From Actinomycetaceae bacterium zg-1166 (GTDB lineage Bacteria; Actinomycetota; Actinomycetes; Actinomycetales; Actinomycetaceae), in the NCBI GenBank assembly GCA_015679245.1, contig CP064953.1:558001-622000 (forward strand): DNA of 64,000 nucleotides, written 5' to 3'. The position numbers and the translations under genes were made by a program. The notes beneath the pieces are model-generated. The model saw only the letters and a list, made by a program, of their open reading frames with translations. It did not search any database and was not told the DNA's origin. Below are positions 1 through 64,000 of the stretch, piece after piece. Each line of letters begins with the position of its first letter. The stretch's first letter is position 1.

Positions 1-948
1 CCTCACGAAGTCTTCTTTGTCGTAGACGCAATGATCGGTCAAGATGCCGTGGCCACCGCCAGTGCCTTCAAAGAAGGTGTGGGCTTCACTGGTGTGGTGC
101 TCTCCAAACTTGATGGAGATACTCGCGGTGGTGCGGCGCTCTCGGTGCGTGGCATCACTGGTGAACCAATCCTCTTTGCCTCCACAGGTGAGAAACTCAG
201 CGATTTCGAGCAGTTCCACCCCGATCGTATGGCCTCTCGTATTCTCGATATGGGCGATATTCTCACCCTTATTGAGCAGGCCGAACGTACATGGGATGAG
301 CAGCAGCAGGCAGAACTTGCCTCCAAAATGCAGCACGGAGATTTCACCCTTGCTGACTTCATCGATCAACTTAACCAGATTCGGCGCATGGGATCGATGA
401 AGAAAATTATGGGGATGCTTCCAGGGATGGGGCAGTATCGTGACGCCTTGGAAGCATTCGATGAATCTTCGGTGGGACGTATTGAAGCGATCGTTCAGTC
501 GATGACACCAGCTGAGCGAAACGATCCGAAGATCTTGAACGGCTCACGTCGTCAGCGTATTGCTCGTGGTTCGGGAACGACAGTGCAGGAAGTCAATTCT
601 CTCGTTGAGCGTTTCGAGCAGGCACGCAAGATGATGACCCAGTTCAGCCGTGGTGGAGGTATCCCAGGAATGCCAGGGATGCCGGGAATGGGTGGCGGTT
701 CGCGTAAATCCAAGCGTGCAGCAAAAAAGACATCAGGAAATAAGAAGGGACGTTCAGGCAATCCAGCCAAGCGTGCACGCCAGGCTGCGGAGGCTGCTGC
801 CGCAGCTAACCTTGCCGAACAGGGTTTGCCACCCAAACCGGTTAAGGGGAGTTCCTTCGGTTCGGCTTTTGGAACTGGTGTAGCTGGAGGAAGAAAGCCT
901 GAAAACGGCGACGTGAGTGTGGAGGATCTCGCACGCTTCCTGCGGTAG
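1..948 (+). CDS. ffh: Signal recognition particle protein Ffh (C-terminal part, 5' end outside window)
   Basis: The reading frame is open from the first base, so the gene starts before the window. The visible 315 residues hold the end of the NG GTPase domain (VVDAMIGQDAV, then SKLDGDTRGG, a G4/G5-type region) followed by the methionine-rich M domain that binds 4.5S RNA and signal peptides (MKKIMGMLPGMGQ, SRRQRIARGSG). The tail is unusually long: a glycine/methionine linker (GIPGMPGMPGMGGG), a Lys/Arg-rich stretch and an Ala-rich stretch before LARFLR. Ffh delivers nascent membrane and secreted proteins with FtsY. Family identity is clear; only the start is missing. Confidence 0.97.
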   Translation, partial: PHEVFFVVDAMIGQDAVATASAFKEGVGFTGVVLSKLDGDTRGGAALSVRGITGEPILFASTGEKLSDFEQFHPDRMASRILDMGDILTLIEQAERTWDEQQQAELASKMQHGDFTLADFIDQLNQIRRMGSMKKIMGMLPGMGQYRDALEAFDESSVGRIEAIVQSMTPAERNDPKILNGSRRQRIARGSGTTVQEVNSLVERFEQARKMMTQFSRGGGIPGMPGMPGMGGGSRKSKRAAKKTSGNKKGRSGNPAKRARQAAEAAAAANLAEQGLPPKPVKGSSFGSAFGTGVAGGRKPENGDVSVEDLARFLR

Positions 949-1030
949 CCTGAGGTGAGCTAGGAGGGAAGCGTAAGAGAATACCTGGGAATGTAGGGAG
1001 ACACAGGTGCAAGGGTGAGGTGACACTACT

Positions 1031-2110
1031 ATGGCAAACGAAGCGATTCATCTCACGGGCAAACTCCGTGGTACCTCGCAGACCGAGGCGTGGATTGACC
1101 GCGGACGTCTCACCTTCACCCCGATCCCTGGCGCACGCGATGTCTGTGGCTGGATTTATCCGGGTCTTGTTGATGCCCATGCGCATCCGGGAGTTTCTCA
1201 CGACGAGATCCCTGTCAGTGACGATGAGGTTATTCGACGTCTCGCGGTTATGGCCTCACAAGGGGTGACAACTGCTCGCGAGATGGGTGCACAGCGCGAT
1301 GTTTCACACCTTGCCCAGACAGGACGTACGAAAGTTATTCGCTCTGGGCGCCATATTGCACGATTTAAACGCTACATTCGCCATCTTCCCGTGGATGTTG
1401 AACCTGCCGATCTGCCTCGTGAGGCTGCACGTCAAGCCCGACGCGGGGACGGATGGATCAAAATTGTGGGAGATTGGATCGACCGCAGTGATGGAAGCTG
1501 CTCAGACCTGCGTCCACTCTGGCCTCGCCCAGCCCTCATAGAAGCTGTACGTGCTGCCCACGACGAAGGAGCACGTGTTGCCGTGCATACTTTTGCTACC
1601 GAGACGATTGAAGATCTCCTTGTTGCAGGGGTGGACTGTATCGAACACGGGACAGGGATGACGTGGGAACACATGCGAGAGGCGAGTAGCCGTGGCATCC
1701 TCATTGATCCGACTGTGCGCCAAATTTCCACCTTCCCGCAAATCGCCGCACAGGCTACGAAGTATCCTGTCTACCGTACACGGATGCTTGCGATGTATGA
1801 GCGTCAGCGTGAGCATCTTGCCATGCTTGTTGAGGCAGGAAGTCACCTGCTCATGGGGTCTGATAGTAATGAGGATGTGGCGGACAAGGGTATGCCTGCC
1901 GAACTCATTCTCGCAGTTGCGATGGGTATGCCGCCCTCTCGTGTTATGGCTGGGGCAAGCTATTCTGGGCGCAGGCTCTTGGGATTGCCTTCCTGGGAGG
2001 AAGGAGCAAGCGCAGATTTCGTCGTCTATAACGCCGATCCGGAAGAGAATATCGAGGAGGTCACCCGCCCAGGAACCGTTTTCATCGATGGAATTGCAGT
2101 GAAATTCTAG
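1031..2110 (+). CDS. Amidohydrolase family protein
   Basis: 359 residues with the metal-dependent amidohydrolase layout. A short N-terminal beta part is followed by the metal-binding HxH motif in GLVDAHAHPG, further histidines in VAVHTFATE and CIEHGTG, and a late aspartate in LLMGSDSNED. The C-terminal ADFVVYNADPEENIEE matches the closing beta-sandwich of imidazolonepropionase/prolidase-like members. The substrate cannot be told. The start ATG has a purine-rich GTGAGG about 9 bases upstream. It sits 82 bases after ffh on the same strand and could be co-transcribed with it. Family is secure, function is not. Confidence 0.85.
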   Translation: MANEAIHLTGKLRGTSQTEAWIDRGRLTFTPIPGARDVCGWIYPGLVDAHAHPGVSHDEIPVSDDEVIRRLAVMASQGVTTAREMGAQRDVSHLAQTGRTKVIRSGRHIARFKRYIRHLPVDVEPADLPREAARQARRGDGWIKIVGDWIDRSDGSCSDLRPLWPRPALIEAVRAAHDEGARVAVHTFATETIEDLLVAGVDCIEHGTGMTWEHMREASSRGILIDPTVRQISTFPQIAAQATKYPVYRTRMLAMYERQREHLAMLVEAGSHLLMGSDSNEDVADKGMPAELILAVAMGMPPSRVMAGASYSGRRLLGLPSWEEGASADFVVYNADPEENIEEVTRPGTVFIDGIAVKF

Positions 2111-2193
2111 GAACTAATTCCACGAATTGCCTTCACAACGCTCAATTCACACCCAACTGAGAATACTGCGTAACAGTGTGGAGGGAAGAAGGC

Positions 2194-3156
2194 TCAGTTG
2201 AGAGGCACAAAGCCATCGGGAATATCGTCGTAGGAACGCGGATCTTCGATCGGCTCTACATGGATGATAACGCGCAATCCCGGTAGTGCTGCGCACATCT
2301 GCGCGATGACATTCTCCGCTTGTTCATGCCCCTCACGCACACTCCAACTCCCAGGCACGAGCATGTCCACATTGGCGAAAGAATCACGCCCAGATCTACG
2401 AGTTTGTAAACCGTGGAAGGAAACGTCTGCAGTGGTGTGTGCGGTAAGAACACTCACGAGCGCACGGTTTTCATCCTCGGGAAGTGTGATGTCCATGAGG
2501 CCGGAGAGGGCGGTGCGAATGAGGCGAATACCCGCAATAACGATATTGAGGCTCACGAGGAGCGCGACGATAGGGTCAAGGATATCCCAGTTAGTCAACC
2601 ACACAAGGCCTATTCCCACAAGAACACCGATACTTGTCACGACATCTGTCATGAGGTGAGTGCCGTCAGCGGTGAGGGTAGGTGAGCGGAAGCGCCTACC
2701 AGCACGGATAAGCGTCATACCTACTACTGCATTGACGAGAGAAGCGAAAACGGAAATGAGGAGTCCCGCATCGAGATTGGTGAGAGGGGAGTGGTGTACC
2801 AAACGCACCGAAGCGGCAAAAGTAATAAAAGCGGCGGCACCGAAGATCATTGCTCCTTCCACTGCCGCAGAGAAGTACTCTACTTTTGAACGTCCGTAAG
2901 TGTAGCGGCTATCGGCGGGCTTAGATAGCTGCTTAAGGGCGACGAGAGCGATGAGAGCAGCTACGAGATTTACCATAGATTCGGCCGCGTCAGAGAGAAG
3001 CCCTACCGATCCGGTGAGGAGAAAGGCAACAGCTTTGAGGCTGATTGTGAGAAAGGCTGCCACGATCGAAAGCCAGGCGTAGGTAGTAAGCCGGGGAGTA
3101 TCCTCGCGGTGGGGTGAGGAGTGGGGCGTATGCGGATCGAAGTGTGGTGTGCTCAC
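2194..3156 (-). CDS. Cation diffusion facilitator (CDF) family transporter
   Basis: 320 residues. The N-terminus is rich in His and Pro (HFDPHTPHSSPH), a common metal-buffering tail. Six predicted membrane segments follow from about residue 27 to 215. The first metal site appears as SDAAESMVN in TM2 and the second as DGTHLMTDVVTS in TM5. The cytoplasmic ferredoxin-like C-terminal domain follows (SFHGLQTRRSG, HVEPIEDP). CDF proteins export Zn, Mn, Fe or Co by proton antiport; the metal here is not determined. It is convergent with the preceding amidohydrolase gene and divergent from rpsP. Confidence 0.9.
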   Translation of the reverse strand: MSTPHFDPHTPHSSPHREDTPRLTTYAWLSIVAAFLTISLKAVAFLLTGSVGLLSDAAESMVNLVAALIALVALKQLSKPADSRYTYGRSKVEYFSAAVEGAMIFGAAAFITFAASVRLVHHSPLTNLDAGLLISVFASLVNAVVGMTLIRAGRRFRSPTLTADGTHLMTDVVTSIGVLVGIGLVWLTNWDILDPIVALLVSLNIVIAGIRLIRTALSGLMDITLPEDENRALVSVLTAHTTADVSFHGLQTRRSGRDSFANVDMLVPGSWSVREGHEQAENVIAQMCAALPGLRVIIHVEPIEDPRSYDDIPDGFVPLN

Positions 3157-3534
3157 CTATCTATTTTCTTGTGTGAGGACCTCAAGATCCAAAGTGAGAG
3201 TGAGAATAGGGGAAAGGGCACCATCTTCGGCTCTCCGAAGGCACGATAGACAAGATGACGAAACGAAGAGCATAGGGCAAGGGTGCAGGGTGTCGTGGCG
3301 GTAGTCGCCATACGTGGAGATCTGATGTGTGCGATCCTAATGTGCGCGAGGACACGTGTATGCATACCTGGATAAGTGGCGCGCCCATGCGCGTTCTGGC
3401 AGAATGAAGCGTTGTACTCGGGTGAACCAGGTGCCCTCTCATGCCTTGTGAACCCTTGTCTGAGGCTCCAAATCCACGTCCCCCGTGGCAGCGGATGTCC
3501 TCGCACCAATTTAGAACCAGGAGTGACCACTACA
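3157..3534. other. Intergenic region upstream of rpsP
   Basis: 378 bases between the divergent cation transporter gene and rpsP. It must carry promoters for both directions, but I can pin down no -35/-10 pair with confidence. The rpsP frame is open across its last 160 bases, but that part reads like random sequence, and the S16 homology begins only at the GTG at 3535, so I treat it as non-coding. Confidence 0.5.
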
Positions 3535-3996
3535 GTGGCAGTCAAGATTCGTCTTAAGCGCATGGGTAAGATCCGTGCACCGTACTACCGTATCGTTGTC
3601 GTTGATTCGCGCAAGCGCCGTGATGGCCGCGTGATCGAGGAGATCGGTCAGTACCACCCCACCGAGAACCCCTCAGTTATCAAGATCGATTCTGAGCGTG
3701 CACAGTACTGGCTTTCGGTCGGCGCTCAGCCAACTGACACCGTCAAGACACAGCTCAAGATCACAGGTGACTGGCAGAAATTCAAAGGTCTGCCCGGTGC
3801 TGAAGGTCGCCTACGCGTCAAGGATGCGGTGAACGTGGAAGAGGCTCGCAAGGCCGCTGTGGAATCCGTCCAGAACGACGCTGAGAAGCGCCGCGCTGCT
3901 GCCGCCGAAGCCAAGGCAAAGGCCGAAGCTGAAGCTGCTGCTGAGGTTTCTGAGGATACTTCTGAAGCCACAGCCGAGAACGGAGAAGAAGCCTGA
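3535..3996 (+). CDS. rpsP: 30S ribosomal protein S16
   Basis: The S16 homology starts exactly at a GTG ([19 protein letters not shown]), preceded by AGGAG about 12 bases upstream, so this start is preferred over in-frame codons further upstream. The conserved core fills roughly residues 1-90 ([17 protein letters not shown]). The last 60 residues are an Ala/Glu/Lys-rich acidic tail, as seen in many actinobacterial S16 proteins, giving 153 residues against about 80-90 in E. coli. The stop codon overlaps the ATG of the KH-domain gene (TGATG), indicating translational coupling. S16 binds 16S rRNA early in 30S assembly. Confidence 0.97.
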
Positions 3997-4235
3997 TGCT
4001 TGCTGATGCGCTTGAGCATCTCGTCCGTGGGATCGTGGATTCTCCCGACGATGTCGAAGTGAGATCCCGCAGTACCCGCCGAGGCCAGCTTCTTGAGGTC
4101 AGAGTCAATCCCGAAGACCTCGGGCGCGTCATCGGTCGCAATGGCCGAACAGCTAAGGCACTTCGTACCGTCATTGGCGCCCTTTCAAGCAAAGGTTCCG
4201 TCCGTGTGGACGTGATCGAAACCGATCACCGCTAA
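3996..4235 (+). CDS. khpA: KH-domain RNA-binding protein KhpA
   Basis: 79 residues, almost entirely one type-II KH domain. The GxxG loop is visible in RVIGRNGRTAKALR, followed by SSKGSVRVDV. It matches the small RNA-binding protein found between rpsP and rimM in actinobacteria and firmicutes (YlqC/KhpA). There it acts with KhpB on cell-wall and division-related RNA in some species; that role is family knowledge, not shown here. It overlaps the rpsP stop by one base. Confidence 0.93.
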   Translation: MLADALEHLVRGIVDSPDDVEVRSRSTRRGQLLEVRVNPEDLGRVIGRNGRTAKALRTVIGALSSKGSVRVDVIETDHR

Positions 4236-4272
4236 GTTACCTCTGTGCGTTGAGCATATTGCGCTCGCGACT

Positions 4273-4320
4273 ACAGAACGACATGCCCCCAGGAGAAATC
4301 CTGGGGGCATGTCGTTCTGT
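4273..4320. other. Perfect 22-bp hairpin with GAAA loop between khpA and rimM
   Basis: Bases 4273-4294 and 4299-4320 are exact reverse complements and enclose a GAAA tetraloop. The stem carries a CCCCC/GGGGG core. No T-tract follows on either side, so a classic intrinsic terminator is not obvious. The hairpin lies inside the rpsP-khpA-rimM-trmD gene run, 38 bases after khpA and 58 bases before rimM. It could attenuate transcription, be an RNase III processing point, or be an inserted palindromic element. Confidence 0.85.
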
Positions 4321-4378
4321 GAGCTTGAAGCACCACGCCATCGCGGGCAAGAATGGAACCTTGGTGAAAGGAGACTAC

Positions 4379-5017
4379 ATGCAGCTCGTCGTCGCACTTA
4401 TCGGAGGCGCTCACGGACTCAAAGGCGAAGTCAAACTCGACGTTCGTACCGATATTCCTGAGCGGCGCCTCGCTGTAGGCGCCATGCTGGAGACAGATCC
4501 GCCTGAGGCTGGGCCTCTCACCATCACTCGCACACGGGAATATAGGGGTATAACCTACGCGATGTTTGCCGAATGTCACGATCGTAGTGGTGCTGAACGC
4601 CTGCGGGGAGTCAAGCTCACGGTCGAGACTGACGAGGACGAGATCGTGGAAGAAGATGCCTGGTACGAGCACGAACTCGTCGGCCTTGAGGTGCTCGATA
4701 CCGAGGGCTATACCCTTGGGGAGATTGTTGGTCTCGAAACCGGCAGGCTACAGGATCTCCTCGTCGTGCGTGAACCAGATGGGATTATCACTCGCGTTCC
4801 CTTTGTTAATCAGATCGTTCTGGAAGTGGATCTTGAAGATGAGTGCGTGGTGATGGATCCACCGAAAGGACTCTTCTCCGAGGACGAAATTGTGGGCGAG
4901 GAATTCGCTGAGGCTGGCGAACCTGCTGAGGAGGCTGGCGAATCCTATGATGTGAGCGGCGAATCTGAGATAGGCACCGAACCCGCTGCACACAATGAGA
5001 ACGAGGCGCACGCATGA
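4379..5017 (+). CDS. rimM: Ribosome maturation factor RimM
   Basis: 212 residues from the ATG that follows GAAAGGAGAC, a good ribosome binding site. An in-frame upstream extension would run through the 22-bp hairpin and is rejected. The N-terminal beta-barrel domain starts with LVVALIGGAHGLKGEVK. The PRC-barrel C-terminal half shows WYEHELVGLEV, GRLQDLLVV and VPFVNQIV. About 45 extra acidic residues follow the usual C-terminus. RimM binds S19 and helps mature the 30S head. Its stop overlaps the trmD start (ATGA). Confidence 0.95.
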   Translation: MQLVVALIGGAHGLKGEVKLDVRTDIPERRLAVGAMLETDPPEAGPLTITRTREYRGITYAMFAECHDRSGAERLRGVKLTVETDEDEIVEEDAWYEHELVGLEVLDTEGYTLGEIVGLETGRLQDLLVVREPDGIITRVPFVNQIVLEVDLEDECVVMDPPKGLFSEDEIVGEEFAEAGEPAEEAGESYDVSGESEIGTEPAAHNENEAHA

Positions 5018-6627
5018 TGCGTTTCGATATTCTCTCGGTATTTCCCGAGTTCTTCGAGGTTCTCCGCCTTTCACTCGTCGGAAAAGCACAAGAGCGCGGC
5101 CTCATCGCAATAGACAGTCACGACTTACGTGCCTGGACGCACGATATCCACCATACTGTTGACGGCTCTCCGGCAGGTGGGGGAGCCGGAATGGTTATGA
5201 AGCCCGATATTTGGGGAAAAGCGCTCGACGACATCCTCGCAACAAGCTCACACCTTTCTGCGCCTCCGGATATATTGGTTGAGGACGACGAGACTAGCGA
5301 GATTGCACAGAATAATCCGAAGAATATGTCATCTGAGGGAGAAGAAGGTGACGAGAATTTCGCACCGGAGGGCGAGAATGAGGGAGCTTATGCTCTCTTA
5401 TCTGGCGCAGCTCGCGCATCTGACACAGTCCTCGCAATTCCTACTCCCTCGGGGACGCCTCTGAGCCAGCGACTCTGTGAGGATCTTGCAGCCACATCGA
5501 CACATATCGTCATCGCTTGTGGTCGCTACGAGGGAATCGACGCGCGTGTGGGCGAATACTATCGCTCTCGTGGGGTGCGTGTGGTGGAGTATTCCCTTGG
5601 AGATTATGTGCTCAACGGCGGAGAGGTGGCTGCTGTTGCCCTCATTGAGGCAGTGAGTCGCCTTGTGCCAGGGATGGTGGGCAACCCCGAATCTCTGCAC
5701 GAAGAATCACATTCGCGTGCAGGCCTTCTCGAATATCCTGTCTACACACGGCCAACCTCATGGCGCGGCCTTGAGATTCCTGCAGTACTCAGTTCGGGAG
5801 ATCACGGTGCGATTGCCTTGTGGCGCAGTGAAAAAGCTCTTGAAAAAACGTCACATGTGCGCCCCGATATGGTGGCAGCCCTCGATTCAGCGAACCTCGA
5901 ACCTCACGCTCGTCGCCACCTGGCTAAACTCGGATGGCTGACACCTACATGGGCGGTACACCCACAACGTGCCTGTGCTTACGAACTCTGCGAAGAAGCC
6001 TATGCGCAAGAACTCTCTACCTTTGCGCGTGCCACTTTCCCCGATGCCGCCCCGAGCTACCTTCCTCCAGAGGCTATCGAGAATTTCATGGCAGAACACC
6101 TCTCGCCTGAGGCTTTTACGGCATACCTCACAAGCCCTGAGTACATCGTCACAGTGGTTCGAGAAGGGGAGGAAAAACGCCTGGAACGTCCTGCCTTTTC
6201 CTCATTAGAGCACGCCGAACACCCCATCGTAGCTTGTTCATCTGGACGCATCCTCGCCTACTCTCTTGTTCTCGTGCCTGAAGGTGAGGGAATCGCTGGA
6301 GCGGAGGAAGGCGCCCCAGCTCACGCACAGCTCAAGTCTGGCCTGCGCCGCGGCCCGCTTCTTGAACTCTCCAAGTTCTACGCGGATGCTCACTGGCGTT
6401 CGAGCGGGGTGGCTACGCTGCTTTTTGAGGCGACTTTGACTGCTGCTCGTCAGCGTACTGCAGGCTACGAAGCACCCTATATCTGGCTCGGCACGAATAT
6501 CGCGAATAAGCGTGCTCAGAAGGCGTATAAGCGTCTTGGTTTTGAGCGGGTTGGAAAGAGAGATTTTCTTGTAGGTGACGTGAACAACGTCGATGTTGTT
6601 TTTGCCCGGCGTATTGACGTGGCATAA
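5014..6627 (+). CDS. trmD: tRNA (guanine-37-N1)-methyltransferase TrmD fused to a GNAT acetyltransferase domain
   Basis: 537 residues, about twice the normal TrmD length. Residues 1 to about 265 are TrmD, a SPOUT methyltransferase making m1G37: FDILSVFPEFF, GGGAGMVMKPD, then the knot region IACGRYEGIDARV and SLGDYVLNGGE. An acidic insertion of about 40 residues (near 88-125) interrupts the usual N-domain spacing. From about 340 to the end is a GNAT fold: LLELSKFYADAHWRSSGVAT, then WLGTNIANKRAQKAYKRLGF with the typical acetyl-CoA loop and terminal beta strands. No stop or frameshift separates the two. The substrate of the GNAT part is unknown. Confidence 0.93.
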   Translation: MMRFDILSVFPEFFEVLRLSLVGKAQERGLIAIDSHDLRAWTHDIHHTVDGSPAGGGAGMVMKPDIWGKALDDILATSSHLSAPPDILVEDDETSEIAQNNPKNMSSEGEEGDENFAPEGENEGAYALLSGAARASDTVLAIPTPSGTPLSQRLCEDLAATSTHIVIACGRYEGIDARVGEYYRSRGVRVVEYSLGDYVLNGGEVAAVALIEAVSRLVPGMVGNPESLHEESHSRAGLLEYPVYTRPTSWRGLEIPAVLSSGDHGAIALWRSEKALEKTSHVRPDMVAALDSANLEPHARRHLAKLGWLTPTWAVHPQRACAYELCEEAYAQELSTFARATFPDAAPSYLPPEAIENFMAEHLSPEAFTAYLTSPEYIVTVVREGEEKRLERPAFSSLEHAEHPIVACSSGRILAYSLVLVPEGEGIAGAEEGAPAHAQLKSGLRRGPLLELSKFYADAHWRSSGVATLLFEATLTAARQRTAGYEAPYIWLGTNIANKRAQKAYKRLGFERVGKRDFLVGDVNNVDVVFARRIDVA

Positions 6628-6760
6628 TTAATAGGCTTCTCGCTATCACAATACGCTGAACCTGCCGCAGGGGGTTGCGTATCGGCGAGTTCCTGTACGC
6701 TGGCGCTTAGCGCCCCGACCTCGCTTGTGGCCTGCGCGCACGAGCGGAAAGAGAAATATC

Positions 6761-7117
6761 ATGCAGACTCTCGACTTTGTCGATGTAGCTCAGCTTCGTT
6801 CTGACATCCCCGAGTTCCGCCCCGGCGATACCGTGCGTGTGAACGTGCGAGTGGTAGAAGGCAACCGCACTCGTACTCAAGCTTTCCAGGGCGTTGTTAT
6901 CGCTCGTCAGGGCGACGGTATTCGCGAGACCTTCCTCGTGCGTAAGATTTCCTTCGGCTGTGGTGTTGAGCGCACGTTCCCGCTCCACTCCCCGTCGATT
7001 GAATCGATCGAGGTCGTTACCCGTGGCGTCGTTCGTCGTGCCAAGCTCTACTACCTGCGTGGTCTTCACGGAAAGGCCGCCAAGATTCGTGAGCGTCGCG
7101 AGGATGTCAAGGCCTGA
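6761..7117 (+). CDS. rplS: 50S ribosomal protein L19
   Basis: 118 residues starting [17 protein letters not shown], with conserved [40 protein letters not shown] and [15 protein letters not shown]. The start ATG follows GAAAGAGAA. A 133-base gap after trmD is long for this run and may hold a separate promoter or leader. L19 sits at the 30S-50S interface. A strong terminator follows directly, closing the rpsP-rplS transcription unit. Confidence 0.97.
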
Positions 7118-7135
7118 GCCTTGTGAGTTCTCTGT

Positions 7136-7167
7136 GAGAGCCCGCCCAAAGGTGGGCTCTCTTTTTT
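7136..7167 (+). terminator. Intrinsic terminator after rplS
   Basis: An 11-bp stem (7136-7146 with 7151-7161, one G-T pair) with a CAAA loop is followed by six T residues. It lies 19 bases after the rplS stop and 55 bases before lepB. Confidence 0.92.
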
Positions 7168-7221
7168 ATGCCCGCACGCAGGTGGCGTAGGATTGTTCGG
7201 GTCGGAGTGAGGGAGGCAGTT

Positions 7222-8058
7222 ATGAGGCAAAGCGCGGATTTCGATGACTTTGAAGAAATCACCATGCCTCCGTCCTTTCCACCCGAATCAGAGGTGCAGG
7301 ACAACTCTACCGAGCACAAAGAAGCGAACTTTCGCGACATTGAAAGCCACGACGATGATGAGCTAGAGCAGGCGTGTGAGCCTGACACGACCGCAAAAAA
7401 GAGATCGGTGTGGCGTTCTATCCGCGAGTTCACGATCGTTGTTGTTGTTGCGCTCGTCATTTCTGCGCTCATTAAGACTTTCTTCATTCAGGCTTTCTAC
7501 GTCCCTTCTAGTTCGATGGAAACCACCCTCAAGCCTGGCGACCGCATCGCTGTCAATCGCCTCGTCAATAGCGCCGAAGAAATCCACCGAGGGGATGTGG
7601 TGGTCTTTGTTGATCCAGGGCATTGGCTCGACAAGCACGACGATCGCTCAACCTGGCGGCGTATGGTGCAAGGAGCATTGGAAACAGTGGGGCTCCTGCC
7701 ACAGAACTCTGGGCATCACCTCGTTAAGCGTGTCATTGGTGTAGGTGGGGACACGGTAGCTTGTTGTACCAGCAACGGCAAGATCACCGTCAATGGTACG
7801 GAGATTACGGAGCCGTACCTCGACGAAGGAGTTTCCCCCTCACTTAAAGAATTTTCGGTGAGGGTTCCGCAAGGTTCGCTCTGGGTGATGGGCGATAATC
7901 GTGCCAATTCGAGTGATTCGCGCTACCACGAAGAAATTTCTGGTAACGGCTTTGTCCCTGTGGATAATGTGGTAGGGCGAGCTTGGGCGATCTTCTATCC
8001 ATTCTCTCGATTGTCAATGTTGGAGAGTGCAGCAGATGCCTTCGCAGATGTGCGTTAA
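7222..8058 (+). CDS. lepB: Signal peptidase I
   Basis: 278 residues from the ATG preceded by GAGGGAGG, better placed than an in-frame ATG 54 bases upstream that abuts the rplS terminator. After an acidic cytoplasmic tail of about 70 residues there is one membrane segment (FTIVVVVALVISALIKTFF). The catalytic serine lies in VPSSSMETTLKPGD and the lysine in HHLVKRVIGVGGD, with the conserved box VMGDNRANSSDSR. It cleaves signal peptides outside the membrane. The rnhB gene follows with a 10-base gap. Confidence 0.95.
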   Translation: MRQSADFDDFEEITMPPSFPPESEVQDNSTEHKEANFRDIESHDDDELEQACEPDTTAKKRSVWRSIREFTIVVVVALVISALIKTFFIQAFYVPSSSMETTLKPGDRIAVNRLVNSAEEIHRGDVVVFVDPGHWLDKHDDRSTWRRMVQGALETVGLLPQNSGHHLVKRVIGVGGDTVACCTSNGKITVNGTEITEPYLDEGVSPSLKEFSVRVPQGSLWVMGDNRANSSDSRYHEEISGNGFVPVDNVVGRAWAIFYPFSRLSMLESAADAFADVR

Positions 8059-8068
8059 AGAGCAAAAT

Positions 8069-8797
8069 GTGAGCATATCTAGCTTTCACACCTCAACACG
8101 CCGCCCTCATACTACACGCGTGACTCCTAGCCGTGAACAAGAACTTGTTCTTCTTGCTTCTATGCGAGAGCGTGGCCTTCCCCCTGTCCTTGCCGCCGTT
8201 GATGAAGTTGGCCGCGGAGCGCTTGCTGGACCTGTAAGTGTGGGTATCGTGATCGTCAACGACAATCGTGGCGAGATACCAGAAGGCTTGCGAGACTCAA
8301 AAATGTTGAGTGAAGCTGCGCGTGAGGCACTCGTTCCAGCTTGTGAGGCTTGGGCGCTTGCTGGTGCCGTGGGTCATGCCAGCTCGAAGATCGTCGATGA
8401 ATACGGTATCGTTGCAGCTCTGCGCTTTGCGGCCTGTGAAGCTGTGAGAGAACTCGCAGGCCGAGGCTATCACCCCACGGAAGTCTTACTGGACGGTTCG
8501 CATAACTGGTGGGACGCCAATTCGCTTTTTGATCCGACGCAACTTCCCAACATTCCCGTTCATATGCAAGTCAAGGCAGATGCGTCCTGCGCCGCAGTAG
8601 CGGCGGCCTCGGTGCTGGCCAAAGTGGAGCGTGACCATCTCATGCGCGAGCTTGAATTGGAATATCCGGGATACGATTGGGCACGGAATAAGGGATACTC
8701 TTCCCCACGCCATATCGAGGCGCTTAAGCGGAGAGGACCCTCGCCTCAGCATAGAGTGTCGTGGCATTTGCCGGGAGTAGAGGAGAAGAACAGATGA
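8069..8797 (+). CDS. rnhB: Ribonuclease HII
   Basis: 242 residues if the GTG at 8069, just after the lepB stop, is used; an ATG at 8162 would also keep the whole catalytic domain, so the start is uncertain. Motifs are clear: AAVDEVGRGALAGPV (DE metal pair), LRDSKMLS, VLLDGSHNWW, KADASCAAVAAASVLAKVER and GYSSPRHIEAL. The enzyme nicks DNA at embedded ribonucleotides. The stop overlaps the next ATG (ATGA), so the two genes are coupled. Confidence 0.94.
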   Translation: MSISSFHTSTRRPHTTRVTPSREQELVLLASMRERGLPPVLAAVDEVGRGALAGPVSVGIVIVNDNRGEIPEGLRDSKMLSEAAREALVPACEAWALAGAVGHASSKIVDEYGIVAALRFAACEAVRELAGRGYHPTEVLLDGSHNWWDANSLFDPTQLPNIPVHMQVKADASCAAVAAASVLAKVERDHLMRELELEYPGYDWARNKGYSSPRHIEALKRRGPSPQHRVSWHLPGVEEKNR

Positions 8798-9111
8798 GTG
8801 AACTCGACGGCTACGAAACCGCGGCAGAGCTGGCTCTCTATCGTGAGTATCGCGATGTCATTAAGATCTTTCGCTACGTTGTGGAGACGGAACGACGCTT
8901 CTACCTTGCCAACGACGTGGACGTTAACATACGGGCTTCCTCGGGTGGAGATGTGTTTTTTGAGGTGAATCTTCGCGACGCTTGGGTATGGGATATTTAC
9001 CGGACGAGCAGATTTGTTCGAGCTGTGCGAATTGTCACCTTTAAGGATGTGAACGTCGAAGAACTCAATAAGCAGGATATTACCCGCGAACTTGACCTTC
9101 CCGAGAGCTGA
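8794..9111 (+). CDS. DUF2469 domain protein
   Basis: 105 residues, the usual size. The sequence (YREYRDVIKIFRYVVETERR, then WVWDIYRTSRFV) matches the small protein almost always found beside rnhB in actinobacteria. No enzyme motif is visible and its function is unknown. GGAGAAGAA precedes the ATG, and the start overlaps the rnhB stop. Its strict conservation and position make it useful as a lineage marker. Confidence 0.92.
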   Translation: MSELDGYETAAELALYREYRDVIKIFRYVVETERRFYLANDVDVNIRASSGGDVFFEVNLRDAWVWDIYRTSRFVRAVRIVTFKDVNVEELNKQDITRELDLPES

Positions 9112-9240
9112 GACTGAGAGGTTCGTCGGCCTCATTCGGCCTCATTCGAAAAATTCCCCACAGATGGTATTTGTGGACGGTTATCCACAGATGAGTTCCT
9201 GGGACGGCAAGGTGTCTATGAAACTGCGTGTACTTGGGGT

Positions 9241-9726
9241 ATGGATACACGTCTTGCAGATTCTTCACTTTCTTCACCTTTATGTACTCAATCGTGCACG
9301 TCCATGCTGCCGCCTTCCCACCTCTCGGCTCCACTTTCCTGGAATCCACCCGACTTCCCGAAAGGTGCAGGAACTCGCGCTCTGGGAAGATGGGGAGAGG
9401 AACTTGCTGCGCGCCACCTCGCTGCACGTGGCTACGACATTCTTACACGGAACTGGCGCTGCAGTACAGGTGAACTTGACCTTGTTGTGAGATCACCCTC
9501 TGGGGGTTCCATCGCCGCTGTCGAAGTCAAAACGCGGCGTGTGGGAGGGCAGGTTCCTTCGATTGAGGCGATCTCTCGCGCAAAGCTCGTGCGCCTACGC
9601 ACGGTCTTTGCTACTTATCTCAGCCAGGAAGCTGTTCACGCTCGAAGCCTTGGAATTGACCTTGTGGCTATTGATGTCTACGACGACGAGTTTTGGCGCC
9701 TCCACCATATTGAGGCGATCCAATGA
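9241..9726 (+). CDS. yraN: YraN family protein (UPF0102, endonuclease-like fold)
   Basis: 161 residues as called. Homology begins at about residue 44 (ALGRWGEELAARHLAARGYD), so an ATG at 9304 is an alternative start. The restriction-endonuclease-like core shows TGELDLVVRS and AAVEVKTRR, the E-D-ExK pattern of the PD-(D/E)XK fold. The family sits beside comM and dprA in many genomes but has no settled function. Its stop overlaps the comM ATG. A 130-base gap with a 10-bp tandem duplication (9127-9148) separates it from DUF2469. Confidence 0.88.
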   Translation: MDTRLADSSLSSPLCTQSCTSMLPPSHLSAPLSWNPPDFPKGAGTRALGRWGEELAARHLAARGYDILTRNWRCSTGELDLVVRSPSGGSIAAVEVKTRRVGGQVPSIEAISRAKLVRLRTVFATYLSQEAVHARSLGIDLVAIDVYDDEFWRLHHIEAIQ

Positions 9727-11249
9727 AACTTGGACGTGCACGAACTGCCTCCGTCGTGGGGATTATCGGAAAGCCGGTACTTGTCGAAGTTGCACTCCTC
9801 AAAGGGCTGCCGGCCTTCACTATCGTCGGCCTGCCAGATACTGCCGTATGCGAATCACGTGAACGTATTCGTGCTGCCTTTGCTGCGGCAGGTATTGCCT
9901 TCCCTAATGCCAGGGTGACGGTGAACCTCTCGCCAGCGAGTACGCCGAAGGTAGGTACAGCCTTTGATCTCGCTATTGCTGTGGCGATTCTCGCAGCTCT
10001 CGCTGGTAGAGAAGCAGATCTAGGGCTGCTGTATCTGGGCGAACTCGGCCTTGACGGTTCGGTGCGTCCCGTGCGTGGAATCCTCCCCGCAGCCCTTGCA
10101 GCTATTGAGGATATGCGCACAGGGATCGTCGTACCACCAGGTCAAGGACAGGAGGCGGCAATGGCTGGGATCGAGGCCAGTGAAGTGAGGCATGTGGGAG
10201 AAATTGCCGAGAATCTGGGGGTTTCCTGTGCTCCGGTGCCTTCGGTGTGTGAGGTTGAGGAGAGTAATCCAGTGGGCATATCTCAAGGTGGAGATGAGAT
10301 CGGAGATATGGCTGATGTGCGTGGACAATCCGAGGCTAAACTCGCCCTTGAGGTAGCCTGTGCGGGAGGCCATCACGTCCTGATGATGGGTCCTCCGGGC
10401 GTGGGGAAATCTCTGCTTGCATCGCGTTTACCTGGGATTATGCCACCACTTGAGCGGAGTGAAGGGATCGAGGTGGCCTCGATACTCTCCTGCTTAGGCG
10501 AGTTTGATGGCAAACTTCCTACCCGCGCACCCTTCGCAAGTCCACACCACTCCACGTCCTCTTCTGCACTTGTAGGTGGAGGAAGTATTCCGCGCCCCGG
10601 CGCTATTTCTCGTGCGCACTGCGGCGTGTTATTCCTCGACGAACTCCCAGAGTTTCCCTCATCGTCGCTTCAAGCACTACGCCAACCAATGGAATCGGGA
10701 ATTGTGGAGATCTTTCGTGCGAGAGCATCTCTCACGTTTCCTGCGCGTTTTCAACTTATTGCAGCGGCAAATCCCTGCAAGTGCGGGAGGGCTTTTGATG
10801 GGGCTGGTGCTTGTAGTTGTAGTCCACGTGAACGGCGGGATTACTTCCGGCGTATCGGAGGTCCCCTCCTTGATCGTTTTGATCTCAACCTGTGCCTTGG
10901 ACGCCTTAGTGCCGCCCAGCTCAAACTCTCCGCCCCAGGGGAGACGAGTGCTCAGATTGCTGAGCGCATCCGTGAGGCTCGCGAACGTTCACGCCAGCGC
11001 TATAACGGCCAGCCGTGGAGCCTAAATGCGCAGGCTCCAAGCCGATGGTTGCGTCATAACACCGTCTTACCAGCAGAGGTAGGAGCGCGGTTTGATCGCT
11101 TACTTTCCTTGGGAAGGATATCGATGCGTGGCTTTGACAAAATTCTCCGCTTGGCGTGGACTCATGCTGATCTTGCAGGCCGCGCTCACCCAGCCTCCGA
11201 GGATTTTCAGTGCGCATTTACATATCGAGAGGAGAGTTTCCATGTCTGA
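9723..11249 (+). CDS. comM: ComM/YifB family Mg-chelatase-like AAA+ ATPase
   Basis: 508 residues. The N-terminal ChlI-type domain contains GLPDTAVCESRERIRAA and VTVNLSPAS. The AAA+ core has Walker A MGPPGVGKSLLASRLPGI, Walker B CGVLFLDELPEF and a Cys-rich zinc segment (ANPCKCGR...CSCSPRER). The C-terminal helical domain ends the protein. In naturally competent bacteria ComM is a branch-migration helicase for integrating foreign DNA; I infer the same here from family and the dprA neighbour. It overlaps yraN by 4 bases and dprA by 8. Confidence 0.94.
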   Translation: MKLGRARTASVVGIIGKPVLVEVALLKGLPAFTIVGLPDTAVCESRERIRAAFAAAGIAFPNARVTVNLSPASTPKVGTAFDLAIAVAILAALAGREADLGLLYLGELGLDGSVRPVRGILPAALAAIEDMRTGIVVPPGQGQEAAMAGIEASEVRHVGEIAENLGVSCAPVPSVCEVEESNPVGISQGGDEIGDMADVRGQSEAKLALEVACAGGHHVLMMGPPGVGKSLLASRLPGIMPPLERSEGIEVASILSCLGEFDGKLPTRAPFASPHHSTSSSALVGGGSIPRPGAISRAHCGVLFLDELPEFPSSSLQALRQPMESGIVEIFRARASLTFPARFQLIAAANPCKCGRAFDGAGACSCSPRERRDYFRRIGGPLLDRFDLNLCLGRLSAAQLKLSAPGETSAQIAERIREARERSRQRYNGQPWSLNAQAPSRWLRHNTVLPAEVGARFDRLLSLGRISMRGFDKILRLAWTHADLAGRAHPASEDFQCAFTYREESFHV

Positions 11250-12507
11250 GAATGGCGAGTGTGAGTCTGTGAGGGAAAGAAGTGGCGATTACCTCGATGA
11301 AGAACACGAAGCTGCTGCCCATTGGACGCGCTTAGCCGAAGGTGAAGATGTGGCTGCCACACGCTTTGTTGAAACGTATGGATATGTGGAGGCTCTGGAT
11401 CGAGTACGGGAGGCAGCTAGGCGGAGTTCGCCTCCCTCTGGGGATCTTGGCCGCTGGGCTGCACGCTACAACCCGGAAGCAGCTCGTGCTGAACTTGAGA
11501 GAGGTATGCGCCTTGGTGGTCTCCTCATCAGAGGCGACGAAGCCTGGCCACAAAGTTTAGGTGATCTTGGAGAAACTTCTCCTCGTGCTCTGTGGTATCA
11601 AGGTGAGCCGACATGCCTTAGTGAACCGCTCGTGGCTATCGTCGGTTCGCGCGCAGCAAGTACTTATGGTTTGACGATCGCAACTGACTTTGCATACGAC
11701 TTGGGGAGGGTCGGAGTTGGAACCATCTCTGGAGGAGCATTAGGAATCGATGCTGCAGCTCACCGTGGAGCACTCGCCTCTGCTGCTCGGACGGTGGCTG
11801 TGATGGCTGGAGGTGTGGATCGACCCTATCCTGTGGCAAATTCAGGACTCTTTGGAGATATTTTGCGTGCAGGTGGGCTTCTGTGCTCGGAACAACCGCC
11901 TGGGGCAATCTGCCATCGTCATCGCTTCCTTGCCCGCAATCGTCTCATTGCTGCCCTTGCTCAGGTCTGTATCGTGGTGGAAGCTCCCTACCGATCGGGG
12001 GCTCTTTCAACCGCACATCACGCTCTCACTATCGGGCGTGACGTGGGCGCTGTACCTGGGGCGATTACCTCGCCGAATTCTGCGGGTTCTCACCGTTTAC
12101 TTCGTGAGGGAGCTATCTGCGTGAGTGAGAGCGCGCATGTGGCTGAACTTGTACGCGAGGTAAGTATGCTCCAGCTCACTCAGCTTACTAGGGCTAGTAC
12201 TCTGAGCGATATCGACAGAGAGCGTGGTAGTACAGGTGCCAGCAGAGTTGTTGAGAGAGGTAATATCCGTGCGAGAGGGATAGCTTCTTCTGGCCTCGCC
12301 ACGGCGGACGTAAAGGATGTGGCTGCCAGGCGTCTCGCAGAGGCTCTCTCTACGCGAAAGCCAGCTTCTCTTGAGGTTCTTGCTGCGCGCGTAGGGATGG
12401 ACGTGCGCTGTGCCAATGCGGCTATTGGTTTGCTCGAACTCCACGGAATTGCCGAACGGAGCCGTGGAGGATGGGTGTTAGCGCGCCGTGAGGAAGAGAG
12501 TAGATAA
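11242..12507 (+). CDS. dprA: DNA-processing protein DprA
   Basis: 421 residues from the ATG after GAGAGGAGAG, overlapping the comM end by 8 bases. The Rossmann-like core is textbook: VAIVGSRAASTYG, TISGGALGIDAAAHRGAL, VMAGGVDRPYP and HRFLARNRLIAAL. A C-terminal winged-helix region lies at about residues 345-415 (LEVLAARVGMDVRCANAAIGL). DprA loads RecA on incoming single strands. With comM and yraN it forms the conserved DNA-uptake/processing block. Confidence 0.95.
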   Translation: MSENGECESVRERSGDYLDEEHEAAAHWTRLAEGEDVAATRFVETYGYVEALDRVREAARRSSPPSGDLGRWAARYNPEAARAELERGMRLGGLLIRGDEAWPQSLGDLGETSPRALWYQGEPTCLSEPLVAIVGSRAASTYGLTIATDFAYDLGRVGVGTISGGALGIDAAAHRGALASAARTVAVMAGGVDRPYPVANSGLFGDILRAGGLLCSEQPPGAICHRHRFLARNRLIAALAQVCIVVEAPYRSGALSTAHHALTIGRDVGAVPGAITSPNSAGSHRLLREGAICVSESAHVAELVREVSMLQLTQLTRASTLSDIDRERGSTGASRVVERGNIRARGIASSGLATADVKDVAARRLAEALSTRKPASLEVLAARVGMDVRCANAAIGLLELHGIAERSRGGWVLARREEESR

Positions 12508-12543
12508 GGGTGTCCACTGTGCCATCCTCGGTAGGATAGTTCT

Positions 12544-13527
12544 GTGAGCATGGGGAAGAAGGCCTCACAGGTCGATATCGGACAACTCTTAGGTGCCTAC
12601 GAACGGGAGCTGAGGCTTCGACGTGGACTTTCTGATCTTACGATCCGTGCCTATCTCTACGAGGCAAGGTCGTTCTTGTCTTTCCTTCGTCGCCAGCTCG
12701 GTGAAGACGCCACGGGAGCACGTGTGCGCGAGCAACGAAGTGATACTACAGAGCAGGAGGAGAGCATTGATCTCTCCCTTCTTGAGCTTGCTGATGTACG
12801 TGCTTGGATCGCTGAATATGGCCGCGAAGGGCAAAAGCGCTCCTCACTTGCCCGACACGGCGCCTCGATCCGTACCTTCAGCTCATGGTTGTTCCGCTCG
12901 GGCTACACTGGCGATGATGTGGCCGCGCGCCTTGTTTCCCCACGGCCAGATAACGAACTTCCGCATATTCTCACTCAAGATCAAGTGCGTACCCTTCTCG
13001 CCTATGCACACGAGATTGCGGATGAGAAAGTTCCGATTACACTGCGCAACTGCGCGGCTTTGGAACTGCTCTATGCCAGTGGAATCCGCGTCAGTGAACT
13101 CTGTTCTCTCAATGTCGATGCGCTCCACCCTGACTCCACGGTGCGAGTGCTTGGCAAGGGAAACAAAGAACGCATAGTGCCCTACGGTCGCCCTGCATTG
13201 CGTGCGTTGAGTGCTTACATGGTGGTGCGGTCTCAGCTTGCAAAGGCAGGTGAGAATGCCCTCTTTGTCGGGGTGCGTGGTGGGCGCCTTGATCCTCGAC
13301 AGATGCGTGAGGTGGTTCACCGCTATGCTCGCCTTGCCGGTGTTCCAGATATCAGTCCCCACGATTTGCGCCACAGTGCCGCAACCCACCTCCTTGAGGG
13401 TGGCTCGGATTTACGTACAGTTCAGGAGATTCTGGGGCATTCTTCTCTTGCCACTACTCAACGCTACACTCACGTGAGTGCCGAGCGTCTTCGTGCCGCC
13501 TTTGCTCAAGCTCATCCCCGCGCTTGA
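12544..13527 (+). CDS. xerC: Tyrosine recombinase XerC
   Basis: 327 residues from a GTG (an ATG two codons later is also possible). The N-terminal SAM-like DNA-binding domain (about 10-130) is followed by the catalytic domain. The catalytic residues are visible: R in ASGIRVSELCSL, K in LGKGNKERIVPYG, HDLRHSAATHLLEGG, LGHSS and the nucleophile Y in TTQRYTHVS. Its place after dprA is the standard actinobacterial position of the chromosomal dimer-resolution recombinase, so a phage integrase is unlikely. Confidence 0.92.
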   Translation: MSMGKKASQVDIGQLLGAYERELRLRRGLSDLTIRAYLYEARSFLSFLRRQLGEDATGARVREQRSDTTEQEESIDLSLLELADVRAWIAEYGREGQKRSSLARHGASIRTFSSWLFRSGYTGDDVAARLVSPRPDNELPHILTQDQVRTLLAYAHEIADEKVPITLRNCAALELLYASGIRVSELCSLNVDALHPDSTVRVLGKGNKERIVPYGRPALRALSAYMVVRSQLAKAGENALFVGVRGGRLDPRQMREVVHRYARLAGVPDISPHDLRHSAATHLLEGGSDLRTVQEILGHSSLATTQRYTHVSAERLRAAFAQAHPRA

Positions 13528-13715
13528 GCTTTCGTTCATCCACGTGTGCATATCTGGATTGTGCGCATTGTGGCATTCTCGATTTCTCGACACTGAGAGA
13601 GTAGAGAGTAGCGTGCGGAGATAAGTTCTCTCGTGTAGTGACACATGCGCAGTCCGCCCACTTTCACAGGTACGGAGGTAAATATTGGTGAATCACAGCG
13701 CGAAGCTACAGCCAC

Positions 13716-14264
13716 CTACTCCCAGAGGCGTACGGAGATAAGGCCCAGGAGCGCGAGCGGATTGATGTATTCGCCCGAACGCTTGGCTCCCCAGTGAAGG
13801 AGAGAAGAGGTGGAGGAAGCTGGCCCCTCGTGCCCTGGGAGAAGAAATCCGATGACATCGCCTTGTTGCACAGTGTCGCCTACGTTGACGATTGGATCCA
13901 CGGGTTCGTAGGTGGTGAGGATATCTGTGTGCTCAAGAGTGATAACGGGGCGATTGACGACGAACCCCGTAAAGCGAACAGTGCCCTCACCAGCGGCGAG
14001 GATAGGTGCGCCTTCCTCAAGTTCGAGATCGACTCCTCGGTGACCTGCTAACCAACGCTGTTCCGGTGGTTCGAAGGGACGAGCTACTACTGGTCTAGCT
14101 CCGGTGGGACTGATGAAAGAAGAAGTTGATCTCCAATAGGTGTCTGTAGAACTTGCCGTCGAAAGGTAGGGTTCGGCGGAACCCTGCGCTTCAACTCCGA
14201 TGAATCCTGCACCGATAGATGCGACGATACATGCTGCGCCGCTCAGCATTCCTATGATCTTCAT
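13716..14264 (-). CDS. Secreted M23-family peptidase-like protein
   Basis: 182 residues from MKIIGMLSG, with an N-terminal signal peptide or anchor (about 1-28). The LytM-type fold shows GHRGVDLELEEGAPILA (zinc HxxxD) and, near the end, SLLHWGAKRSGEYINP. The usual HxH pair is reduced here to LLH, so one catalytic histidine is absent while the second metal ligand remains; related rpsB-adjacent actinobacterial proteins often show the same LHWG form. Activity on peptidoglycan is therefore uncertain. In most relatives it lies next to rpsB; here a prophage relic separates them. Confidence 0.85.
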   Translation of the reverse strand: MKIIGMLSGAACIVASIGAGFIGVEAQGSAEPYLSTASSTDTYWRSTSSFISPTGARPVVARPFEPPEQRWLAGHRGVDLELEEGAPILAAGEGTVRFTGFVVNRPVITLEHTDILTTYEPVDPIVNVGDTVQQGDVIGFLLPGHEGPASSTSSLLHWGAKRSGEYINPLALLGLISVRLWE

Positions 14265-14430
14265 AAGGTCAGTGAAGCATGTGCAGTGACGATGATTTTC
14301 TCGATAGAGCTGTACTTGTGGATAACTGCCTTGACATTGCACCTGTGGAGAACTTTTCGAATCGGTGATCTCCTATGCACGAATTGATGCACACAATGAA
14401 ACTTCCTGAGGAACACGGTGGCTCCACTAT

Positions 14431-14451
14431 GACCTCGGATTTGATAAGGCT
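14431..14451 (+). repeat. Left copy of 21-bp inverted repeat flanking the prophage relic
   Basis: The 21 bases starting GACCTCGGATTTGATAAGG are found as an exact reverse complement at 17043-17063. The two copies bracket the broken phage genes. Confidence 0.85.
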
Positions 14452-14545
14452 AAGGTTGCGTTGGCGAGTGTGCCCTAGGGGGTCTAGATTTTAGCCAGCG
14501 TTGGCGAGTTCATGTTTTGCCTAGTCAGAAGCGGATCCGTGGCAT

Positions 14546-14574
14546 AAAGAAAGCCCGCCATCACACAGGCGGGC
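14546..14574 (-). terminator. Terminator for the leftward phage-relic genes
   Basis: Read on the minus strand, a 7-bp GC stem (GCCCGCC/GGCGGGC, 14553-14559 with 14568-14574) is followed by TTTCTTT. It lies 17 bases past the end of the recombinase fragment. Confidence 0.75.
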
Positions 14575-14590
14575 GTCACATTGAGTAAAT

Positions 14591-14881
14591 CTATATGCTG
14601 ATTCTGATGGTGTTTCCGGTACGGAAGATGAACTCAATGCTCTCGGTATCAACTATGGCGTAGTCGATTAATGCCGTCCATTGGGTTGGCTGGAACGTGC
14701 TGATTGGCTCGCTGGAAAGCTGATCGCAGGTCGAGAGCAGTGCACGGTGCTTGGCTTGGCGCTCTACGATCTGAGTGTCAAGGTTCTTGATCTGATCTAT
14801 GGCCTGGTTGTAGTTGGCCTCGATGCGTTTGATCTGCCTCATGCATTCAGGATTTGTTTCAAAGCGACTTTTGCACCAACT
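14591..14881 (-). pseudogene. Serine recombinase, C-terminal fragment
   Basis: Only the C-terminal tail of a large serine recombinase remains. A coiled-coil segment (RFETNPECMRQIKRIEANYN) is followed by the typical end WTALIDYAIVDTESIEFIF and GNTIRISI. An in-frame stop cuts the frame just upstream (about 14882), and no catalytic N-terminal domain is present nearby. A different frame across 14842-14960 is also open (see findings). Confidence 0.72.
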
Positions 14882-14936
14882 TTAGCAGCATGTTTTTCTA
14901 TGTAGCGGGTAATGCCTGACTTTAGGAAATTAAGAG

Positions 14937-15538
14937 CTATTCCCCAATCTTTTGCCTTAACAGCAGTCCATGCTCGTCATACACCAATTCACTGCTCTCG
15001 CTGTTGCCGTTCCTGATGGCGCGGTCGAGGGCCATGATGATGGCGACCACCCCGTCGATTTTCTCGGTGGACTTTTGCTTGTCGGGCTTGATGTTTTCCT
15101 GCGGGGTCTTGGCGGACGGTGATGTTGTCTGCTATCCACGCCAACACTGAGTGTCCACTATGAGCAAGCTTTCCTTCGAGAGCGAGCTTCATGAGTTCTT
15201 TAGATGGCGGGCTCATGTCTTTGAAGCCTTGCCCAAACGGCACGACGGTGAAGCCCATACCTTGAAGGTTTTGGCTCATTTGGAGCGTGCCCCACCGATC
15301 GTAAGCGATCTCGCAAATATCAAACCTCTCGCCGAGCTGCTCGATGACTTGTTCGATGTGGACGTAGTGGACCACGTTGCCCTCCGTAGTTTCTAGGTAG
15401 CCTTGCTGCTGCCACAGGTCGTAGGGCACGTGATCGCGCGCCGCCCAAGAATGCTCGGGCCAGAAAGGTCACGGCGTATGCCCGCATCTCGATAGAGAAC
15501 GACCGCACCCCGAAGTTACTGTCGGCATAGATTTCCCG
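14937..15538 (-). pseudogene. Phage terminase large subunit, C-terminal remnant with frameshifts
   Basis: The nuclease half of a TerL protein is readable in pieces. YADSNFGVRSFSIEM is followed by a one-base shift at a TTT run, then PYDLWQQQGYLETT, FDICEIAYDRWGTLQMSQ and GFKDMSPPSKELMKL, up to ITVRQDPAG. A second shift at an AAAA run near 15100 separates this from IKPDKQKSTEKIDGVVAIIM, which continues to the stop at 14937. An in-frame TAG limits the upstream end. At least three lesions make it a pseudogene. Confidence 0.88.
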
Positions 15539-15652
15539 CTATTGCGACTTGATCCAATCCACTCCCAGCTGAGAGTATGCGGGCGTCTACGACGGGCGCG
15601 AACTTTTACTTATTTAACCGAACAGCGAAAGTGAGGACAAGCGGGCAAAAAT

Positions 15653-16441
15653 TCATTGATTAGGCGCCAGTGATTCTAAATATTTCTGGATTTCTAGACG
15701 GCGAAGTTGGATGCGGCGCGTCATTTCACGAATAGTTGCTTCCCATTCTTCGGGTTCCATAGGACGTCCTGGAAAATAACGAGGAAACTTCTTATCAAAA
15801 CGATCCGGATATAAAGGGGCAGGGAGTCCATCTTGGTTGATCCAGGCTTTTAGGAACATCCGATTTGAGGGGCAATCAACCATGCGTCGAAATGCGTTTG
15901 CACCCGTGACGCGATTTCGCTGCTGAGTTACATAGTAATAGAGAGTTAGATCCCAATAGTCACCAGTCGGCAAAGCTCGAGCGGTATTGAAGCCATCAGG
16001 AACAGCTATAAAGTTAGGAAGGGAAGCAGCCTCTTTAATGAAGTCTGCAAGTTCCGGACGAGAATGGTACTCGCTATACTCTGAGAAAAATTTACCGACG
16101 TCTTGCTTTATGGCTTTGTTAAAAGTCTTTTGAGGAAGCGTTGCTTGTCCGGTGAACAAGAGGAATCCTGCTTTATAGATGCTCCAGACCGAGTTCATCC
16201 AGTCACCCTGGCAATACGTATCTGGATCACCAGAAAGTCTTTCGGGCTCTGGGCGCATGGTGACTCCTTGCACGGTGCTCAAAAACTCTCTCACGCGTTC
16301 GCTTGCATCAGGGTCACCGATCTTGGATCCATTCCGCTTGTAGTTTAACCAAGCCAGGACGTGTTTCTCAGTCACTTCTTTGCTATGACGCAAGGCATCG
16401 TTTTCCTCCACGATGAGGAATTCTTCTAAATCGTAAGTCAT
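15653..16441 (-). CDS. Intact protein of unknown function inside the prophage relic
   Basis: 262 residues from the ATG at 16441 (MTYDLEEFLIVEEN). The frame also stays open upstream, into the divergent portal remnant, but that part is unlikely to be coding. No signal peptide or membrane segment is seen. Distinctive segments are GDWMNSVWSIYKAGF, FIAVPDGFNTARALP followed by DYWDLTLYYYV, and an Arg/Glu-rich helical C-terminus. The N-FNxxR-DYWDLTL pattern recalls a family of uncharacterised proteins I believe is labelled DUF6994, but I am not sure. It is the only unbroken frame among decayed phage genes, so it may be a selected cargo gene. Confidence 0.75.
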   Translation of the reverse strand: MTYDLEEFLIVEENDALRHSKEVTEKHVLAWLNYKRNGSKIGDPDASERVREFLSTVQGVTMRPEPERLSGDPDTYCQGDWMNSVWSIYKAGFLLFTGQATLPQKTFNKAIKQDVGKFFSEYSEYHSRPELADFIKEAASLPNFIAVPDGFNTARALPTGDYWDLTLYYYVTQQRNRVTGANAFRRMVDCPSNRMFLKAWINQDGLPAPLYPDRFDKKFPRYFPGRPMEPEEWEATIREMTRRIQLRRLEIQKYLESLAPNQ

Positions 16442-16471
16442 GCTTTTTACTTTACTTTGGAGGATGCTCTG

Positions 16472-16795
16472 ATGGGTTTGTTTTCGTGGTTGCATCATGG
16501 GGTGCCTCAGAATTTGAGCGCTCAGTTGGCTCCGGTTTCCTCGGGGCATTCGTTTTTCTTTGGTGACACGTTATCTGGCCGATCGGTGAATGAGCGTACG
16601 GCGGTGCAGATAACGGTCTGTGTATTCGTGCGTTCGGATTCTTGCAGAAGCCGTAGCAGGCCTGCCAATTCATATGTATCGCACGGGTGCGGATGATTCG
16701 ACTGTGAAAGCCACCGATCACCGTTGTACAGGTTGTTGCATGACGAGCCAAACCCTGACATGACGAGTTTTGTGTTCCGTGAAACCCTCATGTAA
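16472..16795 (+). pseudogene. Phage portal protein (HK97 type), N-terminal remnant with frameshifts
   Basis: A good ribosome binding site (GGAGG) precedes ATG 16472 and a portal-like start, MGLFSWLHHG, then SFFFGDTLSGRSVNERTAVQ. One shift near 16620 leads into CVRILAEAVAGLPIHMYRTG and DDSTVKATDHR. Another near 16725 leads into LLHDEPNPDMTSFVFRETLM, immediately followed by TAA. About 105 residues of a roughly 400-residue protein remain. It is divergent from the unknown gene at 15653-16441. Confidence 0.88.
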
Positions 16796-17007
16796 TTCTT
16801 AATGTAAATCTATGGCTCTGACTGATGATCGAGTAAGAGACCTAGCGTGGTGTGATGAGCACAGACCCCCTTCTGGCATACTCGCCAACGCACGCCCCAA
16901 ACGGCACCCCTCAATTCCACGAAGTGTGCAATCCGCGCAAGAAAGCGTCGGAGTGACCGAGCTAACCGTCCCGCTGATGTTCCTCAAATAGACGCCAAAT
17001 ACAACAA

Positions 17008-17028
17008 AACCCCTGGTAAGCAGGGGTT
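17008..17028 (-). terminator. Possible minus-strand terminator at the right edge of the relic
   Basis: An 8-bp stem AACCCCTG/CAGGGGTT with a 5-base loop. On the minus strand it is followed by a T-rich stretch (TTTGTTGTATTT). Confidence 0.5.
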
Positions 17029-17042
17029 AGGCAGCGAGCTCA

Positions 17043-17063
17043 AGCCTTATCAAATCCGAGGTC
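17043..17063 (-). repeat. Right copy of 21-bp inverted repeat flanking the prophage relic
   Basis: Exact reverse complement of 14431-14451, 2.6 kb away. Confidence 0.85.
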
Positions 17064-17540
17064 TTTGGCTCAGAGGACGAAAGAGTAACACCGCCTTCTA
17101 AGTAGATGTGCCTGGCATTGCCCCATACCCGGCATTGCCACCCGCTGTTCTGCACCGTTATTCTCGTTATTTTTATTTTCCGCACGTATCCGCGTGTTAT
17201 GAGAGCAAAGCCACGGGTGAAGGAACCGCAGAAAGTAGCTGAAAAACCTGTGCCTTAGCTAGAATAGCTAGACGGCTCGCACACGCGAGTCGAATTCGCG
17301 CATCCAACTGCGCCTCTTCTCTTCTGAGAGAGTAGGGATTTCCACTCGGGCACTGTCGATGTGTTCGTGGTGTTCCAGGCTCACTTCACAGATTTTTAGG
17401 GAATGCGCCAGGCCGCTTCGGTCTCTCGTGCTCGTGTTGTGGCATCCGAGAGAAACGGCTTTGTGGATGCCAGGGTGCTCGGCAATCCCGCCGGCATACG
17501 AACCGAGAGTGCACACGCGTGTACATGAGAAAGGACGACC

Positions 17541-18404
17541 ATGGCAGTCGTTACCATGCGTCAGCTGCTTGAAGCTGGCGTCCACTTCGGGCACCAGACC
17601 CGCCGTTGGAACCCCAAGATGAAGCGCTTTATCCTCACTGAGCGCAACTCCATCTACATCATTGATCTTCAGCAGACGGTCAAGGACATTAACCGCACTT
17701 ACGACTTCGTCAAGGAGACAGTTGCACACGGCGGTAATATCCTCTTCGTCGGCACCAAGAAGCAGGCTCAGGCTGCTATCCAGGAGCAGGCTGAGCGCGT
17801 GGGTATGCCCTACGTGAATGAGCGTTGGCTCGGCGGTATGCTCACCAACTTCCAGACGGTTGCCAGCCGTATTCAGCGCCTTCGTGAACTTGAGCAGATC
17901 GATTTCGACGATGTGGCTGGCTCGGGTCGCACGAAGAAGGAACTGCTCATGATGCGCCGCGAGAAGGAGAAACTTGAGCGCACCCTTGGCGGCATCCGCG
18001 ATATGGGCAAGATTCCTTCAGCTATTTGGATCGTCGATACCAACAAGGAACATCTTGCAGTTGCTGAAGCGCATAAGCTCAACATTCCGGTCGTTGCTAT
18101 TCTCGATACCAACTGTGATCCCGATGAAGTCGCTTACGCTATCCCCGGCAACGACGATGCTATTGGTTCGGTCGGCCTGCTGACCCGTGTCGTCGCTGAC
18201 GCTGTTGCTGAGGGTCTCCTCGCTCGGGGTGGCGCTCTTGGCGGTGAAACTGAGCAACCTATGCCTGAATGGGAGCGTGAGATGCTCGAAAACTCGGAGA
18301 AGTCTGCTGCTGAGGAAGCTGCCGCTCCACAGGCTGCTGAGGCTCCTTCGGAGGAAGCTCCCGTTGAGGCCACGGCCGAATCCACCCCTGCTGAGCAGGC
18401 CTGA
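17541..18404 (+). CDS. rpsB: 30S ribosomal protein S2
   Basis: 287 residues. The S2 core ([59 protein letters not shown]) ends around residue 230. An Ala/Glu-rich tail of about 50 residues follows, as is usual in actinobacteria. The start ATG has GAAAGGACG just upstream. It is followed 17 bases later by tsf, with GGAGAG between. S2 is a late-binding protein that contacts S1 and the mRNA path on the 30S. Confidence 0.97.
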
Positions 18405-18421
18405 AACTAAGGAGAGAGCAC

Positions 18422-19270
18422 ATGGCAAACTTCACTGTTGCTGATGTTAAAGCTCTGCGCGATAAGACTGGCGCAGGCATGATGGATGTCAAGAAGGCTC
18501 TCGACGAGGCTGACGGCGACATCGCCCAGGCTGAGGAGATCCTGCGAGTCAAGGGACTCAAGTCGATTGCCAAGCGCGAGGGACGCACCGCTTCAAACGG
18601 CCTGGTTATTTCTCACATTGCCGACACCGACAAGGGTCAGCGTGGCATTCTTATTGAAATCAATGCCGAGACGGACTTCGTGGCTAAGAACGAAAAGTTC
18701 ATCACGATGTCCGAGGAGATCCTCGAAGCAGCTATTGCTTCGGGTGCCTGCGATGTCGATTCCCTTCTCGCTGCCAAGCTCGGCGAAGGTACCGTGAAGG
18801 ATCGTGTGGATGGTCTCATCGCCATTATCGGTGAGAAGATGGAAGTCTCCCACGTCGAAGTTCTTGAAGGCGAACACGTTGAGGCATACATGCACCGCAC
18901 CAACCCGGATCTTCCCCCGCAGGTGGGAGTGCTTGTAGCTACCGATGCCGCTGGAGCTTCTGTGGCTCACGATGTGGCTGTCCACATTGCTGCTCTTTCT
19001 CCCGCCTACCTTGACCGCGCTTCGGTTCCTGCCGATGTAGTTGAGGCCGAGGAGCGCATTGCTACTGAAACGACGATTGCCGAGGGCAAGCCCGAAAAGG
19101 CTGTACCGAAGATCGTGGAAGGCCGCATGAACGGCTTCTACAAGTCTGTGGTTCTACTTGAGCAAGGCTTCGCGCGTGATCCGAAGGTGAGCGTGGGTGA
19201 AGTTGCCAAGATGGCTGGCGGCACTATCACCGGCTTTGCCCGCCTGCGTGTGGGAGCCACTGCTGAGTAA
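18422..19270 (+). CDS. tsf: Elongation factor Ts
   Basis: 282 residues. The N-terminal UBA-like domain starts ANFTVADVKALRDKTGAGMM followed by DVKKALDEADGD. The core holds GLVISHIADTDKGQ, EINAETDFVAKNEKF and the dimerisation region KFxYKSVVLLEQ-type FYKSVVLLEQGFARDP. It recycles EF-Tu from GDP to GTP. The usual next genes pyrH and frr are not here: a strong hairpin and convergent genes follow, so the operon ends at tsf in this genome. Confidence 0.97.
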   Translation: MANFTVADVKALRDKTGAGMMDVKKALDEADGDIAQAEEILRVKGLKSIAKREGRTASNGLVISHIADTDKGQRGILIEINAETDFVAKNEKFITMSEEILEAAIASGACDVDSLLAAKLGEGTVKDRVDGLIAIIGEKMEVSHVEVLEGEHVEAYMHRTNPDLPPQVGVLVATDAAGASVAHDVAVHIAALSPAYLDRASVPADVVEAEERIATETTIAEGKPEKAVPKIVEGRMNGFYKSVVLLEQGFARDPKVSVGEVAKMAGGTITGFARLRVGATAE

Positions 19271-19327
19271 TGCTCGTGGCAGCAACTTTGCTCAACGTGC
19301 GCACATGTAGGTAAGTGCGCTCAGAGC

Positions 19328-19371
19328 GTGAGAGAGGGTGGGAAGCAAATCTGCTTCCCACCCTCTCTCAC
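19328..19371. terminator. Bidirectional hairpin between tsf and the PFL-like gene
   Basis: A perfect 20-bp stem (19328-19347 with 19352-19371) with a 4-base loop lies between the convergent tsf and UPF0210 genes. There is no T-run longer than two, so its strength rests on the stem. Confidence 0.75.
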
Positions 19372-19403
19372 ATATATGTGGCTTCTTATCACACCTAAAT
19401 TCT

Positions 19404-20762
19404 TCAGTTTCTAAAACCGTGAACAGGGGAGGGGATGATACCTCCACGCGCTATAAAAGCAGCACTCGAATACGGGCTCACAGCCATGACCGGAGCTTTG
19501 CCCAGGAGGCCACCGAATTCGACCATGTCACCCTCGCGGGTGCCGGGAGCAGGAATAATTCTTACTGCTGTGGTTTTGTGGTTCATTACGCCGATTGCAG
19601 CTTCGTCGGCTATCATTCCTGCGACGGAGGAAGCGGGCGTATCCCCAGGTACAGCCACCATATCTAGACCTACAGAACAGATAGCTGTCATCGCTTCGAG
19701 TTTCTCCAGAGAGATTGCTCCAAGTGCGGCGGCCTCGATCATTCCTTCGTCTTCGGAAACGGGGATGAAAGATCCAGAAAGCCCGCCTACGCGTGAGCAA
19801 GCCATGAGCCCGCCCTTCTTCACCGCGTCGTTGAGCAGAGCGAGAGCCGCAGTAGTACCGTGTGCGCCTACACGCTCTAACCCCATCGCTTCGAGAGCCC
19901 GGGCAACCGAATCACCTACCTCTGCCGTAGGGGCGAGGGAGAGATCGACGATCCCGAATTCCACTCCCAGGCGTTCAGCAGCAAGACGCCCTACGAGTTC
20001 TCCCATGCGCGTGACCTTAAAGGCGGCTTTTTTCACTGCTTCGGCTACGGAATCAAAAGGTTGACCAGCAGCATTGTCAATTGCACGCGTAATAACTCCA
20101 GGCCCGGAGACTCCAACTGAGACGACACACTCGGGCATCTCTACCCCGTGGTAGGCTCCGGCCATAAAAGGGTTGTCACCCACAGAATTCGCGAAAACGA
20201 CGAGTTTAGCCGCTCCTAGACCGCCCTCACTTACCCGTGCAGCTTCGCAGATCACTTCACCCATTCTCCCCACGGCCTCCATATTGATACCTGCACGCGA
20301 AGAACCGATGTTCACCGAGGAACAGACGATATCTGTGGAGGCGAGAGCTTGGGGGATAGAGTTCATTAACGCACGGTCGGAAGGGGTGATGCCCTTATCC
20401 ACGAGTGCAGAGAAGCCACCGACAAAGTCCACACCTACGGTTTTTCCAGCGCGATCGAGCATATAAGCCCATTCGGTGAGATCGGTTTCCCCGGAGGCAG
20501 CAGCTACGAGGGCAATCGGGGTGACGGAGATACGTTTGTTAATGATGGGGATTCCGAGTTCGGCTTCAATTTCCTCAGCTATAGCCACGAGGTGCTTAGC
20601 ACGCGTGGTAATACGATCAAAGCAACGCTCTCTGGCTCGCTCACCATCCGAATCGGCGCAGTCGAGGAGTGAAATCCCCATTGTCACCGTTCGGATATCG
20701 AGACGATCCTCAGCGATCATATGAATGGTTTCGAGAATGTTCTGTGCGGTGTCCATTGCCAT
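19404..20762 (-). CDS. PFL family protein (UPF0210/DUF711)
   Basis: 452 residues, full length for the family. Recognisable stretches are [24 protein letters not shown] near the start (shown here only in part: [20 protein letters not shown]), [42 protein letters not shown] and the C-terminal [10 protein letters not shown]. The fold is related to glycyl-radical enzymes, but the activity is unknown. The upstream ACT-domain gene ends 9 bases before its start. This ACT-UPF0210 pair is widely conserved and the ACT protein is presumed to sense a ligand for it. Confidence 0.92.
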
Positions 20763-20771
20763 GATTGCGCC

Positions 20772-21041
20772 TCAAAGGGTGTGCATAGCGTCGAAGATAG
20801 CCTCCGACTGGATCCGAATTTCGAGGCCTTCGGCTCGCCCAACCTCATTCATCACCTCTCCAAGACGGGGAAGTGGCATAACTGTTTCGTCGAATTCAAT
20901 CTGGAGAATCATGGTGAAGTAATTATCCATGAGGGTCTGGGAGACGTTGAGAATATTCGCATTCTGCTGGGCGAGACCCGTGGCTACAGCTGCAATGATT
21001 CCCGTATGATCCAATCCCGTTACTGTCATAATTGCTCGCAT
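20772..21041 (-). CDS. ACT-domain protein (UPF0237 type)
   Basis: 89 residues forming a single ACT domain: AIMTVTGLDHTGIIAAVATG with the ligand-loop aspartate, then NANILNVSQTLMDNYFTMIL. It belongs to the small stand-alone ACT proteins that precede UPF0210 genes. A regulatory amino-acid-binding role is inferred from the fold. It lies 9 bases upstream of the UPF0210 gene. Confidence 0.9.
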   Translation of the reverse strand: MRAIMTVTGLDHTGIIAAVATGLAQQNANILNVSQTLMDNYFTMILQIEFDETVMPLPRLGEVMNEVGRAEGLEIRIQSEAIFDAMHTL

Positions 21042-21080
21042 TCTTCTAGTGTGTCACGAAGAAGGGAAGCGATGCAGGTT

Positions 21081-21163
21081 CACTCGCCCTCATGCACGCG
21101 AACGTACCTTAATCAGCGAGATATCGGAGAGCTCTGGCAGCACTCGCCCTCATGCACGCGAAC
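21081..21163. repeat. Direct repeat of 23 bp
   Basis: CACTCGCCCTCATGCACGCG plus AAC occurs at 21081-21103 and exactly again at 21141-21163. A 15-bp tandem duplication (AAAGTTCGCTGAGAG, 21220-21249) follows. Both lie upstream of the ACT gene in non-coding DNA. Confidence 0.9.
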
Positions 21164-21257
21164 ATGCGAACATGCCAAGGAGGGAGAGAAGTTTACAGAT
21201 GACGTTTCGAGAAGCGTGAAAAGTTCGCTGAGAGAAAGTTCGCTGAGAGTCGGTGCC

Positions 21258-21764
21258 TTAGATCAGAGCGCGGCGCACGGCCTCAATTGTCCCAGACCAG
21301 ACGAGATGGCCGAGTGCCTCAGAGATGTGCTCCTGGGCGGGCTGCTGCGAAGCAGAAGGGATCGTTTTGAGCGCAGGAAGCAAAAGAAGATGGAAACCGA
21401 CCCACACTCCTGCACCTAAGAGTGCACCGCCATACTTCGTCGCGCCACGATGGCGCCGTGCAATAAGGCAGTAGGGGATGGCTACGCCTAGAGAGAAAGC
21501 ATGGTGGATGGCAAGTGCGGTAACAGGAACCTTGTTCTCGTTGTAGGTGAGGGTAGCCTTTCGGATCTCCTCGGGCACACCGACTTGTTCGAGCATATAC
21601 ATTGGTGGGTTTGGATTATCGCGCTCAGGTGTGCGTGGAGGAAGCATCGCCTCCCATCCGATCTTTACCATTCCACCGACGAATCCCGCGAGGGTACCGA
21701 CGCCAGCGGTGCGGAAGAATCCGGGTAGCTGTGCCCGCGCAATCGCGTGCTTCTTACGCAGCAT
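21258..21764 (-). CDS. YagU-like membrane protein (DUF1440)
   Basis: 168 residues from the ATG at 21764, which has CGGAGA upstream; longer in-frame starts are less likely. Three or four hydrophobic segments are seen (GVGTLAGFVGGMVKIGWEAM, VTALAIHHAFSLGVAIPY, GALLGAGVWVGFHLLLLP). The pattern GxxxGxVKxGWE...PPR with a conserved His in the second helix matches the YagU/DUF1440 inner-membrane family. In E. coli that family is linked to acid resistance. Function here is unproven. Confidence 0.8.
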   Translation of the reverse strand: MLRKKHAIARAQLPGFFRTAGVGTLAGFVGGMVKIGWEAMLPPRTPERDNPNPPMYMLEQVGVPEEIRKATLTYNENKVPVTALAIHHAFSLGVAIPYCLIARRHRGATKYGGALLGAGVWVGFHLLLLPALKTIPSASQQPAQEHISEALGHLVWSGTIEAVRRALI

Positions 21765-22021
21765 TATAAGAATCTCCGATCGACATGTGCCTGGGAAGTG
21801 TGCCATGTGGGCGATGGAATGGCTCTGCATGTGACACCAAAACCTCCCCAATTCTACCATCGCCCATCTGGCGAGCGAGGGTAGAAGAGGGTGCATTAGC
21901 GTAAGGAAAGCCTTGTCACTACCTTCCCGCGACGAAAGATGATGGTGTTCTCCTGTTTACTTAGAGTGAACCCTTATGGCCTTTCTCGCATATCCGGCCT
22001 GGATGGTGTTCCCCTTTTTAC

Positions 22022-23035
22022 TCAGAGTGAGTTTGGTGTGTCTTTTTGTTGTGTTTTCGCACTAGTGAGATTGGCGTGGAAAAACGCGATGAGTTTCTCA
22101 AAAGGAATGGCGTGCACATTGTCATAGAGATCCACATGAGTAGCATCGGGAATGATGAGAAGTTCCTTATTCTCCCCAGTGAGGTGAGCAAAAGCAGTTT
22201 CGCCGAAATAACGTGAGTGCGCTTTTTCGCCGTGAATCATGAGCACTGGGGTATCGATCTCGTCGATAAATTGAAGAAATTTCGCGTTGAGGAAGGAGAG
22301 AGTGGAGGTGATGTTCCATCCGTCATTGGAGTTGAGCGAACGTGGATGGTAGCCGCGCTCTGTTTTGTAGTAGTCGAAATAGTCACGTACGAATTGCGGC
22401 GCGTCGGCAGGTAGAGGATCGACGACACCGCCTGCTCGTGCTGGGCGACCTGTGCGAGCATCTTCAAGGCGTTGTGTGGCGAGCTGGACGCGTAGTTCTC
22501 GTCGATCTTCGCGGCTCATGGAGTCGTTATAGCCCAGGGCGCTTACCCGAGTCATGTCGTACATCGTAGAGACGACGGTGGCTTTGATGCGTGGGTCTAC
22601 AGCTGCAGCGTTGAGCGCAATTCCTCCCCAACCGCAAATACCGAGAATGCCGATGGCCTCAGGATGCACATGTGGATGCAGAGCAAGGAAATCGACTGCG
22701 GCTGAGAAGTCTTCTGTATTGATATCGGGGGAGGCGACGTAACGGGGGTGTCCTGAGCTTTCTCCCGTAAATGAGGGATCAAAAGCCAGTGTAAGGAAGC
22801 CATGCGCGGCGAGAGTCTGTGCATAGAGGCCTGAACACTGTTCTTTTACAGCCCCGAAGGGGCCACCTACTGCAATTGCAGGGAGGCGGCTACCTTCTTC
22901 TCTTGCTTGTGGTTGGTAGAGATCGGCGGCTAGGAAGGTGCCAAAGCGCGTGGGGAATTCCACCTTCGTGTGTACGACACGAGCATCAGGTTCGAAGGTT
23001 TTATCCCAGCGCGGATCGAGTTCGAGGTGAGTCAT
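22022..23035 (-). CDS. Alpha/beta hydrolase with cysteine nucleophile (YcjY/dienelactone-hydrolase-like)
   Basis: 337 residues. The nucleophile elbow is GICGWGG, so cysteine replaces the usual serine. The acid is probably D in PVLMIHGEKAH and neighbours, and the histidine is in IPDATHVDLYD. The lid region (NSNDGWNITS, YHPRSL) matches a subgroup often found with MerR regulators, cupins and flavodoxins. The gene is preceded by a MerR-type promoter (23096-23126) on the same strand, 60 bases upstream of its ATG. A stress- or aldehyde-related role is inference only. Confidence 0.88.
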   Translation of the reverse strand: MTHLELDPRWDKTFEPDARVVHTKVEFPTRFGTFLAADLYQPQAREEGSRLPAIAVGGPFGAVKEQCSGLYAQTLAAHGFLTLAFDPSFTGESSGHPRYVASPDINTEDFSAAVDFLALHPHVHPEAIGILGICGWGGIALNAAAVDPRIKATVVSTMYDMTRVSALGYNDSMSREDRRELRVQLATQRLEDARTGRPARAGGVVDPLPADAPQFVRDYFDYYKTERGYHPRSLNSNDGWNITSTLSFLNAKFLQFIDEIDTPVLMIHGEKAHSRYFGETAFAHLTGENKELLIIPDATHVDLYDNVHAIPFEKLIAFFHANLTSAKTQQKDTPNSL

Positions 23036-23095
23036 GGCAGTCCTTTCGGTCGTGACACCGCCGTGAGAGGGGTGTCCAAGAGGAGGTATATGCCG

Positions 23096-23126
23096 AGACT
23101 AAAACCTCAACTTCACTTGAGGTCAA
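23096..23126 (-). promoter_or_regulatory. MerR-type promoter/operator, site 1
   Basis: Palindrome ACCTCAA-6-TTGAGGT at 23104-23123. Read leftward it contains -35 TTGACC (23121-23126) and -10 TAGTCT (23096-23101), separated by 19 bases. That is the long spacer that MerR-family activators correct by DNA twisting. It drives the alpha/beta hydrolase gene. The same design recurs at 32017 and 34132. Confidence 0.85.
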
Positions 23127-23253
23127 GTAGTGGGTATGGTGTAGCGTGGAGTGCGAGGAATGTGCGTACGAACTCGCCTTTCACCGTCTTCGGCTCAATT
23201 TAGTTATACGGACACGTGCCTTTTCTAGATCGAAATAGTGCCACACTGGCACT

Positions 23254-24636
23254 ATGGATACCCACTGCCCCGACCAAAATAACCCTACAAGCACGGATGC
23301 TGTTGCTTTCATCGAACGGGCAGCACATATAGGCGTACAAGCCTCGTTGCACGAATGCTTGGAGCGTATTCATTCTTCAACTCTCAACGCATTCGTTGAG
23401 GTCTTTGAGGATGAGGCATTAGAGCGCGCACGGTACTTGGATTCCTTGGATCCCTCCGAGCGTGGGCGGCTACATGGCCTTGTCGTTGCCGTCAAGGATG
23501 AGGTGCATGTGGCCGGGCATGTCACTGGATTTGGCACTGTGGCCAATTCGCGGGTGGCAGTGGAATCTTCGCATATCGTCCAAGCTCTTGAAGCTGAAGG
23601 GGCGATCATGGTAGGGCACACGCGGATGCCAGAGTTTGGCGCATGGCCTCTGACGGAATCCGCCTCTGGTGGTATTACGCGCAATGCTATGGATCCACGT
23701 TTTAGCCCGGGTGGTTCTTCTGGTGGAACCGCCACAGCAGTTGCTGGTGGCCTGGTTCCTGTTGGCATCGGTGGCGATGGAGGCGGATCCATTCGTATCC
23801 CGTCTGCGATGTGCGGATTGGTGGGATTGAAGCCTCGACGTGGGCGCGTCTCTCCCTGGCCGGAACGCCATCTGTGGTGGGCTCTTGGAGTAACGGGTGT
23901 CCTCACACGATCTGTTCGCGACACCGCGTTAATTTACGACATTATTTCAGGCAATCGGCTCACTGACCTCTATCAGGCTCCCCCGATGGGATCTTTGGTG
24001 GAGGCTCTAGAGCGAGACGTATCGGGGTTGCGATTCATGATTATCGATCACGCACTCCATCAGCGTGTTCATCCACGAATTCGCGAAGCTGTTGCGCGTG
24101 TAGGGAAAAATTTTGTCAATCTGGGCTTTGAGCGTGTCGATGGCCCTCGCTTCTTGCCGGATCCATCAGTCTCATTTATTCCACAGTTCTTCGCTGGTAT
24201 TCGCGCAGAATACGCCGCAGTTGAGCATCCCAACTTACTGGAATCCCGTACGAAAACAGTGAACCGCCTGGGCTCGTGGGTGACGGAGAATGTGAGGGGA
24301 TGGGCCGAACGTCGGGGTGAGGCTTTGGCGGCGCGTATCAATGATCTGCTGGATCAGGCCGACATCCTAGTGACACCCACCTTGGCGGCTCCGCAGCCAC
24401 GCGCAGGTGCCATTAACGGTAAATCTGCGGTGGCGACGGCACTTATCGCGCAGCCATATGTGGCTTTCACGGCGCTTTTTAACGTGACAGGCCACCCAGC
24501 GATTTCGATTCCTGCCCCCGGAGTATCGGGTCTACCCATCGGTGTGCAACTGATAGCTCGCGACGAGGAAACTCTTATCTGCGCTGCTCAGCATCTGACC
24601 TGCGCTGCTCAGCATCTGACCGAGTCGAACCAATAG
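23254..24636 (+). CDS. Amidase-signature family protein
   Basis: 460 residues with the full Ser-cisSer-Lys triad: Lys in VVAVKDEVHVAG, cis-Ser in SPGGSSGGTATAVAGG and the nucleophile in GDGGGSIRIPSA. This hydrolyses amides or esters; the substrate is unknown, and GatA is unlikely because gatC and gatB are absent. The C-terminus carries an in-frame 21-bp tandem duplication (24580-24621), giving CAAQHLT twice. It is divergent from the MerR-regulated hydrolase, and its own promoter is not evident. Confidence 0.9.
   Translation: MDTHCPDQNNPTSTDAVAFIERAAHIGVQASLHECLERIHSSTLNAFVEVFEDEALERARYLDSLDPSERGRLHGLVVAVKDEVHVAGHVTGFGTVANSRVAVESSHIVQALEAEGAIMVGHTRMPEFGAWPLTESASGGITRNAMDPRFSPGGSSGGTATAVAGGLVPVGIGGDGGGSIRIPSAMCGLVGLKPRRGRVSPWPERHLWWALGVTGVLTRSVRDTALIYDIISGNRLTDLYQAPPMGSLVEALERDVSGLRFMIIDHALHQRVHPRIREAVARVGKNFVNLGFERVDGPRFLPDPSVSFIPQFFAGIRAEYAAVEHPNLLESRTKTVNRLGSWVTENVRGWAERRGEALAARINDLLDQADILVTPTLAAPQPRAGAINGKSAVATALIAQPYVAFTALFNVTGHPAISIPAPGVSGLPIGVQLIARDEETLICAAQHLTCAAQHLTESNQ
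24580..24621 (+). repeat. 21-bp tandem duplication in the amidase 3' end
   Basis: Two exact copies beginning TGCGCTGCTCAGCATC at 24580-24600 and 24601-24621. They keep the reading frame and lengthen the protein by seven residues, four codons before its end. Confidence 0.95.
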
Positions 24637-25076
24637 AACTAGCACGGACTTTGGCCTACAAACGCGGCTTTTGCCGATGCAGTATTCACACATACGGTGG
24701 AGTTTTTTGATGTGTGTAGGAGGGCTGTCAATACGTGTCAGCCCTCTGTGCGATCAATCGGCGCGAAGAGCAGAGCGAATGGTGGCACCCGTATCTGGAA
24801 CCCATTCACCAATGTGAGAGAAGAGAGCTGTGCTTCGCCTGTGAGCGCCCAATTGGGGAAACCTTTCACTTCCCTTAAACCTTTCATTTCCCTTTATGCT
24901 GCTTATTTTCCTTTCACGGTTCTCGCAGATTGCGGTTAGGAAAAATGTGCGTGCTTTGCTTTCGATGCTCCTGAACAGTGAGGAAAACTGCATTTTATCG
25001 CGAGGAGGAAGTGAGTAGAGTGGGGAAACAGGCTCACTACCAGGGGAAATACCCTCAATTACCAGGAGAACAGACA
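24637..25076. other. Intergenic region before the surface protein
   Basis: 440 bases without a clear gene. It holds a terminator-like hairpin after the amidase gene and an imperfect tandem duplication of about 18 bases (AACCTTTCACTTCCCTTA, near 24860-24897). Confidence 0.5.
24720..24746 (+). terminator. Probable terminator after the amidase gene
   Basis: An 8-bp stem GAGGGCTG/CAGCCCTC (24720-24727 with 24739-24746) with an 11-base loop. There is no strong T-tract. Confidence 0.5.
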
Positions 25077-28000
25077 ATGAGTGTCCTTCTAGGCGCTAGG
25101 AGATCGCGAGTCGCGATAGCCCTTACTATTTTTGCCACTTTGATCCTAGGGATGATCCCTGATGCTACTTTGGGAAGGGCGTCTGCTGAGCCCTCAGAGA
25201 CTCCTGAGGAGGGTATCGTCCTCACTCACACAGCTCATCCCTCGACGAATCAGGATCCGAGAGCGTTCAAGACTGGCGAAACGATGACATCTGTTGTCGG
25301 ATTGAAAGCCAATCTATCGACGGCTGAATACGCTGGTGCATACCTATCCATCAGCGTTCCTCAAAATTCTGGCCGTTATCTTGGCTCTATTGACACTAAT
25401 ATCGATTTTTCTTCATCGGAGGTATTCTCGAATCTTCGCCGTGTCAGCGCGTCGGAATATAGAATCGCATTAAAAGATTCAGATGATGCTCGCGATGCTG
25501 AATTTGCGTTACTAACTAAGTTCGCATCGTGGGTGACTCCAGACGGTTATGAAATGCCTGTCACTGTGAGCCTTCACAAAGCGGATGGTTCTGTTGTAAA
25601 AACAACAGAATCTGTGGTGTACAAAGCTCTCGCAGGTGATGCCTCGTACTCGTATAAAGTTGTTGGGGGAGTGGATCAGTATGGTGGCCTCGCAACAGAT
25701 GCAGGAGTGTTGGATCCGAAGAACCTTACCGATGTGACCTTCCGATACGAGCCATCCTTCTACGTGTGGCACGATTATGACCGATACTCAGTGTATGCGG
25801 ACGAGATCGGGCGGCGGTTGTATCAGCCACTGGAATTAGTTCAACCTTTACCTGAGTACGCTGCTTTTGATCCGGCAAAGAATCCCGGTTGGACACTAGA
25901 TTCTTCAACTCAGAAGGTGACCTACACCTTCGAGAAGAAGGACTTTAACAACCAGAATTATCGCCCGGTAGAACTCAAACTTCGTTTCCCGAACGCGCCA
26001 GTGAATCAAGATTTCACTACGACGTCTACCATGACATTCCATCAAAAGGATCCTGGCGCGAGTGAACAGCCTGTCGTTTCCACATTGAAGGTGCACTACC
26101 GTTTCAAGAAGAGCTTGCCTGGAAGCCCTATTGTGAAGCAATTTGAGGCGGATAGCTCTGATAACACGTCACTAGGGCGTATCCACTGGCCGGTGACGAA
26201 TATATCCACCCGTCTCGATAAGGGTTTGAAATGGGACGTATTCGTAAAGAATCATCATGCCGTTCCGTTGACGATCACGGAGTTCACTGACCACGATCTT
26301 GATTCACGCCTTTACTATACGGGTATTCAACTCCCCTACGATGGAAAATATGACTTCGTTTCAGGATTGAGCCCAGACAACTACCAGACGATCCGCTCAA
26401 TGAATGTTCAAGGTGTCTTGGACGATGGGTCGCTCGTTGAACTTGGAACTGTTCGTCGCGGGGGAACACTCACATTCCCTCGTGCGGATATTGCCAAACG
26501 TGTGGTTCGCCTTAACTTTGTACTGCCGTCCGGGTATGTTCTTAACCGCGAACAGTATGCCATGGTTAAAGTCATCACCAAATTCCGTGATGCCCCAATC
26601 ATGATGGAGAAACCATCTGAGAATCAGTACAGTAACAGTGCGACGTATGCTGGTACTCATACCAGCGCTGATGGTACAAGTACCTACTCCGTTCGTGAAA
26701 CAGGCTCGGATTATTTCACCTTGGTTCCAAGGAAAATCGACGTAGGTCTTAAAAAATCGCTGAGTGATAAGCTGAGCTTCGGCTGGTTTGCATCCACACG
26801 TGAGGATCCCACTCGCGGCACAGGTGAGCGAGCAATTTGGGAGATTTCTTCAGATCTGAGCATACCGGTAATTAAGGGACTTGCGAATAATGAATTCGTC
26901 GAGAATCTTGAATTCGTTGACCTTCTCCCTGAAGGTGTCGAATACAATGAGCAAGAGACACTTGCGAATTCTCGGAGTGTTACCCGAGCTGGTGGCACCA
27001 TTACGTATATCTCAAACTATCAAGATTCAGGCCTCAATGCTGTTGTTATTGGCTTCAAGCGAATCCGTGTGAGTGCTCTTAATAATCTCTTTGATAATTC
27101 GGGAGCGCTTCTCATTTCCACAAAAGTGACATCTGATTCGCTTCCAGGAACAAATACCAATACGGTGTTGGTGAAAATTGATGGCCAGTTCATCGCTGCT
27201 GACGATCAGCATCATATGGGTGGATTTTTTAAGGAAAGCTATTCAGATACCCGAGATATCGATGGGGATGGTGATACAAAAGAAAGCTTTGCTGCATCAC
27301 ACGCTTCTTACAAGTACGTCGCAAAACAGGAAGTTATCGCACGAACCTACATTGCGCGCGAAAAAGTTGATAACTTCACAAAGGAAGGCTTACAGACGGG
27401 TCCTGGAAACGCATTCAGGTACAAGCTCTATAACTACAACAATAAGGCTTCAGCACTCAAAAAATATGAATTAGTAGATGTATTTCCACACAGTGAAGAT
27501 TACTCGTCCGCAAAGGACGCAACAACGAATACGTATCTCCCGCGAAACTCGCAATTTTCCAATACCCTCACAGGGCCGGTAACTCTTACTGTCAACGGGA
27601 GGGAAACTTCGAAATTTACTGTCCTTTACACGACAGATATAGTCACAGGTATCGTTGAAACTCCAGCTACCAGCTTAAACTGGGTTGAAAACATCGATGA
27701 CTACGCCAAGGTAACTGGTATCAAAGTCGTTCTCAAAGACGGTCAAGAATTCAAGACCGGAGAATACCTTGAAGCCTTCGCGACGATGCGTGCCCCAGAG
27801 AGCAGTGAATTAACTGCACGTGCTCATAACAATTTCGCAATCTCAACGGATGGTGGCGATTTCGTTCCAACAAATCTCGTGTATAACGAGATCTACACAC
27901 CATCAAGCACGCTGATCATCACGAAGATCACTGAAGTAGGCGGCCAGAAAGTCCCGTTGAAAGGCGCGGTTTTCACCATCACTTCCACGGTAGATCCTAA

Positions 28001-29669
28001 TGTGAAGTTCACAGTAACTACAGGTGAGGATGGAACAGTAACACAGGTACTTCCACTGGCCAAAGATGGCGGAGATATTGTGTACACGGTGAGCGAAACG
28101 CAAGCTCCTGAGGGTTATCTTGTGGCTACAAACTCTCGCGATATCACCGTGAAAGAGGATGAGACTGCCACACTTGAAGTGACAAACCAACCACGAACTG
28201 TGACAGTGACTAAGGTTGACGCTCATTCCGGGCAAGTTGTGGAAGGTGCACAGTTTGAGCTTCGCAACGACGAAGGTAGCGTAGTTGGCGGACGGCAAAC
28301 CACCGATGGTAAGGGTATTGCCCGCTTCAGCACAGTTCCTAGTGGAACGTATTCCTTGGTGGAAGTCGAAGCCCCAGATAACTACCTCAAACTTACAGGC
28401 CCCATTCCGGTGACAGTGGGTGTGGATAACGTGGAAGTGGCAGTTGAAAATACTCCGATCCCCACGCGAGTAATTCATGCGAAGAAAACTTGGGTGGGTG
28501 GCTCGCAAGTTGAGCATCCAGATATTCGCCTGCAGCTCATGCGAACACTTTCTGGCAATAGTCAGGGACAACCAGAACCAGTGCCGAGTTATGATCTACA
28601 AAAACCAGACCAGAACGGAAATGTCACTTGGGAAGGCGTGCAAACCAAGGTTGCTGATGGGAGAGATTACACATTCTCTGTTCGTGAAGTTACGGAGGAC
28701 GGTGAAACATTTGCCTCTGAGCGTTACCGAGTTGAATACGGAACTGACAATGAGGGAATCTTCACGGTGACGAATACCTTCCTTCCACCTACCGATACTG
28801 TGACGGCAAAGAAAGTATGGGTGGATGGCCCGACTGATAAGCCTACGGTGTTCGTGAGGTTGTTCCGTTCTCTTGGTGCGGCTACAGCTGAGCCTGTGCC
28901 AGGTGCTGAGGTGAAATCGCCGGGTGCAGACGGTTCAGTTTTCTGGTCAGACGTCGATCATACGGATAGTGATGGTACCCCTTATACCTTTAGCGTGAGA
29001 GAAACTAATAAAGAGGGTGCTCTTGGCGTTCCGAATGGGTATGAGGTTTCGTATTCGACGGCTGAGGATGGGACGCTGATGGTGACGAATACCTTCGTTC
29101 CGCAAACGATGTCGGTGAAGGGACAGAAGCTGTGGGTCGGTGGTTCGGACTCGGATCATGGAGATGTTGTGTTGCAGCTTCGCCGCGCTGTTGAAGGTGG
29201 TGAGCCTGAGAATATTGGCGAGCCTGTGACCACGAAGGATTTGAGTGTGCGGTGGTCTGATGTTCCGGCGACAGATCTTCAAGGGCGTGAGTACACCTAC
29301 TCTGTTGTGGAGCCTACTGTGCCAGCCTCCTATGAGGTTTCGTATTCGACGGCTGAGGATGGGACGCTGATGGTGACGAATACCTTCGTTCCTGATCCAG
29401 AGCCAGAGCCTTCGCCTGCGCCTGATCCAGAACCGACGGTGGAACCAACTCCAATTCCCGAAACCCCACAGCCTGATCCGGAGAAACCTCAGCAGGATAT
29501 GCCGACTCCGCAACCCATACCGACTTCCTCGGAGGAACCGAATAAGCCTCGTTCATCGCAGAGCAAGCTGGTATATACGGGTACAGATGCCCTCACGTTT
29601 GGCTCTGTCGTGGTGCTGCTTGTCGGCCTAGGGGTAGGACTACGGTTCTTTGCCCGTCGCAAGAAGTGA
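25077..29669 (+). CDS. Large wall-anchored surface protein with SpaA and Cna-B repeats (LPXTG-type)
   Basis: 1530 residues from the ATG behind CCAGGAG. Signal peptide at about 1-40 (VAIALTIFATLILGMIP, then RASA/EP). Residues to about 940 form a large adhesin-like region without a name I can give. Two SpaA-type domains follow at about 941-1040 and 1040-1130 (TVTKVDAHSG, VEGAQFELR). Three Cna-B-like repeats come next (KKTWVGG, KKVWVDG, QKLWVGG), then a Pro/Glu stalk (PDPEPEPSPAPDPEP). The sorting signal is LVYTG, a variant of LPXTG, with a membrane segment and RRKK end. Isopeptide-stabilised adhesion is the expected role. No sortase gene is adjacent. Its base composition is more AT-rich than its neighbours, hinting at transfer. 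Confidence 0.9.
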   Translation: MSVLLGARRSRVAIALTIFATLILGMIPDATLGRASAEPSETPEEGIVLTHTAHPSTNQDPRAFKTGETMTSVVGLKANLSTAEYAGAYLSISVPQNSGRYLGSIDTNIDFSSSEVFSNLRRVSASEYRIALKDSDDARDAEFALLTKFASWVTPDGYEMPVTVSLHKADGSVVKTTESVVYKALAGDASYSYKVVGGVDQYGGLATDAGVLDPKNLTDVTFRYEPSFYVWHDYDRYSVYADEIGRRLYQPLELVQPLPEYAAFDPAKNPGWTLDSSTQKVTYTFEKKDFNNQNYRPVELKLRFPNAPVNQDFTTTSTMTFHQKDPGASEQPVVSTLKVHYRFKKSLPGSPIVKQFEADSSDNTSLGRIHWPVTNISTRLDKGLKWDVFVKNHHAVPLTITEFTDHDLDSRLYYTGIQLPYDGKYDFVSGLSPDNYQTIRSMNVQGVLDDGSLVELGTVRRGGTLTFPRADIAKRVVRLNFVLPSGYVLNREQYAMVKVITKFRDAPIMMEKPSENQYSNSATYAGTHTSADGTSTYSVRETGSDYFTLVPRKIDVGLKKSLSDKLSFGWFASTREDPTRGTGERAIWEISSDLSIPVIKGLANNEFVENLEFVDLLPEGVEYNEQETLANSRSVTRAGGTITYISNYQDSGLNAVVIGFKRIRVSALNNLFDNSGALLISTKVTSDSLPGTNTNTVLVKIDGQFIAADDQHHMGGFFKESYSDTRDIDGDGDTKESFAASHASYKYVAKQEVIARTYIAREKVDNFTKEGLQTGPGNAFRYKLYNYNNKASALKKYELVDVFPHSEDYSSAKDATTNTYLPRNSQFSNTLTGPVTLTVNGRETSKFTVLYTTDIVTGIVETPATSLNWVENIDDYAKVTGIKVVLKDGQEFKTGEYLEAFATMRAPESSELTARAHNNFAISTDGGDFVPTNLVYNEIYTPSSTLIITKITEVGGQKVPLKGAVFTITSTVDPNVKFTVTTGEDGTVTQVLPLAKDGGDIVYTVSETQAPEGYLVATNSRDITVKEDETATLEVTNQPRTVTVTKVDAHSGQVVEGAQFELRNDEGSVVGGRQTTDGKGIARFSTVPSGTYSLVEVEAPDNYLKLTGPIPVTVGVDNVEVAVENTPIPTRVIHAKKTWVGGSQVEHPDIRLQLMRTLSGNSQGQPEPVPSYDLQKPDQNGNVTWEGVQTKVADGRDYTFSVREVTEDGETFASERYRVEYGTDNEGIFTVTNTFLPPTDTVTAKKVWVDGPTDKPTVFVRLFRSLGAATAEPVPGAEVKSPGADGSVFWSDVDHTDSDGTPYTFSVRETNKEGALGVPNGYEVSYSTAEDGTLMVTNTFVPQTMSVKGQKLWVGGSDSDHGDVVLQLRRAVEGGEPENIGEPVTTKDLSVRWSDVPATDLQGREYTYSVVEPTVPASYEVSYSTAEDGTLMVTNTFVPDPEPEPSPAPDPEPTVEPTPIPETPQPDPEKPQQDMPTPQPIPTSSEEPNKPRSSQSKLVYTGTDALTFGSVVVLLVGLGVGLRFFARRKK
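29040..29101 (+). repeat. 62-bp direct repeat, copy 1, in the surface protein gene
   Basis: Encodes YEVSYSTAEDGTLMVTNTF in a Cna-B repeat. Identical in DNA to 29331-29392, while the flanking repeat sequence differs. That points to recent gene conversion or duplication. Confidence 0.92.
29331..29392 (+). repeat. 62-bp direct repeat, copy 2, in the surface protein gene
   Basis: Exact copy of 29040-29101, ending the last Cna-B repeat just before the proline-rich stalk. Confidence 0.92.
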
Positions 29670-29699
29670 TGATAAGAGACGTACTACGCTGAGTACATG

Positions 29700-29734
29700 A
29701 TGGGGTGGGATACCACACAGGTATCCCACCCCAT
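29700..29734. terminator. Terminator after the surface protein gene
   Basis: A perfect 14-bp stem (29700-29713 with 29721-29734) with a 7-base loop lies 30 bases after the stop codon. It lacks a long T-tract. It may also serve the converging merR transcript. Confidence 0.75.
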
Positions 29735-29995
29735 TGCTATATGGGTAGACCAATGCTGAAGAATTACCTGCAATATGCTTGGTGGGTTCTCTGTCGTGAT
29801 TTTTCTTCTGATACGTTGCTAGTATCTTGAGCACGCCAGAGCTTAGAGCACGTTGACGCTTTGAATACCCAGATAAGGAAGAACGTATCTGAGGAGTCTG
29901 CGAGATACGCGACAGAGAGGATAGCCGAAGGTCTTTCCCACGAAGCGAGGCGATGTCGGCAAAAATTTGAGTGAAGAATACTGTGGTATCTCCTC

Positions 29996-30445
29996 TCAGA
30001 CAGAGTAGGCCAGGGCACGAGCTTGACGGATTGCTACAGGTAGCTCGTCGTCTGGAAGTGAGATGACTCCCTCTTCACTTCCCTGCTCCACAGCAGTCAT
30101 GTAGTACCACGTCTTGTATTCCAACATCGCCTGTACGCGCTTGAGCTCCTGCAGTTGCTGTTCAAGTGCAGCTTTGCGTTCTTCAAATAAGCGGAGTCGA
30201 CGTTCCAATGATGTGTCACCTTCTTGGCACCACGCGATAAAATGGCTGATCTGTTCGATCGATAGCCCTGACGCTTTGAGACACTCAATGACGTGAATTG
30301 TGCGCAGCTCACGTTCTCCGAATACTCGATGCCCGCTAGTGCGTTCCATATCGGGGAAGAATCCCTGCTGGTCGTAATAACGCAACGTTGAAACGGGAAG
30401 ATTGAACCGTTTTGACACATCTCCAATTTTCAACGCAGTAGCCAT
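29996..30445 (-). CDS. MerR-family transcriptional regulator
   Basis: 149 residues from ATG 30445. The N-terminal winged helix reads LKIGDVSKRFNLPVSTLRYY, then DQQGFF. A dimerisation coiled coil follows at about residues 75-115 (RLRLFEERKAALEQQLQEL). No cysteine cluster for metal binding is present, so it is not a CueR/MerR metal sensor; it resembles the AdhR/YhdQ-like subgroup. It lies downstream of the acetyltransferase and cupin genes on the same strand, in reach of the MerR-type promoter at 32017. It is probably the activator of that promoter and of the two sister sites at 23096 and 34132. Confidence 0.9.
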   Translation of the reverse strand: MATALKIGDVSKRFNLPVSTLRYYDQQGFFPDMERTSGHRVFGERELRTIHVIECLKASGLSIEQISHFIAWCQEGDTSLERRLRLFEERKAALEQQLQELKRVQAMLEYKTWYYMTAVEQGSEEGVISLPDDELPVAIRQARALAYSV

Positions 30446-30577
30446 AGTGCTCCAATCAGGACGGGTGGTATGTGGTGTGCATATGCCTGCCACTCAACGC
30501 AATATTCGCGAGGATTAATGATACGACTCAATAGTGCCGTGTCAGGGCGCCTTGCCCTTGCTTGGTGGAGAGTTTTA

Positions 30578-30985
30578 TCACGAGAGCTGAGAGTATTCAG
30601 CGTCACTGACCGGTTCAAGCCATTCATTCGAGGATTCGTCGGCAGGAAGGGTAACGGAGAGGTGGGAGAACCAGGAGTCTTGCGCCGCACCGTGCCAGTG
30701 CTTGACTCCGGGCGCAATGACGACGACATCACCGGGGAAGAGCTTACGTGCAGCTTGGCCTTCGGCTTGATACCAGCCTTTGCCAGAGATGCACAGAAGA
30801 ATTTGCCCAACAGAACTCGTGGTGTGGTGGATATGCCAGTTATTTCGGCATCCAGGTTCGAAGGTCACGTTCATGATCTGCGCACCTTCAGTAACCAGGG
30901 ATTTTAGGTAAGACTGGCCAGTGAAATATTGTGCGTAGGCATCGTTTGCTTCGCCTCGTGGGAAGACATCAGAAAATTCAGTCAT
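30578..30985 (-). CDS. Cupin-domain protein
   Basis: 135 residues from the ATG preceded by GGAGAAACCTC. One cupin barrel carries a complete metal set: NNWHIHHTTSSVGQILLCIS (HxH and Q/E position) and APGVKHWHGAA in the second motif. FPRGEANDAYAQYFTGQSYL resembles cupins found near carboxymuconolactone decarboxylase-like proteins. The reaction is unknown. It stands between the acetyltransferase and merR genes, probably one transcript. Confidence 0.88.
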   Translation of the reverse strand: MTEFSDVFPRGEANDAYAQYFTGQSYLKSLVTEGAQIMNVTFEPGCRNNWHIHHTTSSVGQILLCISGKGWYQAEGQAARKLFPGDVVVIAPGVKHWHGAAQDSWFSHLSVTLPADESSNEWLEPVSDAEYSQLS

Positions 30986-31224
30986 GAGGTTTCTCCATGT
31001 TTGTAGTGAAGTTTCGATAGTTTTAGCGTTTATATTCCCCGACATATTTGAGGCTTTCCCATGTATGTCTCTGGAGTAAATCTCTACAAATCTCTACATA
31101 TAAGGCTCCTCATTCATTCTGGTTTCTCTGTAAGGCATCGCAAATCTTGGTGGCATGTGTGTGCATGTCGATATGTGTGGCGGCTTCAAAATGCCATGCG
31201 TGGCGGATTCAGCAGCGTAGGGAG

Positions 31225-31800
31225 CTACGTTGCTGGTGAAAGGTTTTTGAGTGTGCGTGCCGGGACTCCGCCGACGATCGTGTCAGGGAGGACATCGCGT
31301 GTGACAACAGCACCTGCGGCGACGATGGAACGCGCACCGATGGTTACTCCTGGCAGGATGGTTGCATTTGCACCGACCCATACGTCGTCGCCAATAGTGA
31401 TGGGACGGGGGAGCGTAGTACCTCGTGTGGACGCATTGAGGTCGTGATTTAGTGTAGCTAAGACAACATTGTGCCCAATGAGGACGTTATTACCTAGGTA
31501 GATTCCACCTTGATCTTGGAATCGACAGCCGCTGTTGATGAAAACGTTGTCACCGATATGAATATTTTTCCCGCAGTCGGTGGTGAACGGCGGGAAAATC
31601 CTGAATGATGCGGGAACGGTGCGCCCTGTCAGAGACGACATAATCTCACGACGTTCCTCGGGTGTCGTGTAGCGAGTGTTGAGCTCCATACATAAACGGA
31701 TCGCTTCTTCTGCGAGTTCGTTCATCGTGGCGGCAATTGGTGTTCCAGGAATTGACGAGATTCCCTGGTTCATATGCTCGATGAATTCGTCTGTGTTCAT
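31225..31800 (-). CDS. Hexapeptide-repeat sugar O-acetyltransferase (Maa/LacA-like)
   Basis: 191 residues. The N-terminal mac-type helix region (NELAEEAIRLCMELNTRYT) is followed by the left-handed beta-helix with hexapeptide repeats (CGKNIHIGDNVFINSGCRF, GNNVLIGHNVVLATLNHD, GDDVWVGANATILPGVTIG) and the family end AAGAVVTRDVLPDTIVGGVP. The catalytic histidine is in GHNVVLATLNHD. It acetylates a sugar or similar acceptor using acetyl-CoA. A MerR-type promoter lies 217 bases upstream, with a short possible leader ORF between. Confidence 0.9.
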   Translation of the reverse strand: MNTDEFIEHMNQGISSIPGTPIAATMNELAEEAIRLCMELNTRYTTPEERREIMSSLTGRTVPASFRIFPPFTTDCGKNIHIGDNVFINSGCRFQDQGGIYLGNNVLIGHNVVLATLNHDLNASTRGTTLPRPITIGDDVWVGANATILPGVTIGARSIVAAGAVVTRDVLPDTIVGGVPARTLKNLSPAT

Positions 31801-31857
31801 GTGTTTTCCTGTGTGAGTTGTGGGGAGGGATCATGGTAGGGGTAGAGGCTGTGCATA

Positions 31858-31962
31858 TCACGCACGTGTGCCTGCGGGCAAGTGGCGGCAGCATTGGCGA
31901 GGGCACGGTTTACGGTCACTGCGCTCAATGACGGATGAAAAACTAGTACTTCGTGTTCTCAC
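31858..31962 (-). CDS. Possible 34-codon leader ORF
   Basis: A GTG with a strong site AGGAGGG seven bases upstream opens a 34-codon frame ending TGA. It lies between MerR promoter site 2 and the acetyltransferase gene. The peptide is Arg/Ser/Cys-rich and matches nothing I recognise. Only the ribosome binding site supports it. Confidence 0.3.
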   Translation of the reverse strand: MRTRSTSFSSVIERSDRKPCPRQCCRHLPAGTRA

Positions 31963-32016
31963 GAGGTGCCCTCCTGCATTGTATTGTGGTGTTCTTGAGA
32001 ACACTGCTGTACACCC

Positions 32017-32047
32017 ACAGTAGAACCTCAACCTAGCTTGAGGTCAA
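32017..32047 (-). promoter_or_regulatory. MerR-type promoter/operator, site 2
   Basis: Palindrome ACCTCAA-6-TTGAGGT at 32025-32044. Leftward -35 TTGACC (32042-32047) and -10 TACTGT (32017-32022) are 19 bases apart. It faces the acetyltransferase-cupin-merR run, so the regulator probably controls its own synthesis. Confidence 0.85.
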
Positions 32048-32257
32048 GCGTTGGATTGTTGCAGTAGAATAGGGGCGGACGTGGCGGGCCGCAGTGTAAA
32101 TATCACTCAAATGCGTGTGCAGAGGGATATTGTGATTCTTTTTCACATATTGAAATTCGTAGAGCCAAGTATCTAAATTTCTAAAATAACAAGGAAGAAA
32201 TCATGTGAAGGAAATGAGTTGATATACAAGATAGAAAAAAGTTGATACCGTGACTCT

Positions 32258-33001
32258 ATGAATGTTACTGAGGCTCTCCGGCATCTAGCTAATCCTGAGC
32301 GTGCCCGCTTTAATGCGCGTTTGCTACCTATGGTTGATGAGAGTGCGGTGCTCGGGGTGAGCATGGGCGATATGCGCACAGTGGCCAAGAATGTGGAGAA
32401 TGGCCGCCTGGATGAGAGTTTGCCGGATTTTCTGGCTGGCCTACCGCACGCTAGTGTCGAGGAAAATATCGTCCATGTTCTCGCGGTCAATGGCATTACT
32501 CCGGCCAGTGGTTGGCGAAAAGCCATGGAACTATTCTTGCCATATGCCGATAACTGGATGGTTACCGATGCGATAGACCCGAGGATTTTGCGCTCACGGC
32601 GTTCAACACCAGCGGAAGTTGAGGCGGTGCTCTCTGCGGGTATGGATTGGTTGCGCCAGGAACACACATACACGGTGCGTGCAGGGATTTTGGTGTTGCT
32701 TAATGCTGTGAATCGTGGGCATTGCGCTCAGCCTCACGTGGATGTGGTCAGCCAGGTACGCCATGAGGATTACTACGTGCATATGGCTGCCGGTTGGTAC
32801 CTGGCAACGGTCTTCGAAAAAGCTCCCGCAGCTGTTCGTCCTCGCCTTGAGACCGGGGCGGGTATGGATCCTCGGGTATGGCATCTAACGATGCGCAAAA
32901 TTGTGGAAAGCCGCAAGACCAACCTGGCCGACCGTGACTGGGCAAAAGCCCGTCGTCGCCAAGCTGTAACTGCTGCTCGTGCCTCACGAGAATTCGAATA
33001 A
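32258..33001 (+). CDS. AlkD-like DNA alkylation repair protein
   Basis: 247 residues made almost wholly of HEAT-like helical repeats. Family features are GVSMGDMRTVAK near the start, DNWMVTDAIDPRIL and YYVHMAAGWYLATVF, whose aromatic and acidic residues line the DNA-cradling face in AlkD. Such glycosylases remove 3- and 7-alkylpurines without flipping the base. It is transcribed divergently from MerR site 2, 210 bases away. Some related AlkD-fold proteins lack glycosylase activity, so activity is inferred. Confidence 0.85.
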   Translation: MNVTEALRHLANPERARFNARLLPMVDESAVLGVSMGDMRTVAKNVENGRLDESLPDFLAGLPHASVEENIVHVLAVNGITPASGWRKAMELFLPYADNWMVTDAIDPRILRSRRSTPAEVEAVLSAGMDWLRQEHTYTVRAGILVLLNAVNRGHCAQPHVDVVSQVRHEDYYVHMAAGWYLATVFEKAPAAVRPRLETGAGMDPRVWHLTMRKIVESRKTNLADRDWAKARRRQAVTAARASREFE

Positions 33002-33167
33002 GAACCCTACTGTATCCATCGCTGTTTTATCGGAAACCTTGCATCCAAGTCCGCTAGCCGCACTTTTACTGCAGAAGCACACGTCCCCATACTCTAGATC
33101 TTTACACCTTTACCACGAATCAGGCGTTGCGAAGCTCTGGTTTAATCAGTGAGAGTGAGTTCGGGGT

Positions 33168-33902
33168 TCATTGAGTAGATGGGATTGACAGAGTTACCGA
33201 TGACGCGGAGGACAACACTGCCAGATCCTTGTCAGTGAGGCCGTTAATCGTGGCTAATCGCGTTTCCACCCACGTATTTGTGCCATACATGAGCACCAGA
33301 TTATTGCCCTGATACAGCATGATGTCGCCTGGCACCATGTCAGTCTGTTGATTCTGCGAGGTGAGTGAAAATCCCAAACTCCCCACCTTCTCAAAGCCGC
33401 CATAGTCACGGAGCATAACGGTCAGCGGGCCGTTGGCAAGAAGCTCCGCAAACTCTACGGCTGCCTTCGTATTTGCCAGGCACGCCGTCATCGCATGTCC
33501 ATCAATAGTCACAGTTATGGCATTTATCATCGAGGCCTCCGAGGAAAACGTGTGGTTGAAATCTTTAGTAGAACGCGTATGAGGAGTCTCGTTGAGGGAC
33601 GAGGCTCCAAGATTCCCATTTGAGCACAGCGTATCCTGCTCCGCTATGGCTCCAGTGCTCGACTGCTGATTCGTTGCAGGTGAGTCCGATGCCGAAGAAT
33701 CCGTCATCCTAGTTGGCAGCGGAGTATCAATCGATGAGGTTTCTCTCTGTGTTTGGTCTTCTTCCTGCGTTTGGCAGCCAGCTAGTGTCATTGCCCCTAT
33801 AAGTATCAGACCGGTGGCAATTCTTGCCGAGAGTATGCGCCCATGCGCGCGAGCCTCAGCCATACGTATTAGCGTTGCCATGCCTGTACTGTGGTGGCGC
33901 AT
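33168..33902 (-). CDS. Lipoprotein with cyclophilin-like domain
   Basis: 244 residues as called, with later in-frame ATGs possible. A signal peptide ends in a lipobox (LILIGAMTLAGCQ), then comes a Ser/Thr-rich linker of about 75 residues. The C-terminal domain matches the cyclophilin-like fold family: MLRDYGGFEKVGSLGFSL, PGDIMLYQGNNLVLMYGTN, WVETRLATINGL. This family often accompanies MerR regulators, flavodoxins and cupins; prolyl isomerase activity is not established. A MerR-type promoter lies about 230 bases upstream. The DNA just before the start looks like a broken N-terminal coding extension (see findings). Confidence 0.85.
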   Translation of the reverse strand: MRHHSTGMATLIRMAEARAHGRILSARIATGLILIGAMTLAGCQTQEEDQTQRETSSIDTPLPTRMTDSSASDSPATNQQSSTGAIAEQDTLCSNGNLGASSLNETPHTRSTKDFNHTFSSEASMINAITVTIDGHAMTACLANTKAAVEFAELLANGPLTVMLRDYGGFEKVGSLGFSLTSQNQQTDMVPGDIMLYQGNNLVLMYGTNTWVETRLATINGLTDKDLAVLSSASSVTLSIPSTQ

Positions 33903-34131
33903 CTTTTACATCTCCCGAACCATAATCTTGTGAACCATACGCGCCGACGTTCGTCAGGCGTAAGGCAGCATACTGCTATCCATACACAGATGGATTGTCA
34001 TTTTCGATGAACTGGTGCATCGGCTGAGTGAGTACGGCTGCGGGAAGTGAGGAGTTTGTGCGTTCATTTCTTTACGTCTTTACGGAAACACTGGGGTCAT
34101 TGAGGTTGTGAGAGGTTGCGTGACGACGATC

Positions 34132-34162
34132 AGCCTAGAACCTCAAGTCGAGTTGAGGTCAA
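34132..34162 (-). promoter_or_regulatory. MerR-type promoter/operator, site 3
   Basis: Palindrome ACCTCAA-6-TTGAGGT at 34140-34159. Leftward -35 TTGACC (34157-34162) and -10 TAGGCT (34132-34137) have the same 19-base spacing as sites 1 and 2. It points to the cyclophilin-like lipoprotein gene. Confidence 0.85.
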
Positions 34163-34652
34163 GATGTGTTTCAGCGTGTATCTCACGCCTCTTACGTAGA
34201 GCAAACTTGCGCCTAGTTTGTTGCCGAGATATGGGAGACCGTGATCGCCATAAACATCATGATCCTCAAACCCCTACTATCTGCAGGTGAGTACCTTTAC
34301 CCACAGCAAGAAGACCGCTACCGCGCTCAAACTCTCATTATTCGTGGGTAAGTGGAGCGGTCATCCTTGGAAGGGGAGGATCGCCCACACAAATACCGTG
34401 AGTGCTAAAGACAGGGGCATCCTCGGGGCAGGTAAGGGGAGAGGGGAGATATATGCACTGGTGTATCACACGACTACCGCAAACCCGATTAGATCGGGCA
34501 TACGATCCCTCGCTGGTCTGCGGGGTCTGGCGATGGGTCAACATTGTGCGACTTGTCGTTGTTGCATACTGATTTAACGGCAAATAGTATGTTATACGTC
34601 CCTTTACGGGGTGAGTAAAAGTTATAGGCTGAGTGACACAAAGGAGTCAGCT
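34163..34652. other. Gene-free region before the DsbA-fold lipoprotein
   Basis: 490 bases between MerR site 3 and the next + strand gene. I find no reading frame with a ribosome binding site and no recognisable domain. The only features I see are purine-rich runs around 34410-34450. Confidence 0.45.
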
Positions 34653-35450
34653 ATGCAGCAAGGAAAGTATTCTGCTCGTCAGCGGCAAGGTAATGGTTTT
34701 CGACTGCTTTCGCTTGCCTTCCTTGTGACACTCAGTTTAAGTGCGTGCTCCTCGGATGGTCAACACGCTACCGGCGGAGGTGTGGACACAGGGATGAACT
34801 CGACGAACACTCAAGACGATGTTCGTCAAGAAGAAAGCTCGGGATACCCCGTTGAGCGAGATGGTGAAGCTCTCGTCTTCAGCATTGATAAAAAGCATCC
34901 AGCGCAGCATCTTATGCGTGTATATTTTGAGTACGGAGATATCCCTGCAGCTCAAGCGCATCATTTTGTTTTCGATAAACTAATGGAACGTTCGGATAAT
35001 GGCCGTGCGTTTACTCTTGAGTTCCAGCCGGTTCCTGGCGTCCAGTACCCCTGGACCCTTGCCGCCACGCAAGCAATAATGACCACCCAAAAACTTGAGC
35101 CGGGTAAAGTGATTGACCTACATAAGGCTCTTTTGGAGTACTGGTATGAAGATTCCCTTATTTCCGACTATAACCCGAATGCGGACGAATCTCGGGCAAC
35201 TATTACAAATATTGCAAAAAAGGTTGGATTGAATAAGAAAACTATTGAAGCTTTATTTATTAAAGATAGTCCGCACTACGATAAAAATTATCTAAAGCGT
35301 TCGCATGACTCATACCAAAATGATTTTAAGCGAAAATATAGCGGAACACCGAGATTTGTCCTAGATGGAGAGCAGCTGCCAATTCCCTCTGACTGGTCGG
35401 AGCCGCTGGATGAATTTCTTAATTTGTTGCCGGGAATAACAGAAAAATAG
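34653..35450 (+). CDS. Lipoprotein with DsbA-like thioredoxin fold lacking the CXXC motif
   Basis: 265 residues from the ATG after AAGGAGTCAGCT. The lipobox is in SLAFLVTLSLSACSSD. After an acidic linker the fold resembles actinobacterial DsbA-family proteins: MRVYFEYGDIPAAQAHHFVF where CPxC would lie, then PWTLAATQAIM, the helical insertion, and GTPRFVLDGEQL with the cis-proline. No CXXC is present, so a redox role is unlikely; a binding role is possible. The gene's second half is AT-rich. It stands alone, divergent from the cyclophilin-like gene. Confidence 0.75.
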   Translation: MQQGKYSARQRQGNGFRLLSLAFLVTLSLSACSSDGQHATGGGVDTGMNSTNTQDDVRQEESSGYPVERDGEALVFSIDKKHPAQHLMRVYFEYGDIPAAQAHHFVFDKLMERSDNGRAFTLEFQPVPGVQYPWTLAATQAIMTTQKLEPGKVIDLHKALLEYWYEDSLISDYNPNADESRATITNIAKKVGLNKKTIEALFIKDSPHYDKNYLKRSHDSYQNDFKRKYSGTPRFVLDGEQLPIPSDWSEPLDEFLNLLPGITEK

Positions 35451-36444
35451 TCTGCATTGAGCTAAAGAGGGTACGCGCCGAAAGTGTGCATCGAAAATAT
35501 GTGCCGAAGGCATGTGCCACCCCCTTCGGTAGGATTCAGGAACCCATCCTTCGAACCCATCCTTCCGAGGGTGGATTTCCCACATTATATCTGTATAATA
35601 CTTATTCTCTTATCCGAAATTAACATATAAACTTCTTATCTCCTTGATCCGTGCATTTCATGAGAGGTTTGTGTGTAATATTTCCCACCTATGTAGCTTG
35701 AATATACACTTAGGAAATGAAGAGGAACAAAAGCCAGAAGGCTTCGCCATGAGCCAATCGAAATTGGCACTGCCTACAGTATGGCAGCACCCTGGGAAGA
35801 CTGAATTTGGTAAAGAAAAGGCTGAGCCGGCCACTATCGAAAATAACCCGGACACGCTCAGGTATACTCTTGATTTTTAACCCTGATTTACCTTCGACAA
35901 GGGTGAACTGGCTAGTGTGCGGATCTGCTGTCAGATATGCAATTATCTGCAAACTTTACTCCAGCAAAAATTCTGAAAATTAAATCGGCAATCAAAGGAG
36001 TCGATGGCACTATTCTTTTCACAAAATTGGCTTGTATATCTATACAAAGTGAGTGTTATAAATTTGAGCAAATTGGCAGCATTTAAAAATTTATTAATAA
36101 GGAAGATGAGGCCATTGAATCCGACCTAAGAGAAGTACTGTTTGATCTGTTCGGACTAACTGCTGTAATAACAGCTTACGGCTTAGGAGAATAATGGTAC
36201 TAAATGATTAAAAGGCATGGTTATATAGCGCTAAGTTTGCTACCCTCCTTTGGATTATTACTTGTTCTTTTCCCTGTTCTTCTTTGCCCCGTTCAGTACA
36301 CTGAGTTTATTATGTTTGCGAGAGAGGTGTTGACTATTCCTAAAATAATACTTCTTCGGGTAGATTGGAATTAATTCTTCAACTGGTGGATATGAGTTGG
36401 CTCGTGCCCACCAACTCTTACATGCCGTTATTGATTGGATTTTG
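35451..36444. other. AT-rich region without a convincing gene
   Basis: About 1 kb, clearly richer in A and T than the core genes. It has a 13-bp tandem duplication (AACCCATCCTTCG, 35541-35566). A 78-codon frame at 35644-35880 and overlapping frames on the other strand have no ribosome binding site or recognisable motif. It may be debris of lost genes. Confidence 0.55.
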
Positions 36445-37104
36445 TTAGTAGCCTGCTTTGATAGCGGTGACGGTGAGTTCGCCTCGGTTGGTATAGCCAG
36501 TGGCGGTGAAGAGTTCAGAAATATACGATCGTGCGGTAGCTTCGGTGATTCCGAGCTGACGGGCGATGGTCTTATTGGGTAGTGCCTGGATGAGTAGATC
36601 AAATACGCTGCGCAGATAATCTGGTAACTGTTCTACCTTTTGGCGGAAATCATCGTATGCAGAATCGTTTTTACCTGAAGCAAGATAGGCGTCTGTAAGA
36701 ATTTGTGTGGGACGTGACCCGAACACGCGCTGCCCGCTGTGGGCTTGCTTGATCAACTGAGCAAGCTCAGGGGCGGGTATGTCTTTGGTGAGAAACCCGC
36801 GTACGTTACTAGCCAGGGATTGTGCAAGGGAATTCTCATGCTCAAATGCGGTGAGCATCACTACCGCAACGTCTGGGTACATTCGCTTGATTTCTTTCGC
36901 GGTACTGATCCCGTCAAGAACAGGCATGTCCACATCCAGCAGAGCCACATCTACGCTTTGGCCTGCCAACATGCGCAACGCTTTACGCCCATCCTCCGCA
37001 GCTGCTACCACGGTGAGTCCTTCTTGTAGGTTCAATAGGTTGGCGAGACCTTCGCGAATAATCTGATCGTCATCGACGAGTAGTATTCGAATACTCTCAA
37101 TCAT
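36445..37104 (-). CDS. Two-component response regulator, NarL/LuxR type
   Basis: 219 residues. The receiver domain shows ILLVDDDQIIREGL (acidic pocket), phosphoacceptor D in VALLDVDMPVLDG, the Thr in VVMLTAF and the Lys in GFLTKDIP. The C-terminal helix-turn-helix (PNKTIARQLGITEATARSYI) is LuxR-like and binds DNA as a dimer. Its start overlaps the 3' end of the kinase gene by 8 bases, so the pair is co-translated. Probable targets are the palindromes at 38293 and 38537. Confidence 0.93.
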   Translation of the reverse strand: MIESIRILLVDDDQIIREGLANLLNLQEGLTVVAAAEDGRKALRMLAGQSVDVALLDVDMPVLDGISTAKEIKRMYPDVAVVMLTAFEHENSLAQSLASNVRGFLTKDIPAPELAQLIKQAHSGQRVFGSRPTQILTDAYLASGKNDSAYDDFRQKVEQLPDYLRSVFDLLIQALPNKTIARQLGITEATARSYISELFTATGYTNRGELTVTAIKAGY

Positions 37105-38248
37105 TATCGTCTCCTTCAGTGTTGTTTTGGAGATTAGGGATAGCGGCGTTAATCATCCATTGAGCGCCGGTGGAAACGAAACTCATACGCCCGCCCTCAC
37201 TTTCGATCCGTGATTGCAGATTTGCAAGCCCAAATCCTCCCGTGAGCGTGTGATCGATTGGCTCGGTAGCTATCTGGTTACTCATCATTAACGCCAGCTC
37301 GCCGTCGTCAAGATCAACGTAAAGCTCCACGTTCGCTGATGCTTGCCCGTATTTCAACACATTCGTCGCAGCCTCACGAACAAACAGCGATGCCGTGAGC
37401 AAAGTCTGCCGAGAAAGTAACTGGTCAATATCGGCAACCATGTCCACGTTTAACACCATGGCACGTGAGCGCAGCATTGATGCAGATTCTTTCACCGCTG
37501 CACGCAAGCTCGGCGCGGTCACGGAAAGGTGCAAGTCCATGATCATCGGGCGTAACCGGCGAGAAGCATCCTGAGCAATCGCCGCGAGCGGATCAATCTC
37601 GTCAGCAAGTTCTGGGTGTTTCGCAGCTAGGTTTTGTGCTGCGATAGCCACCCGGGCAAGATCTCTCGCGATCGTATCATGTAACTGGGCGGCCAACTCG
37701 CCCCGTACCGAAGCAACCGCGCTACGCGACTCCTGGCGTGCATTCATAAGCTCACGCACAGAAGTAGTCTCTCTATCGCTAAATGCTCTCAGTGTAAAAC
37801 CGACACCGAGTACAATCGCAATTAAAACAATGTCATTTAGTGTCCGCGCCAGGGGCTCTTCGCTTAGTACCACCCCGAGCAAAGATATACCTGCAAGTAG
37901 CGCTACTGCTGCTATCACATAGTGCTCGATGATCCAGATCGTGGCGATCAGAAATACGCCAAATACAGGAAAAGAAAACGAGGAGTCATGGCCAGATAAA
38001 TCTACAAGCACAAAAACTGTGATATAAAGAAGATCGCCTAAAAATCCAATCCAAGGAGCGGTAGCTAACACTAGTCCGAATCCCATTAGCGTAACAGTGA
38101 CGTATGACCCATACGAAGCAAAGTCTGAAGTAAGTAAAAGTTCAAAGACTACGGCTATGGCAGCTGTAGTGAAATACGCCAGCTTATAGCCTTTCGCACG
38201 TGGGCTCACAATGTGGCGAAAACTCTCGAACTGTCCCTTATTCATCAC
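37097..38248 (-). CDS. Sensor histidine kinase (HisKA_3 type)
   Basis: 383 residues. About five membrane segments fill residues 20-155, with no large extracellular sensor domain. That is typical of kinases sensing membrane stress or short peptides. The phosphoacceptor histidine is in LAAQLHDTIARDLARVA. The ATPase part has REAATNVLKYGQA (N box) and GGFGLANLQSRIESEGG (G box). Partner of the overlapping NarL-type regulator. It is divergent from the secreted peptide gene at 38738. Confidence 0.92.
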   Translation of the reverse strand: MMNKGQFESFRHIVSPRAKGYKLAYFTTAAIAVVFELLLTSDFASYGSYVTVTLMGFGLVLATAPWIGFLGDLLYITVFVLVDLSGHDSSFSFPVFGVFLIATIWIIEHYVIAAVALLAGISLLGVVLSEEPLARTLNDIVLIAIVLGVGFTLRAFSDRETTSVRELMNARQESRSAVASVRGELAAQLHDTIARDLARVAIAAQNLAAKHPELADEIDPLAAIAQDASRRLRPMIMDLHLSVTAPSLRAAVKESASMLRSRAMVLNVDMVADIDQLLSRQTLLTASLFVREAATNVLKYGQASANVELYVDLDDGELALMMSNQIATEPIDHTLTGGFGLANLQSRIESEGGRMSFVSTGAQWMINAAIPNLQNNTEGDDND

Positions 38249-38292
38249 TTCTCTTCTTACATGTAGGCAAATCTAGAAGTAATTTACACAAT

Positions 38293-38326
38293 ACGTTACC
38301 GTAGTGAGTCTCGACTATGGTAACGT
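38293..38326. promoter_or_regulatory. Imperfect palindrome upstream of the kinase gene
   Basis: Arms ACGTTACCGTAG (38293-38304) and CTATGGTAACGT (38315-38326) match at 11 of 12 positions around a 10-base centre, ending 45 bases before the kinase start. It could be an operator or an RNA hairpin. Confidence 0.5.
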
Positions 38327-38536
38327 TGTCTGCGCTGGTATCTGACTCGCTGGCAAACGCAGCTGAGCTCGGTGCGATAACCAGTCCCAAACCCGCAGCC
38401 CAGCAGTTACAAGCGCTATTACACGAGAACCAGCCTTCTGTGTCGATCTGATCATTTCTGTCGCCATAACTCTCCAGTATCGCCACAGTTTACTTGGCTC
38501 TTCGAAGCTACTAGCCCTTAGGTACTTGGTACTTAC

Positions 38537-38583
38537 CAACACCGACATATGTCAGGGTCATACCCCAACATGTATCGGTGTTG
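38537..38583. promoter_or_regulatory. Imperfect palindrome upstream of the secreted-protein gene
   Basis: Arms CAACACCGACATATG (38537-38551) and CATGTATCGGTGTTG (38569-38583) match at 13 of 15 positions. It lies just upstream of a -10-like TATGAT that has no good -35, the layout of an activator-dependent promoter. It is a candidate site for the adjacent NarL-type regulator. Confidence 0.5.
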
Positions 38584-38737
38584 CGCGGCAAACAGTGTAT
38601 GATGTGATGAGTACGGTTGTGAAGTGGCTCACAGTCGTTCTAACTGACATATCTAGACATGGGAGCCAGTTCAGCTGGCTAGACAAACTAGACAACCAAA
38701 CTAGACAACCAAGGGAGACAACCAAGGGAGAAAACAA

Positions 38738-39346
38738 ATGAAAAAGCTCAAGACGCTAATAGCTATGGCAACAGTGCTGGCAATGGGGTACAGCGGAGCT
38801 GGAATTGCGTCAGCGTCAGAAATGGCCTCTGACGGTTCACCGTCTGCGATGATAGCTCCGGCTGCTACCGTGTGTTCCGACAGTAATGTTGTTTTAACTC
38901 CAGAAGAGCAGAAGTTTGCTGATGTGCTCGCGGTGGAAATAGAACGGTTCAATAGCGTGTCTGACAATGAGGACGTTGAACGAACCGCAGCAGAACTGTA
39001 CCCTAACGATTTAGTTCAGCAACAGAAATACATTGAATTTTCTTCTGAGCCTTTAGCGGAATTCTATGAGGTACGCGCATTGCCTGCCATTGTCATAGCT
39101 GCTATTCCTGTTATCGCAGCTTGTGTTGCGCGTGGCTTATCAGGAGCTGCTCTTGATCAGGTAGTAAATGCTCTGCGTGGAAACAATCTTGCCAAAGCAG
39201 ATGATTTAATATGGTCTTTTGCTGCGGGATGTGTTGGTTTTGGTCCTCTGAAATGGGCATTCAATAAGGCAAAGCCAGTTGCAGCACGAGCACTAACGTG
39301 GGCTGTGGAACAAGCTCTTAAGGTGGCTGGAAAGTTTAAGAAATGA
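38738..39346 (+). CDS. Secreted protein with bacteriocin-like C-terminus
   Basis: 202 residues. Signal peptide MKKLKTLIAMATVLAMGYSG ending about ASA/SE. The middle part is acidic and hydrophilic (TPEEQKFADVLAVEIERF). From about residue 112 it turns strongly hydrophobic and Gly/Ala-rich (LPAIVIAAIPVIAACVARGL, WSFAAGCVGFGP) and ends cationic (VAGKFKK). Three cysteines are in the mature part. The shape resembles secreted pore-forming peptides or their precursors, but I know no matching family. Its stop overlaps the next gene, a small membrane protein, as in toxin-immunity pairs. The start has AAGGGAG about 9 bases upstream. Confidence 0.75.
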   Translation: MKKLKTLIAMATVLAMGYSGAGIASASEMASDGSPSAMIAPAATVCSDSNVVLTPEEQKFADVLAVEIERFNSVSDNEDVERTAAELYPNDLVQQQKYIEFSSEPLAEFYEVRALPAIVIAAIPVIAACVARGLSGAALDQVVNALRGNNLAKADDLIWSFAAGCVGFGPLKWAFNKAKPVAARALTWAVEQALKVAGKFKK

Positions 39347-39549
39347 GCGAGAATATGAAAGAGCGTGTTGCGGACATTTGCGCTGGAATAGTCAGTTTAG
39401 TTGTGGCTTTTTGGATTAAGGGGCCAGGCTGGACTGTTCAAAATGTCTTGATATGCTTAGCGGTAATGGCTGTAACCTATATCGTTGTGCGGTTATTTAT
39501 TATGCTTCCTGGAATCGTTAGAACCGTTCGCGAAAGAAAGGAAGAGTAA
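39343..39549 (+). CDS. Small two-helix membrane protein (candidate immunity protein)
   Basis: 68 residues. Two predicted membrane helices (VADICAGIVSLVVAFWI; LICLAVMAVTYIVVRLFIML) have short charged ends (MSENMKER, RTVRERKEE). Its ATG overlaps the stop of the secreted-protein gene (ATGA). Size, topology and coupling fit bacteriocin immunity proteins; there is no sequence-based proof. Confidence 0.7.
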   Translation: MSENMKERVADICAGIVSLVVAFWIKGPGWTVQNVLICLAVMAVTYIVVRLFIMLPGIVRTVRERKEE

Positions 39550-39577
39550 GTAATTGTTATGAAATAAAGACGAAATA

Positions 39578-39628
39578 CGGCTCTGCAGCGACCTTGATGC
39601 AGCGAAAGCAGAGATTGCTGCAGAGCCG
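39578..39628. terminator. 12-bp inverted repeat after the small membrane protein gene
   Basis: CGGCTCTGCAGC (39578-39589) and GCTGCAGAGCCG (39617-39628) are exact complements 27 bases apart. It may terminate the peptide operon; it also marks the edge of the IS256 remnant. Confidence 0.55.
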
Positions 39629-39633
39629 CTGTG

Positions 39634-40196
39634 TAAGATCACGGGATAGAACTTGTCAAGCTGACGGTTTTGCCAGACAAAGACTTTTTCTAACGCCGCG
39701 ACAGTAACAGCACTGATGGTATCGGGTGACAAGTCACACCAATGGTTGTAGCCAAGTGGTGCTCGATATCACGCACAGTCATTCCTCCGGCGTACACACT
39801 GATGATTATGTCATCTAAGTCAGTAAGTCTGCGGGAGCCTTGAGGAACCATACTCGACATAAACGTGCCTGCACGATCCCGGGGGACGGTGATATCAACA
39901 GGTTCGTACGTCGAATCCACGGTCTTGGGGTAGGAAGCATTGTGGGAATTGGTCGAGCCCGCTCGAGCTTTGCCTTCTCGGTTCGAATGCTCATAGCCCA
40001 AGTGGGAGTCCATTTCAGCTTCCAGACCTGAGTTAATCGTGGCCTGGAGAAGACCCCTCACCAGATCGTTGGCATCTGTGGTTGAAGTACCCAATTGACG
40101 AATCATCGCGGCAACTTCGGGGTTATCCATCAGCTTTCGGCTGATATCAGCGACGCGCTCCGCGTCATCATGCTTCCTCGGTGACACAACAGTCAT
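39634..40196 (-). pseudogene. IS256-family transposase, N-terminal remnant with frameshift
   Basis: The N-terminal half of a mutator-type transposase is readable: ANDLVRGLLQATINSGLEAE with MDSHLGYEHSNREGKAR, VDITVPRDRAGTF and YAGGMTVRDIEHHL. A frameshift follows near 39735. Homology resumes in another frame (SPDTISAVTVAALEKVFVWQ, then KFYPVIL) and stops at 39634. The catalytic DDE region is missing, so it is inactive. Confidence 0.88.
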
Positions 40197-40340
40197 TGTT
40201 GCCTCCCCTCCTTCAGAATTGTGGTTTCACCCCACACGCAATCCTTCCGACACCCTCCTTGAGTGGGCTTGTCCCGCAACTAGCCTTGCTAGCCAGAATT
40301 AAGACGTATTCGATATCCCTGTGAATCCACGAAGCAACTG

Positions 40341-41420
40341 TTAAGATTTTCGTGACTCCCGTCTTAGTATCGAGGTAGCTTTCAGCACGATGGCGCCTGC
40401 TTGGGTGGAGTTGCGGATCGGGTAGGCCAGCAGGTCTAGCGGCTTGCTCGTTGGGTGGTCGGAGTTCTTTCGCGGCTTGGCGAAGTTCCAGATCGTGGTC
40501 TGTTTCCGGTCAGCGAACCACTTGTGCTTGGCTCCTTGCTTCCACCCGTAGAGCACTGGTTTGTGCTGCCACTGGTACGGCGAGCGTCCCAGGACGAGGG
40601 AGTCTTTGACCCAGATGCAGCAGCCGGAGAGTGTGAACCCGGCGTCGATGAACGCTTTGCGGAAGTTCAGCCCTTCGGTATCGGCGTGGAACACATACGC
40701 AGACCCGCCCTTGTCGAGAACGCCTGCCATGTTGGTGAACGCGGCGAGCAGGAACTCGTAGGACGACTCGGCCTTCATCGCGTCGTTTTTGATCTTGAGT
40801 CCATCGGAGGACTCGAAGGCGACGTTGTAGGGCGGGTCGGTGAGCACCAGGTTCGCACTCTTGCCGCTCATGAGCACTGCGACATCATCTGCGTTGGTGG
40901 CATCTCCGCAGACCAGCCGGTGCCTGCCGACAGTCCAGATGTCCCCGCGCTTGACGAACGAGGCAGCTTCGAGTGCTTTCGTGAGATCGAAGCCATCGCC
41001 CTCGACCTCGTCATTGTCGAGGGAGCCAATCATCTGGGCGATTTCGTCATCGTCGAAGCCGGTGAGCTCGGCATCAAAGTCGGCCGCGTCCAGGTCGGCG
41101 ATGAGCAGGGCCAGCTTGTTCTCGTCCCAGTCGCCGCTGATCTTGTTCAGTGCGACGTTGAGCGCCTTCTCGCGGGTCTCGTCCAGTTCGACGACCACGC
41201 AGTCAACATCGGTGTGGCCGAGGTCAGCAAGTACTTTCAGGCGCTGGTGGCCGCCGACGACGTGGCCGGTGGTGTGGTTGTAGATCACCGGCTCGACGTA
41301 GCCGAACTCGGTGAGGCTGCGCTTGAGTTTTTCGTAGTCCGCGTCGCCGGGCTGGAGGTCTTTACGCGGGTTGTAGTCGGCGGGCTTGAGCTCACTGATG
41401 GGTAGCTGCTTGATGAGCAC
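40341..41420 (-). pseudogene. ParB-domain DNA methyltransferase, 3'-truncated
   Basis: 359 residues from a GTG. The N-terminal ParB/sulfiredoxin-like domain (LKPADYNPRKDLQPGD, VVGGHQRLKVLADLGH) is followed by an N4/N6-type methyltransferase with the catalytic motif LTDPPYNVAF. Homology continues to PTSKPLDLLAYPIRNSTQAG and then breaks at about 40385. The SAM-binding DPFxGSG motif that should follow is replaced by unrelated KATSILRRESRKS. Without that motif activity is doubtful. Such genes are typical of phages and integrative elements. The start overlaps the 3' end of the metK-like gene. Confidence 0.85.
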
Positions 41421-42169
41421 GGTCCTTCACCTCCGTCTTGAGCTTGTCGGTAAACGGCAGCGTCCATTCCCACTCGCTCAGGCCATGTCCCATGTGCCCG
41501 TAGGTGGAAAGCTTCGCGTAGATGGGGGCTTGCAGGCCCAGGCGTTCGATGATCGCGGCCGGGCGCAGCGGGAACACTGCACGTGCGGCATCGGTGAGCA
41601 GCCAATCCGGGTGCTGACCGGTGCCGAAGGTATCGATGTGGAACGCGACCGGATCGGCCTTCCCAATCGCATAGGAGATAGCGACGTGGCATTCTTCGGC
41701 CAGACGCGCATCCACCACGGTCTTTGCAATCAGGCGCGCCATGTACGCGCCCGACCTGTCGACCTTGGAGGGATCCTTACCCGAGAACGCGCCACCGCCA
41801 TGCGGGCCGAGCCCACCGTAGGTGTCGACCATGAGCTTGCGCCCCGAAAGCCCGGTGTCAGCGGTGGGCCCACCGATGACGAACCGTCCCGACGGGTTGA
41901 CCAACACGCGCTCAGCCGTGGCACCGGGCAGGTGCGCCTCGATGGCCGGGGCAACGACCAGCATGCGCACCTCCCGTTCAAGAACGTCGAGGTCTTTATC
42001 TGCATCGTGCTGGATCGAGACGATCACGGTGTCGATGCCGACAGGAGTGCCCAGCTCGTCGTAGACCACACTGACCTGCGATTTGCCGTCGGAGCCGATC
42101 CCACGGATAGTGTCGTCGGTGCGGGCCGCATCAAGGCGGCGGCAGATCTCGTGGGCGAGCACGAGCTCG
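41392..42169 (-). pseudogene. S-adenosylmethionine synthetase-like gene, 5'-truncated
   Basis: The C-terminal two thirds of a MetK-like protein: IGSDGKSQVSVVYDE, IGGPTADTGLSGRKLMVDTY, HGGGAFSGKDPSKVDRSGAY and HPDWLLTDAARAVFPLRP. The N-terminal domain, with the ATP-binding HPDK/GDQG region, is absent: the frame runs upstream into DNA whose coding content is an hsdR fragment on the other strand (junction about 42163). It overlaps the methyltransferase start by 29 bases, so the two genes formed a unit in the ancestral element. The housekeeping metK is presumably elsewhere. Confidence 0.82.
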
Positions 42170-42615
42170 CCAAGATTGTCTCCAAACGCATCGCCAAGCA
42201 CTCTGGCGACCCGCTTTTCGTAGCCCTGGGCAAACGCCTGCAAGAGATCCGGCAGAAGTACGCGGATGCTCAACAGCACAGCCTCGACTTCCTGCGTGAA
42301 CTCCTCGAGCTCGGCCGCGACACCCTCCAGGCAGAAAAAGAAGCCGGAGAAGCTCCACGCGAGGAACGTGGCAAGGCAGCGCTTACGGAGCTCTTCGAGA
42401 CCGTGCGTAGCGACTCCACACCGATCATTGTGGAGAAGGTCGTCGAAGAGATCGACAACGTCGTCAGGCAGGTGCGCTTCGACGGCTGGCAGTCTACGAG
42501 CGAGGGGGACCGAGAGGTTCGCCGCCAACTGCGACTGATACTGGTCGTCAAGTTCAAGATCAAGTCCACTGACGTTTTCGACAAGGCTCACGAATACATC
42601 CGTGAGTACTACTAA
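42163..42615 (+). pseudogene. Type I restriction enzyme HsdR, C-terminal fragment
   Basis: About 150 residues in frame to TAA 42613-42615. They match the HsdR end: IAKHSGDPLFVALGKRLQEI, ALTELFETVR, TPIIVEKVVEEIDNVVRQVR, FDGWQST and the typical finish FDKAHEYIREYY. No ATPase or nuclease domain precedes it; the DNA upstream encodes the metK-like fragment on the opposite strand. It is a recombination leftover of a restriction locus. Confidence 0.82.
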
Positions 42616-42873
42616 TCAACGAAGGTGAACCTTTTGACGCTTGCTCGATACTTTTTGATGTAAGCGCCATACTTTTTGACGCTTCCGGCTTCAGCAGGCC
42701 AAGCCACCCACTGAGAGGACCTTCCGAGGGCCCGTTCAGCCACCGCCAGGGGTGCCTCCACAGCTCCACATGCTCGACCCTGACACCCCAAAAACAGCAC
42801 CAGAACAGCGAAAACGCCCCCTGGACACTTCCCGGCTGAGCCGGAAATCCTTGTATCCAGAGTTACGTTCTAT
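42616..42873. repeat. Short gene-free stretch with ATACTTTTTGA repeats
   Basis: 258 bases between the hsdR fragment and tRNA-Gly. ATACTTTTTGA occurs at 42648-42658 and 42669-42679, with a related CCTTTTGACGC at 42630-42640. No gene is seen. Confidence 0.5.
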
Positions 42874-42947
42874 TGGAGCGAACGACGGGAATCGAACCCG
42901 CGTAATCTGCTTGGAAGGCAGAGGCTCTACCATTGAGCTACGTTCGC
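42874..42947 (-). tRNA. tRNA-Gly (anticodon UCC)
   Basis: On the minus strand, acceptor arms GCGAACG and CGTTCGC, D arm with AGCTCAATGGTAGAGC, anticodon stem-loop TCTGC-CTTCCAA-GCAGA with anticodon TCC, and T arm GCGGGTTCGATTCCCGT. The 3' CCA is encoded (42874-42876 region, TCCA end). Confidence 0.95.
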
Positions 42948-43254
42948 GTGCCTAATGAGGATACCAGGTTTGCACTTTATAGGCACCTTGCGACCGCCGC
43001 TGTCGAGGTGGAACATCTCACGTGGGGTGGTATGCGCCTCGTTTCCTCTGGCACTCGGTGATCTTCACCTGTTTCTTGCGTGTGGTGGATGATCTCCACC
43101 GCCAGATATCTCAGATGCTCGTTCTTTTCCAGGTGTCTTCTTCTGGGGGAAGGGAAACACGCGTGAAGGGAAACACGCGTGAGAGGGAAAATATGTGGAG
43201 GAAAATATGCAATTTCGGCACGATCTACTAAGATAGGCGGAGTCGCATATGTGA

Positions 43255-43327
43255 CGGGGTATGGCGCAGTTGGTAGCGCGCCCGCTTTGGGAGCGGGAGG
43301 CCGTGGGTTCAAGTCCCGCTACCCCGA
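43255..43327 (+). tRNA. tRNA-Pro (anticodon UGG)
   Basis: Acceptor CGGGGTA pairs with TACCCCG. D arm GGCGCAGTTGGTAGCGCG, anticodon stem-loop CCCGC-TTTGGGA-GCGGG with TGG, T arm GTGGGTTCAAGTCCCGC, discriminator A. CCA is not encoded. A second copy of the T-arm half follows at 43334. Confidence 0.95.
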
Positions 43328-43333
43328 CAACGG

Positions 43334-43351
43334 GTGGGTTCAAGTCCCGCT
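43334..43351 (+). repeat. Duplicate of the tRNA-Pro 3' segment (probable attachment-site scar)
   Basis: GTGGGTTCAAGTCCCGCT at 43334-43351 repeats 43303-43320 inside tRNA-Pro exactly. It is followed by a diverged acceptor-like GCCTTGA. tRNA 3' ends are common integration sites. Confidence 0.8.
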
Positions 43352-43635
43352 GCCTTGACGATGCGGACGTAGGTTTGCTGCCGGCAAATTAGCCGAACCT
43401 ATGTGGAAAAGATGTGGTAGCGGGTTGGGTAGCAAAAAATGCCTGATAGTGACAAACTACCCGGTAGTGAGTCCTGAACTTGTTCCTTAGGACTGCTGAG
43501 AAATAGCCTTAACCCTTCTTTCGTATCCGTCACATTCTCGCGTCCTCGCCCCGTCTTAGGTTGAGAGGAAGATGCAGAGAGGCTGCCACTCCAAGGCTAC
43601 TGCCACCCCAGAGCCTTAGCTTTCACCCTCAGAGC

Positions 43636-44547
43636 CTAGTCCTCGTGGCGTGTCTCCCCGCGCACTTTGACCATTCCTTCTTGCGACATTGTGGCGATGT
43701 GGCGCCCGTCCTGGAAGAAACGTGCGATGACGAGTCCTCGTCCGTTTTGTGCTGAAGGACTCTCAAGATCTGCGAGCACCCAACGTGAAAGATCGAAGTT
43801 GCGATGCCACCAAATTGCATGGTCAAGAGTGGCAATCGACATATGTGAGTTTGTCCAATGCAACCCATTGGCGCGCATCACCGGCTCTAACATGAACTGA
43901 TCGGCGGCATACCCCAGCATTGCTCGCTGCAATAAGCGTGAGGATCCTTCGGGCATTGGATTCCGTGTTCTGATCCATACTTGCTGGCGTGGGGTGCGTT
44001 CGGCGGCAGGTTTGACGAAAATATGTTCATCAATGTGGCGCATGTCGATAGCGTTTGTTGTGGACATAATGTGTCCCCATTCGTTGTCCACCTGCGCAAA
44101 GAAATCTACTGATGAGGGGATGTTCTCGGGTGAGGGAACTTCTGGCATCTGTGTGCCGAAAGCAGGGCCTGGTTGGCGGAGCTGGAAGGAGATGCGTGCC
44201 GTGAAAATGATGTGGCCGCTCTGAATTGCGCGCACCGAGCGCGTGGAGAAAGAGCGGCTGTCGTTAAGCTCAGTTACTTCGAATTCAATAGGGATATCAA
44301 TTTTCCCTGGGCGTAAGAATGCCGCAGTAATCGAATGAGCTAGACGTTCTTCGGGTCCTCCGGGTACGGTATCGGCTGCTACCATCGTCGCCTGGGCAAG
44401 TACCTGGCCGCCGTAAACACGCCCGGTAATCTGTGGAAGATTCGTTCCTAGGTAGCGGTTATCTCCCAGCCGTGTCAGGCGTAGGGTGTTAAAAAGCGAG
44501 GCAAGTGGCTCGGCTGTGCACTCGGGAAGTTCGATTTTCGATGTCAT
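43636..44547 (-). CDS. Acyl-CoA thioesterase II (TesB-like)
   Basis: 303 residues from the ATG after GAGGAGAGAT. It is a double hot-dog protein: RVYGGQVLAQATMVAADTVP in the first half, with AHSITAAFLRPGK, and a second-half core HWTNSHMSIATLDHAIWWHR with the active-site Asp (LDHAIW). C-terminal NGRGLVIARFFQDGRHIATM, then SQEG, matches TesB. It hydrolyses medium- and long-chain acyl-CoA in the cytosol. It is a single gene, leftward, beside the tRNA-Pro integration scar. Confidence 0.92.
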   Translation of the reverse strand: MTSKIELPECTAEPLASLFNTLRLTRLGDNRYLGTNLPQITGRVYGGQVLAQATMVAADTVPGGPEERLAHSITAAFLRPGKIDIPIEFEVTELNDSRSFSTRSVRAIQSGHIIFTARISFQLRQPGPAFGTQMPEVPSPENIPSSVDFFAQVDNEWGHIMSTTNAIDMRHIDEHIFVKPAAERTPRQQVWIRTRNPMPEGSSRLLQRAMLGYAADQFMLEPVMRANGLHWTNSHMSIATLDHAIWWHRNFDLSRWVLADLESPSAQNGRGLVIARFFQDGRHIATMSQEGMVKVRGETRHED

Positions 44548-45075
44548 ATCTCTCCTCACCGGCACCAGGACATTCCGTAGTTTGTGCAGCGACGACGAAT
44601 CCGCTCGTTACGGTAGCCCTTGCCGCACCCTCCTACTCTAATTGAGGTTTTGGCCTAGGGGTAAGCAAAGTTCCTAGAACCAGACTCTCAAAGCCCAACC
44701 GCCTAGCTTTGGCCTAGGGGTAAGCAAACCTCCGGCTCTGGACAACGCCTGATATGTGTTTCCTCGCTTTGGCAAAGGAGAATGCGGTATGTCGAGTGTT
44801 CGAGTGTTGTGGGCTCCGTACGTTTGGAAAGTACGGGTCGGAGACGGTGAACGTCAGGTTGCCCGGTTTGTGGGCTCGGTGCGTCTGGAAAGTGCGGGGA
44901 GGAAGAATCTAAGCGGAAGTGTCGGTGTACGCGCACGAGAAAATGAAAGAAGAGTGAAGAACCGAAGTTGAACTCCTCGGAGTTTCCGTGAACTCGCCTG
45001 TGCCTCGTGTGCGTCTTTCTGGCAGTATGAGCAGTGGATCAAAGGAGATTCGATTGATCCAGAAAGGTGGCATAG
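44548..45075. other. Intergenic region between tesB-like gene and malQ
   Basis: 528 bases between divergent genes. It holds an exact 21-bp direct repeat (see next entry) and, at about 44808-44900, a second pair of related segments of the form GTGGGCTC-(C/G)GT-CG-TGGAAAGT-CGGG. I see no credible gene. Confidence 0.5.
44649..44728. repeat. 21-bp direct repeat upstream of malQ
   Basis: TTTGGCCTAGGGGTAAGCAA plus A at 44649-44669 and exactly again at 44708-44728. Confidence 0.9.
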
Positions 45076-47334
45076 ATGTCTGTCCCACAGCGGCTCTTGC
45101 TCTGTGAACTTGCTGACGCTTACGGGGTGGGAACCCAGTATTGGTCGGCTAACGGCACCTTGGAGATCGTCGAGGACGAAACTCTCATCAAGGTGCTTGC
45201 AGCGATGGATGTGGACGCTCGCAGCGAGGAATCCGCGTATGCTGCCCTTGAGGAAGCTCATCTCGCTCCGTGGCGAGATATACTCCCCGCCTGCACCGTG
45301 GCGCGTGAAGGCTGCGTGAGTTATCTTCACCTCCATGTTCCACATGGCGCTGGGCTTGAGGTGGGGATCGAATTCGAGGAAGGGGGCTTCCTTGCACTTG
45401 AACAGGGCGAGGATTTTACCGAGCCTCGTCTCATTGACGGTATGCTTACCGGCCAGGCGACTTTCCTCATCCCAGGCGATCTTCCCTGGGGGTATCACAC
45501 CCTTGTCGCCTCAGTCGATCCGAGTTCAGCCTACGACGAATGCGCCCCGCAAGAGCCATCTACTCATCGTGCTGCACTAATCTATGCCCCGGCGCGTATT
45601 GAACTCCCCTCGGTTCAAAACAAACGCGGATGGGGAGTGATGGCTCAGCTCTACTCGGTGCGTTCCCATACGTCGTGGGGAGTAGGAGATGCTTCTGATC
45701 TCGCTGAACTCTGTGCCATTTTCGGCGAGATGGGTGGCGATTTCGTACTCGTTAATCCACTCCATGCTGCTGAACTGACAGGGCATATGACCCCTTCGCC
45801 CTACCTTCCTGTGACGAGGCGCTTCTTCAACCCGATCTACATTCGTGTGGAAGATATTGATGAATACGCCTATCTTCGCCCGGGCCAGCGCGCCAAAATT
45901 GACGCTCTTGCAGCTGGTTCGCGTGCTTTAAGCGAGGTCAATGGAATTATTGACCGTGATACCTCGTGGGCAAATAAGCGTGAAGCTCTTCGCGTGATTT
46001 TTACTGCTCCACGTAGTCATTCGCGCCAGCGAGCATTTGAACGTTTTACTGCCGAACAAGGAAAAGGTCTCGAAGATTTCGCTCTCTGGTGTGCAGTACG
46101 TGAAGCGGGGGAGGGGAACTTCCCTGAAGGCTTCGATTCCCCGGATTCTCCCGCGGCTAAGGAAGCCCGAACGGTTTACGCCCAATCCATTGAGTTTTAC
46201 TCTTGGCTACAGTGGATTCTCGACAATCAGCTTGCTCGTGCGCAACGCGTAGCTCGTGAGAGTGGCATGAGCATCGGAATTTTCCATGATTTAGCTGTGG
46301 GTGTGCATCCTGTCGGATCGGACACGTGGGCGACTCCCGATGTTTTCGCTCAAGCTGTGACTGTAGGTGCTCCACCGGATGTGTACAACCCTCTAGGTCA
46401 GAATTGGTCACAGCCACCCTGGCGCCCCGATGCTCTTGCTCGTCAGGCATACGCTCCCATGCGCGACCTTGTACGTACGGTGATGCGCCATGCGGGTGGT
46501 ATCCGTGTGGATCACATTATGGGACTCTTCCGCCTCTGGTGGATCCCCGAGGGAAATGCTCCCTCCCAGGGTGCCTATGTTCGCTTCGACCATGAAGCTC
46601 TCGTCAGTGTGCTTGTCCTTGAGGCGTGTCGAGCTGGAGCTCTCGTCGTTGGTGAAGATCTCGGTACTGTGGAGCCGTGGGTGCGCGATTTCCTCGCTGA
46701 TCGTGGGATTCTTGGAACCTCAGTACTGTGGTTTGAACAGGATGAGACGGGGCATTTCCTTTCTCCGGAGCACATCCGTTCCACCACGCTCGCTACGGTG
46801 GATACGCATGATCTTCCTCCCTTGGCGGGTTACCTTGACGGTGAACATGTGAGGATTCGCGAGAGTCTCAACCTGCTTGTCGATCCTCCTGCTCGTGTAT
46901 GGAAGGAAGCCCAGGAAGAACGTGCGCGGATGGTGAGTACACTCGAAGGTGCTGGTCTCCTCAATGCGCAATCGCCCCGTGCGAGGCTCGACCCTCGTGG
47001 TGAGGCTATCGATGATCTTCAAGACGAAGCCGCCAAGGCGGAAGCTGCTTTCCATGCGGCGGCTAGTGCCAGTTATAGCGAAGAGGCAATTATCGAGGCG
47101 ATGCACTGCTACATTGCGCGTACACCTGCTGAACTTATCGCTATTTCCCTCGTCGATTGTGTAGGGGAGAAGCGTGCACAGAACCAGCCAGGTACAAATA
47201 ATGAGTATCCAAATTGGCGTGTTCCCTTGGCTGATGAGACGAATGAGCTTGTGTTTGTTGAAGATCTTCCGACGAATGAGCGCCTTCATTCGCTCATTCG
47301 GGGATTTACTGCTGAACTTATATCACAACGCTGA
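45076..47334 (+). CDS. malQ: 4-alpha-glucanotransferase
   Basis: 752 residues from the ATG behind AAAGGTGG. An N-terminal extension of about 150 residues, usual in actinobacterial MalQ, precedes the GH77 barrel. Catalytic positions are visible: nucleophile D in GGIRVDHIMGLFRLWW, general acid E in LVVGEDLGTVEPWVR and stabilising D in TVDTHDLPPLAGY. Other family blocks are SHTSWGVGDASDL and SPYLPVTRRFFNPIYI. It transfers maltosyl units between glucans in maltodextrin and glycogen metabolism. PTS EIIB and EIIA genes follow 210 bases later. Confidence 0.95.
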   Translation: MSVPQRLLLCELADAYGVGTQYWSANGTLEIVEDETLIKVLAAMDVDARSEESAYAALEEAHLAPWRDILPACTVAREGCVSYLHLHVPHGAGLEVGIEFEEGGFLALEQGEDFTEPRLIDGMLTGQATFLIPGDLPWGYHTLVASVDPSSAYDECAPQEPSTHRAALIYAPARIELPSVQNKRGWGVMAQLYSVRSHTSWGVGDASDLAELCAIFGEMGGDFVLVNPLHAAELTGHMTPSPYLPVTRRFFNPIYIRVEDIDEYAYLRPGQRAKIDALAAGSRALSEVNGIIDRDTSWANKREALRVIFTAPRSHSRQRAFERFTAEQGKGLEDFALWCAVREAGEGNFPEGFDSPDSPAAKEARTVYAQSIEFYSWLQWILDNQLARAQRVARESGMSIGIFHDLAVGVHPVGSDTWATPDVFAQAVTVGAPPDVYNPLGQNWSQPPWRPDALARQAYAPMRDLVRTVMRHAGGIRVDHIMGLFRLWWIPEGNAPSQGAYVRFDHEALVSVLVLEACRAGALVVGEDLGTVEPWVRDFLADRGILGTSVLWFEQDETGHFLSPEHIRSTTLATVDTHDLPPLAGYLDGEHVRIRESLNLLVDPPARVWKEAQEERARMVSTLEGAGLLNAQSPRARLDPRGEAIDDLQDEAAKAEAAFHAAASASYSEEAIIEAMHCYIARTPAELIAISLVDCVGEKRAQNQPGTNNEYPNWRVPLADETNELVFVEDLPTNERLHSLIRGFTAELISQR

Positions 47335-47544
47335 AGGCGATGAGCTGAGCATGTATCGAACACTGGGGACACAAGTCCTTGGTGGGAGTGGGGGTACACC
47401 TCGTGCTCACAGCGAAGATAGTGCATGTATCTTTTAATTCGCGACCTTATGACGCAAAACGAGTAGGCTGAGAGATGAGTGTGGCATGGCTCGCATTGCG
47501 TGCTCATGCAGCGAAGAGCCACGACGAGAACACGGGAGATAACG

Positions 47545-47772
47545 GTGGATGCACAGATGATCCTTACGGCCCTTGGCGGGTCAGATAATATCGCTGACCT
47601 TGAGGCCTGTATTACGCGCTTGCGCGTAGAGGCACAACACGTGGAGGCGGTGGATGAAGCCGCACTGCGCGAAGCAGGAGTCTACGGTGTCGTCATCCAA
47701 GGAAACGTGGTGCAAGTGGTGGTAGGTCCCGAAGCTGACCATCTCTGCGAAGCTCTCTCTGCACTGCGCTAA
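47545..47772 (+). CDS. PTS glucose-type EIIB domain protein
   Basis: 75 residues from a GTG preceded by GGGAG. A single EIIB domain: ILTALGGSDNIADLEACITR with the phosphorylated cysteine in EACITRLR, then VYGVVIQGNVVQVVVGPEAD. It passes phosphate from EIIA to sugar entering through an EIIC permease. No EIIC gene is nearby, so the permease must be encoded elsewhere. The EIIA gene follows after 10 bases with AAAGGAGG between. Confidence 0.9.
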   Translation: MDAQMILTALGGSDNIADLEACITRLRVEAQHVEAVDEAALREAGVYGVVIQGNVVQVVVGPEADHLCEALSALR

Positions 47773-47782
47773 AGGAGGATAT

Positions 47783-48250
47783 ATGGAGCTCACACTTTTG
47801 GCTCCCGTCTCAGGCAAACTCGTCGAGATAAGTGAAGTGCCCGACCCTGTCTTTGCTGAGGGTAGTGTTGGTCCTGGCGCAGCTATTGAGCCTTTCCCCG
47901 GTGGTCTCACCGTACTTTCTCCCGTAGCAGGAACCGTACGCAAAGCGATCCCTCACGGCGGGGTAATCGAGACTCCCGAAGGAGTACACGTTCTTATACA
48001 TATGGGGATCAATACTGTGAACCTGCGAGGTGCCGGGTTTACGATGCTTGTACGCCCCGATCAAAGGGTAGAAGCTGGCCAGCCGATTGTCCTCTGGTCT
48101 ACGGATGTGGCACAGATCGAAGGGTTTGCCCTCTGTTCTCCAGTCCTCGTTCTTGGCGCAAAACAAGAAAACATTTCCTTCGCCACCCCTGGCCCGAACG
48201 TGGAAGCAGGCAAGCCCTTCCTCACCGTGAAGCTCCCGCATCTTTCATGA
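47783..48250 (+). CDS. PTS glucose-type EIIA protein
   Basis: 155 residues. The EIIA-Glc fold has the two active-site histidines: IPHGGVIETPEGVHVLIHMG, where the second, in LIHMGINTV, is the phosphorylation site. PLSPVAGTV-type TVLSPVAGTVRKAI and GFALCSPVLVLGA also fit. It accepts phosphate from HPr and donates it to EIIB. Co-transcribed with the EIIB gene, and possibly with malQ. Confidence 0.92.
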   Translation: MELTLLAPVSGKLVEISEVPDPVFAEGSVGPGAAIEPFPGGLTVLSPVAGTVRKAIPHGGVIETPEGVHVLIHMGINTVNLRGAGFTMLVRPDQRVEAGQPIVLWSTDVAQIEGFALCSPVLVLGAKQENISFATPGPNVEAGKPFLTVKLPHLS

Positions 48251-48283
48251 GAGTGGAATAGGTTCTACGTAGGAAATACTCCT

Positions 48284-48315
48284 GGCATGTATCTCTCTTA
48301 TGAGAGATACATGCC
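48284..48315. terminator. Hairpin after the EIIA gene
   Basis: A perfect 14-bp stem GGCATGTATCTCTC/GAGAGATACATGCC with a 4-base loop, 33 bases after the EIIA stop. No long T-tract. Confidence 0.7.
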
Positions 48316-48337
48316 TCATGGGAGGGATACGCCAGGA

Positions 48338-48377
48338 GTGTGGTGTGGCGAGCCTCGTTTGGGTCGCCACACCACAC
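48338..48377. terminator. Hairpin facing the end of pepN
   Basis: A perfect 14-bp stem GTGTGGTGTGGCGA/TCGCCACACCACAC with a 12-base loop, 12 bases beyond the pepN stop. With the preceding hairpin it separates two convergent units. Confidence 0.7.
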
Positions 48378-48389
48378 CTCAGGTGAATA

Positions 48390-50948
48390 CTAGCGCTGAG
48401 AATCTACCTGCTGAGCACGTACTGCGCGTTCAGCACGATCCACAGATTCGCTGACAAGACGGATACATGCAGGAGCAACGTCTTTGTGGTTTTCCAACCA
48501 TTCGTGGCCAAGAGCGAGGAGATCCACACCTAGATCTGTGCGACCAGCTAGTTGGATTGGGAAGGCGTACTCAAGCATATTCTTCGCAATCTCAACTGTG
48601 TGGTTATCCCACTGAGCCTGTGCGTTCTCGTAATAACGTTCGGCATAAGGGATAAGCGAGCTCGCATCGGAGGCAGCAATACCCAGGCAGAGGTTACGCT
48701 GAACAGTGTTAGAGACTTCGTTGCCAGTGATCTCTGTCCACACGTGTTCACGCACCGCCGGATCTGGCATAGCTCCGCGTGCCTGCGCGGAGTAAATCTG
48801 CCCGTAGCTCGTTGAGTCACGCTCAAACTCCGCTTCAATTTCGGCCATCGTGATGCGCCCGGCAGCAGCGAGTGCCACAAGAATAAGCCAACGTTGCTCG
48901 GCATCTACTTCGTAGCCTACGGGAACACCTGTGCCGTTGAGCCAGCCTGTGATCGTCTCATAGTGTTCTGGTGTGCGAGCAAACTTCATGAATGCACCAG
49001 CTAGCTGGAGCTGATGATCTGAACCTGCGGTAGCAGAAGAAAGGATTTCTTCGATGCGCGCAGCGGCACGATTCCCAAGTGCGTTACGGTTATCGAGAGC
49101 AGCGTAGAGTGTTGCGGCCATGTGGAGTTGACGAATCGTCATCCGCAGCACGGTGCCGTCAGTCTCATCAGCAATAGCCTTCAGGGCGATTTCTACGTAA
49201 TCGGAGGCTGCCATAAGCCCATCGCGGCACATATCCCACGCTGAATTCAGCACACTCGTACGTGCGAGATGATCATCGAATGCGTCGAGGTATTCCACGG
49301 CAAAGGCAAGCGAGGCCGGATCGAGGCGGAACTTACCATAGGCGTAGTCATGATCGTTGATGAGGAGAAGATTGGGGCGTTTTTTCCCAAGGAAGGCTTC
49401 GACATTCGTCGCCTCGCCATCGATATCAAGCTCAACGTTATCAACGCGTACAAGGTGCCCATTCTCAAGGTTGAAAGCACCAACGGCAAGTCGGTGGGGA
49501 CGCAGTGAGGAACGGCCATCTGATTCTTGGCGGATGACGAAGCTCGTGATCGTGTTGTCCTCATCCACTTCGATCTCGGGGGAGAAGATGTTGACGCCAG
49601 ATTCTTCCAGCCAGAGCTTTGTCCAGCGGGAGAGATCGCGTCCGGAGGATTTCTCTAGTTCGGCGAGGAGATCAGTGAGTTCGGCGTTGCTCCAGGCGTA
49701 CTTGGCGATGTAGGAACGTACTCCGGCTAGGAATTCGTCGAGCCCCACCCACGCGGCAAGCTGTTTGAGCACAGAAGCACCTTTGCCGTAGGTAATACCG
49801 TCAAAATTGACGAGTACTGTTTCGAGATCCACCACATCGGCGGCAATTGGATGAGTGGAGGGGAGCTGATCCTCGGCGGTAGCCCAGGATTTCTCCGAGG
49901 TGAGGAAGGTTGTCCACGCGTCGGTCAAGCGGGTATTTTCCGCAGCAGCAAGGTGACTCATGTACTCGGCAAACGATTCGTTCAACCAGAGGTCATCCCA
50001 CCACTTCATCGTCACGAGGTCACCAAACCACATGTGTGCCTGTTCGTGAAGAATCGTGAGGATACGGCGATCAATCATTGCCCCTGTGGGCTTGGTACGG
50101 AACACATAGCTCTCGACGAAGGTGACGTTCCCCGGATGCTCCATAGCGCCAGCATTGTATTCGGGGCAGAAAATCTGATCGTACTTGCGGAAGGGGTAAG
50201 GGCGGCTGTAGTTCTTCTCGTAGAACTCGAAACCTTGTTTTGTAATGAGGAAGATTTCCTCAGGATCCAGATACTGTGCCAGTGACTTGCGTGCCCACAC
50301 GCCTAGAGGAATTTCGCGCCCATCGATGGAGATGTAGGGGTCTCCTTCCACGCCGTCATAGGGGCCGGCAACGATAGAGGTGAGGTAGGTGGACATCTTC
50401 TCAGTGGGGGTGAAATCCCAACGTGCCACGCTTTCGCCCGCAGGAACTGGAGCTGGCGAAGGAGAGTTAGAAAAGACGCGCCACGATGCTGGAGCCGTGA
50501 TGGAGAACGTGTAGGTGGCTTTGAGATCAGGCTGCTCAAAATTGGCAAAAACGCGACGAGCATCTCCCACCTCGAATTGGGAGTAAAGGTAGATTTCGCC
50601 GTCGGCTGGATCAACGTAGCGATGTAGGCCTTCTCCCGTATGCGAGTATTCCATCGTCGATTCGATGCGAAGCGTATTGTGCTCGGCCAGATTGCTGATC
50701 GGTAGGCGCGAATCGGCAAAAGTTGCTGGATCAAGCTCTATTCCGTTGAGAGTTGCGCGCTCAAGAGAGCGAGCAATGAGGTCGACGAAGGTGGAGGCAC
50801 CTGGTGTGGCATCAAATGTGATCTCGGTGGTGCTCGTGAAAGTCTCGTCGCTTCTTTGCGAGAGATCAAGGCTAATGAGGTACTCCGATGTGGAGATGAT
50901 CTGCGAGCGTGCGGCTGCTTCCTCGCGTGTCAAATTGGTGCCTGGCAT
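48390..50948 (-). CDS. pepN: Aminopeptidase N (M1 family)
   Basis: 852 residues from the second ATG (50948), which has AAAGG at proper distance; the first ATG, two codons upstream, abuts that site. M1 hallmarks are the exopeptidase box GAMEHPGNVTF (GAMEN variant) and the zinc site HEQAHMWFGDLVTMKWW with NESFAEYM supplying the third ligand. The ERAP1-like C-terminal domain fills the last 350 residues. It removes N-terminal residues from peptides in the cytosol. It lies downstream of the M13 peptidase gene's end region, same strand, 285 bases apart. Confidence 0.96.
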   Translation of the reverse strand: MPGTNLTREEAAARSQIISTSEYLISLDLSQRSDETFTSTTEITFDATPGASTFVDLIARSLERATLNGIELDPATFADSRLPISNLAEHNTLRIESTMEYSHTGEGLHRYVDPADGEIYLYSQFEVGDARRVFANFEQPDLKATYTFSITAPASWRVFSNSPSPAPVPAGESVARWDFTPTEKMSTYLTSIVAGPYDGVEGDPYISIDGREIPLGVWARKSLAQYLDPEEIFLITKQGFEFYEKNYSRPYPFRKYDQIFCPEYNAGAMEHPGNVTFVESYVFRTKPTGAMIDRRILTILHEQAHMWFGDLVTMKWWDDLWLNESFAEYMSHLAAAENTRLTDAWTTFLTSEKSWATAEDQLPSTHPIAADVVDLETVLVNFDGITYGKGASVLKQLAAWVGLDEFLAGVRSYIAKYAWSNAELTDLLAELEKSSGRDLSRWTKLWLEESGVNIFSPEIEVDEDNTITSFVIRQESDGRSSLRPHRLAVGAFNLENGHLVRVDNVELDIDGEATNVEAFLGKKRPNLLLINDHDYAYGKFRLDPASLAFAVEYLDAFDDHLARTSVLNSAWDMCRDGLMAASDYVEIALKAIADETDGTVLRMTIRQLHMAATLYAALDNRNALGNRAAARIEEILSSATAGSDHQLQLAGAFMKFARTPEHYETITGWLNGTGVPVGYEVDAEQRWLILVALAAAGRITMAEIEAEFERDSTSYGQIYSAQARGAMPDPAVREHVWTEITGNEVSNTVQRNLCLGIAASDASSLIPYAERYYENAQAQWDNHTVEIAKNMLEYAFPIQLAGRTDLGVDLLALGHEWLENHKDVAPACIRLVSESVDRAERAVRAQQVDSQR

Positions 50949-51019
50949 GGACATCCTTTCTCTATACGAAACCTATTCAAGCCTACGCGGTTTGTGAGGA
51001 AGGTGCGATGTCACTCTGG

Positions 51020-51102
51020 TTAAGAGGTGACACGAGGGTGGGGCGGAAAGAGCAGTATCTGGGACGAGGATCACCGGGCTAAGAGGTGACGCGAGGGTGG
51101 AG
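51020..51102. repeat. Near-identical direct repeat upstream of pepN
   Basis: TAAGAGGTGACACGAGGGTG at about 51021 recurs at about 51080 with one base changed (GACGCGAGG). It lies in the 284-base gap between pepN and the M13 peptidase gene, which holds no gene. Confidence 0.75.
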
Positions 51103-51232
51103 CTGTTATCTGTGCAGGTGATATCGCACTAGTTAGGGGAATGACACTGCGTGGAATATCATCGTCAACTTTTACAGATAAGGTGAGAGCCACAGCATCT
51201 GCCCGTGACCCTCACCCTCAGATGTGGAAGAT

Positions 51233-53251
51233 CTACCCCCAGATATGTACCCTTTCGTGGGGAGCGAGGTAGAGTTCGTCACCTTCACGCACGTCAAAGG
51301 CATGGGCGAAGGCATCCACATTTTTCACTGTGCCGTTGCATCGGAACTCCTGGGGTGAATGCGGATCAGTGGCGATACGCGTGGTGAGGAGTTCATCGCG
51401 TACCTTGCCCTGCCACACGCGAGCATAGGAGAGGAAAATGCGCTGTTCACCCGTGAAACCGTCAAGCACGGGAGCTTCCTTAAGGTTGAGTCCTTCGCGT
51501 TCAAGGTAAATCTCGTAGGCTTTGAGAGCGATCGTCAGGCCGCCAAGATCGCCGATGTTTTCACCCAAGGTGAGCGCTCCTTGCACGTGATGAGGCGAAT
51601 CTGCGCCGAACTGCACCGGAATATACGCATCAAACTGTCCAACGAGAGCTGCCGTGCGCTTCTCAAATTCTGATCGATCGCTCTGCGTCCACCAGTTGCG
51701 CAGAGTGCCATCGGCATCGTACTTAGAACCCTGATCGTCGAAACCATGGCCGATCTCGTGGCCGATCACCGCCCCGATTCCTCCATAGTTGAGAGCTGGA
51801 TCGCGTTCGGGATCGAAGAAGGGGAACTGGAGGATCGCAGCCGGGAATACGATTTCGTTCCACACCGGGTTGTAGTAGGCATTGACTGTTTGGGGTGTCA
51901 TATACCACTCAGTACGATCGACTGGCGTGCCCAGTTTCGCGCGGGAGCGATCAAACTCGAATGCATTGATCGCCCGAATGTTTTCCAGGAGTTCCTCGCT
52001 GGCAGACAGTGCAGAATAATCGATCCACTTCTCTGGATAGCCGATCTTGGGGGCGAAAGTATCAACCTTGGCTAGCGCCTTCTTCTTCGTATCTTCGCCC
52101 ATCCATTCCAGAGAGCGGATGGCACGGCGGTAGGCTTCAAGCAAATCGGCTACAAGCACATCCATCTTGGCTTTGTGTTCGGGCGGGAAATGCGTGGCTA
52201 CGTAGATCTTGCCTACAGCTTCACCCAGTGAACCATTGATGAGCTGTACGCCGCGCTTCCAGCGCTCGCGCTGAGTGGGGGTGCCAGAAAGAGTGCGCCC
52301 AAAGAAATCGAAGCTCGTGGCGTCAATGTCATGAGTGAGATAGGAGCCACGTGCCACGAAGATACGCCAGAAGGTGTAGGTCTTGAGATCTTCGAGGGAT
52401 GTGGACTCCCAGATCTTCGCGGCTTCGCACAGCGGTTGCGGGGAGAAAACGTTTACTTCGGTGAGTTGAGCTGTGGTGAAGCCTGCCGCGGACATTGCTT
52501 CATCCCACTCGAAGCCAGGTGTTGAGGCCACAAAGTCTGCCCAGGTCATAGGGTTATTGATCTTATCGGTATCTCGTGAATCCACGACGCTCATGTGGTG
52601 GCTCGCGATTTTCTCTTCAAGGGTGAAGATCACTTTGGCTCGGGCTTGGCATTCCTCGTAGCTCCAGCCGAAGTACTGCGGGTAGGTGAGGAGAAAATCC
52701 TTGAACTTCTCCACGATCTCGGCATATTGAGGCTCACGGTAGTAGGCCTCGTCGGGAAGGGTGAGGCCGGATTGCCACATCTCCAGGATATTTCGGTTCG
52801 GATCGTTGATATCGGCATCCACACCTAAGCCGAAGAAAGTGGATACGCCGGTGCGCTGTAAAGAACCGAGTGCGGAGGCAAGTTCAGACTTCGTCGTTGC
52901 CTCCTCAACGAGGTGAAGGTCAGACTCAAGACCTGCGAGCCCGCGTTCCTCTAGGCGTACCTCGTCCATCCATGAACGGTAAATCTGGCCGATTTTGCGG
53001 GCTTCCTCGCGCGTTTCTTCAGGAAGGGCTTCGAGAGCCTCGGGAGATTCAAGATTGGCAATAATTGCGGCCACGTCTTTTTCTGCCTGAACGACGAGAT
53101 CGATAAAGCTACCGGCTGTGGGAAGATCGTCGGGAATCGGTGTCTCGCGCAACCAAGTGCCGTTGACATAACGGAAGAGATCATCTTGGGGGCGAACAGC
53201 TTCGTCTACCCCGCTCAGTACTGCAGCCATATCTGTACGTGTTGCGTCCAT
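51233..53251 (-). CDS. M13-family metallopeptidase (neprilysin/PepO-like)
   Basis: 672 residues, full length. N-terminal M13 domain from LFRYVNGTWLRETPIPDD. The catalytic core shows NEIVFPAAILQFPFFD, zinc motif IGAVIGHEIGHGFDDQGSKY and the third ligand in ENIGDLGGLTIALKAY. The C-terminal CNGTVKNVDAFAHAFDV region binds substrate. No signal peptide is seen, so it is probably cytosolic, as in lactic acid bacteria and many actinobacteria. It cleaves small peptides internally and with PepN would complete peptide breakdown. Confidence 0.95.
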   Translation of the reverse strand: MDATRTDMAAVLSGVDEAVRPQDDLFRYVNGTWLRETPIPDDLPTAGSFIDLVVQAEKDVAAIIANLESPEALEALPEETREEARKIGQIYRSWMDEVRLEERGLAGLESDLHLVEEATTKSELASALGSLQRTGVSTFFGLGVDADINDPNRNILEMWQSGLTLPDEAYYREPQYAEIVEKFKDFLLTYPQYFGWSYEECQARAKVIFTLEEKIASHHMSVVDSRDTDKINNPMTWADFVASTPGFEWDEAMSAAGFTTAQLTEVNVFSPQPLCEAAKIWESTSLEDLKTYTFWRIFVARGSYLTHDIDATSFDFFGRTLSGTPTQRERWKRGVQLINGSLGEAVGKIYVATHFPPEHKAKMDVLVADLLEAYRRAIRSLEWMGEDTKKKALAKVDTFAPKIGYPEKWIDYSALSASEELLENIRAINAFEFDRSRAKLGTPVDRTEWYMTPQTVNAYYNPVWNEIVFPAAILQFPFFDPERDPALNYGGIGAVIGHEIGHGFDDQGSKYDADGTLRNWWTQSDRSEFEKRTAALVGQFDAYIPVQFGADSPHHVQGALTLGENIGDLGGLTIALKAYEIYLEREGLNLKEAPVLDGFTGEQRIFLSYARVWQGKVRDELLTTRIATDPHSPQEFRCNGTVKNVDAFAHAFDVREGDELYLAPHERVHIWG

Positions 53252-53325
53252 AGGCCTAGCTTACGCAAGGTTGTGGGGAAGAAAGTCCGATTCATCGGTG
53301 CGTGAAAGCACGTAACATTACTCAC

Positions 53326-53778
53326 ATGCGTATTCATATTGCTTCAGATCACGCCGGTTTCGAACTCAAGGAGTATCTCGTGAGTGAACTGGCTAAGGCC
53401 GGGCACGAGATCGTGGATCACGGCGCCACCACTTACGATGCCCTTGACGATTATCCGACCACATGTATTCCGTGTGGAGAGGCTGTGGTAGCCGATCCTG
53501 GTTCGTTGGGAATTGTTCTAGGTGGTTCGGGTAACGGCGAACAGATTGCTGCGAATAAGGTAGATGGCGTGCGCGCAGTTCTTGCTTGGAGCGTGGAGAC
53601 GGCCAAGCTAGGGCGCGAGCACAACAACGCCAACGTCATTTCTGTGGGCGCTCGGATGCATCCGAAGGAAGAGGCTCTTTCTTTCGTGATGGCCTTTATC
53701 GAGACTCCCTTCTCTGGCGATGAACGTCACCAGAGAAGAATTGACCTTCTCTTAGGGTATGAGGCCGCGCGTCACTGA
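53326..53778 (+). CDS. rpiB: Ribose-5-phosphate isomerase B
   Basis: 150 residues from MRIHIASDHAGFELKEYL, a typical start although the ribosome binding site is weak. Active-site features are HIASDHAGFELK, the cysteine in DDYPTTCIPCGEAV, and LGGSGNGEQIAANKVDGVRA, the actinobacterial form of the phosphate loop. It interconverts ribose-5-phosphate and ribulose-5-phosphate in the pentose phosphate pathway. The gene stands alone. Confidence 0.94.
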   Translation: MRIHIASDHAGFELKEYLVSELAKAGHEIVDHGATTYDALDDYPTTCIPCGEAVVADPGSLGIVLGGSGNGEQIAANKVDGVRAVLAWSVETAKLGREHNNANVISVGARMHPKEEALSFVMAFIETPFSGDERHQRRIDLLLGYEAARH

Positions 53779-54034
53779 GGTGAATGCGCCGCAAGGTCAG
53801 GGTGAAACCAAGGCCGGGTGATGAATCATCTGTCGCGCGAGAGCGTAGCCGCTGGTGATGATTGTGGGCAGAAGGCGGAAATACGGCACACGGTCACGCG
53901 TGCGCCCAAAGAATCTCTCTGTAATTAAGGTGAGATAGTCAGGTGAGAAAATCGCATTCTCCCGCATTTTGTGCCATTACGCGACGCATTTCCCGTTGCT
54001 ATCAATCCGTGAGTTCGCAATGAGTTTCACGGCG

Positions 54035-54598
54035 TCAGATATACATCGCCGGATCCATCCACGATTCAGGCGCAGCAGGCTCACGATTAATGGCCGGCAC
54101 TCCAACGGCTGTGGCATTGTCAGGGACATCTCGGACGACGACGGCGTTCGCGCCGATACGCGCTCCATCCCCGATATGCAGTGGACCCAAAATCTTTGCT
54201 CCGGCTCCAACGGTGATGCCGTTGCCGAGAGTAGGGTGGCGTTTGGTCGCACTGAGAGAGGTTCCTCCGAGCGTTACGCCGTGGTAGAGCATACAGTCGG
54301 CACCCACTTCGGCAGTTTCCCCGATCACCACTCCCATTCCGTGATCGATAAAGAAGCGCGGCCCGATTTTTGCCGCGGGGTGAATCTCGATGCCTGTCAG
54401 TGCACGCGAAAGTTGGGAGAGCAGGCGCGCAGGAAGTCGTAACGTGTGCGAACGGTTCCACATCGCGTGAGCGAGGCGGTGAAGCCAGATGGCATGGAGT
54501 CCTGGATAGGCGAGAACAACTTCCAGGTTTGACCGCGCGGCAGGGTCATGGGTGCGGGCTGCGGCAAGATCTTCGCGCAGTGTGCGAACGAAGCTCAC
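54035..54598 (-). CDS. cysE: Serine O-acetyltransferase
   Basis: 187 residues from the GTG at 54598, chosen because GAGGAG stands at the right distance; an ATG 99 bases further up is less likely. It is the short CysE form. Hexapeptide helix motifs are [43 protein letters not shown] and [19 protein letters not shown], with catalytic D-H in FIDHGMG. It makes O-acetylserine from serine and acetyl-CoA. cysK lies just upstream on the same strand, and a shared palindrome precedes both. Confidence 0.95.
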
Positions 54599-54700
54599 AT
54601 ACACTCCTCGTGTGGGACCTGTAGGCTCGCGGTTGAAGCGAGCAAGCTGTGGATGTCTCTTGTGCGCTGCCGAGGTGGGCGCCTCCAGCAACCGCATAAT

Positions 54701-54717
54701 ACTACCACACTAGTAGG
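54701..54717 (-). promoter_or_regulatory. Possible operator upstream of cysE
   Basis: On the minus strand CCTACT-AGTGT-GGTAGT, a 6-5-6 imperfect palindrome like that before cysK. Rrf2-family (CymR/IscR-like) regulators bind sites of this shape; no such regulator is in the window. Confidence 0.45.
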
Positions 54718-54727
54718 TAAATTCTGG

Positions 54728-54822
54728 AGCGGGTGCATGGAGCGGGTGCATGGAATGGGTGTGTGGAGCGGGTGCAGTGGGAGAGCACAGGACGGGTGCA
54801 GGATGGGTGCATGGGGGTGGAA
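54728..54822. repeat. Imperfect GGGTGCATGG-type repeats
   Basis: A run of six or seven related units (AGCGGGTGCATGG, AATGGGTGTGTGG, GACGGGTGCAGG and similar) fills the gap between cysE and cysK. Confidence 0.8.
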
Positions 54823-54930
54823 GTGTGTGAATGGTCGCACCGAGAAGGTGGGTAGCTAAAAGGGTGGATGTGCAGAGATGGCTATCGCGTATCCTCTGCA
54901 CATCCACCTATGGTGTGCGCCTTCTGAACT

Positions 54931-55866
54931 TTAATCAAGGAGTCCTTCGAACAATGGGGTCGAAAGGTAACGTTCGCCAAAATCGGGAACAATGGTGACG
55001 ATCGTCTTGCCGGCAGCTTCGGGACGCTTGGCAATCTCGACTGCCGCTGCGAGGGCTGCACCTGAGGAGATGCCTACGAGGAGTCCTTCCTTTGTGGCAG
55101 TCTTGCGCGCTGTCTCGATAGCTAGGTCGGAAGTGATCGGGAGGACTTCGTCGTAAAGCTCGGTATCGAGAACTTTGGGTACGAAGTTTGCGCCGATGCC
55201 TTGGATTTTGTGAGGGCCAGCCTTACCCTCAGAGAGCAGTGGTGATTCGGCAGGTTCGACAGCCACGAGCTTGATGTCTGGGTTGTATCTGCGAAGTGTG
55301 CGCCCGGTGCCAGTAATTGTGCCGCCTGTGCCAATTCCAGAGACGAGATAATCGATCTTGCCGTCAGTGTCGGCCCAGATTTCCTCGCCGGTGGTGGCTT
55401 CGTGTTTGGCGGGGTTGGCTTCGTTGGCGAACTGTGAAGCGAGAATGGCTCCTGGAGTGGAGGCGACGATCTCGTCGGCAGCGCTCACGGCACCCTTCAT
55501 GCCGGCAGCCGGTTCGGTGAGTACAAGCTGTGCACCAAAAGCACGAAGTAGGGCGCGACGTTCCTTTGACATTGAGGAAGGCATTGTCAGGATGACTGTA
55601 TAGCCGCGTACAGCACCAACCCAGGCGAGGCCGATTCCAGTGTTACCGGAGGTTGCTTCGACGATAGTGCCGCCGGGCTTGAGCACGCCGGACTTTTCCG
55701 CAGCGTCCACAATTGCCACGGCAATGCGATCCTTGACGGAGTTGGCGGGGTTATAGAACTCAAGTTTGGCAAGAATTGTTGCTGAGTCTTCGGGTGCGAG
55801 GTGGTTGATCTTCACTATCGGTGTGCGCCCCACAAGAGCGGTGGCGTCCTCATAAATCTGTGCCAT
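54931..55866 (-). CDS. cysK: Cysteine synthase A
   Basis: 311 residues, full length. PLP lysine in NPANSVKDRIAVAIVDAA, substrate loop EATSGNTGIGLAWVGA, phosphate-binding GIGTGGTITGTGRTLRR and GIGANFVPKVL. It converts O-acetylserine and sulfide to cysteine. The ribosome site GAGGAG precedes the ATG. A palindrome (55941-55957) lies upstream. With cysE downstream it forms the cysteine synthesis pair. Confidence 0.96.
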   Translation of the reverse strand: MAQIYEDATALVGRTPIVKINHLAPEDSATILAKLEFYNPANSVKDRIAVAIVDAAEKSGVLKPGGTIVEATSGNTGIGLAWVGAVRGYTVILTMPSSMSKERRALLRAFGAQLVLTEPAAGMKGAVSAADEIVASTPGAILASQFANEANPAKHEATTGEEIWADTDGKIDYLVSGIGTGGTITGTGRTLRRYNPDIKLVAVEPAESPLLSEGKAGPHKIQGIGANFVPKVLDTELYDEVLPITSDLAIETARKTATKEGLLVGISSGAALAAAVEIAKRPEAAGKTIVTIVPDFGERYLSTPLFEGLLD

Positions 55867-56270
55867 GATTCTCCTCGAAGCTGTGGCGATGAAGTGGAGG
55901 CGGGCCGACGAATCTGCCGCTCACCTTGGAACGGAACTAACCTACTATATAAGTAGGGTTCATGTCAAATTGGGGAAGGGAAACTGAGGTGTCGAGATAA
56001 AGGAACGGAGACAAAGAAGACGAGATGAGAGGCGCAGGTAGCGCAGAGGCTACAGAAGTGAGAGAGGTGGGAAAGCGTAGAGATTAAAGGAGACGGCAAA
56101 CACGATGCCAACCAACGAGTGTGGATAATGGAGTGCGTGAAGTTGAGAGACCAACAGAGCATTCATGAATGCACGTTGCTTCGGTGCTGGTAGCATCTAG
56201 AGCGCTGGGGCGTTTGACTGTTGCCACTTGAGATGCCAGTTAGTCAGTTAGTGGGGCGCGCAGTGAAGAA
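55867..56270. other. Intergenic region upstream of cysK
   Basis: 404 bases. Apart from the cysK palindrome I see no gene or clear structure; a purine-rich stretch runs across about 55980-56100. Confidence 0.5.
55941..55957 (-). promoter_or_regulatory. Possible operator upstream of cysK
   Basis: CCTACT-ATATA-AGTAGG, a perfect 6-5-6 palindrome 75 bases before the cysK start. It resembles the site before cysE at 54701. The shape suggests an Rrf2-type repressor; this is inference. Confidence 0.55.
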
Positions 56271-56954
56271 TTAAATCCGAGTCTCCCCAACTTCTGCCGG
56301 TTTTCCTCCCGTGATTATTCCCCACGATTGTTCCACTATCCGCCCTGGTGCGGGGATTACATTGAGGGCACCGGAGGAGAGGCGTGCAATTCGTGGAGCT
56401 ACATCCTCCATAGTCGAGAGGATCACGCGCACACCTTTGCTTTCATATTCCACTGTGTAGGCCCACCCCGCGTTAGCAAACTCAGCGAGATAACGTCCAG
56501 CGTACGCATGAGGAAGAAAAAGTTCCCAGGAAGGAAGAAGAGCTCTCTGTACCAGGGGCATTCCTTCCATTGCCTGTTTGATTGAATCAGCGTAGGCGCG
56601 CACGAGTCCGCCTGTTCCAAGTAGTGTTCCTCCAAAGTAGCGCGTCACTACAGCAGCAATATTGAACACTCCAATGCCTGTAAGCATGTCAAGCATCGGG
56701 CGTCCAGCTGTGCCTGAAGGTTCTCCATCGTCGGACGAATGTAGTGTAGGCCTCGAATCGAGGTGTGCAATAGCGAAGGCACTGCAATGGTGGCGAGCGT
56801 CAGGAAATTCGGTGCGAATAGTTTCAATGAAGTCGCGCGCTTCGGCTTGACTATCGCAACGCTGAAGCGTGGTGATGAATCGCGAGCGTTTGATTTCCAG
56901 CTCGGCGCGTGTGTTGTAACCGGAAGTGGGCACGAGGCGAGACTGGGTGAACAT
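56271..56954 (-). CDS. YigZ/IMPACT family protein
   Basis: 227 residues if the ATG at 56954 is used (AAAGG five bases upstream); another ATG four codons earlier is possible. The UPF0029 domain shows EIKRSRFITTLQRCDSQAEA, HHCSAFAIAHLDSR with SSDDGEPSGTAGRPML, and VVTRYFGGTLLGTGGLVRAY. A DUF1949-like C-terminal domain follows. The human homologue IMPACT binds GCN1; the bacterial role is unclear, perhaps ribosome-linked. Confidence 0.92.
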   Translation of the reverse strand: MFTQSRLVPTSGYNTRAELEIKRSRFITTLQRCDSQAEARDFIETIRTEFPDARHHCSAFAIAHLDSRPTLHSSDDGEPSGTAGRPMLDMLTGIGVFNIAAVVTRYFGGTLLGTGGLVRAYADSIKQAMEGMPLVQRALLPSWELFLPHAYAGRYLAEFANAGWAYTVEYESKGVRVILSTMEDVAPRIARLSSGALNVIPAPGRIVEQSWGIITGGKPAEVGETRI

Positions 56955-57289
56955 GTCGCCTTTCATTGTGGTGTGTAAGTGGAGTGAGGCGTGGTAGTGG
57001 CCTCGCCTCATATCTTAGAAGCCTCATATCGTGGAAGAGGGTGAGGTAGGAGGAATGGTCTACATGCGTCAACGTGCTTCTCACGTGAAGAGTGAGATCG
57101 TGAACCTGGTGTTTATCCTCTCGAATATGCGCGCAGTAAAGCCTGAACTGCCCTAAGGATTGTGCGAGTAGGGACTCTCGACCTGCATTTATGCTGAATA
57201 ATCCACCATACTTGTGGGAGTCGCCTTTGCGACCTCCGTAGATTTGACGGGCAGCGATGCCTGTCCTGAGAGTAAGGTCACCAGCCAGC
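56955..57289. other. Intergenic region between yigZ-like gene and transporter gene
   Basis: 335 bases between divergent genes. Promoters are expected for both; I could not identify any with confidence and see no gene. Confidence 0.4.
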
Positions 57290-58891
57290 ATGACTAGTGT
57301 CTTTAGTTATCTCGCCGAAGAACCCATTGTCCTCCTCTTCCTCCTTATTGGCGTGGGCATGTTCATCGGCCACATTAAAATTAAAGGGGTGGGTCTGGGG
57401 GCTGCGGCTGTCCTCTTCCTCGCCATTGGCCTTTCAGCGCTCGGTCAGGCTGAAGGGGTTGAAGTACGTGTCCCACCAATTATGGGCATCTTCGGCCTTG
57501 CCCTCTTTGCCTTTGCGATTGGAAATAATTCGGGTGCCACGTTCTTTCAGAATCTCAAGCGCGCTGGAGGGCCGATTCTCACGATGGTGGTTCTCTACTG
57601 TGTGACTGCTGGCGTTGGTGTCCTCGTGGGCACGAAGGTATTCGGCATGAACATCGCTCTTATTGCTGGAACTTTCGCTGGTGCTGTTACAAACACACCA
57701 GCTCTTGCTGCTGCGGGTGAGGCTTCTGGAGATCCAGGAACAGCTACGGTGGGTTATGCGGTGGCTTATCTCTTTGGTGTTGTTGGCATGATTATTGCGG
57801 CGGGTATGGCTCTTCGTCACAGTGCCAGCGATGCCGATAATCCCACTCCCGTCACTCACGCCAATGTGCGAGTTGAGCGCGATGATCGCCCTACGGTGGG
57901 GGAATTTATCGGCGAACTTGCTTGCACAGTTGAAGTTTCGCGTTTGCGCCGTGGTGAACAAGGCAAGATCTGGGTTCCTGAGCGTGACGAAGCTATCGAG
58001 CCTGGGGACATTATGACCGTCGTCGGCGAGGCTGATCGCGTGCGGGAAGCGATTGAGAATATTGGGCACCAGTCCACGCACTCCCTGCGTCGTGACCGCC
58101 ACTTCCTCGACTTCCGCAGAATTACGATCTCTCAGCACTCTATCGCCGGTAAGACGGTGGAAGAGGTTGATGCGATACTCGCGCAGAAGTGGGGAGCGCG
58201 GATTTCGCGTGTGCGTCGCGGGGATGCCGACATGCTTGCCACCCCCTCTTTTCTTCTCGAACTCGGCGACCGTGTGCGAGTGGTAGGCCCGCCCCTCAAG
58301 CTCAAGGAAATCTCCCGCTTCCTCGGAGATTCCGAACGCGGACTCACCGATATTAATCCTGTGGGTCTGGGACTTGGCTTGGCTCTTGGCGTCATGGTGG
58401 GCGAGGCGAAAATTCCGATCCCCGGCGGTGGACACTTCTCCTTGGGAGCAGCAGCAGGCGTGCTTATCGTCGGAATCATTATGGGTAAAATTGGGCGTAT
58501 CGGCCCTGTTATTACTGCCCTTCCCCACTCAGCTAACGCCGTGTTAGGTGAGATTGGCCTCCTTATGTTCCTCGCTCAGGCAGGCACGAACGCAGGTGGG
58601 CAGATCGCTTACGCTTTCTCTGGTGGAGATTGGTGGAAGATTCTTCTCCTAGGCATGATGATGACGACGATACTTGCTTTGGGCATGTACTTCTTCATGC
58701 GACGTATCTTCAAGATCGGTGGAACGAAACTCTCGGGTATGCTCGGTGGAATGCAGACTCAACCAGCTGTTCTCGCTTTTGCTAACGACCGTACAGGAGC
58801 CGATCCTCGGGTGGCACTGGGCTATGCGCTCGTTTATCCCGTGGCGATGATCGGAAAAATTCTTGTGGCTCATGTGATCGGGGGGCTGTAG
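57290..58891 (+). CDS. AspT/YidE-type putative transporter with two TrkA-C domains
   Basis: 533 residues from MTSVFSYLAEEP, with AAGG upstream. Five membrane helices (IVLLFLLIGVGMFIGHI onward) precede two central cytoplasmic RCK_C/TrkA-C domains at about 195-360 (IWVPERDEAIEPGDIMTVVG; LELGDRVRVVGPP). Five or more helices follow, including SLGAAAGVLIVGIIMGKIG and GLLMFLAQAGTNAG. The architecture is that of aspartate:alanine exchangers and YidE-like proteins. The substrate is unknown. Confidence 0.92.
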   Translation: MTSVFSYLAEEPIVLLFLLIGVGMFIGHIKIKGVGLGAAAVLFLAIGLSALGQAEGVEVRVPPIMGIFGLALFAFAIGNNSGATFFQNLKRAGGPILTMVVLYCVTAGVGVLVGTKVFGMNIALIAGTFAGAVTNTPALAAAGEASGDPGTATVGYAVAYLFGVVGMIIAAGMALRHSASDADNPTPVTHANVRVERDDRPTVGEFIGELACTVEVSRLRRGEQGKIWVPERDEAIEPGDIMTVVGEADRVREAIENIGHQSTHSLRRDRHFLDFRRITISQHSIAGKTVEEVDAILAQKWGARISRVRRGDADMLATPSFLLELGDRVRVVGPPLKLKEISRFLGDSERGLTDINPVGLGLGLALGVMVGEAKIPIPGGGHFSLGAAAGVLIVGIIMGKIGRIGPVITALPHSANAVLGEIGLLMFLAQAGTNAGGQIAYAFSGGDWWKILLLGMMMTTILALGMYFFMRRIFKIGGTKLSGMLGGMQTQPAVLAFANDRTGADPRVALGYALVYPVAMIGKILVAHVIGGL

Positions 58892-58920
58892 AGTCCGCTG
58901 GGGGCGCATGTGAGCCGTGA

Positions 58921-58954
58921 GGGGTGGGCGAGGAGAGACTCGTCCACCCCTTTT
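58921..58954 (+). terminator. Terminator after the transporter gene
   Basis: A 12-bp stem (58921-58932 with 58939-58950, one G-T pair) with a GAGAGA loop and TTTT tail, 29 bases after the stop. Confidence 0.85.
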
Positions 58955-59038
58955 AGTATCTGTATCTTTTAGCATCTTCCAATGTCTGAATTGTGAGATT
59001 TTAGTATCACAAAGTGGGCACCGCCGTACGATTGGAGC

Positions 59039-60091
59039 ATGACGAAGTCCCTTGATCTCGCAGTAATTCCTGGTGATGGGATCGGCCCGGAAGTAGTAAC
59101 TGAAGGACTCAAAGTTCTGCGTGCTGTTGCACACGATTCCATTGACCTCTCGACCACTACCTACGATCTAGGAGCCGGGCGTTACCACCGCACTGGTGAG
59201 ATCCTCACGGATGCAGATCTTGAGGCTATTGCTTCCCACGAAGTCATCCTCCTGGGTGCTATTGGCGATCCTTCGGTTCCTTCGGGAGTACTCGAACGCG
59301 GTTTACTTCTCAAACTTCGTTTCAGTTTCGATCACTACGTCAATCTTCGCCCCACGAAGTACTTTCCCGGTGTGCCAAGCCCGCTGTCGAACCCCGGAGA
59401 GATCGACTTTCTCGTCGTGCGTGAAGGAACTGAGAGCCTCTACTGCGGCAATGGAGGCACTGTGCGTGAAGGCACACCCCACGAAATTGCTACCGAAGTC
59501 TCCATCAATACGGCTTTCGGAATTGAGCGCGTGGTGCGTTATGCCTTTGCTCAAGCTGATCGCCGCAAAAAGCATCTCACTCTCGTCCACAAACACAACG
59601 TTCTCGTACACGCCGGTGGCCTCTGGCGTCGTATCGTCGAGGAAGTGGGAGCCTCCTACCCGCAGGTGCGCGTGGACTACTGCCACGTTGACGCGGCTAC
59701 GATTTACCTTGTCACCGATCCAGAGCGTTTCGATGTGATCGTTACCGACAACCTTTTCGGCGATATCCTCACCGACGAAGCTGGCGCTATCACTGGTGGA
59801 ATCGGCCTCGCCGCTTCAGGGAATATCAACCCTGATGGCACTTTCCCTTCAATGTTTGAACCTATCCATGGTTCAGCTCCCGATATTGCGGGCACTGGGA
59901 AGGCTGATCCTACGGCGACGATCTCCTCGGTGGCTCTTCTGCTCACTCACCTCGGTTATGTTAATGAGGCAAGACGCATCGAAACAGCTGTGGAGATGGA
60001 CATGGAGGTACGCGCCAAAGCAGCAGAGGCTGGATCGCCGCTCCAGCGCTCCACAAGCGAGATTGGCAGTGCTATCGCAGCACTCCTCTAA
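59039..60091 (+). CDS. leuB: 3-isopropylmalate dehydrogenase
   Basis: 350 residues. [20 protein letters not shown] at the start, substrate arginines in [20 protein letters not shown] and [13 protein letters not shown], Lys/Asp in the region [16 protein letters not shown], metal aspartates in [19 protein letters not shown], and the NAD-binding [15 protein letters not shown]. It oxidises and decarboxylates 3-isopropylmalate in leucine synthesis. ilvE follows 119 bases later. Confidence 0.95.
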
Positions 60092-60210
60092 CCTGCATAT
60101 CACGAAGTAGGTGCCTGGTACATCCTGTGTCAGTGCAAAGTGTTGAACTGACACAGCGGTATCCTCGTTGTCAGAAAGAACGTGAATACACACATCGAAA
60201 GAAGAATCCC

Positions 60211-61350
60211 ATGAGCCACACACCCACACAGCTTGAGCTGGAAGCCTCACTACCAGTGCCAGGAGCCGCTGAACTTTCCGGGCGTTTCGAGCTTCACCCC
60301 AATCCGAATGCCGCTTCTACCACTGAGCGACAGGAGCGTATGGCCAAGCTGCGCTTCGGTAAGGACTTTTCTGACCATATGGCTCATATGGTGTGGACGA
60401 AAGAGAACGGGTGGCACGATCGTGTGATCGAAGCCTATGGCTCACTCAGCCTAGATCCAGCTGGTGCAGTGCTTCACTACGGGCAGGAAGTATTCGAGGG
60501 GCTCAAGGCATATCGCCATGAGGACGGCTCAATCTGGACTTTCCGCCCCACGTATAACGCGGCACGTCTAAATTATTCAAGCCGTCGCCTAGCTATTCCA
60601 GAAATGACGCACGAAGATTTCCTTGGATCAATCGTTGGGCTTGTACAGGCCGATCATGAATGGGTGCCGAGCGCCCCTGGTTCCTCCTTCTACCTGCGTC
60701 CCTTTGTTTTCGCCTCAGATGCCTTCCTCGGAGTCTCAGCCGCCTCACGTTACGACTACTACGTCATCGCCTCTCCCTCAGGAGCCTATTTTGCCAATGG
60801 TTTCGCGCCGATTAACGTGTGGGTTGAACCCACATATCACCGTGCTGGGCCTGGGGGAATGGGAGATGCCAAGACTGGCGGCAACTACGCCGCCTCGCTA
60901 CTTCCCAAGGTTGTGGCTCACGAGCAAGGCTACGACGAAGTACTTTTCCTTGATGCGAAGAGCGCTATGAATCTCGACGAACTCGGCGGAATGAATGTCT
61001 TTGTACTTATGAGCGATGGACGTGTGCGCACACCTGCTCTCACAGGGAACATTCTTCCTGGCTGTACGCGTTCCTGCATCATCCAGCTCCTTGAATCTGA
61101 GGGCGTGGAGGTGCGTGAGGAGACGATTCCTCTGGCCGAACTCATAGCTGATTTTGAGGCAGGACGTGCGGTGGAGATGTTCGCCTGCGGAACGGCTGCT
61201 GTAGTAACGGCAATTGGCTCACTCACAGGCGAGGATTTCCATGTGGATATTCCTGGCCACGAACGCACAAAAGAGATTTACGATCTCCTCACCGGAATTC
61301 AACTGGGAAAGCGAGAAGATTCTTACGGTTGGCTTTACCGCCTCGTCTGA
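60211..61350 (+). CDS. ilvE: Branched-chain amino acid aminotransferase
   Basis: 379 residues from MSHTPTQLELE, after GAAAGAAG; the longer in-frame upstream part is unlikely. It is a class IV PLP fold in the longer eukaryote-like form. Phosphate and substrate loops are LHYGQEVFEGLKAYRHEDGS and FRPTYNAARLNYSSRRLAIP, the PLP lysine is in GDAKTGGNYAASLLPK, and ACGTAAVVTAIGS closes the active site. It catalyses the last step of Leu, Ile and Val synthesis and pairs logically with leuB. Confidence 0.95.
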   Translation: MSHTPTQLELEASLPVPGAAELSGRFELHPNPNAASTTERQERMAKLRFGKDFSDHMAHMVWTKENGWHDRVIEAYGSLSLDPAGAVLHYGQEVFEGLKAYRHEDGSIWTFRPTYNAARLNYSSRRLAIPEMTHEDFLGSIVGLVQADHEWVPSAPGSSFYLRPFVFASDAFLGVSAASRYDYYVIASPSGAYFANGFAPINVWVEPTYHRAGPGGMGDAKTGGNYAASLLPKVVAHEQGYDEVLFLDAKSAMNLDELGGMNVFVLMSDGRVRTPALTGNILPGCTRSCIIQLLESEGVEVREETIPLAELIADFEAGRAVEMFACGTAAVVTAIGSLTGEDFHVDIPGHERTKEIYDLLTGIQLGKREDSYGWLYRLV

Positions 61351-61381
61351 GCGTGGAGTGAAGCAACTTGAGGACGAACAG

Positions 61382-62206
61382 ATGGTTGAGGGAGCATCCT
61401 ACTCGATTGAGCAGTTGCCTGGGCGAATAGGAGGAAGATTTCCACGACGTTTTGACGTTCTCACCTCTACAGCACTTCCGATCTCGCTCAACCTTGCCCT
61501 CGATCACAGCCTTGCCCTCTCTGTGGCGAGGAGAGTGCGCCCAGCCTGTCTGCGAATCTGGCAGTGGCGTGAACGTAGCGTGGTGATGGGTTCTTCACAG
61601 TCGCTTTCTAACGAAATTGACTATGAGGAGGCACGCCGGCGAGGCATTGCGATACGTCGACGTACTTCCGGGGGTGGGACGATGTATATGGATCCTGCCC
61701 ATGCTCTCACCTATTCCCTTATCCTCCCGACGAAAGAACTTGACGGCCTGAGCTTCGAGGAAGCCTATGCCTTCTGTGACTCCTGGGTGGTAGAGGCACT
61801 TTGTGGCCTTGGAGTCCCTGCCTTTTATCGCCCCCTGAACGACGTTGCCACGGTTGAAGGAAAAATTGGGGGAGCAGCAGCGCGCCGCCTCGCGTGCGGT
61901 GTGACGATCCACCACGCCACACTCTCGTGGAAGATTGACTCTGAATCCCTTCTCGCTGTGACGCGACTCTTTCGCAAGGATCTAGGAGGGCGAGGAACGC
62001 GCAGTGCTCAGAAGAAGGTGGTCTGCGTGAGAGATTACGCTTCTGTGAGTAGAGAAGATGTGTACGAAGCAATGCTCACTGCTCTTGCTGCGCGTGCGGA
62101 AGAAGGCTTTCGTATGGCTAGTTACCGCCCCGATGAACTTCTTCATGCACGGAAGTTGGCAGCACAGAAGTTTGACGATCCCGCCTGGATCGGGCGTATT
62201 CCCTGA
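61382..62206 (+). CDS. Lipoate-protein ligase A family protein
   Basis: 274 residues from MVEGASYSIEQL (GAGG upstream; a GTG at 61358 is possible). The BPL/LplA/LipB fold shows LRIWQWRERSVVMGSSQ, RRTSGGGTMYMDPAHALTYS (lipoyl-AMP loop), VEGKIGGAAARRLACGVTIH with the conserved lysine, and HHATLSWKID. It attaches lipoate or octanoate to dehydrogenase E2 or GcvH lysines. The typical NDV motif (LNDVATVEGKIGG) supports LplA over LipB. It follows ilvE by 31 bases. Confidence 0.85.
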   Translation: MVEGASYSIEQLPGRIGGRFPRRFDVLTSTALPISLNLALDHSLALSVARRVRPACLRIWQWRERSVVMGSSQSLSNEIDYEEARRRGIAIRRRTSGGGTMYMDPAHALTYSLILPTKELDGLSFEEAYAFCDSWVVEALCGLGVPAFYRPLNDVATVEGKIGGAAARRLACGVTIHHATLSWKIDSESLLAVTRLFRKDLGGRGTRSAQKKVVCVRDYASVSREDVYEAMLTALAARAEEGFRMASYRPDELLHARKLAAQKFDDPAWIGRIP

Positions 62207-62261
62207 AAATTGGCTTTCATGCTTTGCTCTGAAGCTGAGGCCTACGGGGGAAAGTTAAAAG

Positions 62262-63011
62262 CTACACCAGTAGACGTGGACCAAAGACAGCCGTGCCTAC
62301 ACGAATGATCGTTGAGCCCTCAGCAATGGCGATATCGAGATCATGGGTCATCCCCATCGAGAGTTCGACAAGGGAATCGTAGCCAGCCCTGCGTAAGCTC
62401 TCGCGCAGTTCACGCACCACAGAGAAAGAATGAGCGATTGTGCCCACATTCTCAGTATGTGCCCCGATTGTCATAAGACCGATGGGGCGAAGATGAGGAA
62501 GAGCAGCGATGGCACCCACAAGTTCTTCAGCGAGAGCAGGATCAACACCGTATTGGGAGGGAGCACCCGAGGAATTTACCTGCACCATAATGTCGAAGGG
62601 ATCTGTGGCTTCACCTCTCGCGATACGCTCACCTTGGAGACGGTTGAGGCGTTCAGCAAGTTTGAGCGTATCCACTGTCTCAATACACTGCGCCCAGGCA
62701 AGAGCCTTGCCTGCCTTATTGGACTGAACGTGCCCAATCACATGAGTACGGTGCGTGCACGGTGGTGTGGACGTGAGCGTGTGAAGGCCAGATTCTCCCT
62801 CTTCAAGTTGATGGATGAGATTGTGGCCTAGGAGTTGTGCTCCTGCATCCAAGGCTGCACGCACACGTGCGAGACTCTGATATTTGACCGCGAGTTCAAT
62901 ACTCACGCTCTCGGACTCTCGCCCGGCTTTTACTTCGGCTTCGCGCACACGCTCCTCAAGGGTGTGATAACGCGCGGCGATCTCTTCAAGCCCTGGAATT
63001 ATCTCAGTCAT
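62262..63011 (-). CDS. YggS/PROSC family PLP-binding protein
   Basis: 249 residues. The fold is type-III alanine-racemase-like: ELAVKYQSLARVRAALDAGA with the PLP lysine, HVIGHVQSNKAGKALAW, IMVQVNSSGAPSQYGVDPAL, LRPIGLMTIG, SMGMTHDLDIAIAEGSTIIR and GTAVFGPR. The motif usually written GEN is GHN here. The family controls free PLP levels and affects amino-acid pools. It is leftward, convergent with the lipoate ligase gene. Confidence 0.93.
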   Translation of the reverse strand: MTEIIPGLEEIAARYHTLEERVREAEVKAGRESESVSIELAVKYQSLARVRAALDAGAQLLGHNLIHQLEEGESGLHTLTSTPPCTHRTHVIGHVQSNKAGKALAWAQCIETVDTLKLAERLNRLQGERIARGEATDPFDIMVQVNSSGAPSQYGVDPALAEELVGAIAALPHLRPIGLMTIGAHTENVGTIAHSFSVVRELRESLRRAGYDSLVELSMGMTHDLDIAIAEGSTIIRVGTAVFGPRLLV

Positions 63012-63070
63012 CTCCTACCTCCGCCAGGCAAGCATACTCACGCATGAAGAGGTAGACGAGTCTGACCACA

Positions 63071-63218
63071 GGTACCTGGCCCGTGTGAGGTCGATCCTCC
63101 AGGTGTCTTCGGTGAAGCCGACACGACACAGGTCCCCGCCCGTGGGGGAACATAGGCTTCTGAGCCATGCATTGCTCAAGATCGCTCAGCAGATCCCCGT
63201 CCATAGGGAGCATAGGAG
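63071..63218. CRISPR. Possible degenerate type I-E CRISPR relic (three units)
   Basis: Three related 28-base units start at 63071, 63131 and 63191, a constant period of 60 (28 + 32). Unit 2 (GGTCCCCGCCCGTGGGGGAA) and unit 3 (AGATCCCCGTCCATAGGGAG) both end in CATAGG after a GC stem and agree at about 20 of 26 aligned positions with one gap. Unit 1 is weaker. The stem plus 28/32 geometry fits type I-E arrays of actinobacteria. No cas gene is in view. Confidence 0.35.
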
Positions 63219-63301
63219 GAGAGATTGGATGCGGCGATCAGCGAGGAACGGCAGGGGTACGAACGGCAGGAGGCACAGTTTTCTTCACATGAGTGTAGAT
63301 A

Positions 63302-64000
63302 CTAGATTTCTCCCACGGAGACAATCGAGAGAGCGAGCGCACCGAGTTCATCACTCGCTTCGAGATCAACAAGTGCCCACACCCCCCACAAGTGATCGCC
63401 AGCCTCGTCGTCGAAAATCTGACGGGCAAGCCACAAACGATGCGCCGATCCTTCGGGGTTTGCTTCGCACATCCTTATAGCAACATGCTCGGGAACCCCC
63501 GCCTCGATCAAATCGGACGGCGTGGGGTGCTCATTGAGAAAGAAGAATTCGGCAGAGCGGGCGTGGGTATCGATGCCGATAGAGTCGTACTCCTCGTAGT
63601 AGGGATCGGTAGCATCGAACCACGCCTGAGCATCCCAGCGTGTCCCGCCGTCCCAGGCGGGCACAGTGGCGAGGGAATTGAGACGTTGCTCATCCTCAAG
63701 TTCGAGGGCTTCAACGCAGGCAAAGAGCGCATTGCGCACCGCTTTGCGCAATGCGTAGAGATTACTGGTGAAGGAAGGTTGCTCGTTCTCGTTCGCACCA
63801 AAGGCGAATTCTGCCCCGCCTCCCGAATCATTTTCCTCATGCGGCCTCATAGGCCGGCCCTCCAGGAGCATCTCCCATTCGTCCAAGAGAGAAGAATCAA
63901 CTGAACGTACGAGTGAGGCGAGCCAGGTAAGGATCTCGTCAAGTTCCGTGGTACGCGCCTGGGGAGGAACAATCTGGCGTAGCCCACGGTAGGTGTCTGT
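63302..64000 (-). CDS. DEAD/DEAH-box helicase with DUF3516, C-terminal part (5' end beyond window)
   Basis: The frame is open to the window edge, so about 233 C-terminal residues are seen. TYRGLRQIVPPQARTTELDE, ILTWLASLVRSVDSSLLDEW and the later AWDGGTRWDAQAWFDATDPY match DUF3516, the C-terminal domain of a large actinobacterial superfamily 2 helicase. The end reads LWGVWALVDLEASDE. The helicase motifs lie outside the window. The role is presumed RNA or DNA unwinding. Confidence 0.85.
   Translation of the reverse strand, partial: TDTYRGLRQIVPPQARTTELDEILTWLASLVRSVDSSLLDEWEMLLEGRPMRPHEENDSGGGAEFAFGANENEQPSFTSNLYALRKAVRNALFACVEALELEDEQRLNSLATVPAWDGGTRWDAQAWFDATDPYYEEYDSIGIDTHARSAEFFFLNEHPTPSDLIEAGVPEHVAIRMCEANPEGSAHRLWLARQIFDDEAGDHLWGVWALVDLEASDELGALALSIVSVGEI

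Follow-up and report, generated by a model that had tools for sequence, protein, structure and literature searches.

The window analysed here, a stretch of 64,000 nucleotides from the Arcanobacterium-like genome of Actinomycetaceae bacterium zg-1166, encodes an alpha/beta hydrolase, a MerR regulator preceded by an acetyltransferase and a cupin, and a cyclophilin-like lipoprotein, together with three palindromic promoters (Table 1); a gene-by-gene reading returned the gene types of the initial annotation. Downstream of promoter 2 the order is acetyltransferase, cupin, merR; no separate box precedes the cupin gene, which is assumed to be co-transcribed with the acetyltransferase gene. The merR gene lies 1.6 to 7 kb from the boxes, adjoins none of them, and sits behind one of its putative targets.

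Table 1. Genes and promoter features in the window
Feature	Position	Strand	Details
Alpha/beta hydrolase	22022..23035	minus	337 aa
MerR-type promoter 1	23096..23127	minus	-35 TTGACC 23121-23126; palindrome 23104-23123; -10-like TAGTCT 23096-23101
MerR regulator	29996..30445	minus	ATG 30445; 149 aa; NmlR/AdhR-like; cysteines 55 and 73 only
Possible own merR promoter	30518..30545	minus	CTGACA-16-TATCAT; weak
Cupin	30578..30985	minus	(R)-mandelonitrile-lyase-like, 121 bits vs cut-off 140; alternative ATG 31045
Hexapeptide acetyltransferase	31225..31800	minus	maltose O-acetyltransferase-like, under that model's cut-off
MerR-type promoter 2	32017..32048	minus	-35 TTGACC 32042-32047; palindrome 32025-32044; -10-like TACTGT 32017-32022
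Cyclophilin-like lipoprotein	33168..33902	minus	Cyclophil_like2, 8.5e-20; lipobox LTLAGC by eye
MerR-type promoter 3	34132..34163	minus	-35 TTGACC 34157-34162; palindrome 34140-34159; -10-like TAGGCT 34132-34137

The three promoters
Promoters activated by MerR-type regulators carry a palindrome in a spacer of 19-20 bp between the -35 and -10 elements (PMC9909328, in the part available). All three window promoters have a palindrome-bearing spacer of 19 bp; ACCTCAA-N6-TTGAGGT, as annotated initially, is exact over all 20 bp with zero mismatches at each site, and the leftward-facing TTGACC-19-(TAGTCT, TACTGT, TAGGCT) was seen on the minus strand at every one. The distance to the ATG is about 60 bp for the hydrolase (promoter 1), about 215 bp for the acetyltransferase (promoter 2) and about 230 bp for the cyclophilin-like gene (promoter 3). 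Small ORFs are present in both long leaders, and directly behind promoter 2 lies GTGTTCTTGAGAACAC (31989-32004), which has no second copy within 3 mismatches in the window. Sites of the type of the possible merR promoter number 7 in the scanned region versus 4.7 in shuffles.

The initial annotation presupposed a palindrome that is not widespread, and a whole-genome scan bore this out: there are three exact sites in the 1,924,583 bases (1.92 Mb), all inside 11 kb and none outside the window, with 0 for the backward-read control. The genome-wide expectation is 0.0059 (Poisson P about 3e-8, with the pattern taken as fixed in advance and the base composition of the window). As a guard against post-hoc choice of the pattern, all perfect 7-6-7 inverted repeats of the window were considered; among the 13, this arm alone recurs, and 40 windows simulated with a Markov model contained each arm at most once. 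On its own, the palindrome is not special once up to 3 mismatches are tolerated, neither in the window (4 sites versus a shuffle mean of 2.4) nor in the genome, where with 102 sites versus 70 in the control a mismatch-tolerant search has no value unless -35, spacer, and -10 are required as well; the sole palindrome with one mismatch (G000:C1:509840) was rejected, being within an ORF and lacking TTGACC. Sequences around the three promoters agree at 11-17 of 55 positions upstream and 12-15 of 48 downstream, flanks so unrelated that the promoters do not stem from recent duplication of a single segment.

The MerR protein
The regulator has the MerR fold and no separate sensor domain, and its closest solved structure is HiNmlR, both by sequence (1.1e-32, to HiNmlR-DNA complexes) and by fold (Z 13.7, rmsd 3.7, 127 residues aligned, for a predicted model of pLDDT 94.4; the fold alignment comprised 34 sequences and the window protein). 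The NCBIfam model for NmlR, NF041849, scores best of 11 models with 77.2 bits, and since the curated cut-off of 175 is missed, the protein is named NmlR/AdhR-like rather than NmlR. SoxR holds its iron-sulfur centre in a cysteine cluster; an identity with SoxR was rejected, as Cys55 and Cys73 are the only cysteines and the score is 38.1 bits versus a cut-off of 116.9. Metal-sensing MerRs (CueR, ZntR, MerR, CadR) were likewise rejected, with 39-46 bits versus cut-offs of 143-168; metal-type MerRs are also the subject of PMC5045206, and HxlR that of PMC7835342.

Cys55 aligns with the cysteine of HiNmlR and is invariant in 40 of 40 MerRs, a set made up of 39 of the 80 loci described below and the window; K111, W113, Y114, and Y115, which form a Lys-x-Trp-Tyr-Tyr tail, are invariant in the same 40. 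The conserved cysteine is Cys54 in NmlR and Cys52 in AdhR, and the formaldehyde response of both proteins needs it (PMC4776306, in the part available). The genome encodes four MerR_1 proteins in all, and the remaining three look, judged by their neighbours, like HspR and an FtsR pair.

Boxes elsewhere in the genome
With up to 3 mismatches the full promoter pattern gave 11 matches in the genome (control 2). A fourth box precedes a gene for a KefF-like reductase outside the window; in the congener (G001) the KefF-like box adjoins a second, paralogous MerR. A doubtful fifth, G000:C1:52071, lies before an Ahr/YahK-type aldehyde reductase gene with a score of 20.2 (next-best place 19.2), and this box is absent from the 29 other aldehyde-reductase orthologue loci among the matches listed. 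Rejected were G000:C1:1690505 (score 19.2), which runs into the beginning of an ORF read as MarR-like, the ATG of which occupies the expected -10 place; 318375, 812763, and 1094016 (inside ORFs, scores of at most 8.0); and 509836 (inside an ORF, score 15.9). A further match is at 1764002. Of the "local regulon" of the initial annotation, the three units in the window stand, whereas "local" does not cover the fourth box and the doubtful fifth; as judged from these sites, the regulon probably extends beyond the window.

The box in the family and beyond
Within the family, 213 genomes were covered: the promoter pattern occurs in 8 of the 10 that encode a MerR of at least 43% identity and in 3 of the 203 others. 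Where such a MerR and the hydrolase are both encoded, the box precedes the hydrolase gene in 7 of 8 genomes; the remaining hydrolase loci, 23 of the 30 among the matches listed, have none (searches for hydrolase, dehydrogenase, and KefF-like genes covered up to 30 loci each among the matches listed). In six relatives, the congener and G175, G176, G012, G145, and G049, the hydrolase orthologue faces merR across the box, and in G166 a box precedes a cyclophilin-like/acetyltransferase pair. In G152 a close MerR, missing its first 33 residues, nearly touches or slightly overlaps the hydrolase with no box between the two, an arrangement taken for a deletion or an assembly fault. The three matches in genomes without a close MerR are in G081, G082, and G083; by eye, the latter two have the box beside a divergent ORF that reads as MerR and before one that reads as carboxymuconolactone decarboxylase, and in the 3-kb locus of G081, perhaps a chance match, no MerR-like ORF was seen. 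The scanned loci of the congener have no box at the acetyltransferase or cyclophilin-like genes, so control of these two is not old in all lineages.

In a wider set, the best 80 of at least 564 loci encoding a close MerR, near relatives included, were scanned with a promoter matrix from 13 training sites, among them L114 and the hydrolase loci that were positive. A box pointing away from merR lies 14-191 bp upstream of it in 74 of the 80 (reversed control 0 of 80); because L114, the congener, is in the training set, the independent count is 73 of 79. A matrix built on no more than the three window sites likewise gave 74 of 80 (reversed control 3). The usual layout is one box between merR and a target, and two boxes occur in 3 of the 80. 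That such gene types recur near AdhR-like MerRs, as annotated initially, held among these best 80 of at least 564 loci: a homologue of at least one window target (hydrolase, cyclophilin-like, cupin, acetyltransferase) is present at 57 of the 74 boxed loci and at none of the 6 unboxed ones. Cyclophilin-like and acetyltransferase genes are nearby in 25 and 9 of the 80 boxed-MerR loci. Among the six loci without a box is L115 of Schaalia, with a MerR of 63% identity; it has a weak palindrome upstream, without a -35, and a good box before a dehydrogenase gene elsewhere. The Pfam tally (109 proteins) describes the 49 of the 74 boxed loci for which a first downstream gene was taken; its target families include several hydrolases or enzymes for ring compounds (cupin, carboxymuconolactone decarboxylase), and the box-led genes also encode reductases of the aldo/keto and flavodoxin types. 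By record titles among the matches listed, the MerR subfamily is spread over Actinobacteria, many Firmicutes, and a few Chloroflexi.

Proposed regulation and alternatives
The proposal that the MerR controls all three units gained support from the box beside orthologous merR genes, from the same kinds of target, and from no other MerR in the genome looking like a competitor; such control is, on these comparisons, very probable. A dimer of the MerR would sit on the palindrome within the over-long 19-bp spacer and, with no signal, leave the promoter silent; the signal, a reactive electrophile and most probably an aldehyde or a dicarbonyl, would act through Cys55, whereupon the dimer would distort the DNA and bring -35 and -10 into register. 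The hydrolase, the acetyltransferase-cupin(-merR) run, and the cyclophilin-like lipoprotein would thus be switched on jointly. With merR behind one of its targets, read-through from promoter 2 could reach it, making positive feedback possible. We infer binding, activation, read-through, and the signal from the sites, their spacing and rarity, and their co-occurrence with merR and targets. As a whole, this explanation (three promoters as MerR operators switched by an electrophile) is likely; the signal itself may well be an electrophile, whether a carbonyl compound or another, as favoured by the invariant cysteine at the AdhR/NmlR position and the enzyme types.

The signal is also where another reading has some, though lesser, plausibility: regulator and regulon would be as proposed, and the Lys-x-Trp-Tyr-Tyr tail would bind a hydrophobic or aromatic ligand, degraded by the hydrolase and its partners, rather than a thiol-reactive carbonyl. 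The invariance of the tail residues in 40 of 40 proteins and the several target families of hydrolases or ring-compound enzymes speak for such a ligand, but Cys55 is equally invariant and at a position essential in AdhR and NmlR (PMC4776306, in the part available), and the reductases among the box-led genes do not suit it well. It is improbable that the hydrolase promoter is the sole MerR target, boxes 2 and 3 being relics and other promoters serving the acetyltransferase, cupin, and cyclophilin-like genes. The 215-230 bp between promoters 2 and 3 and their genes would fit this, as would the congener, boxless at two of these genes; relics, however, are unlikely to have kept perfect palindromes with -35 and spacing intact, and the boxed pair in G166 as well as the 25 and 9 boxed-MerR loci point to these genes as targets.

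The window palindrome presumably resembles the SoxR box, CCTCAAG...CTTGAGG being similar to it, and a SoxR-like or other regulator might use the boxes with the nearby MerR as a bystander. This is highly improbable: the other three of only four MerR_1 proteins read as HspR and an FtsR pair, a SoxR identity of the window MerR is contradicted by its two cysteines and by 38 bits versus 117, and the box stands beside its orthologues in 74 of 80 loci. Finally, the location of all three promoters within 11 kb could suggest chance or a copied, non-functional repeat, a practically negligible explanation given 0.006 sites expected in the genome, the unrelated flanks, the retention of TTGACC and the 19-bp geometry at 3 of 3 sites, and the occurrence of the same promoter before the same kinds of gene in other genera and phyla.

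Relation to known systems
On sequence comparison, the window looks to hold an NmlR/AdhR-like regulon with its parts scattered and each unit under its own box. AdhR (YraB) of Bacillus subtilis belongs to the same MerR clade by its conserved cysteine, and its regulon also has several targets, separately transcribed by appearance; these are adhA, yraC, and yraA (PMC4776306, in the part available), whereas those in the window are the hydrolase, acetyltransferase-cupin, and cyclophilin-like lipoprotein. Carboxymuconolactone decarboxylases and alcohol dehydrogenases turn up repeatedly among the box-led genes of relatives. NmlR of Haemophilus influenzae and Neisseria resembles the window MerR in its conserved cysteine and in having no separate sensor domain; according to the same part of PMC4776306, it regulates adhC-estD, neither of which is among the window targets, and nmlR is divergent from its targets, as is merR in relatives of the window but not in the window itself. 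Also close are the compact merR/box/hydrolase units (the six named above and many of the 80 loci), which have an orthologous or close MerR, the same promoter, and the same kinds of target; they usually have one box between merR and target, while in the window there are three, none of them beside merR.

Tentatively, an ancestral merR/target unit may have been split in this lineage into a small trans-acting regulon of at most five promoters: three local perfect boxes; merR placed behind one of its targets, with possible positive feedback in place of the divergent layout; the KefF-like box inherited by the surviving MerR after loss of a paralogue; and the aldehyde reductase newly boxed. The boxless genes of the congener count against a simple break-up.

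A description of such a regulon was not found in the open-access literature, judged by title and abstract start, and this scope makes the negative weak evidence of novelty. In this arrangement a stress-response switch of a known type seems to have been rewired. One operator sequence and a recurring set of genes, for a hydrolase, cyclophilin-like protein, cupin, acetyltransferase, and aldo/keto and flavodoxin-type reductases, are tied to a MerR subfamily, and for several of these gene kinds we know of no role in stress. The window and its congener form a pair for testing how control of a gene set survives scattering.

Three promoters of one kind

The palindromes (ACCTCAA-N6-TTGAGGT) reported in the initial annotation all lie where it placed them, with zero mismatches, and each is part of a full promoter of the MerR type, read from the minus strand and consisting of TTGACC, a 19-bp spacer and TAGTCT, TACTGT or TAGGCT. 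The genome-wide scan that it had asked for (one contig of 1,924,583 bases, 99.5% complete) returned exactly these three palindromes; 0.0059 would be expected by chance, and a backward-read control gave 0. Within the window there are 13 perfect 7-6-7 inverted repeats, the only recurring arm being that of the three promoters, and in none of 40 simulated windows did an arm recur. The flanks are unrelated (11–17 of 55 and 12–15 of 48 positions equal), which confines the likeness to what a MerR protein and the polymerase would recognise. Sites, geometry and rarity are in this sense directly observed. Against a matrix of related sites (hereafter, boxes), which includes these three, they score 43.0, 41.3 and 40.6; the next-best places in the window reach at most 10.6 and mostly overlap the same palindromes.

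Pfam assigns the window genes to alpha/beta hydrolase, hexapeptide acetyltransferase, cupin, MerR and Cyclophil_like2. A further palindrome, GTGTTCTTGAGAACAC, may form a hairpin or serve as another operator.

Features of the proposed regulon and its surroundings (window coordinates, except where a genome contig or extracted locus is named)
Feature	Location	Strand	Remarks
Promoter 1, palindrome	23104	-	before hydrolase gene
Promoter 2, palindrome	32025	-	before acetyltransferase-cupin-merR
Promoter 3, palindrome	34140	-	before cyclophilin-like lipoprotein gene
merR	29996-30445	-	149 aa, ATG at 30445
Possible promoter of merR itself	30518-30545		consensus scan; such matches common by chance
Palindrome GTGTTCTTGAGAACAC	31989-32004		perfect; directly downstream of promoter 2, in presumed leader
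DNA alkylation repair-type protein	32258-33001	+	PF08713, 2.6e-13; just past promoter 2, which faces away
Surface-type protein, 1563 aa	24978-29669	+	SpaA and Cna_B domains; between hydrolase and merR units
KefF-like box	G000:C1:475331-475362 (L194 1500-1531)	+	score 30.0; weakened -35 TTGGCC
Candidate reductase box	G000:C1:52070-52101 (L195 1497-1528)	-	ACCTCG-N8-CGAGGT; correct spacing; score 20.2
merR match in G152	L064 about 9740-10080		first 33 residues missing; almost touches hydrolase match; no box

Association with merR and target genes

Relatives of the window MerR (E 1e-20 or better) are found in 18 of 213 genomes of the same family, and the promoter pattern (at most one mismatch) in 11. 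The latter is present in 8 of the 10 genomes with a MerR at least 43% identical versus 3 of the 203 others (Fisher 8e-11), or, counted over all MerR genomes, in 8 of 18 versus 3 of 195. A box separates merR from a divergent hydrolase gene in the congener G001 as well as in G175, G176, G012, G145 and G049; behind the hydrolase gene, G049 has acetyltransferase and cyclophilin-like genes and G176 an acetyltransferase gene. By reading of ORFs, a box distant from merR leads into a predicted pair of cyclophilin-like lipoprotein and acetyltransferase in G166, and in G170, which matches Schaalia sp. lx-260 over a 1-kb stretch, a box likewise distant from merR leads into a predicted Zn alcohol dehydrogenase. 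Among the 30 hydrolase loci listed (29 genomes), seven have a box score of at least 33 and 23 one of at most 6.4; the seven represent all but one of the eight genomes having both the hydrolase and a MerR at least 43% identical. The exception, G152, has an N-terminally short MerR, an arrangement which we read as a deletion or an assembly fault. The remaining 22 hydrolase genomes include six with only a more distant MerR relative (32–38% identity).

The genus is represented by three other genomes, of which G002 and G003 have neither a merR or hydrolase match at the thresholds used nor a box. The genes for acetyltransferase and cyclophilin-like protein stand side by side in G001, 7–8 kb away from merR, and a scan of them found no box; either boxes 2 and 3 were gained in the window lineage, or a box was lost in G001. 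That such genes are joined to a box elsewhere is seen from G049 and G166. G082 and G083 (L072, L073) have a promoter of similar build whose palindrome has other arms (TCAACC...GGTTCA); by reading of ORFs, it adjoins a divergent MerR-like ORF and precedes one resembling carboxymuconolactone decarboxylase.

The same association is directly observed in a wider comparison, in which a ten-sequence MerR alignment was searched against one genome per species (84,980 species) and the best 80 of at least 564 loci were used; these include related species and hence are not independent. At 74 of the 80 a box facing away from merR lies within 300 bp upstream of it (14–191 bp from where the match begins, median 39), compared to none in the reversed-sequence control. 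L114, which is among the 74, corresponds to G001 and had served to train the matrix; a matrix built from the three window sites only also gave 74 of 80, with 3 in its reversed control. Homologues of the window hydrolase occur in 47 of the best 80 loci, those of the cyclophilin-like protein in 25, the cupin in 12 and the acetyltransferase in 9; at least one of the four is present in 57, all boxed, and in none of the six unboxed loci. Among the 109 proteins extractable from box-led runs (49 of the 74 boxed loci) are 29–30 hydrolase, 16 Flavodoxin_2, 14 aldo/keto reductase and 13 cyclophilin-like matches, along with 8 to cupin and 7 to carboxymuconolactone decarboxylase. Three of the 80 (L133, L148, L190) contain two boxes, so multiple boxes are not unique to the window.

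Boxes elsewhere in the genome

With up to three mismatches the promoter pattern has 11 matches in the genome, against 2 for the control. The box at 475332 precedes a gene for a KefF-like flavodoxin reductase (Flavodoxin_2 1.1e-39; KefF model 166 bits, cut-off 210), behind which stands a short remnant of an aldo/keto reductase. The G001 orthologue of the flavodoxin reductase (81%) has a box directly ahead (score 36.9) that adjoins a second MerR, which shares 37% identity with the window MerR; this second MerR is absent from the window genome (among 4 MerR_1 proteins). Among the 30 KefF-like loci listed, three further ones (L247, L248 and L251), from genomes with a more distant MerR, have a box scoring 28.1 about 0.6 kb upstream, L237 scores 19.3, and the remaining 24 have no box scoring above 12.

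The candidate at 52071 lies about 50 bp before a gene for an Ahr/YahK-type aldehyde reductase (Ahr model 276 bits, cut-off 470). It may be a chance match, since none of the 29 other orthologue loci listed has a box and the place ranked next in the genome scores 19.2.

The regulator

Four proteins of the genome exceed the MerR_1 cut-off; judged by neighbouring genes for DnaJ-like and FHA-domain-like proteins, the other three are one HspR-like protein and an FtsR-like pair, which leaves the window MerR as the only stress-type candidate seen in the genome. Its nearest solved relatives are HiNmlR-DNA complexes (sequence 1.1e-32; fold Z 13.7, rmsd 3.7 over 127 residues; model pLDDT 94.4). NmlR of NCBIfam is the top of 11 models at 77 bits, far under the cut-off of 175, and the protein is therefore named NmlR/AdhR-like rather than NmlR. 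Cys55, Lys111, Trp113, Tyr114 and Tyr115 are invariant in 40 of 40 MerRs (39 of the best 80 loci plus the window). Passages of PMC4776306 describe the corresponding cysteine as absolutely conserved across the NmlR/AdhR clade and its change to alanine as abolishing the formaldehyde response of H. influenzae NmlR and B. subtilis AdhR; they add that S-alkylation has not been reported. Residue 112, preceding the invariant Trp-Tyr-Tyr, is Cys in 37 of the 40 and Thr in the window MerR, so that a sensor role of Cys112 is not needed here.

Proposed mechanism and extent of the regulon

MerR promoters have a spacer of 19–20 bp and work by DNA distortion, according to passages of PMC9909328. All three promoters would be silent without the signal, and activated by distortion of the DNA in its presence; binding of the MerR, the signal and the direction of control are what we infer here. 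The gene for MerR has the same orientation as those for acetyltransferase and cupin and lies behind them, and a consensus scan found no minus-strand terminator-like site in between; read-through into merR may thus provide more MerR when the system is on, but merR may also have a promoter of its own (30518-30545).

The proposal that this MerR controls all three units gains support, at the level of sequence, from the association of box, merR and target genes among the family genomes and best 80 loci, and we consider the overall reading, that is, the link between MerR and promoters plus signal and mechanism, quite likely to be correct. The initial annotation's local regulon holds for its three units, not as a purely local one; one or two distant units probably belong to it as well (475332, and doubtfully 52071). 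A system of this type is already known, and the new part is its scattered wiring; as far as limited literature searches go, the gene set of this MerR subfamily is also new.
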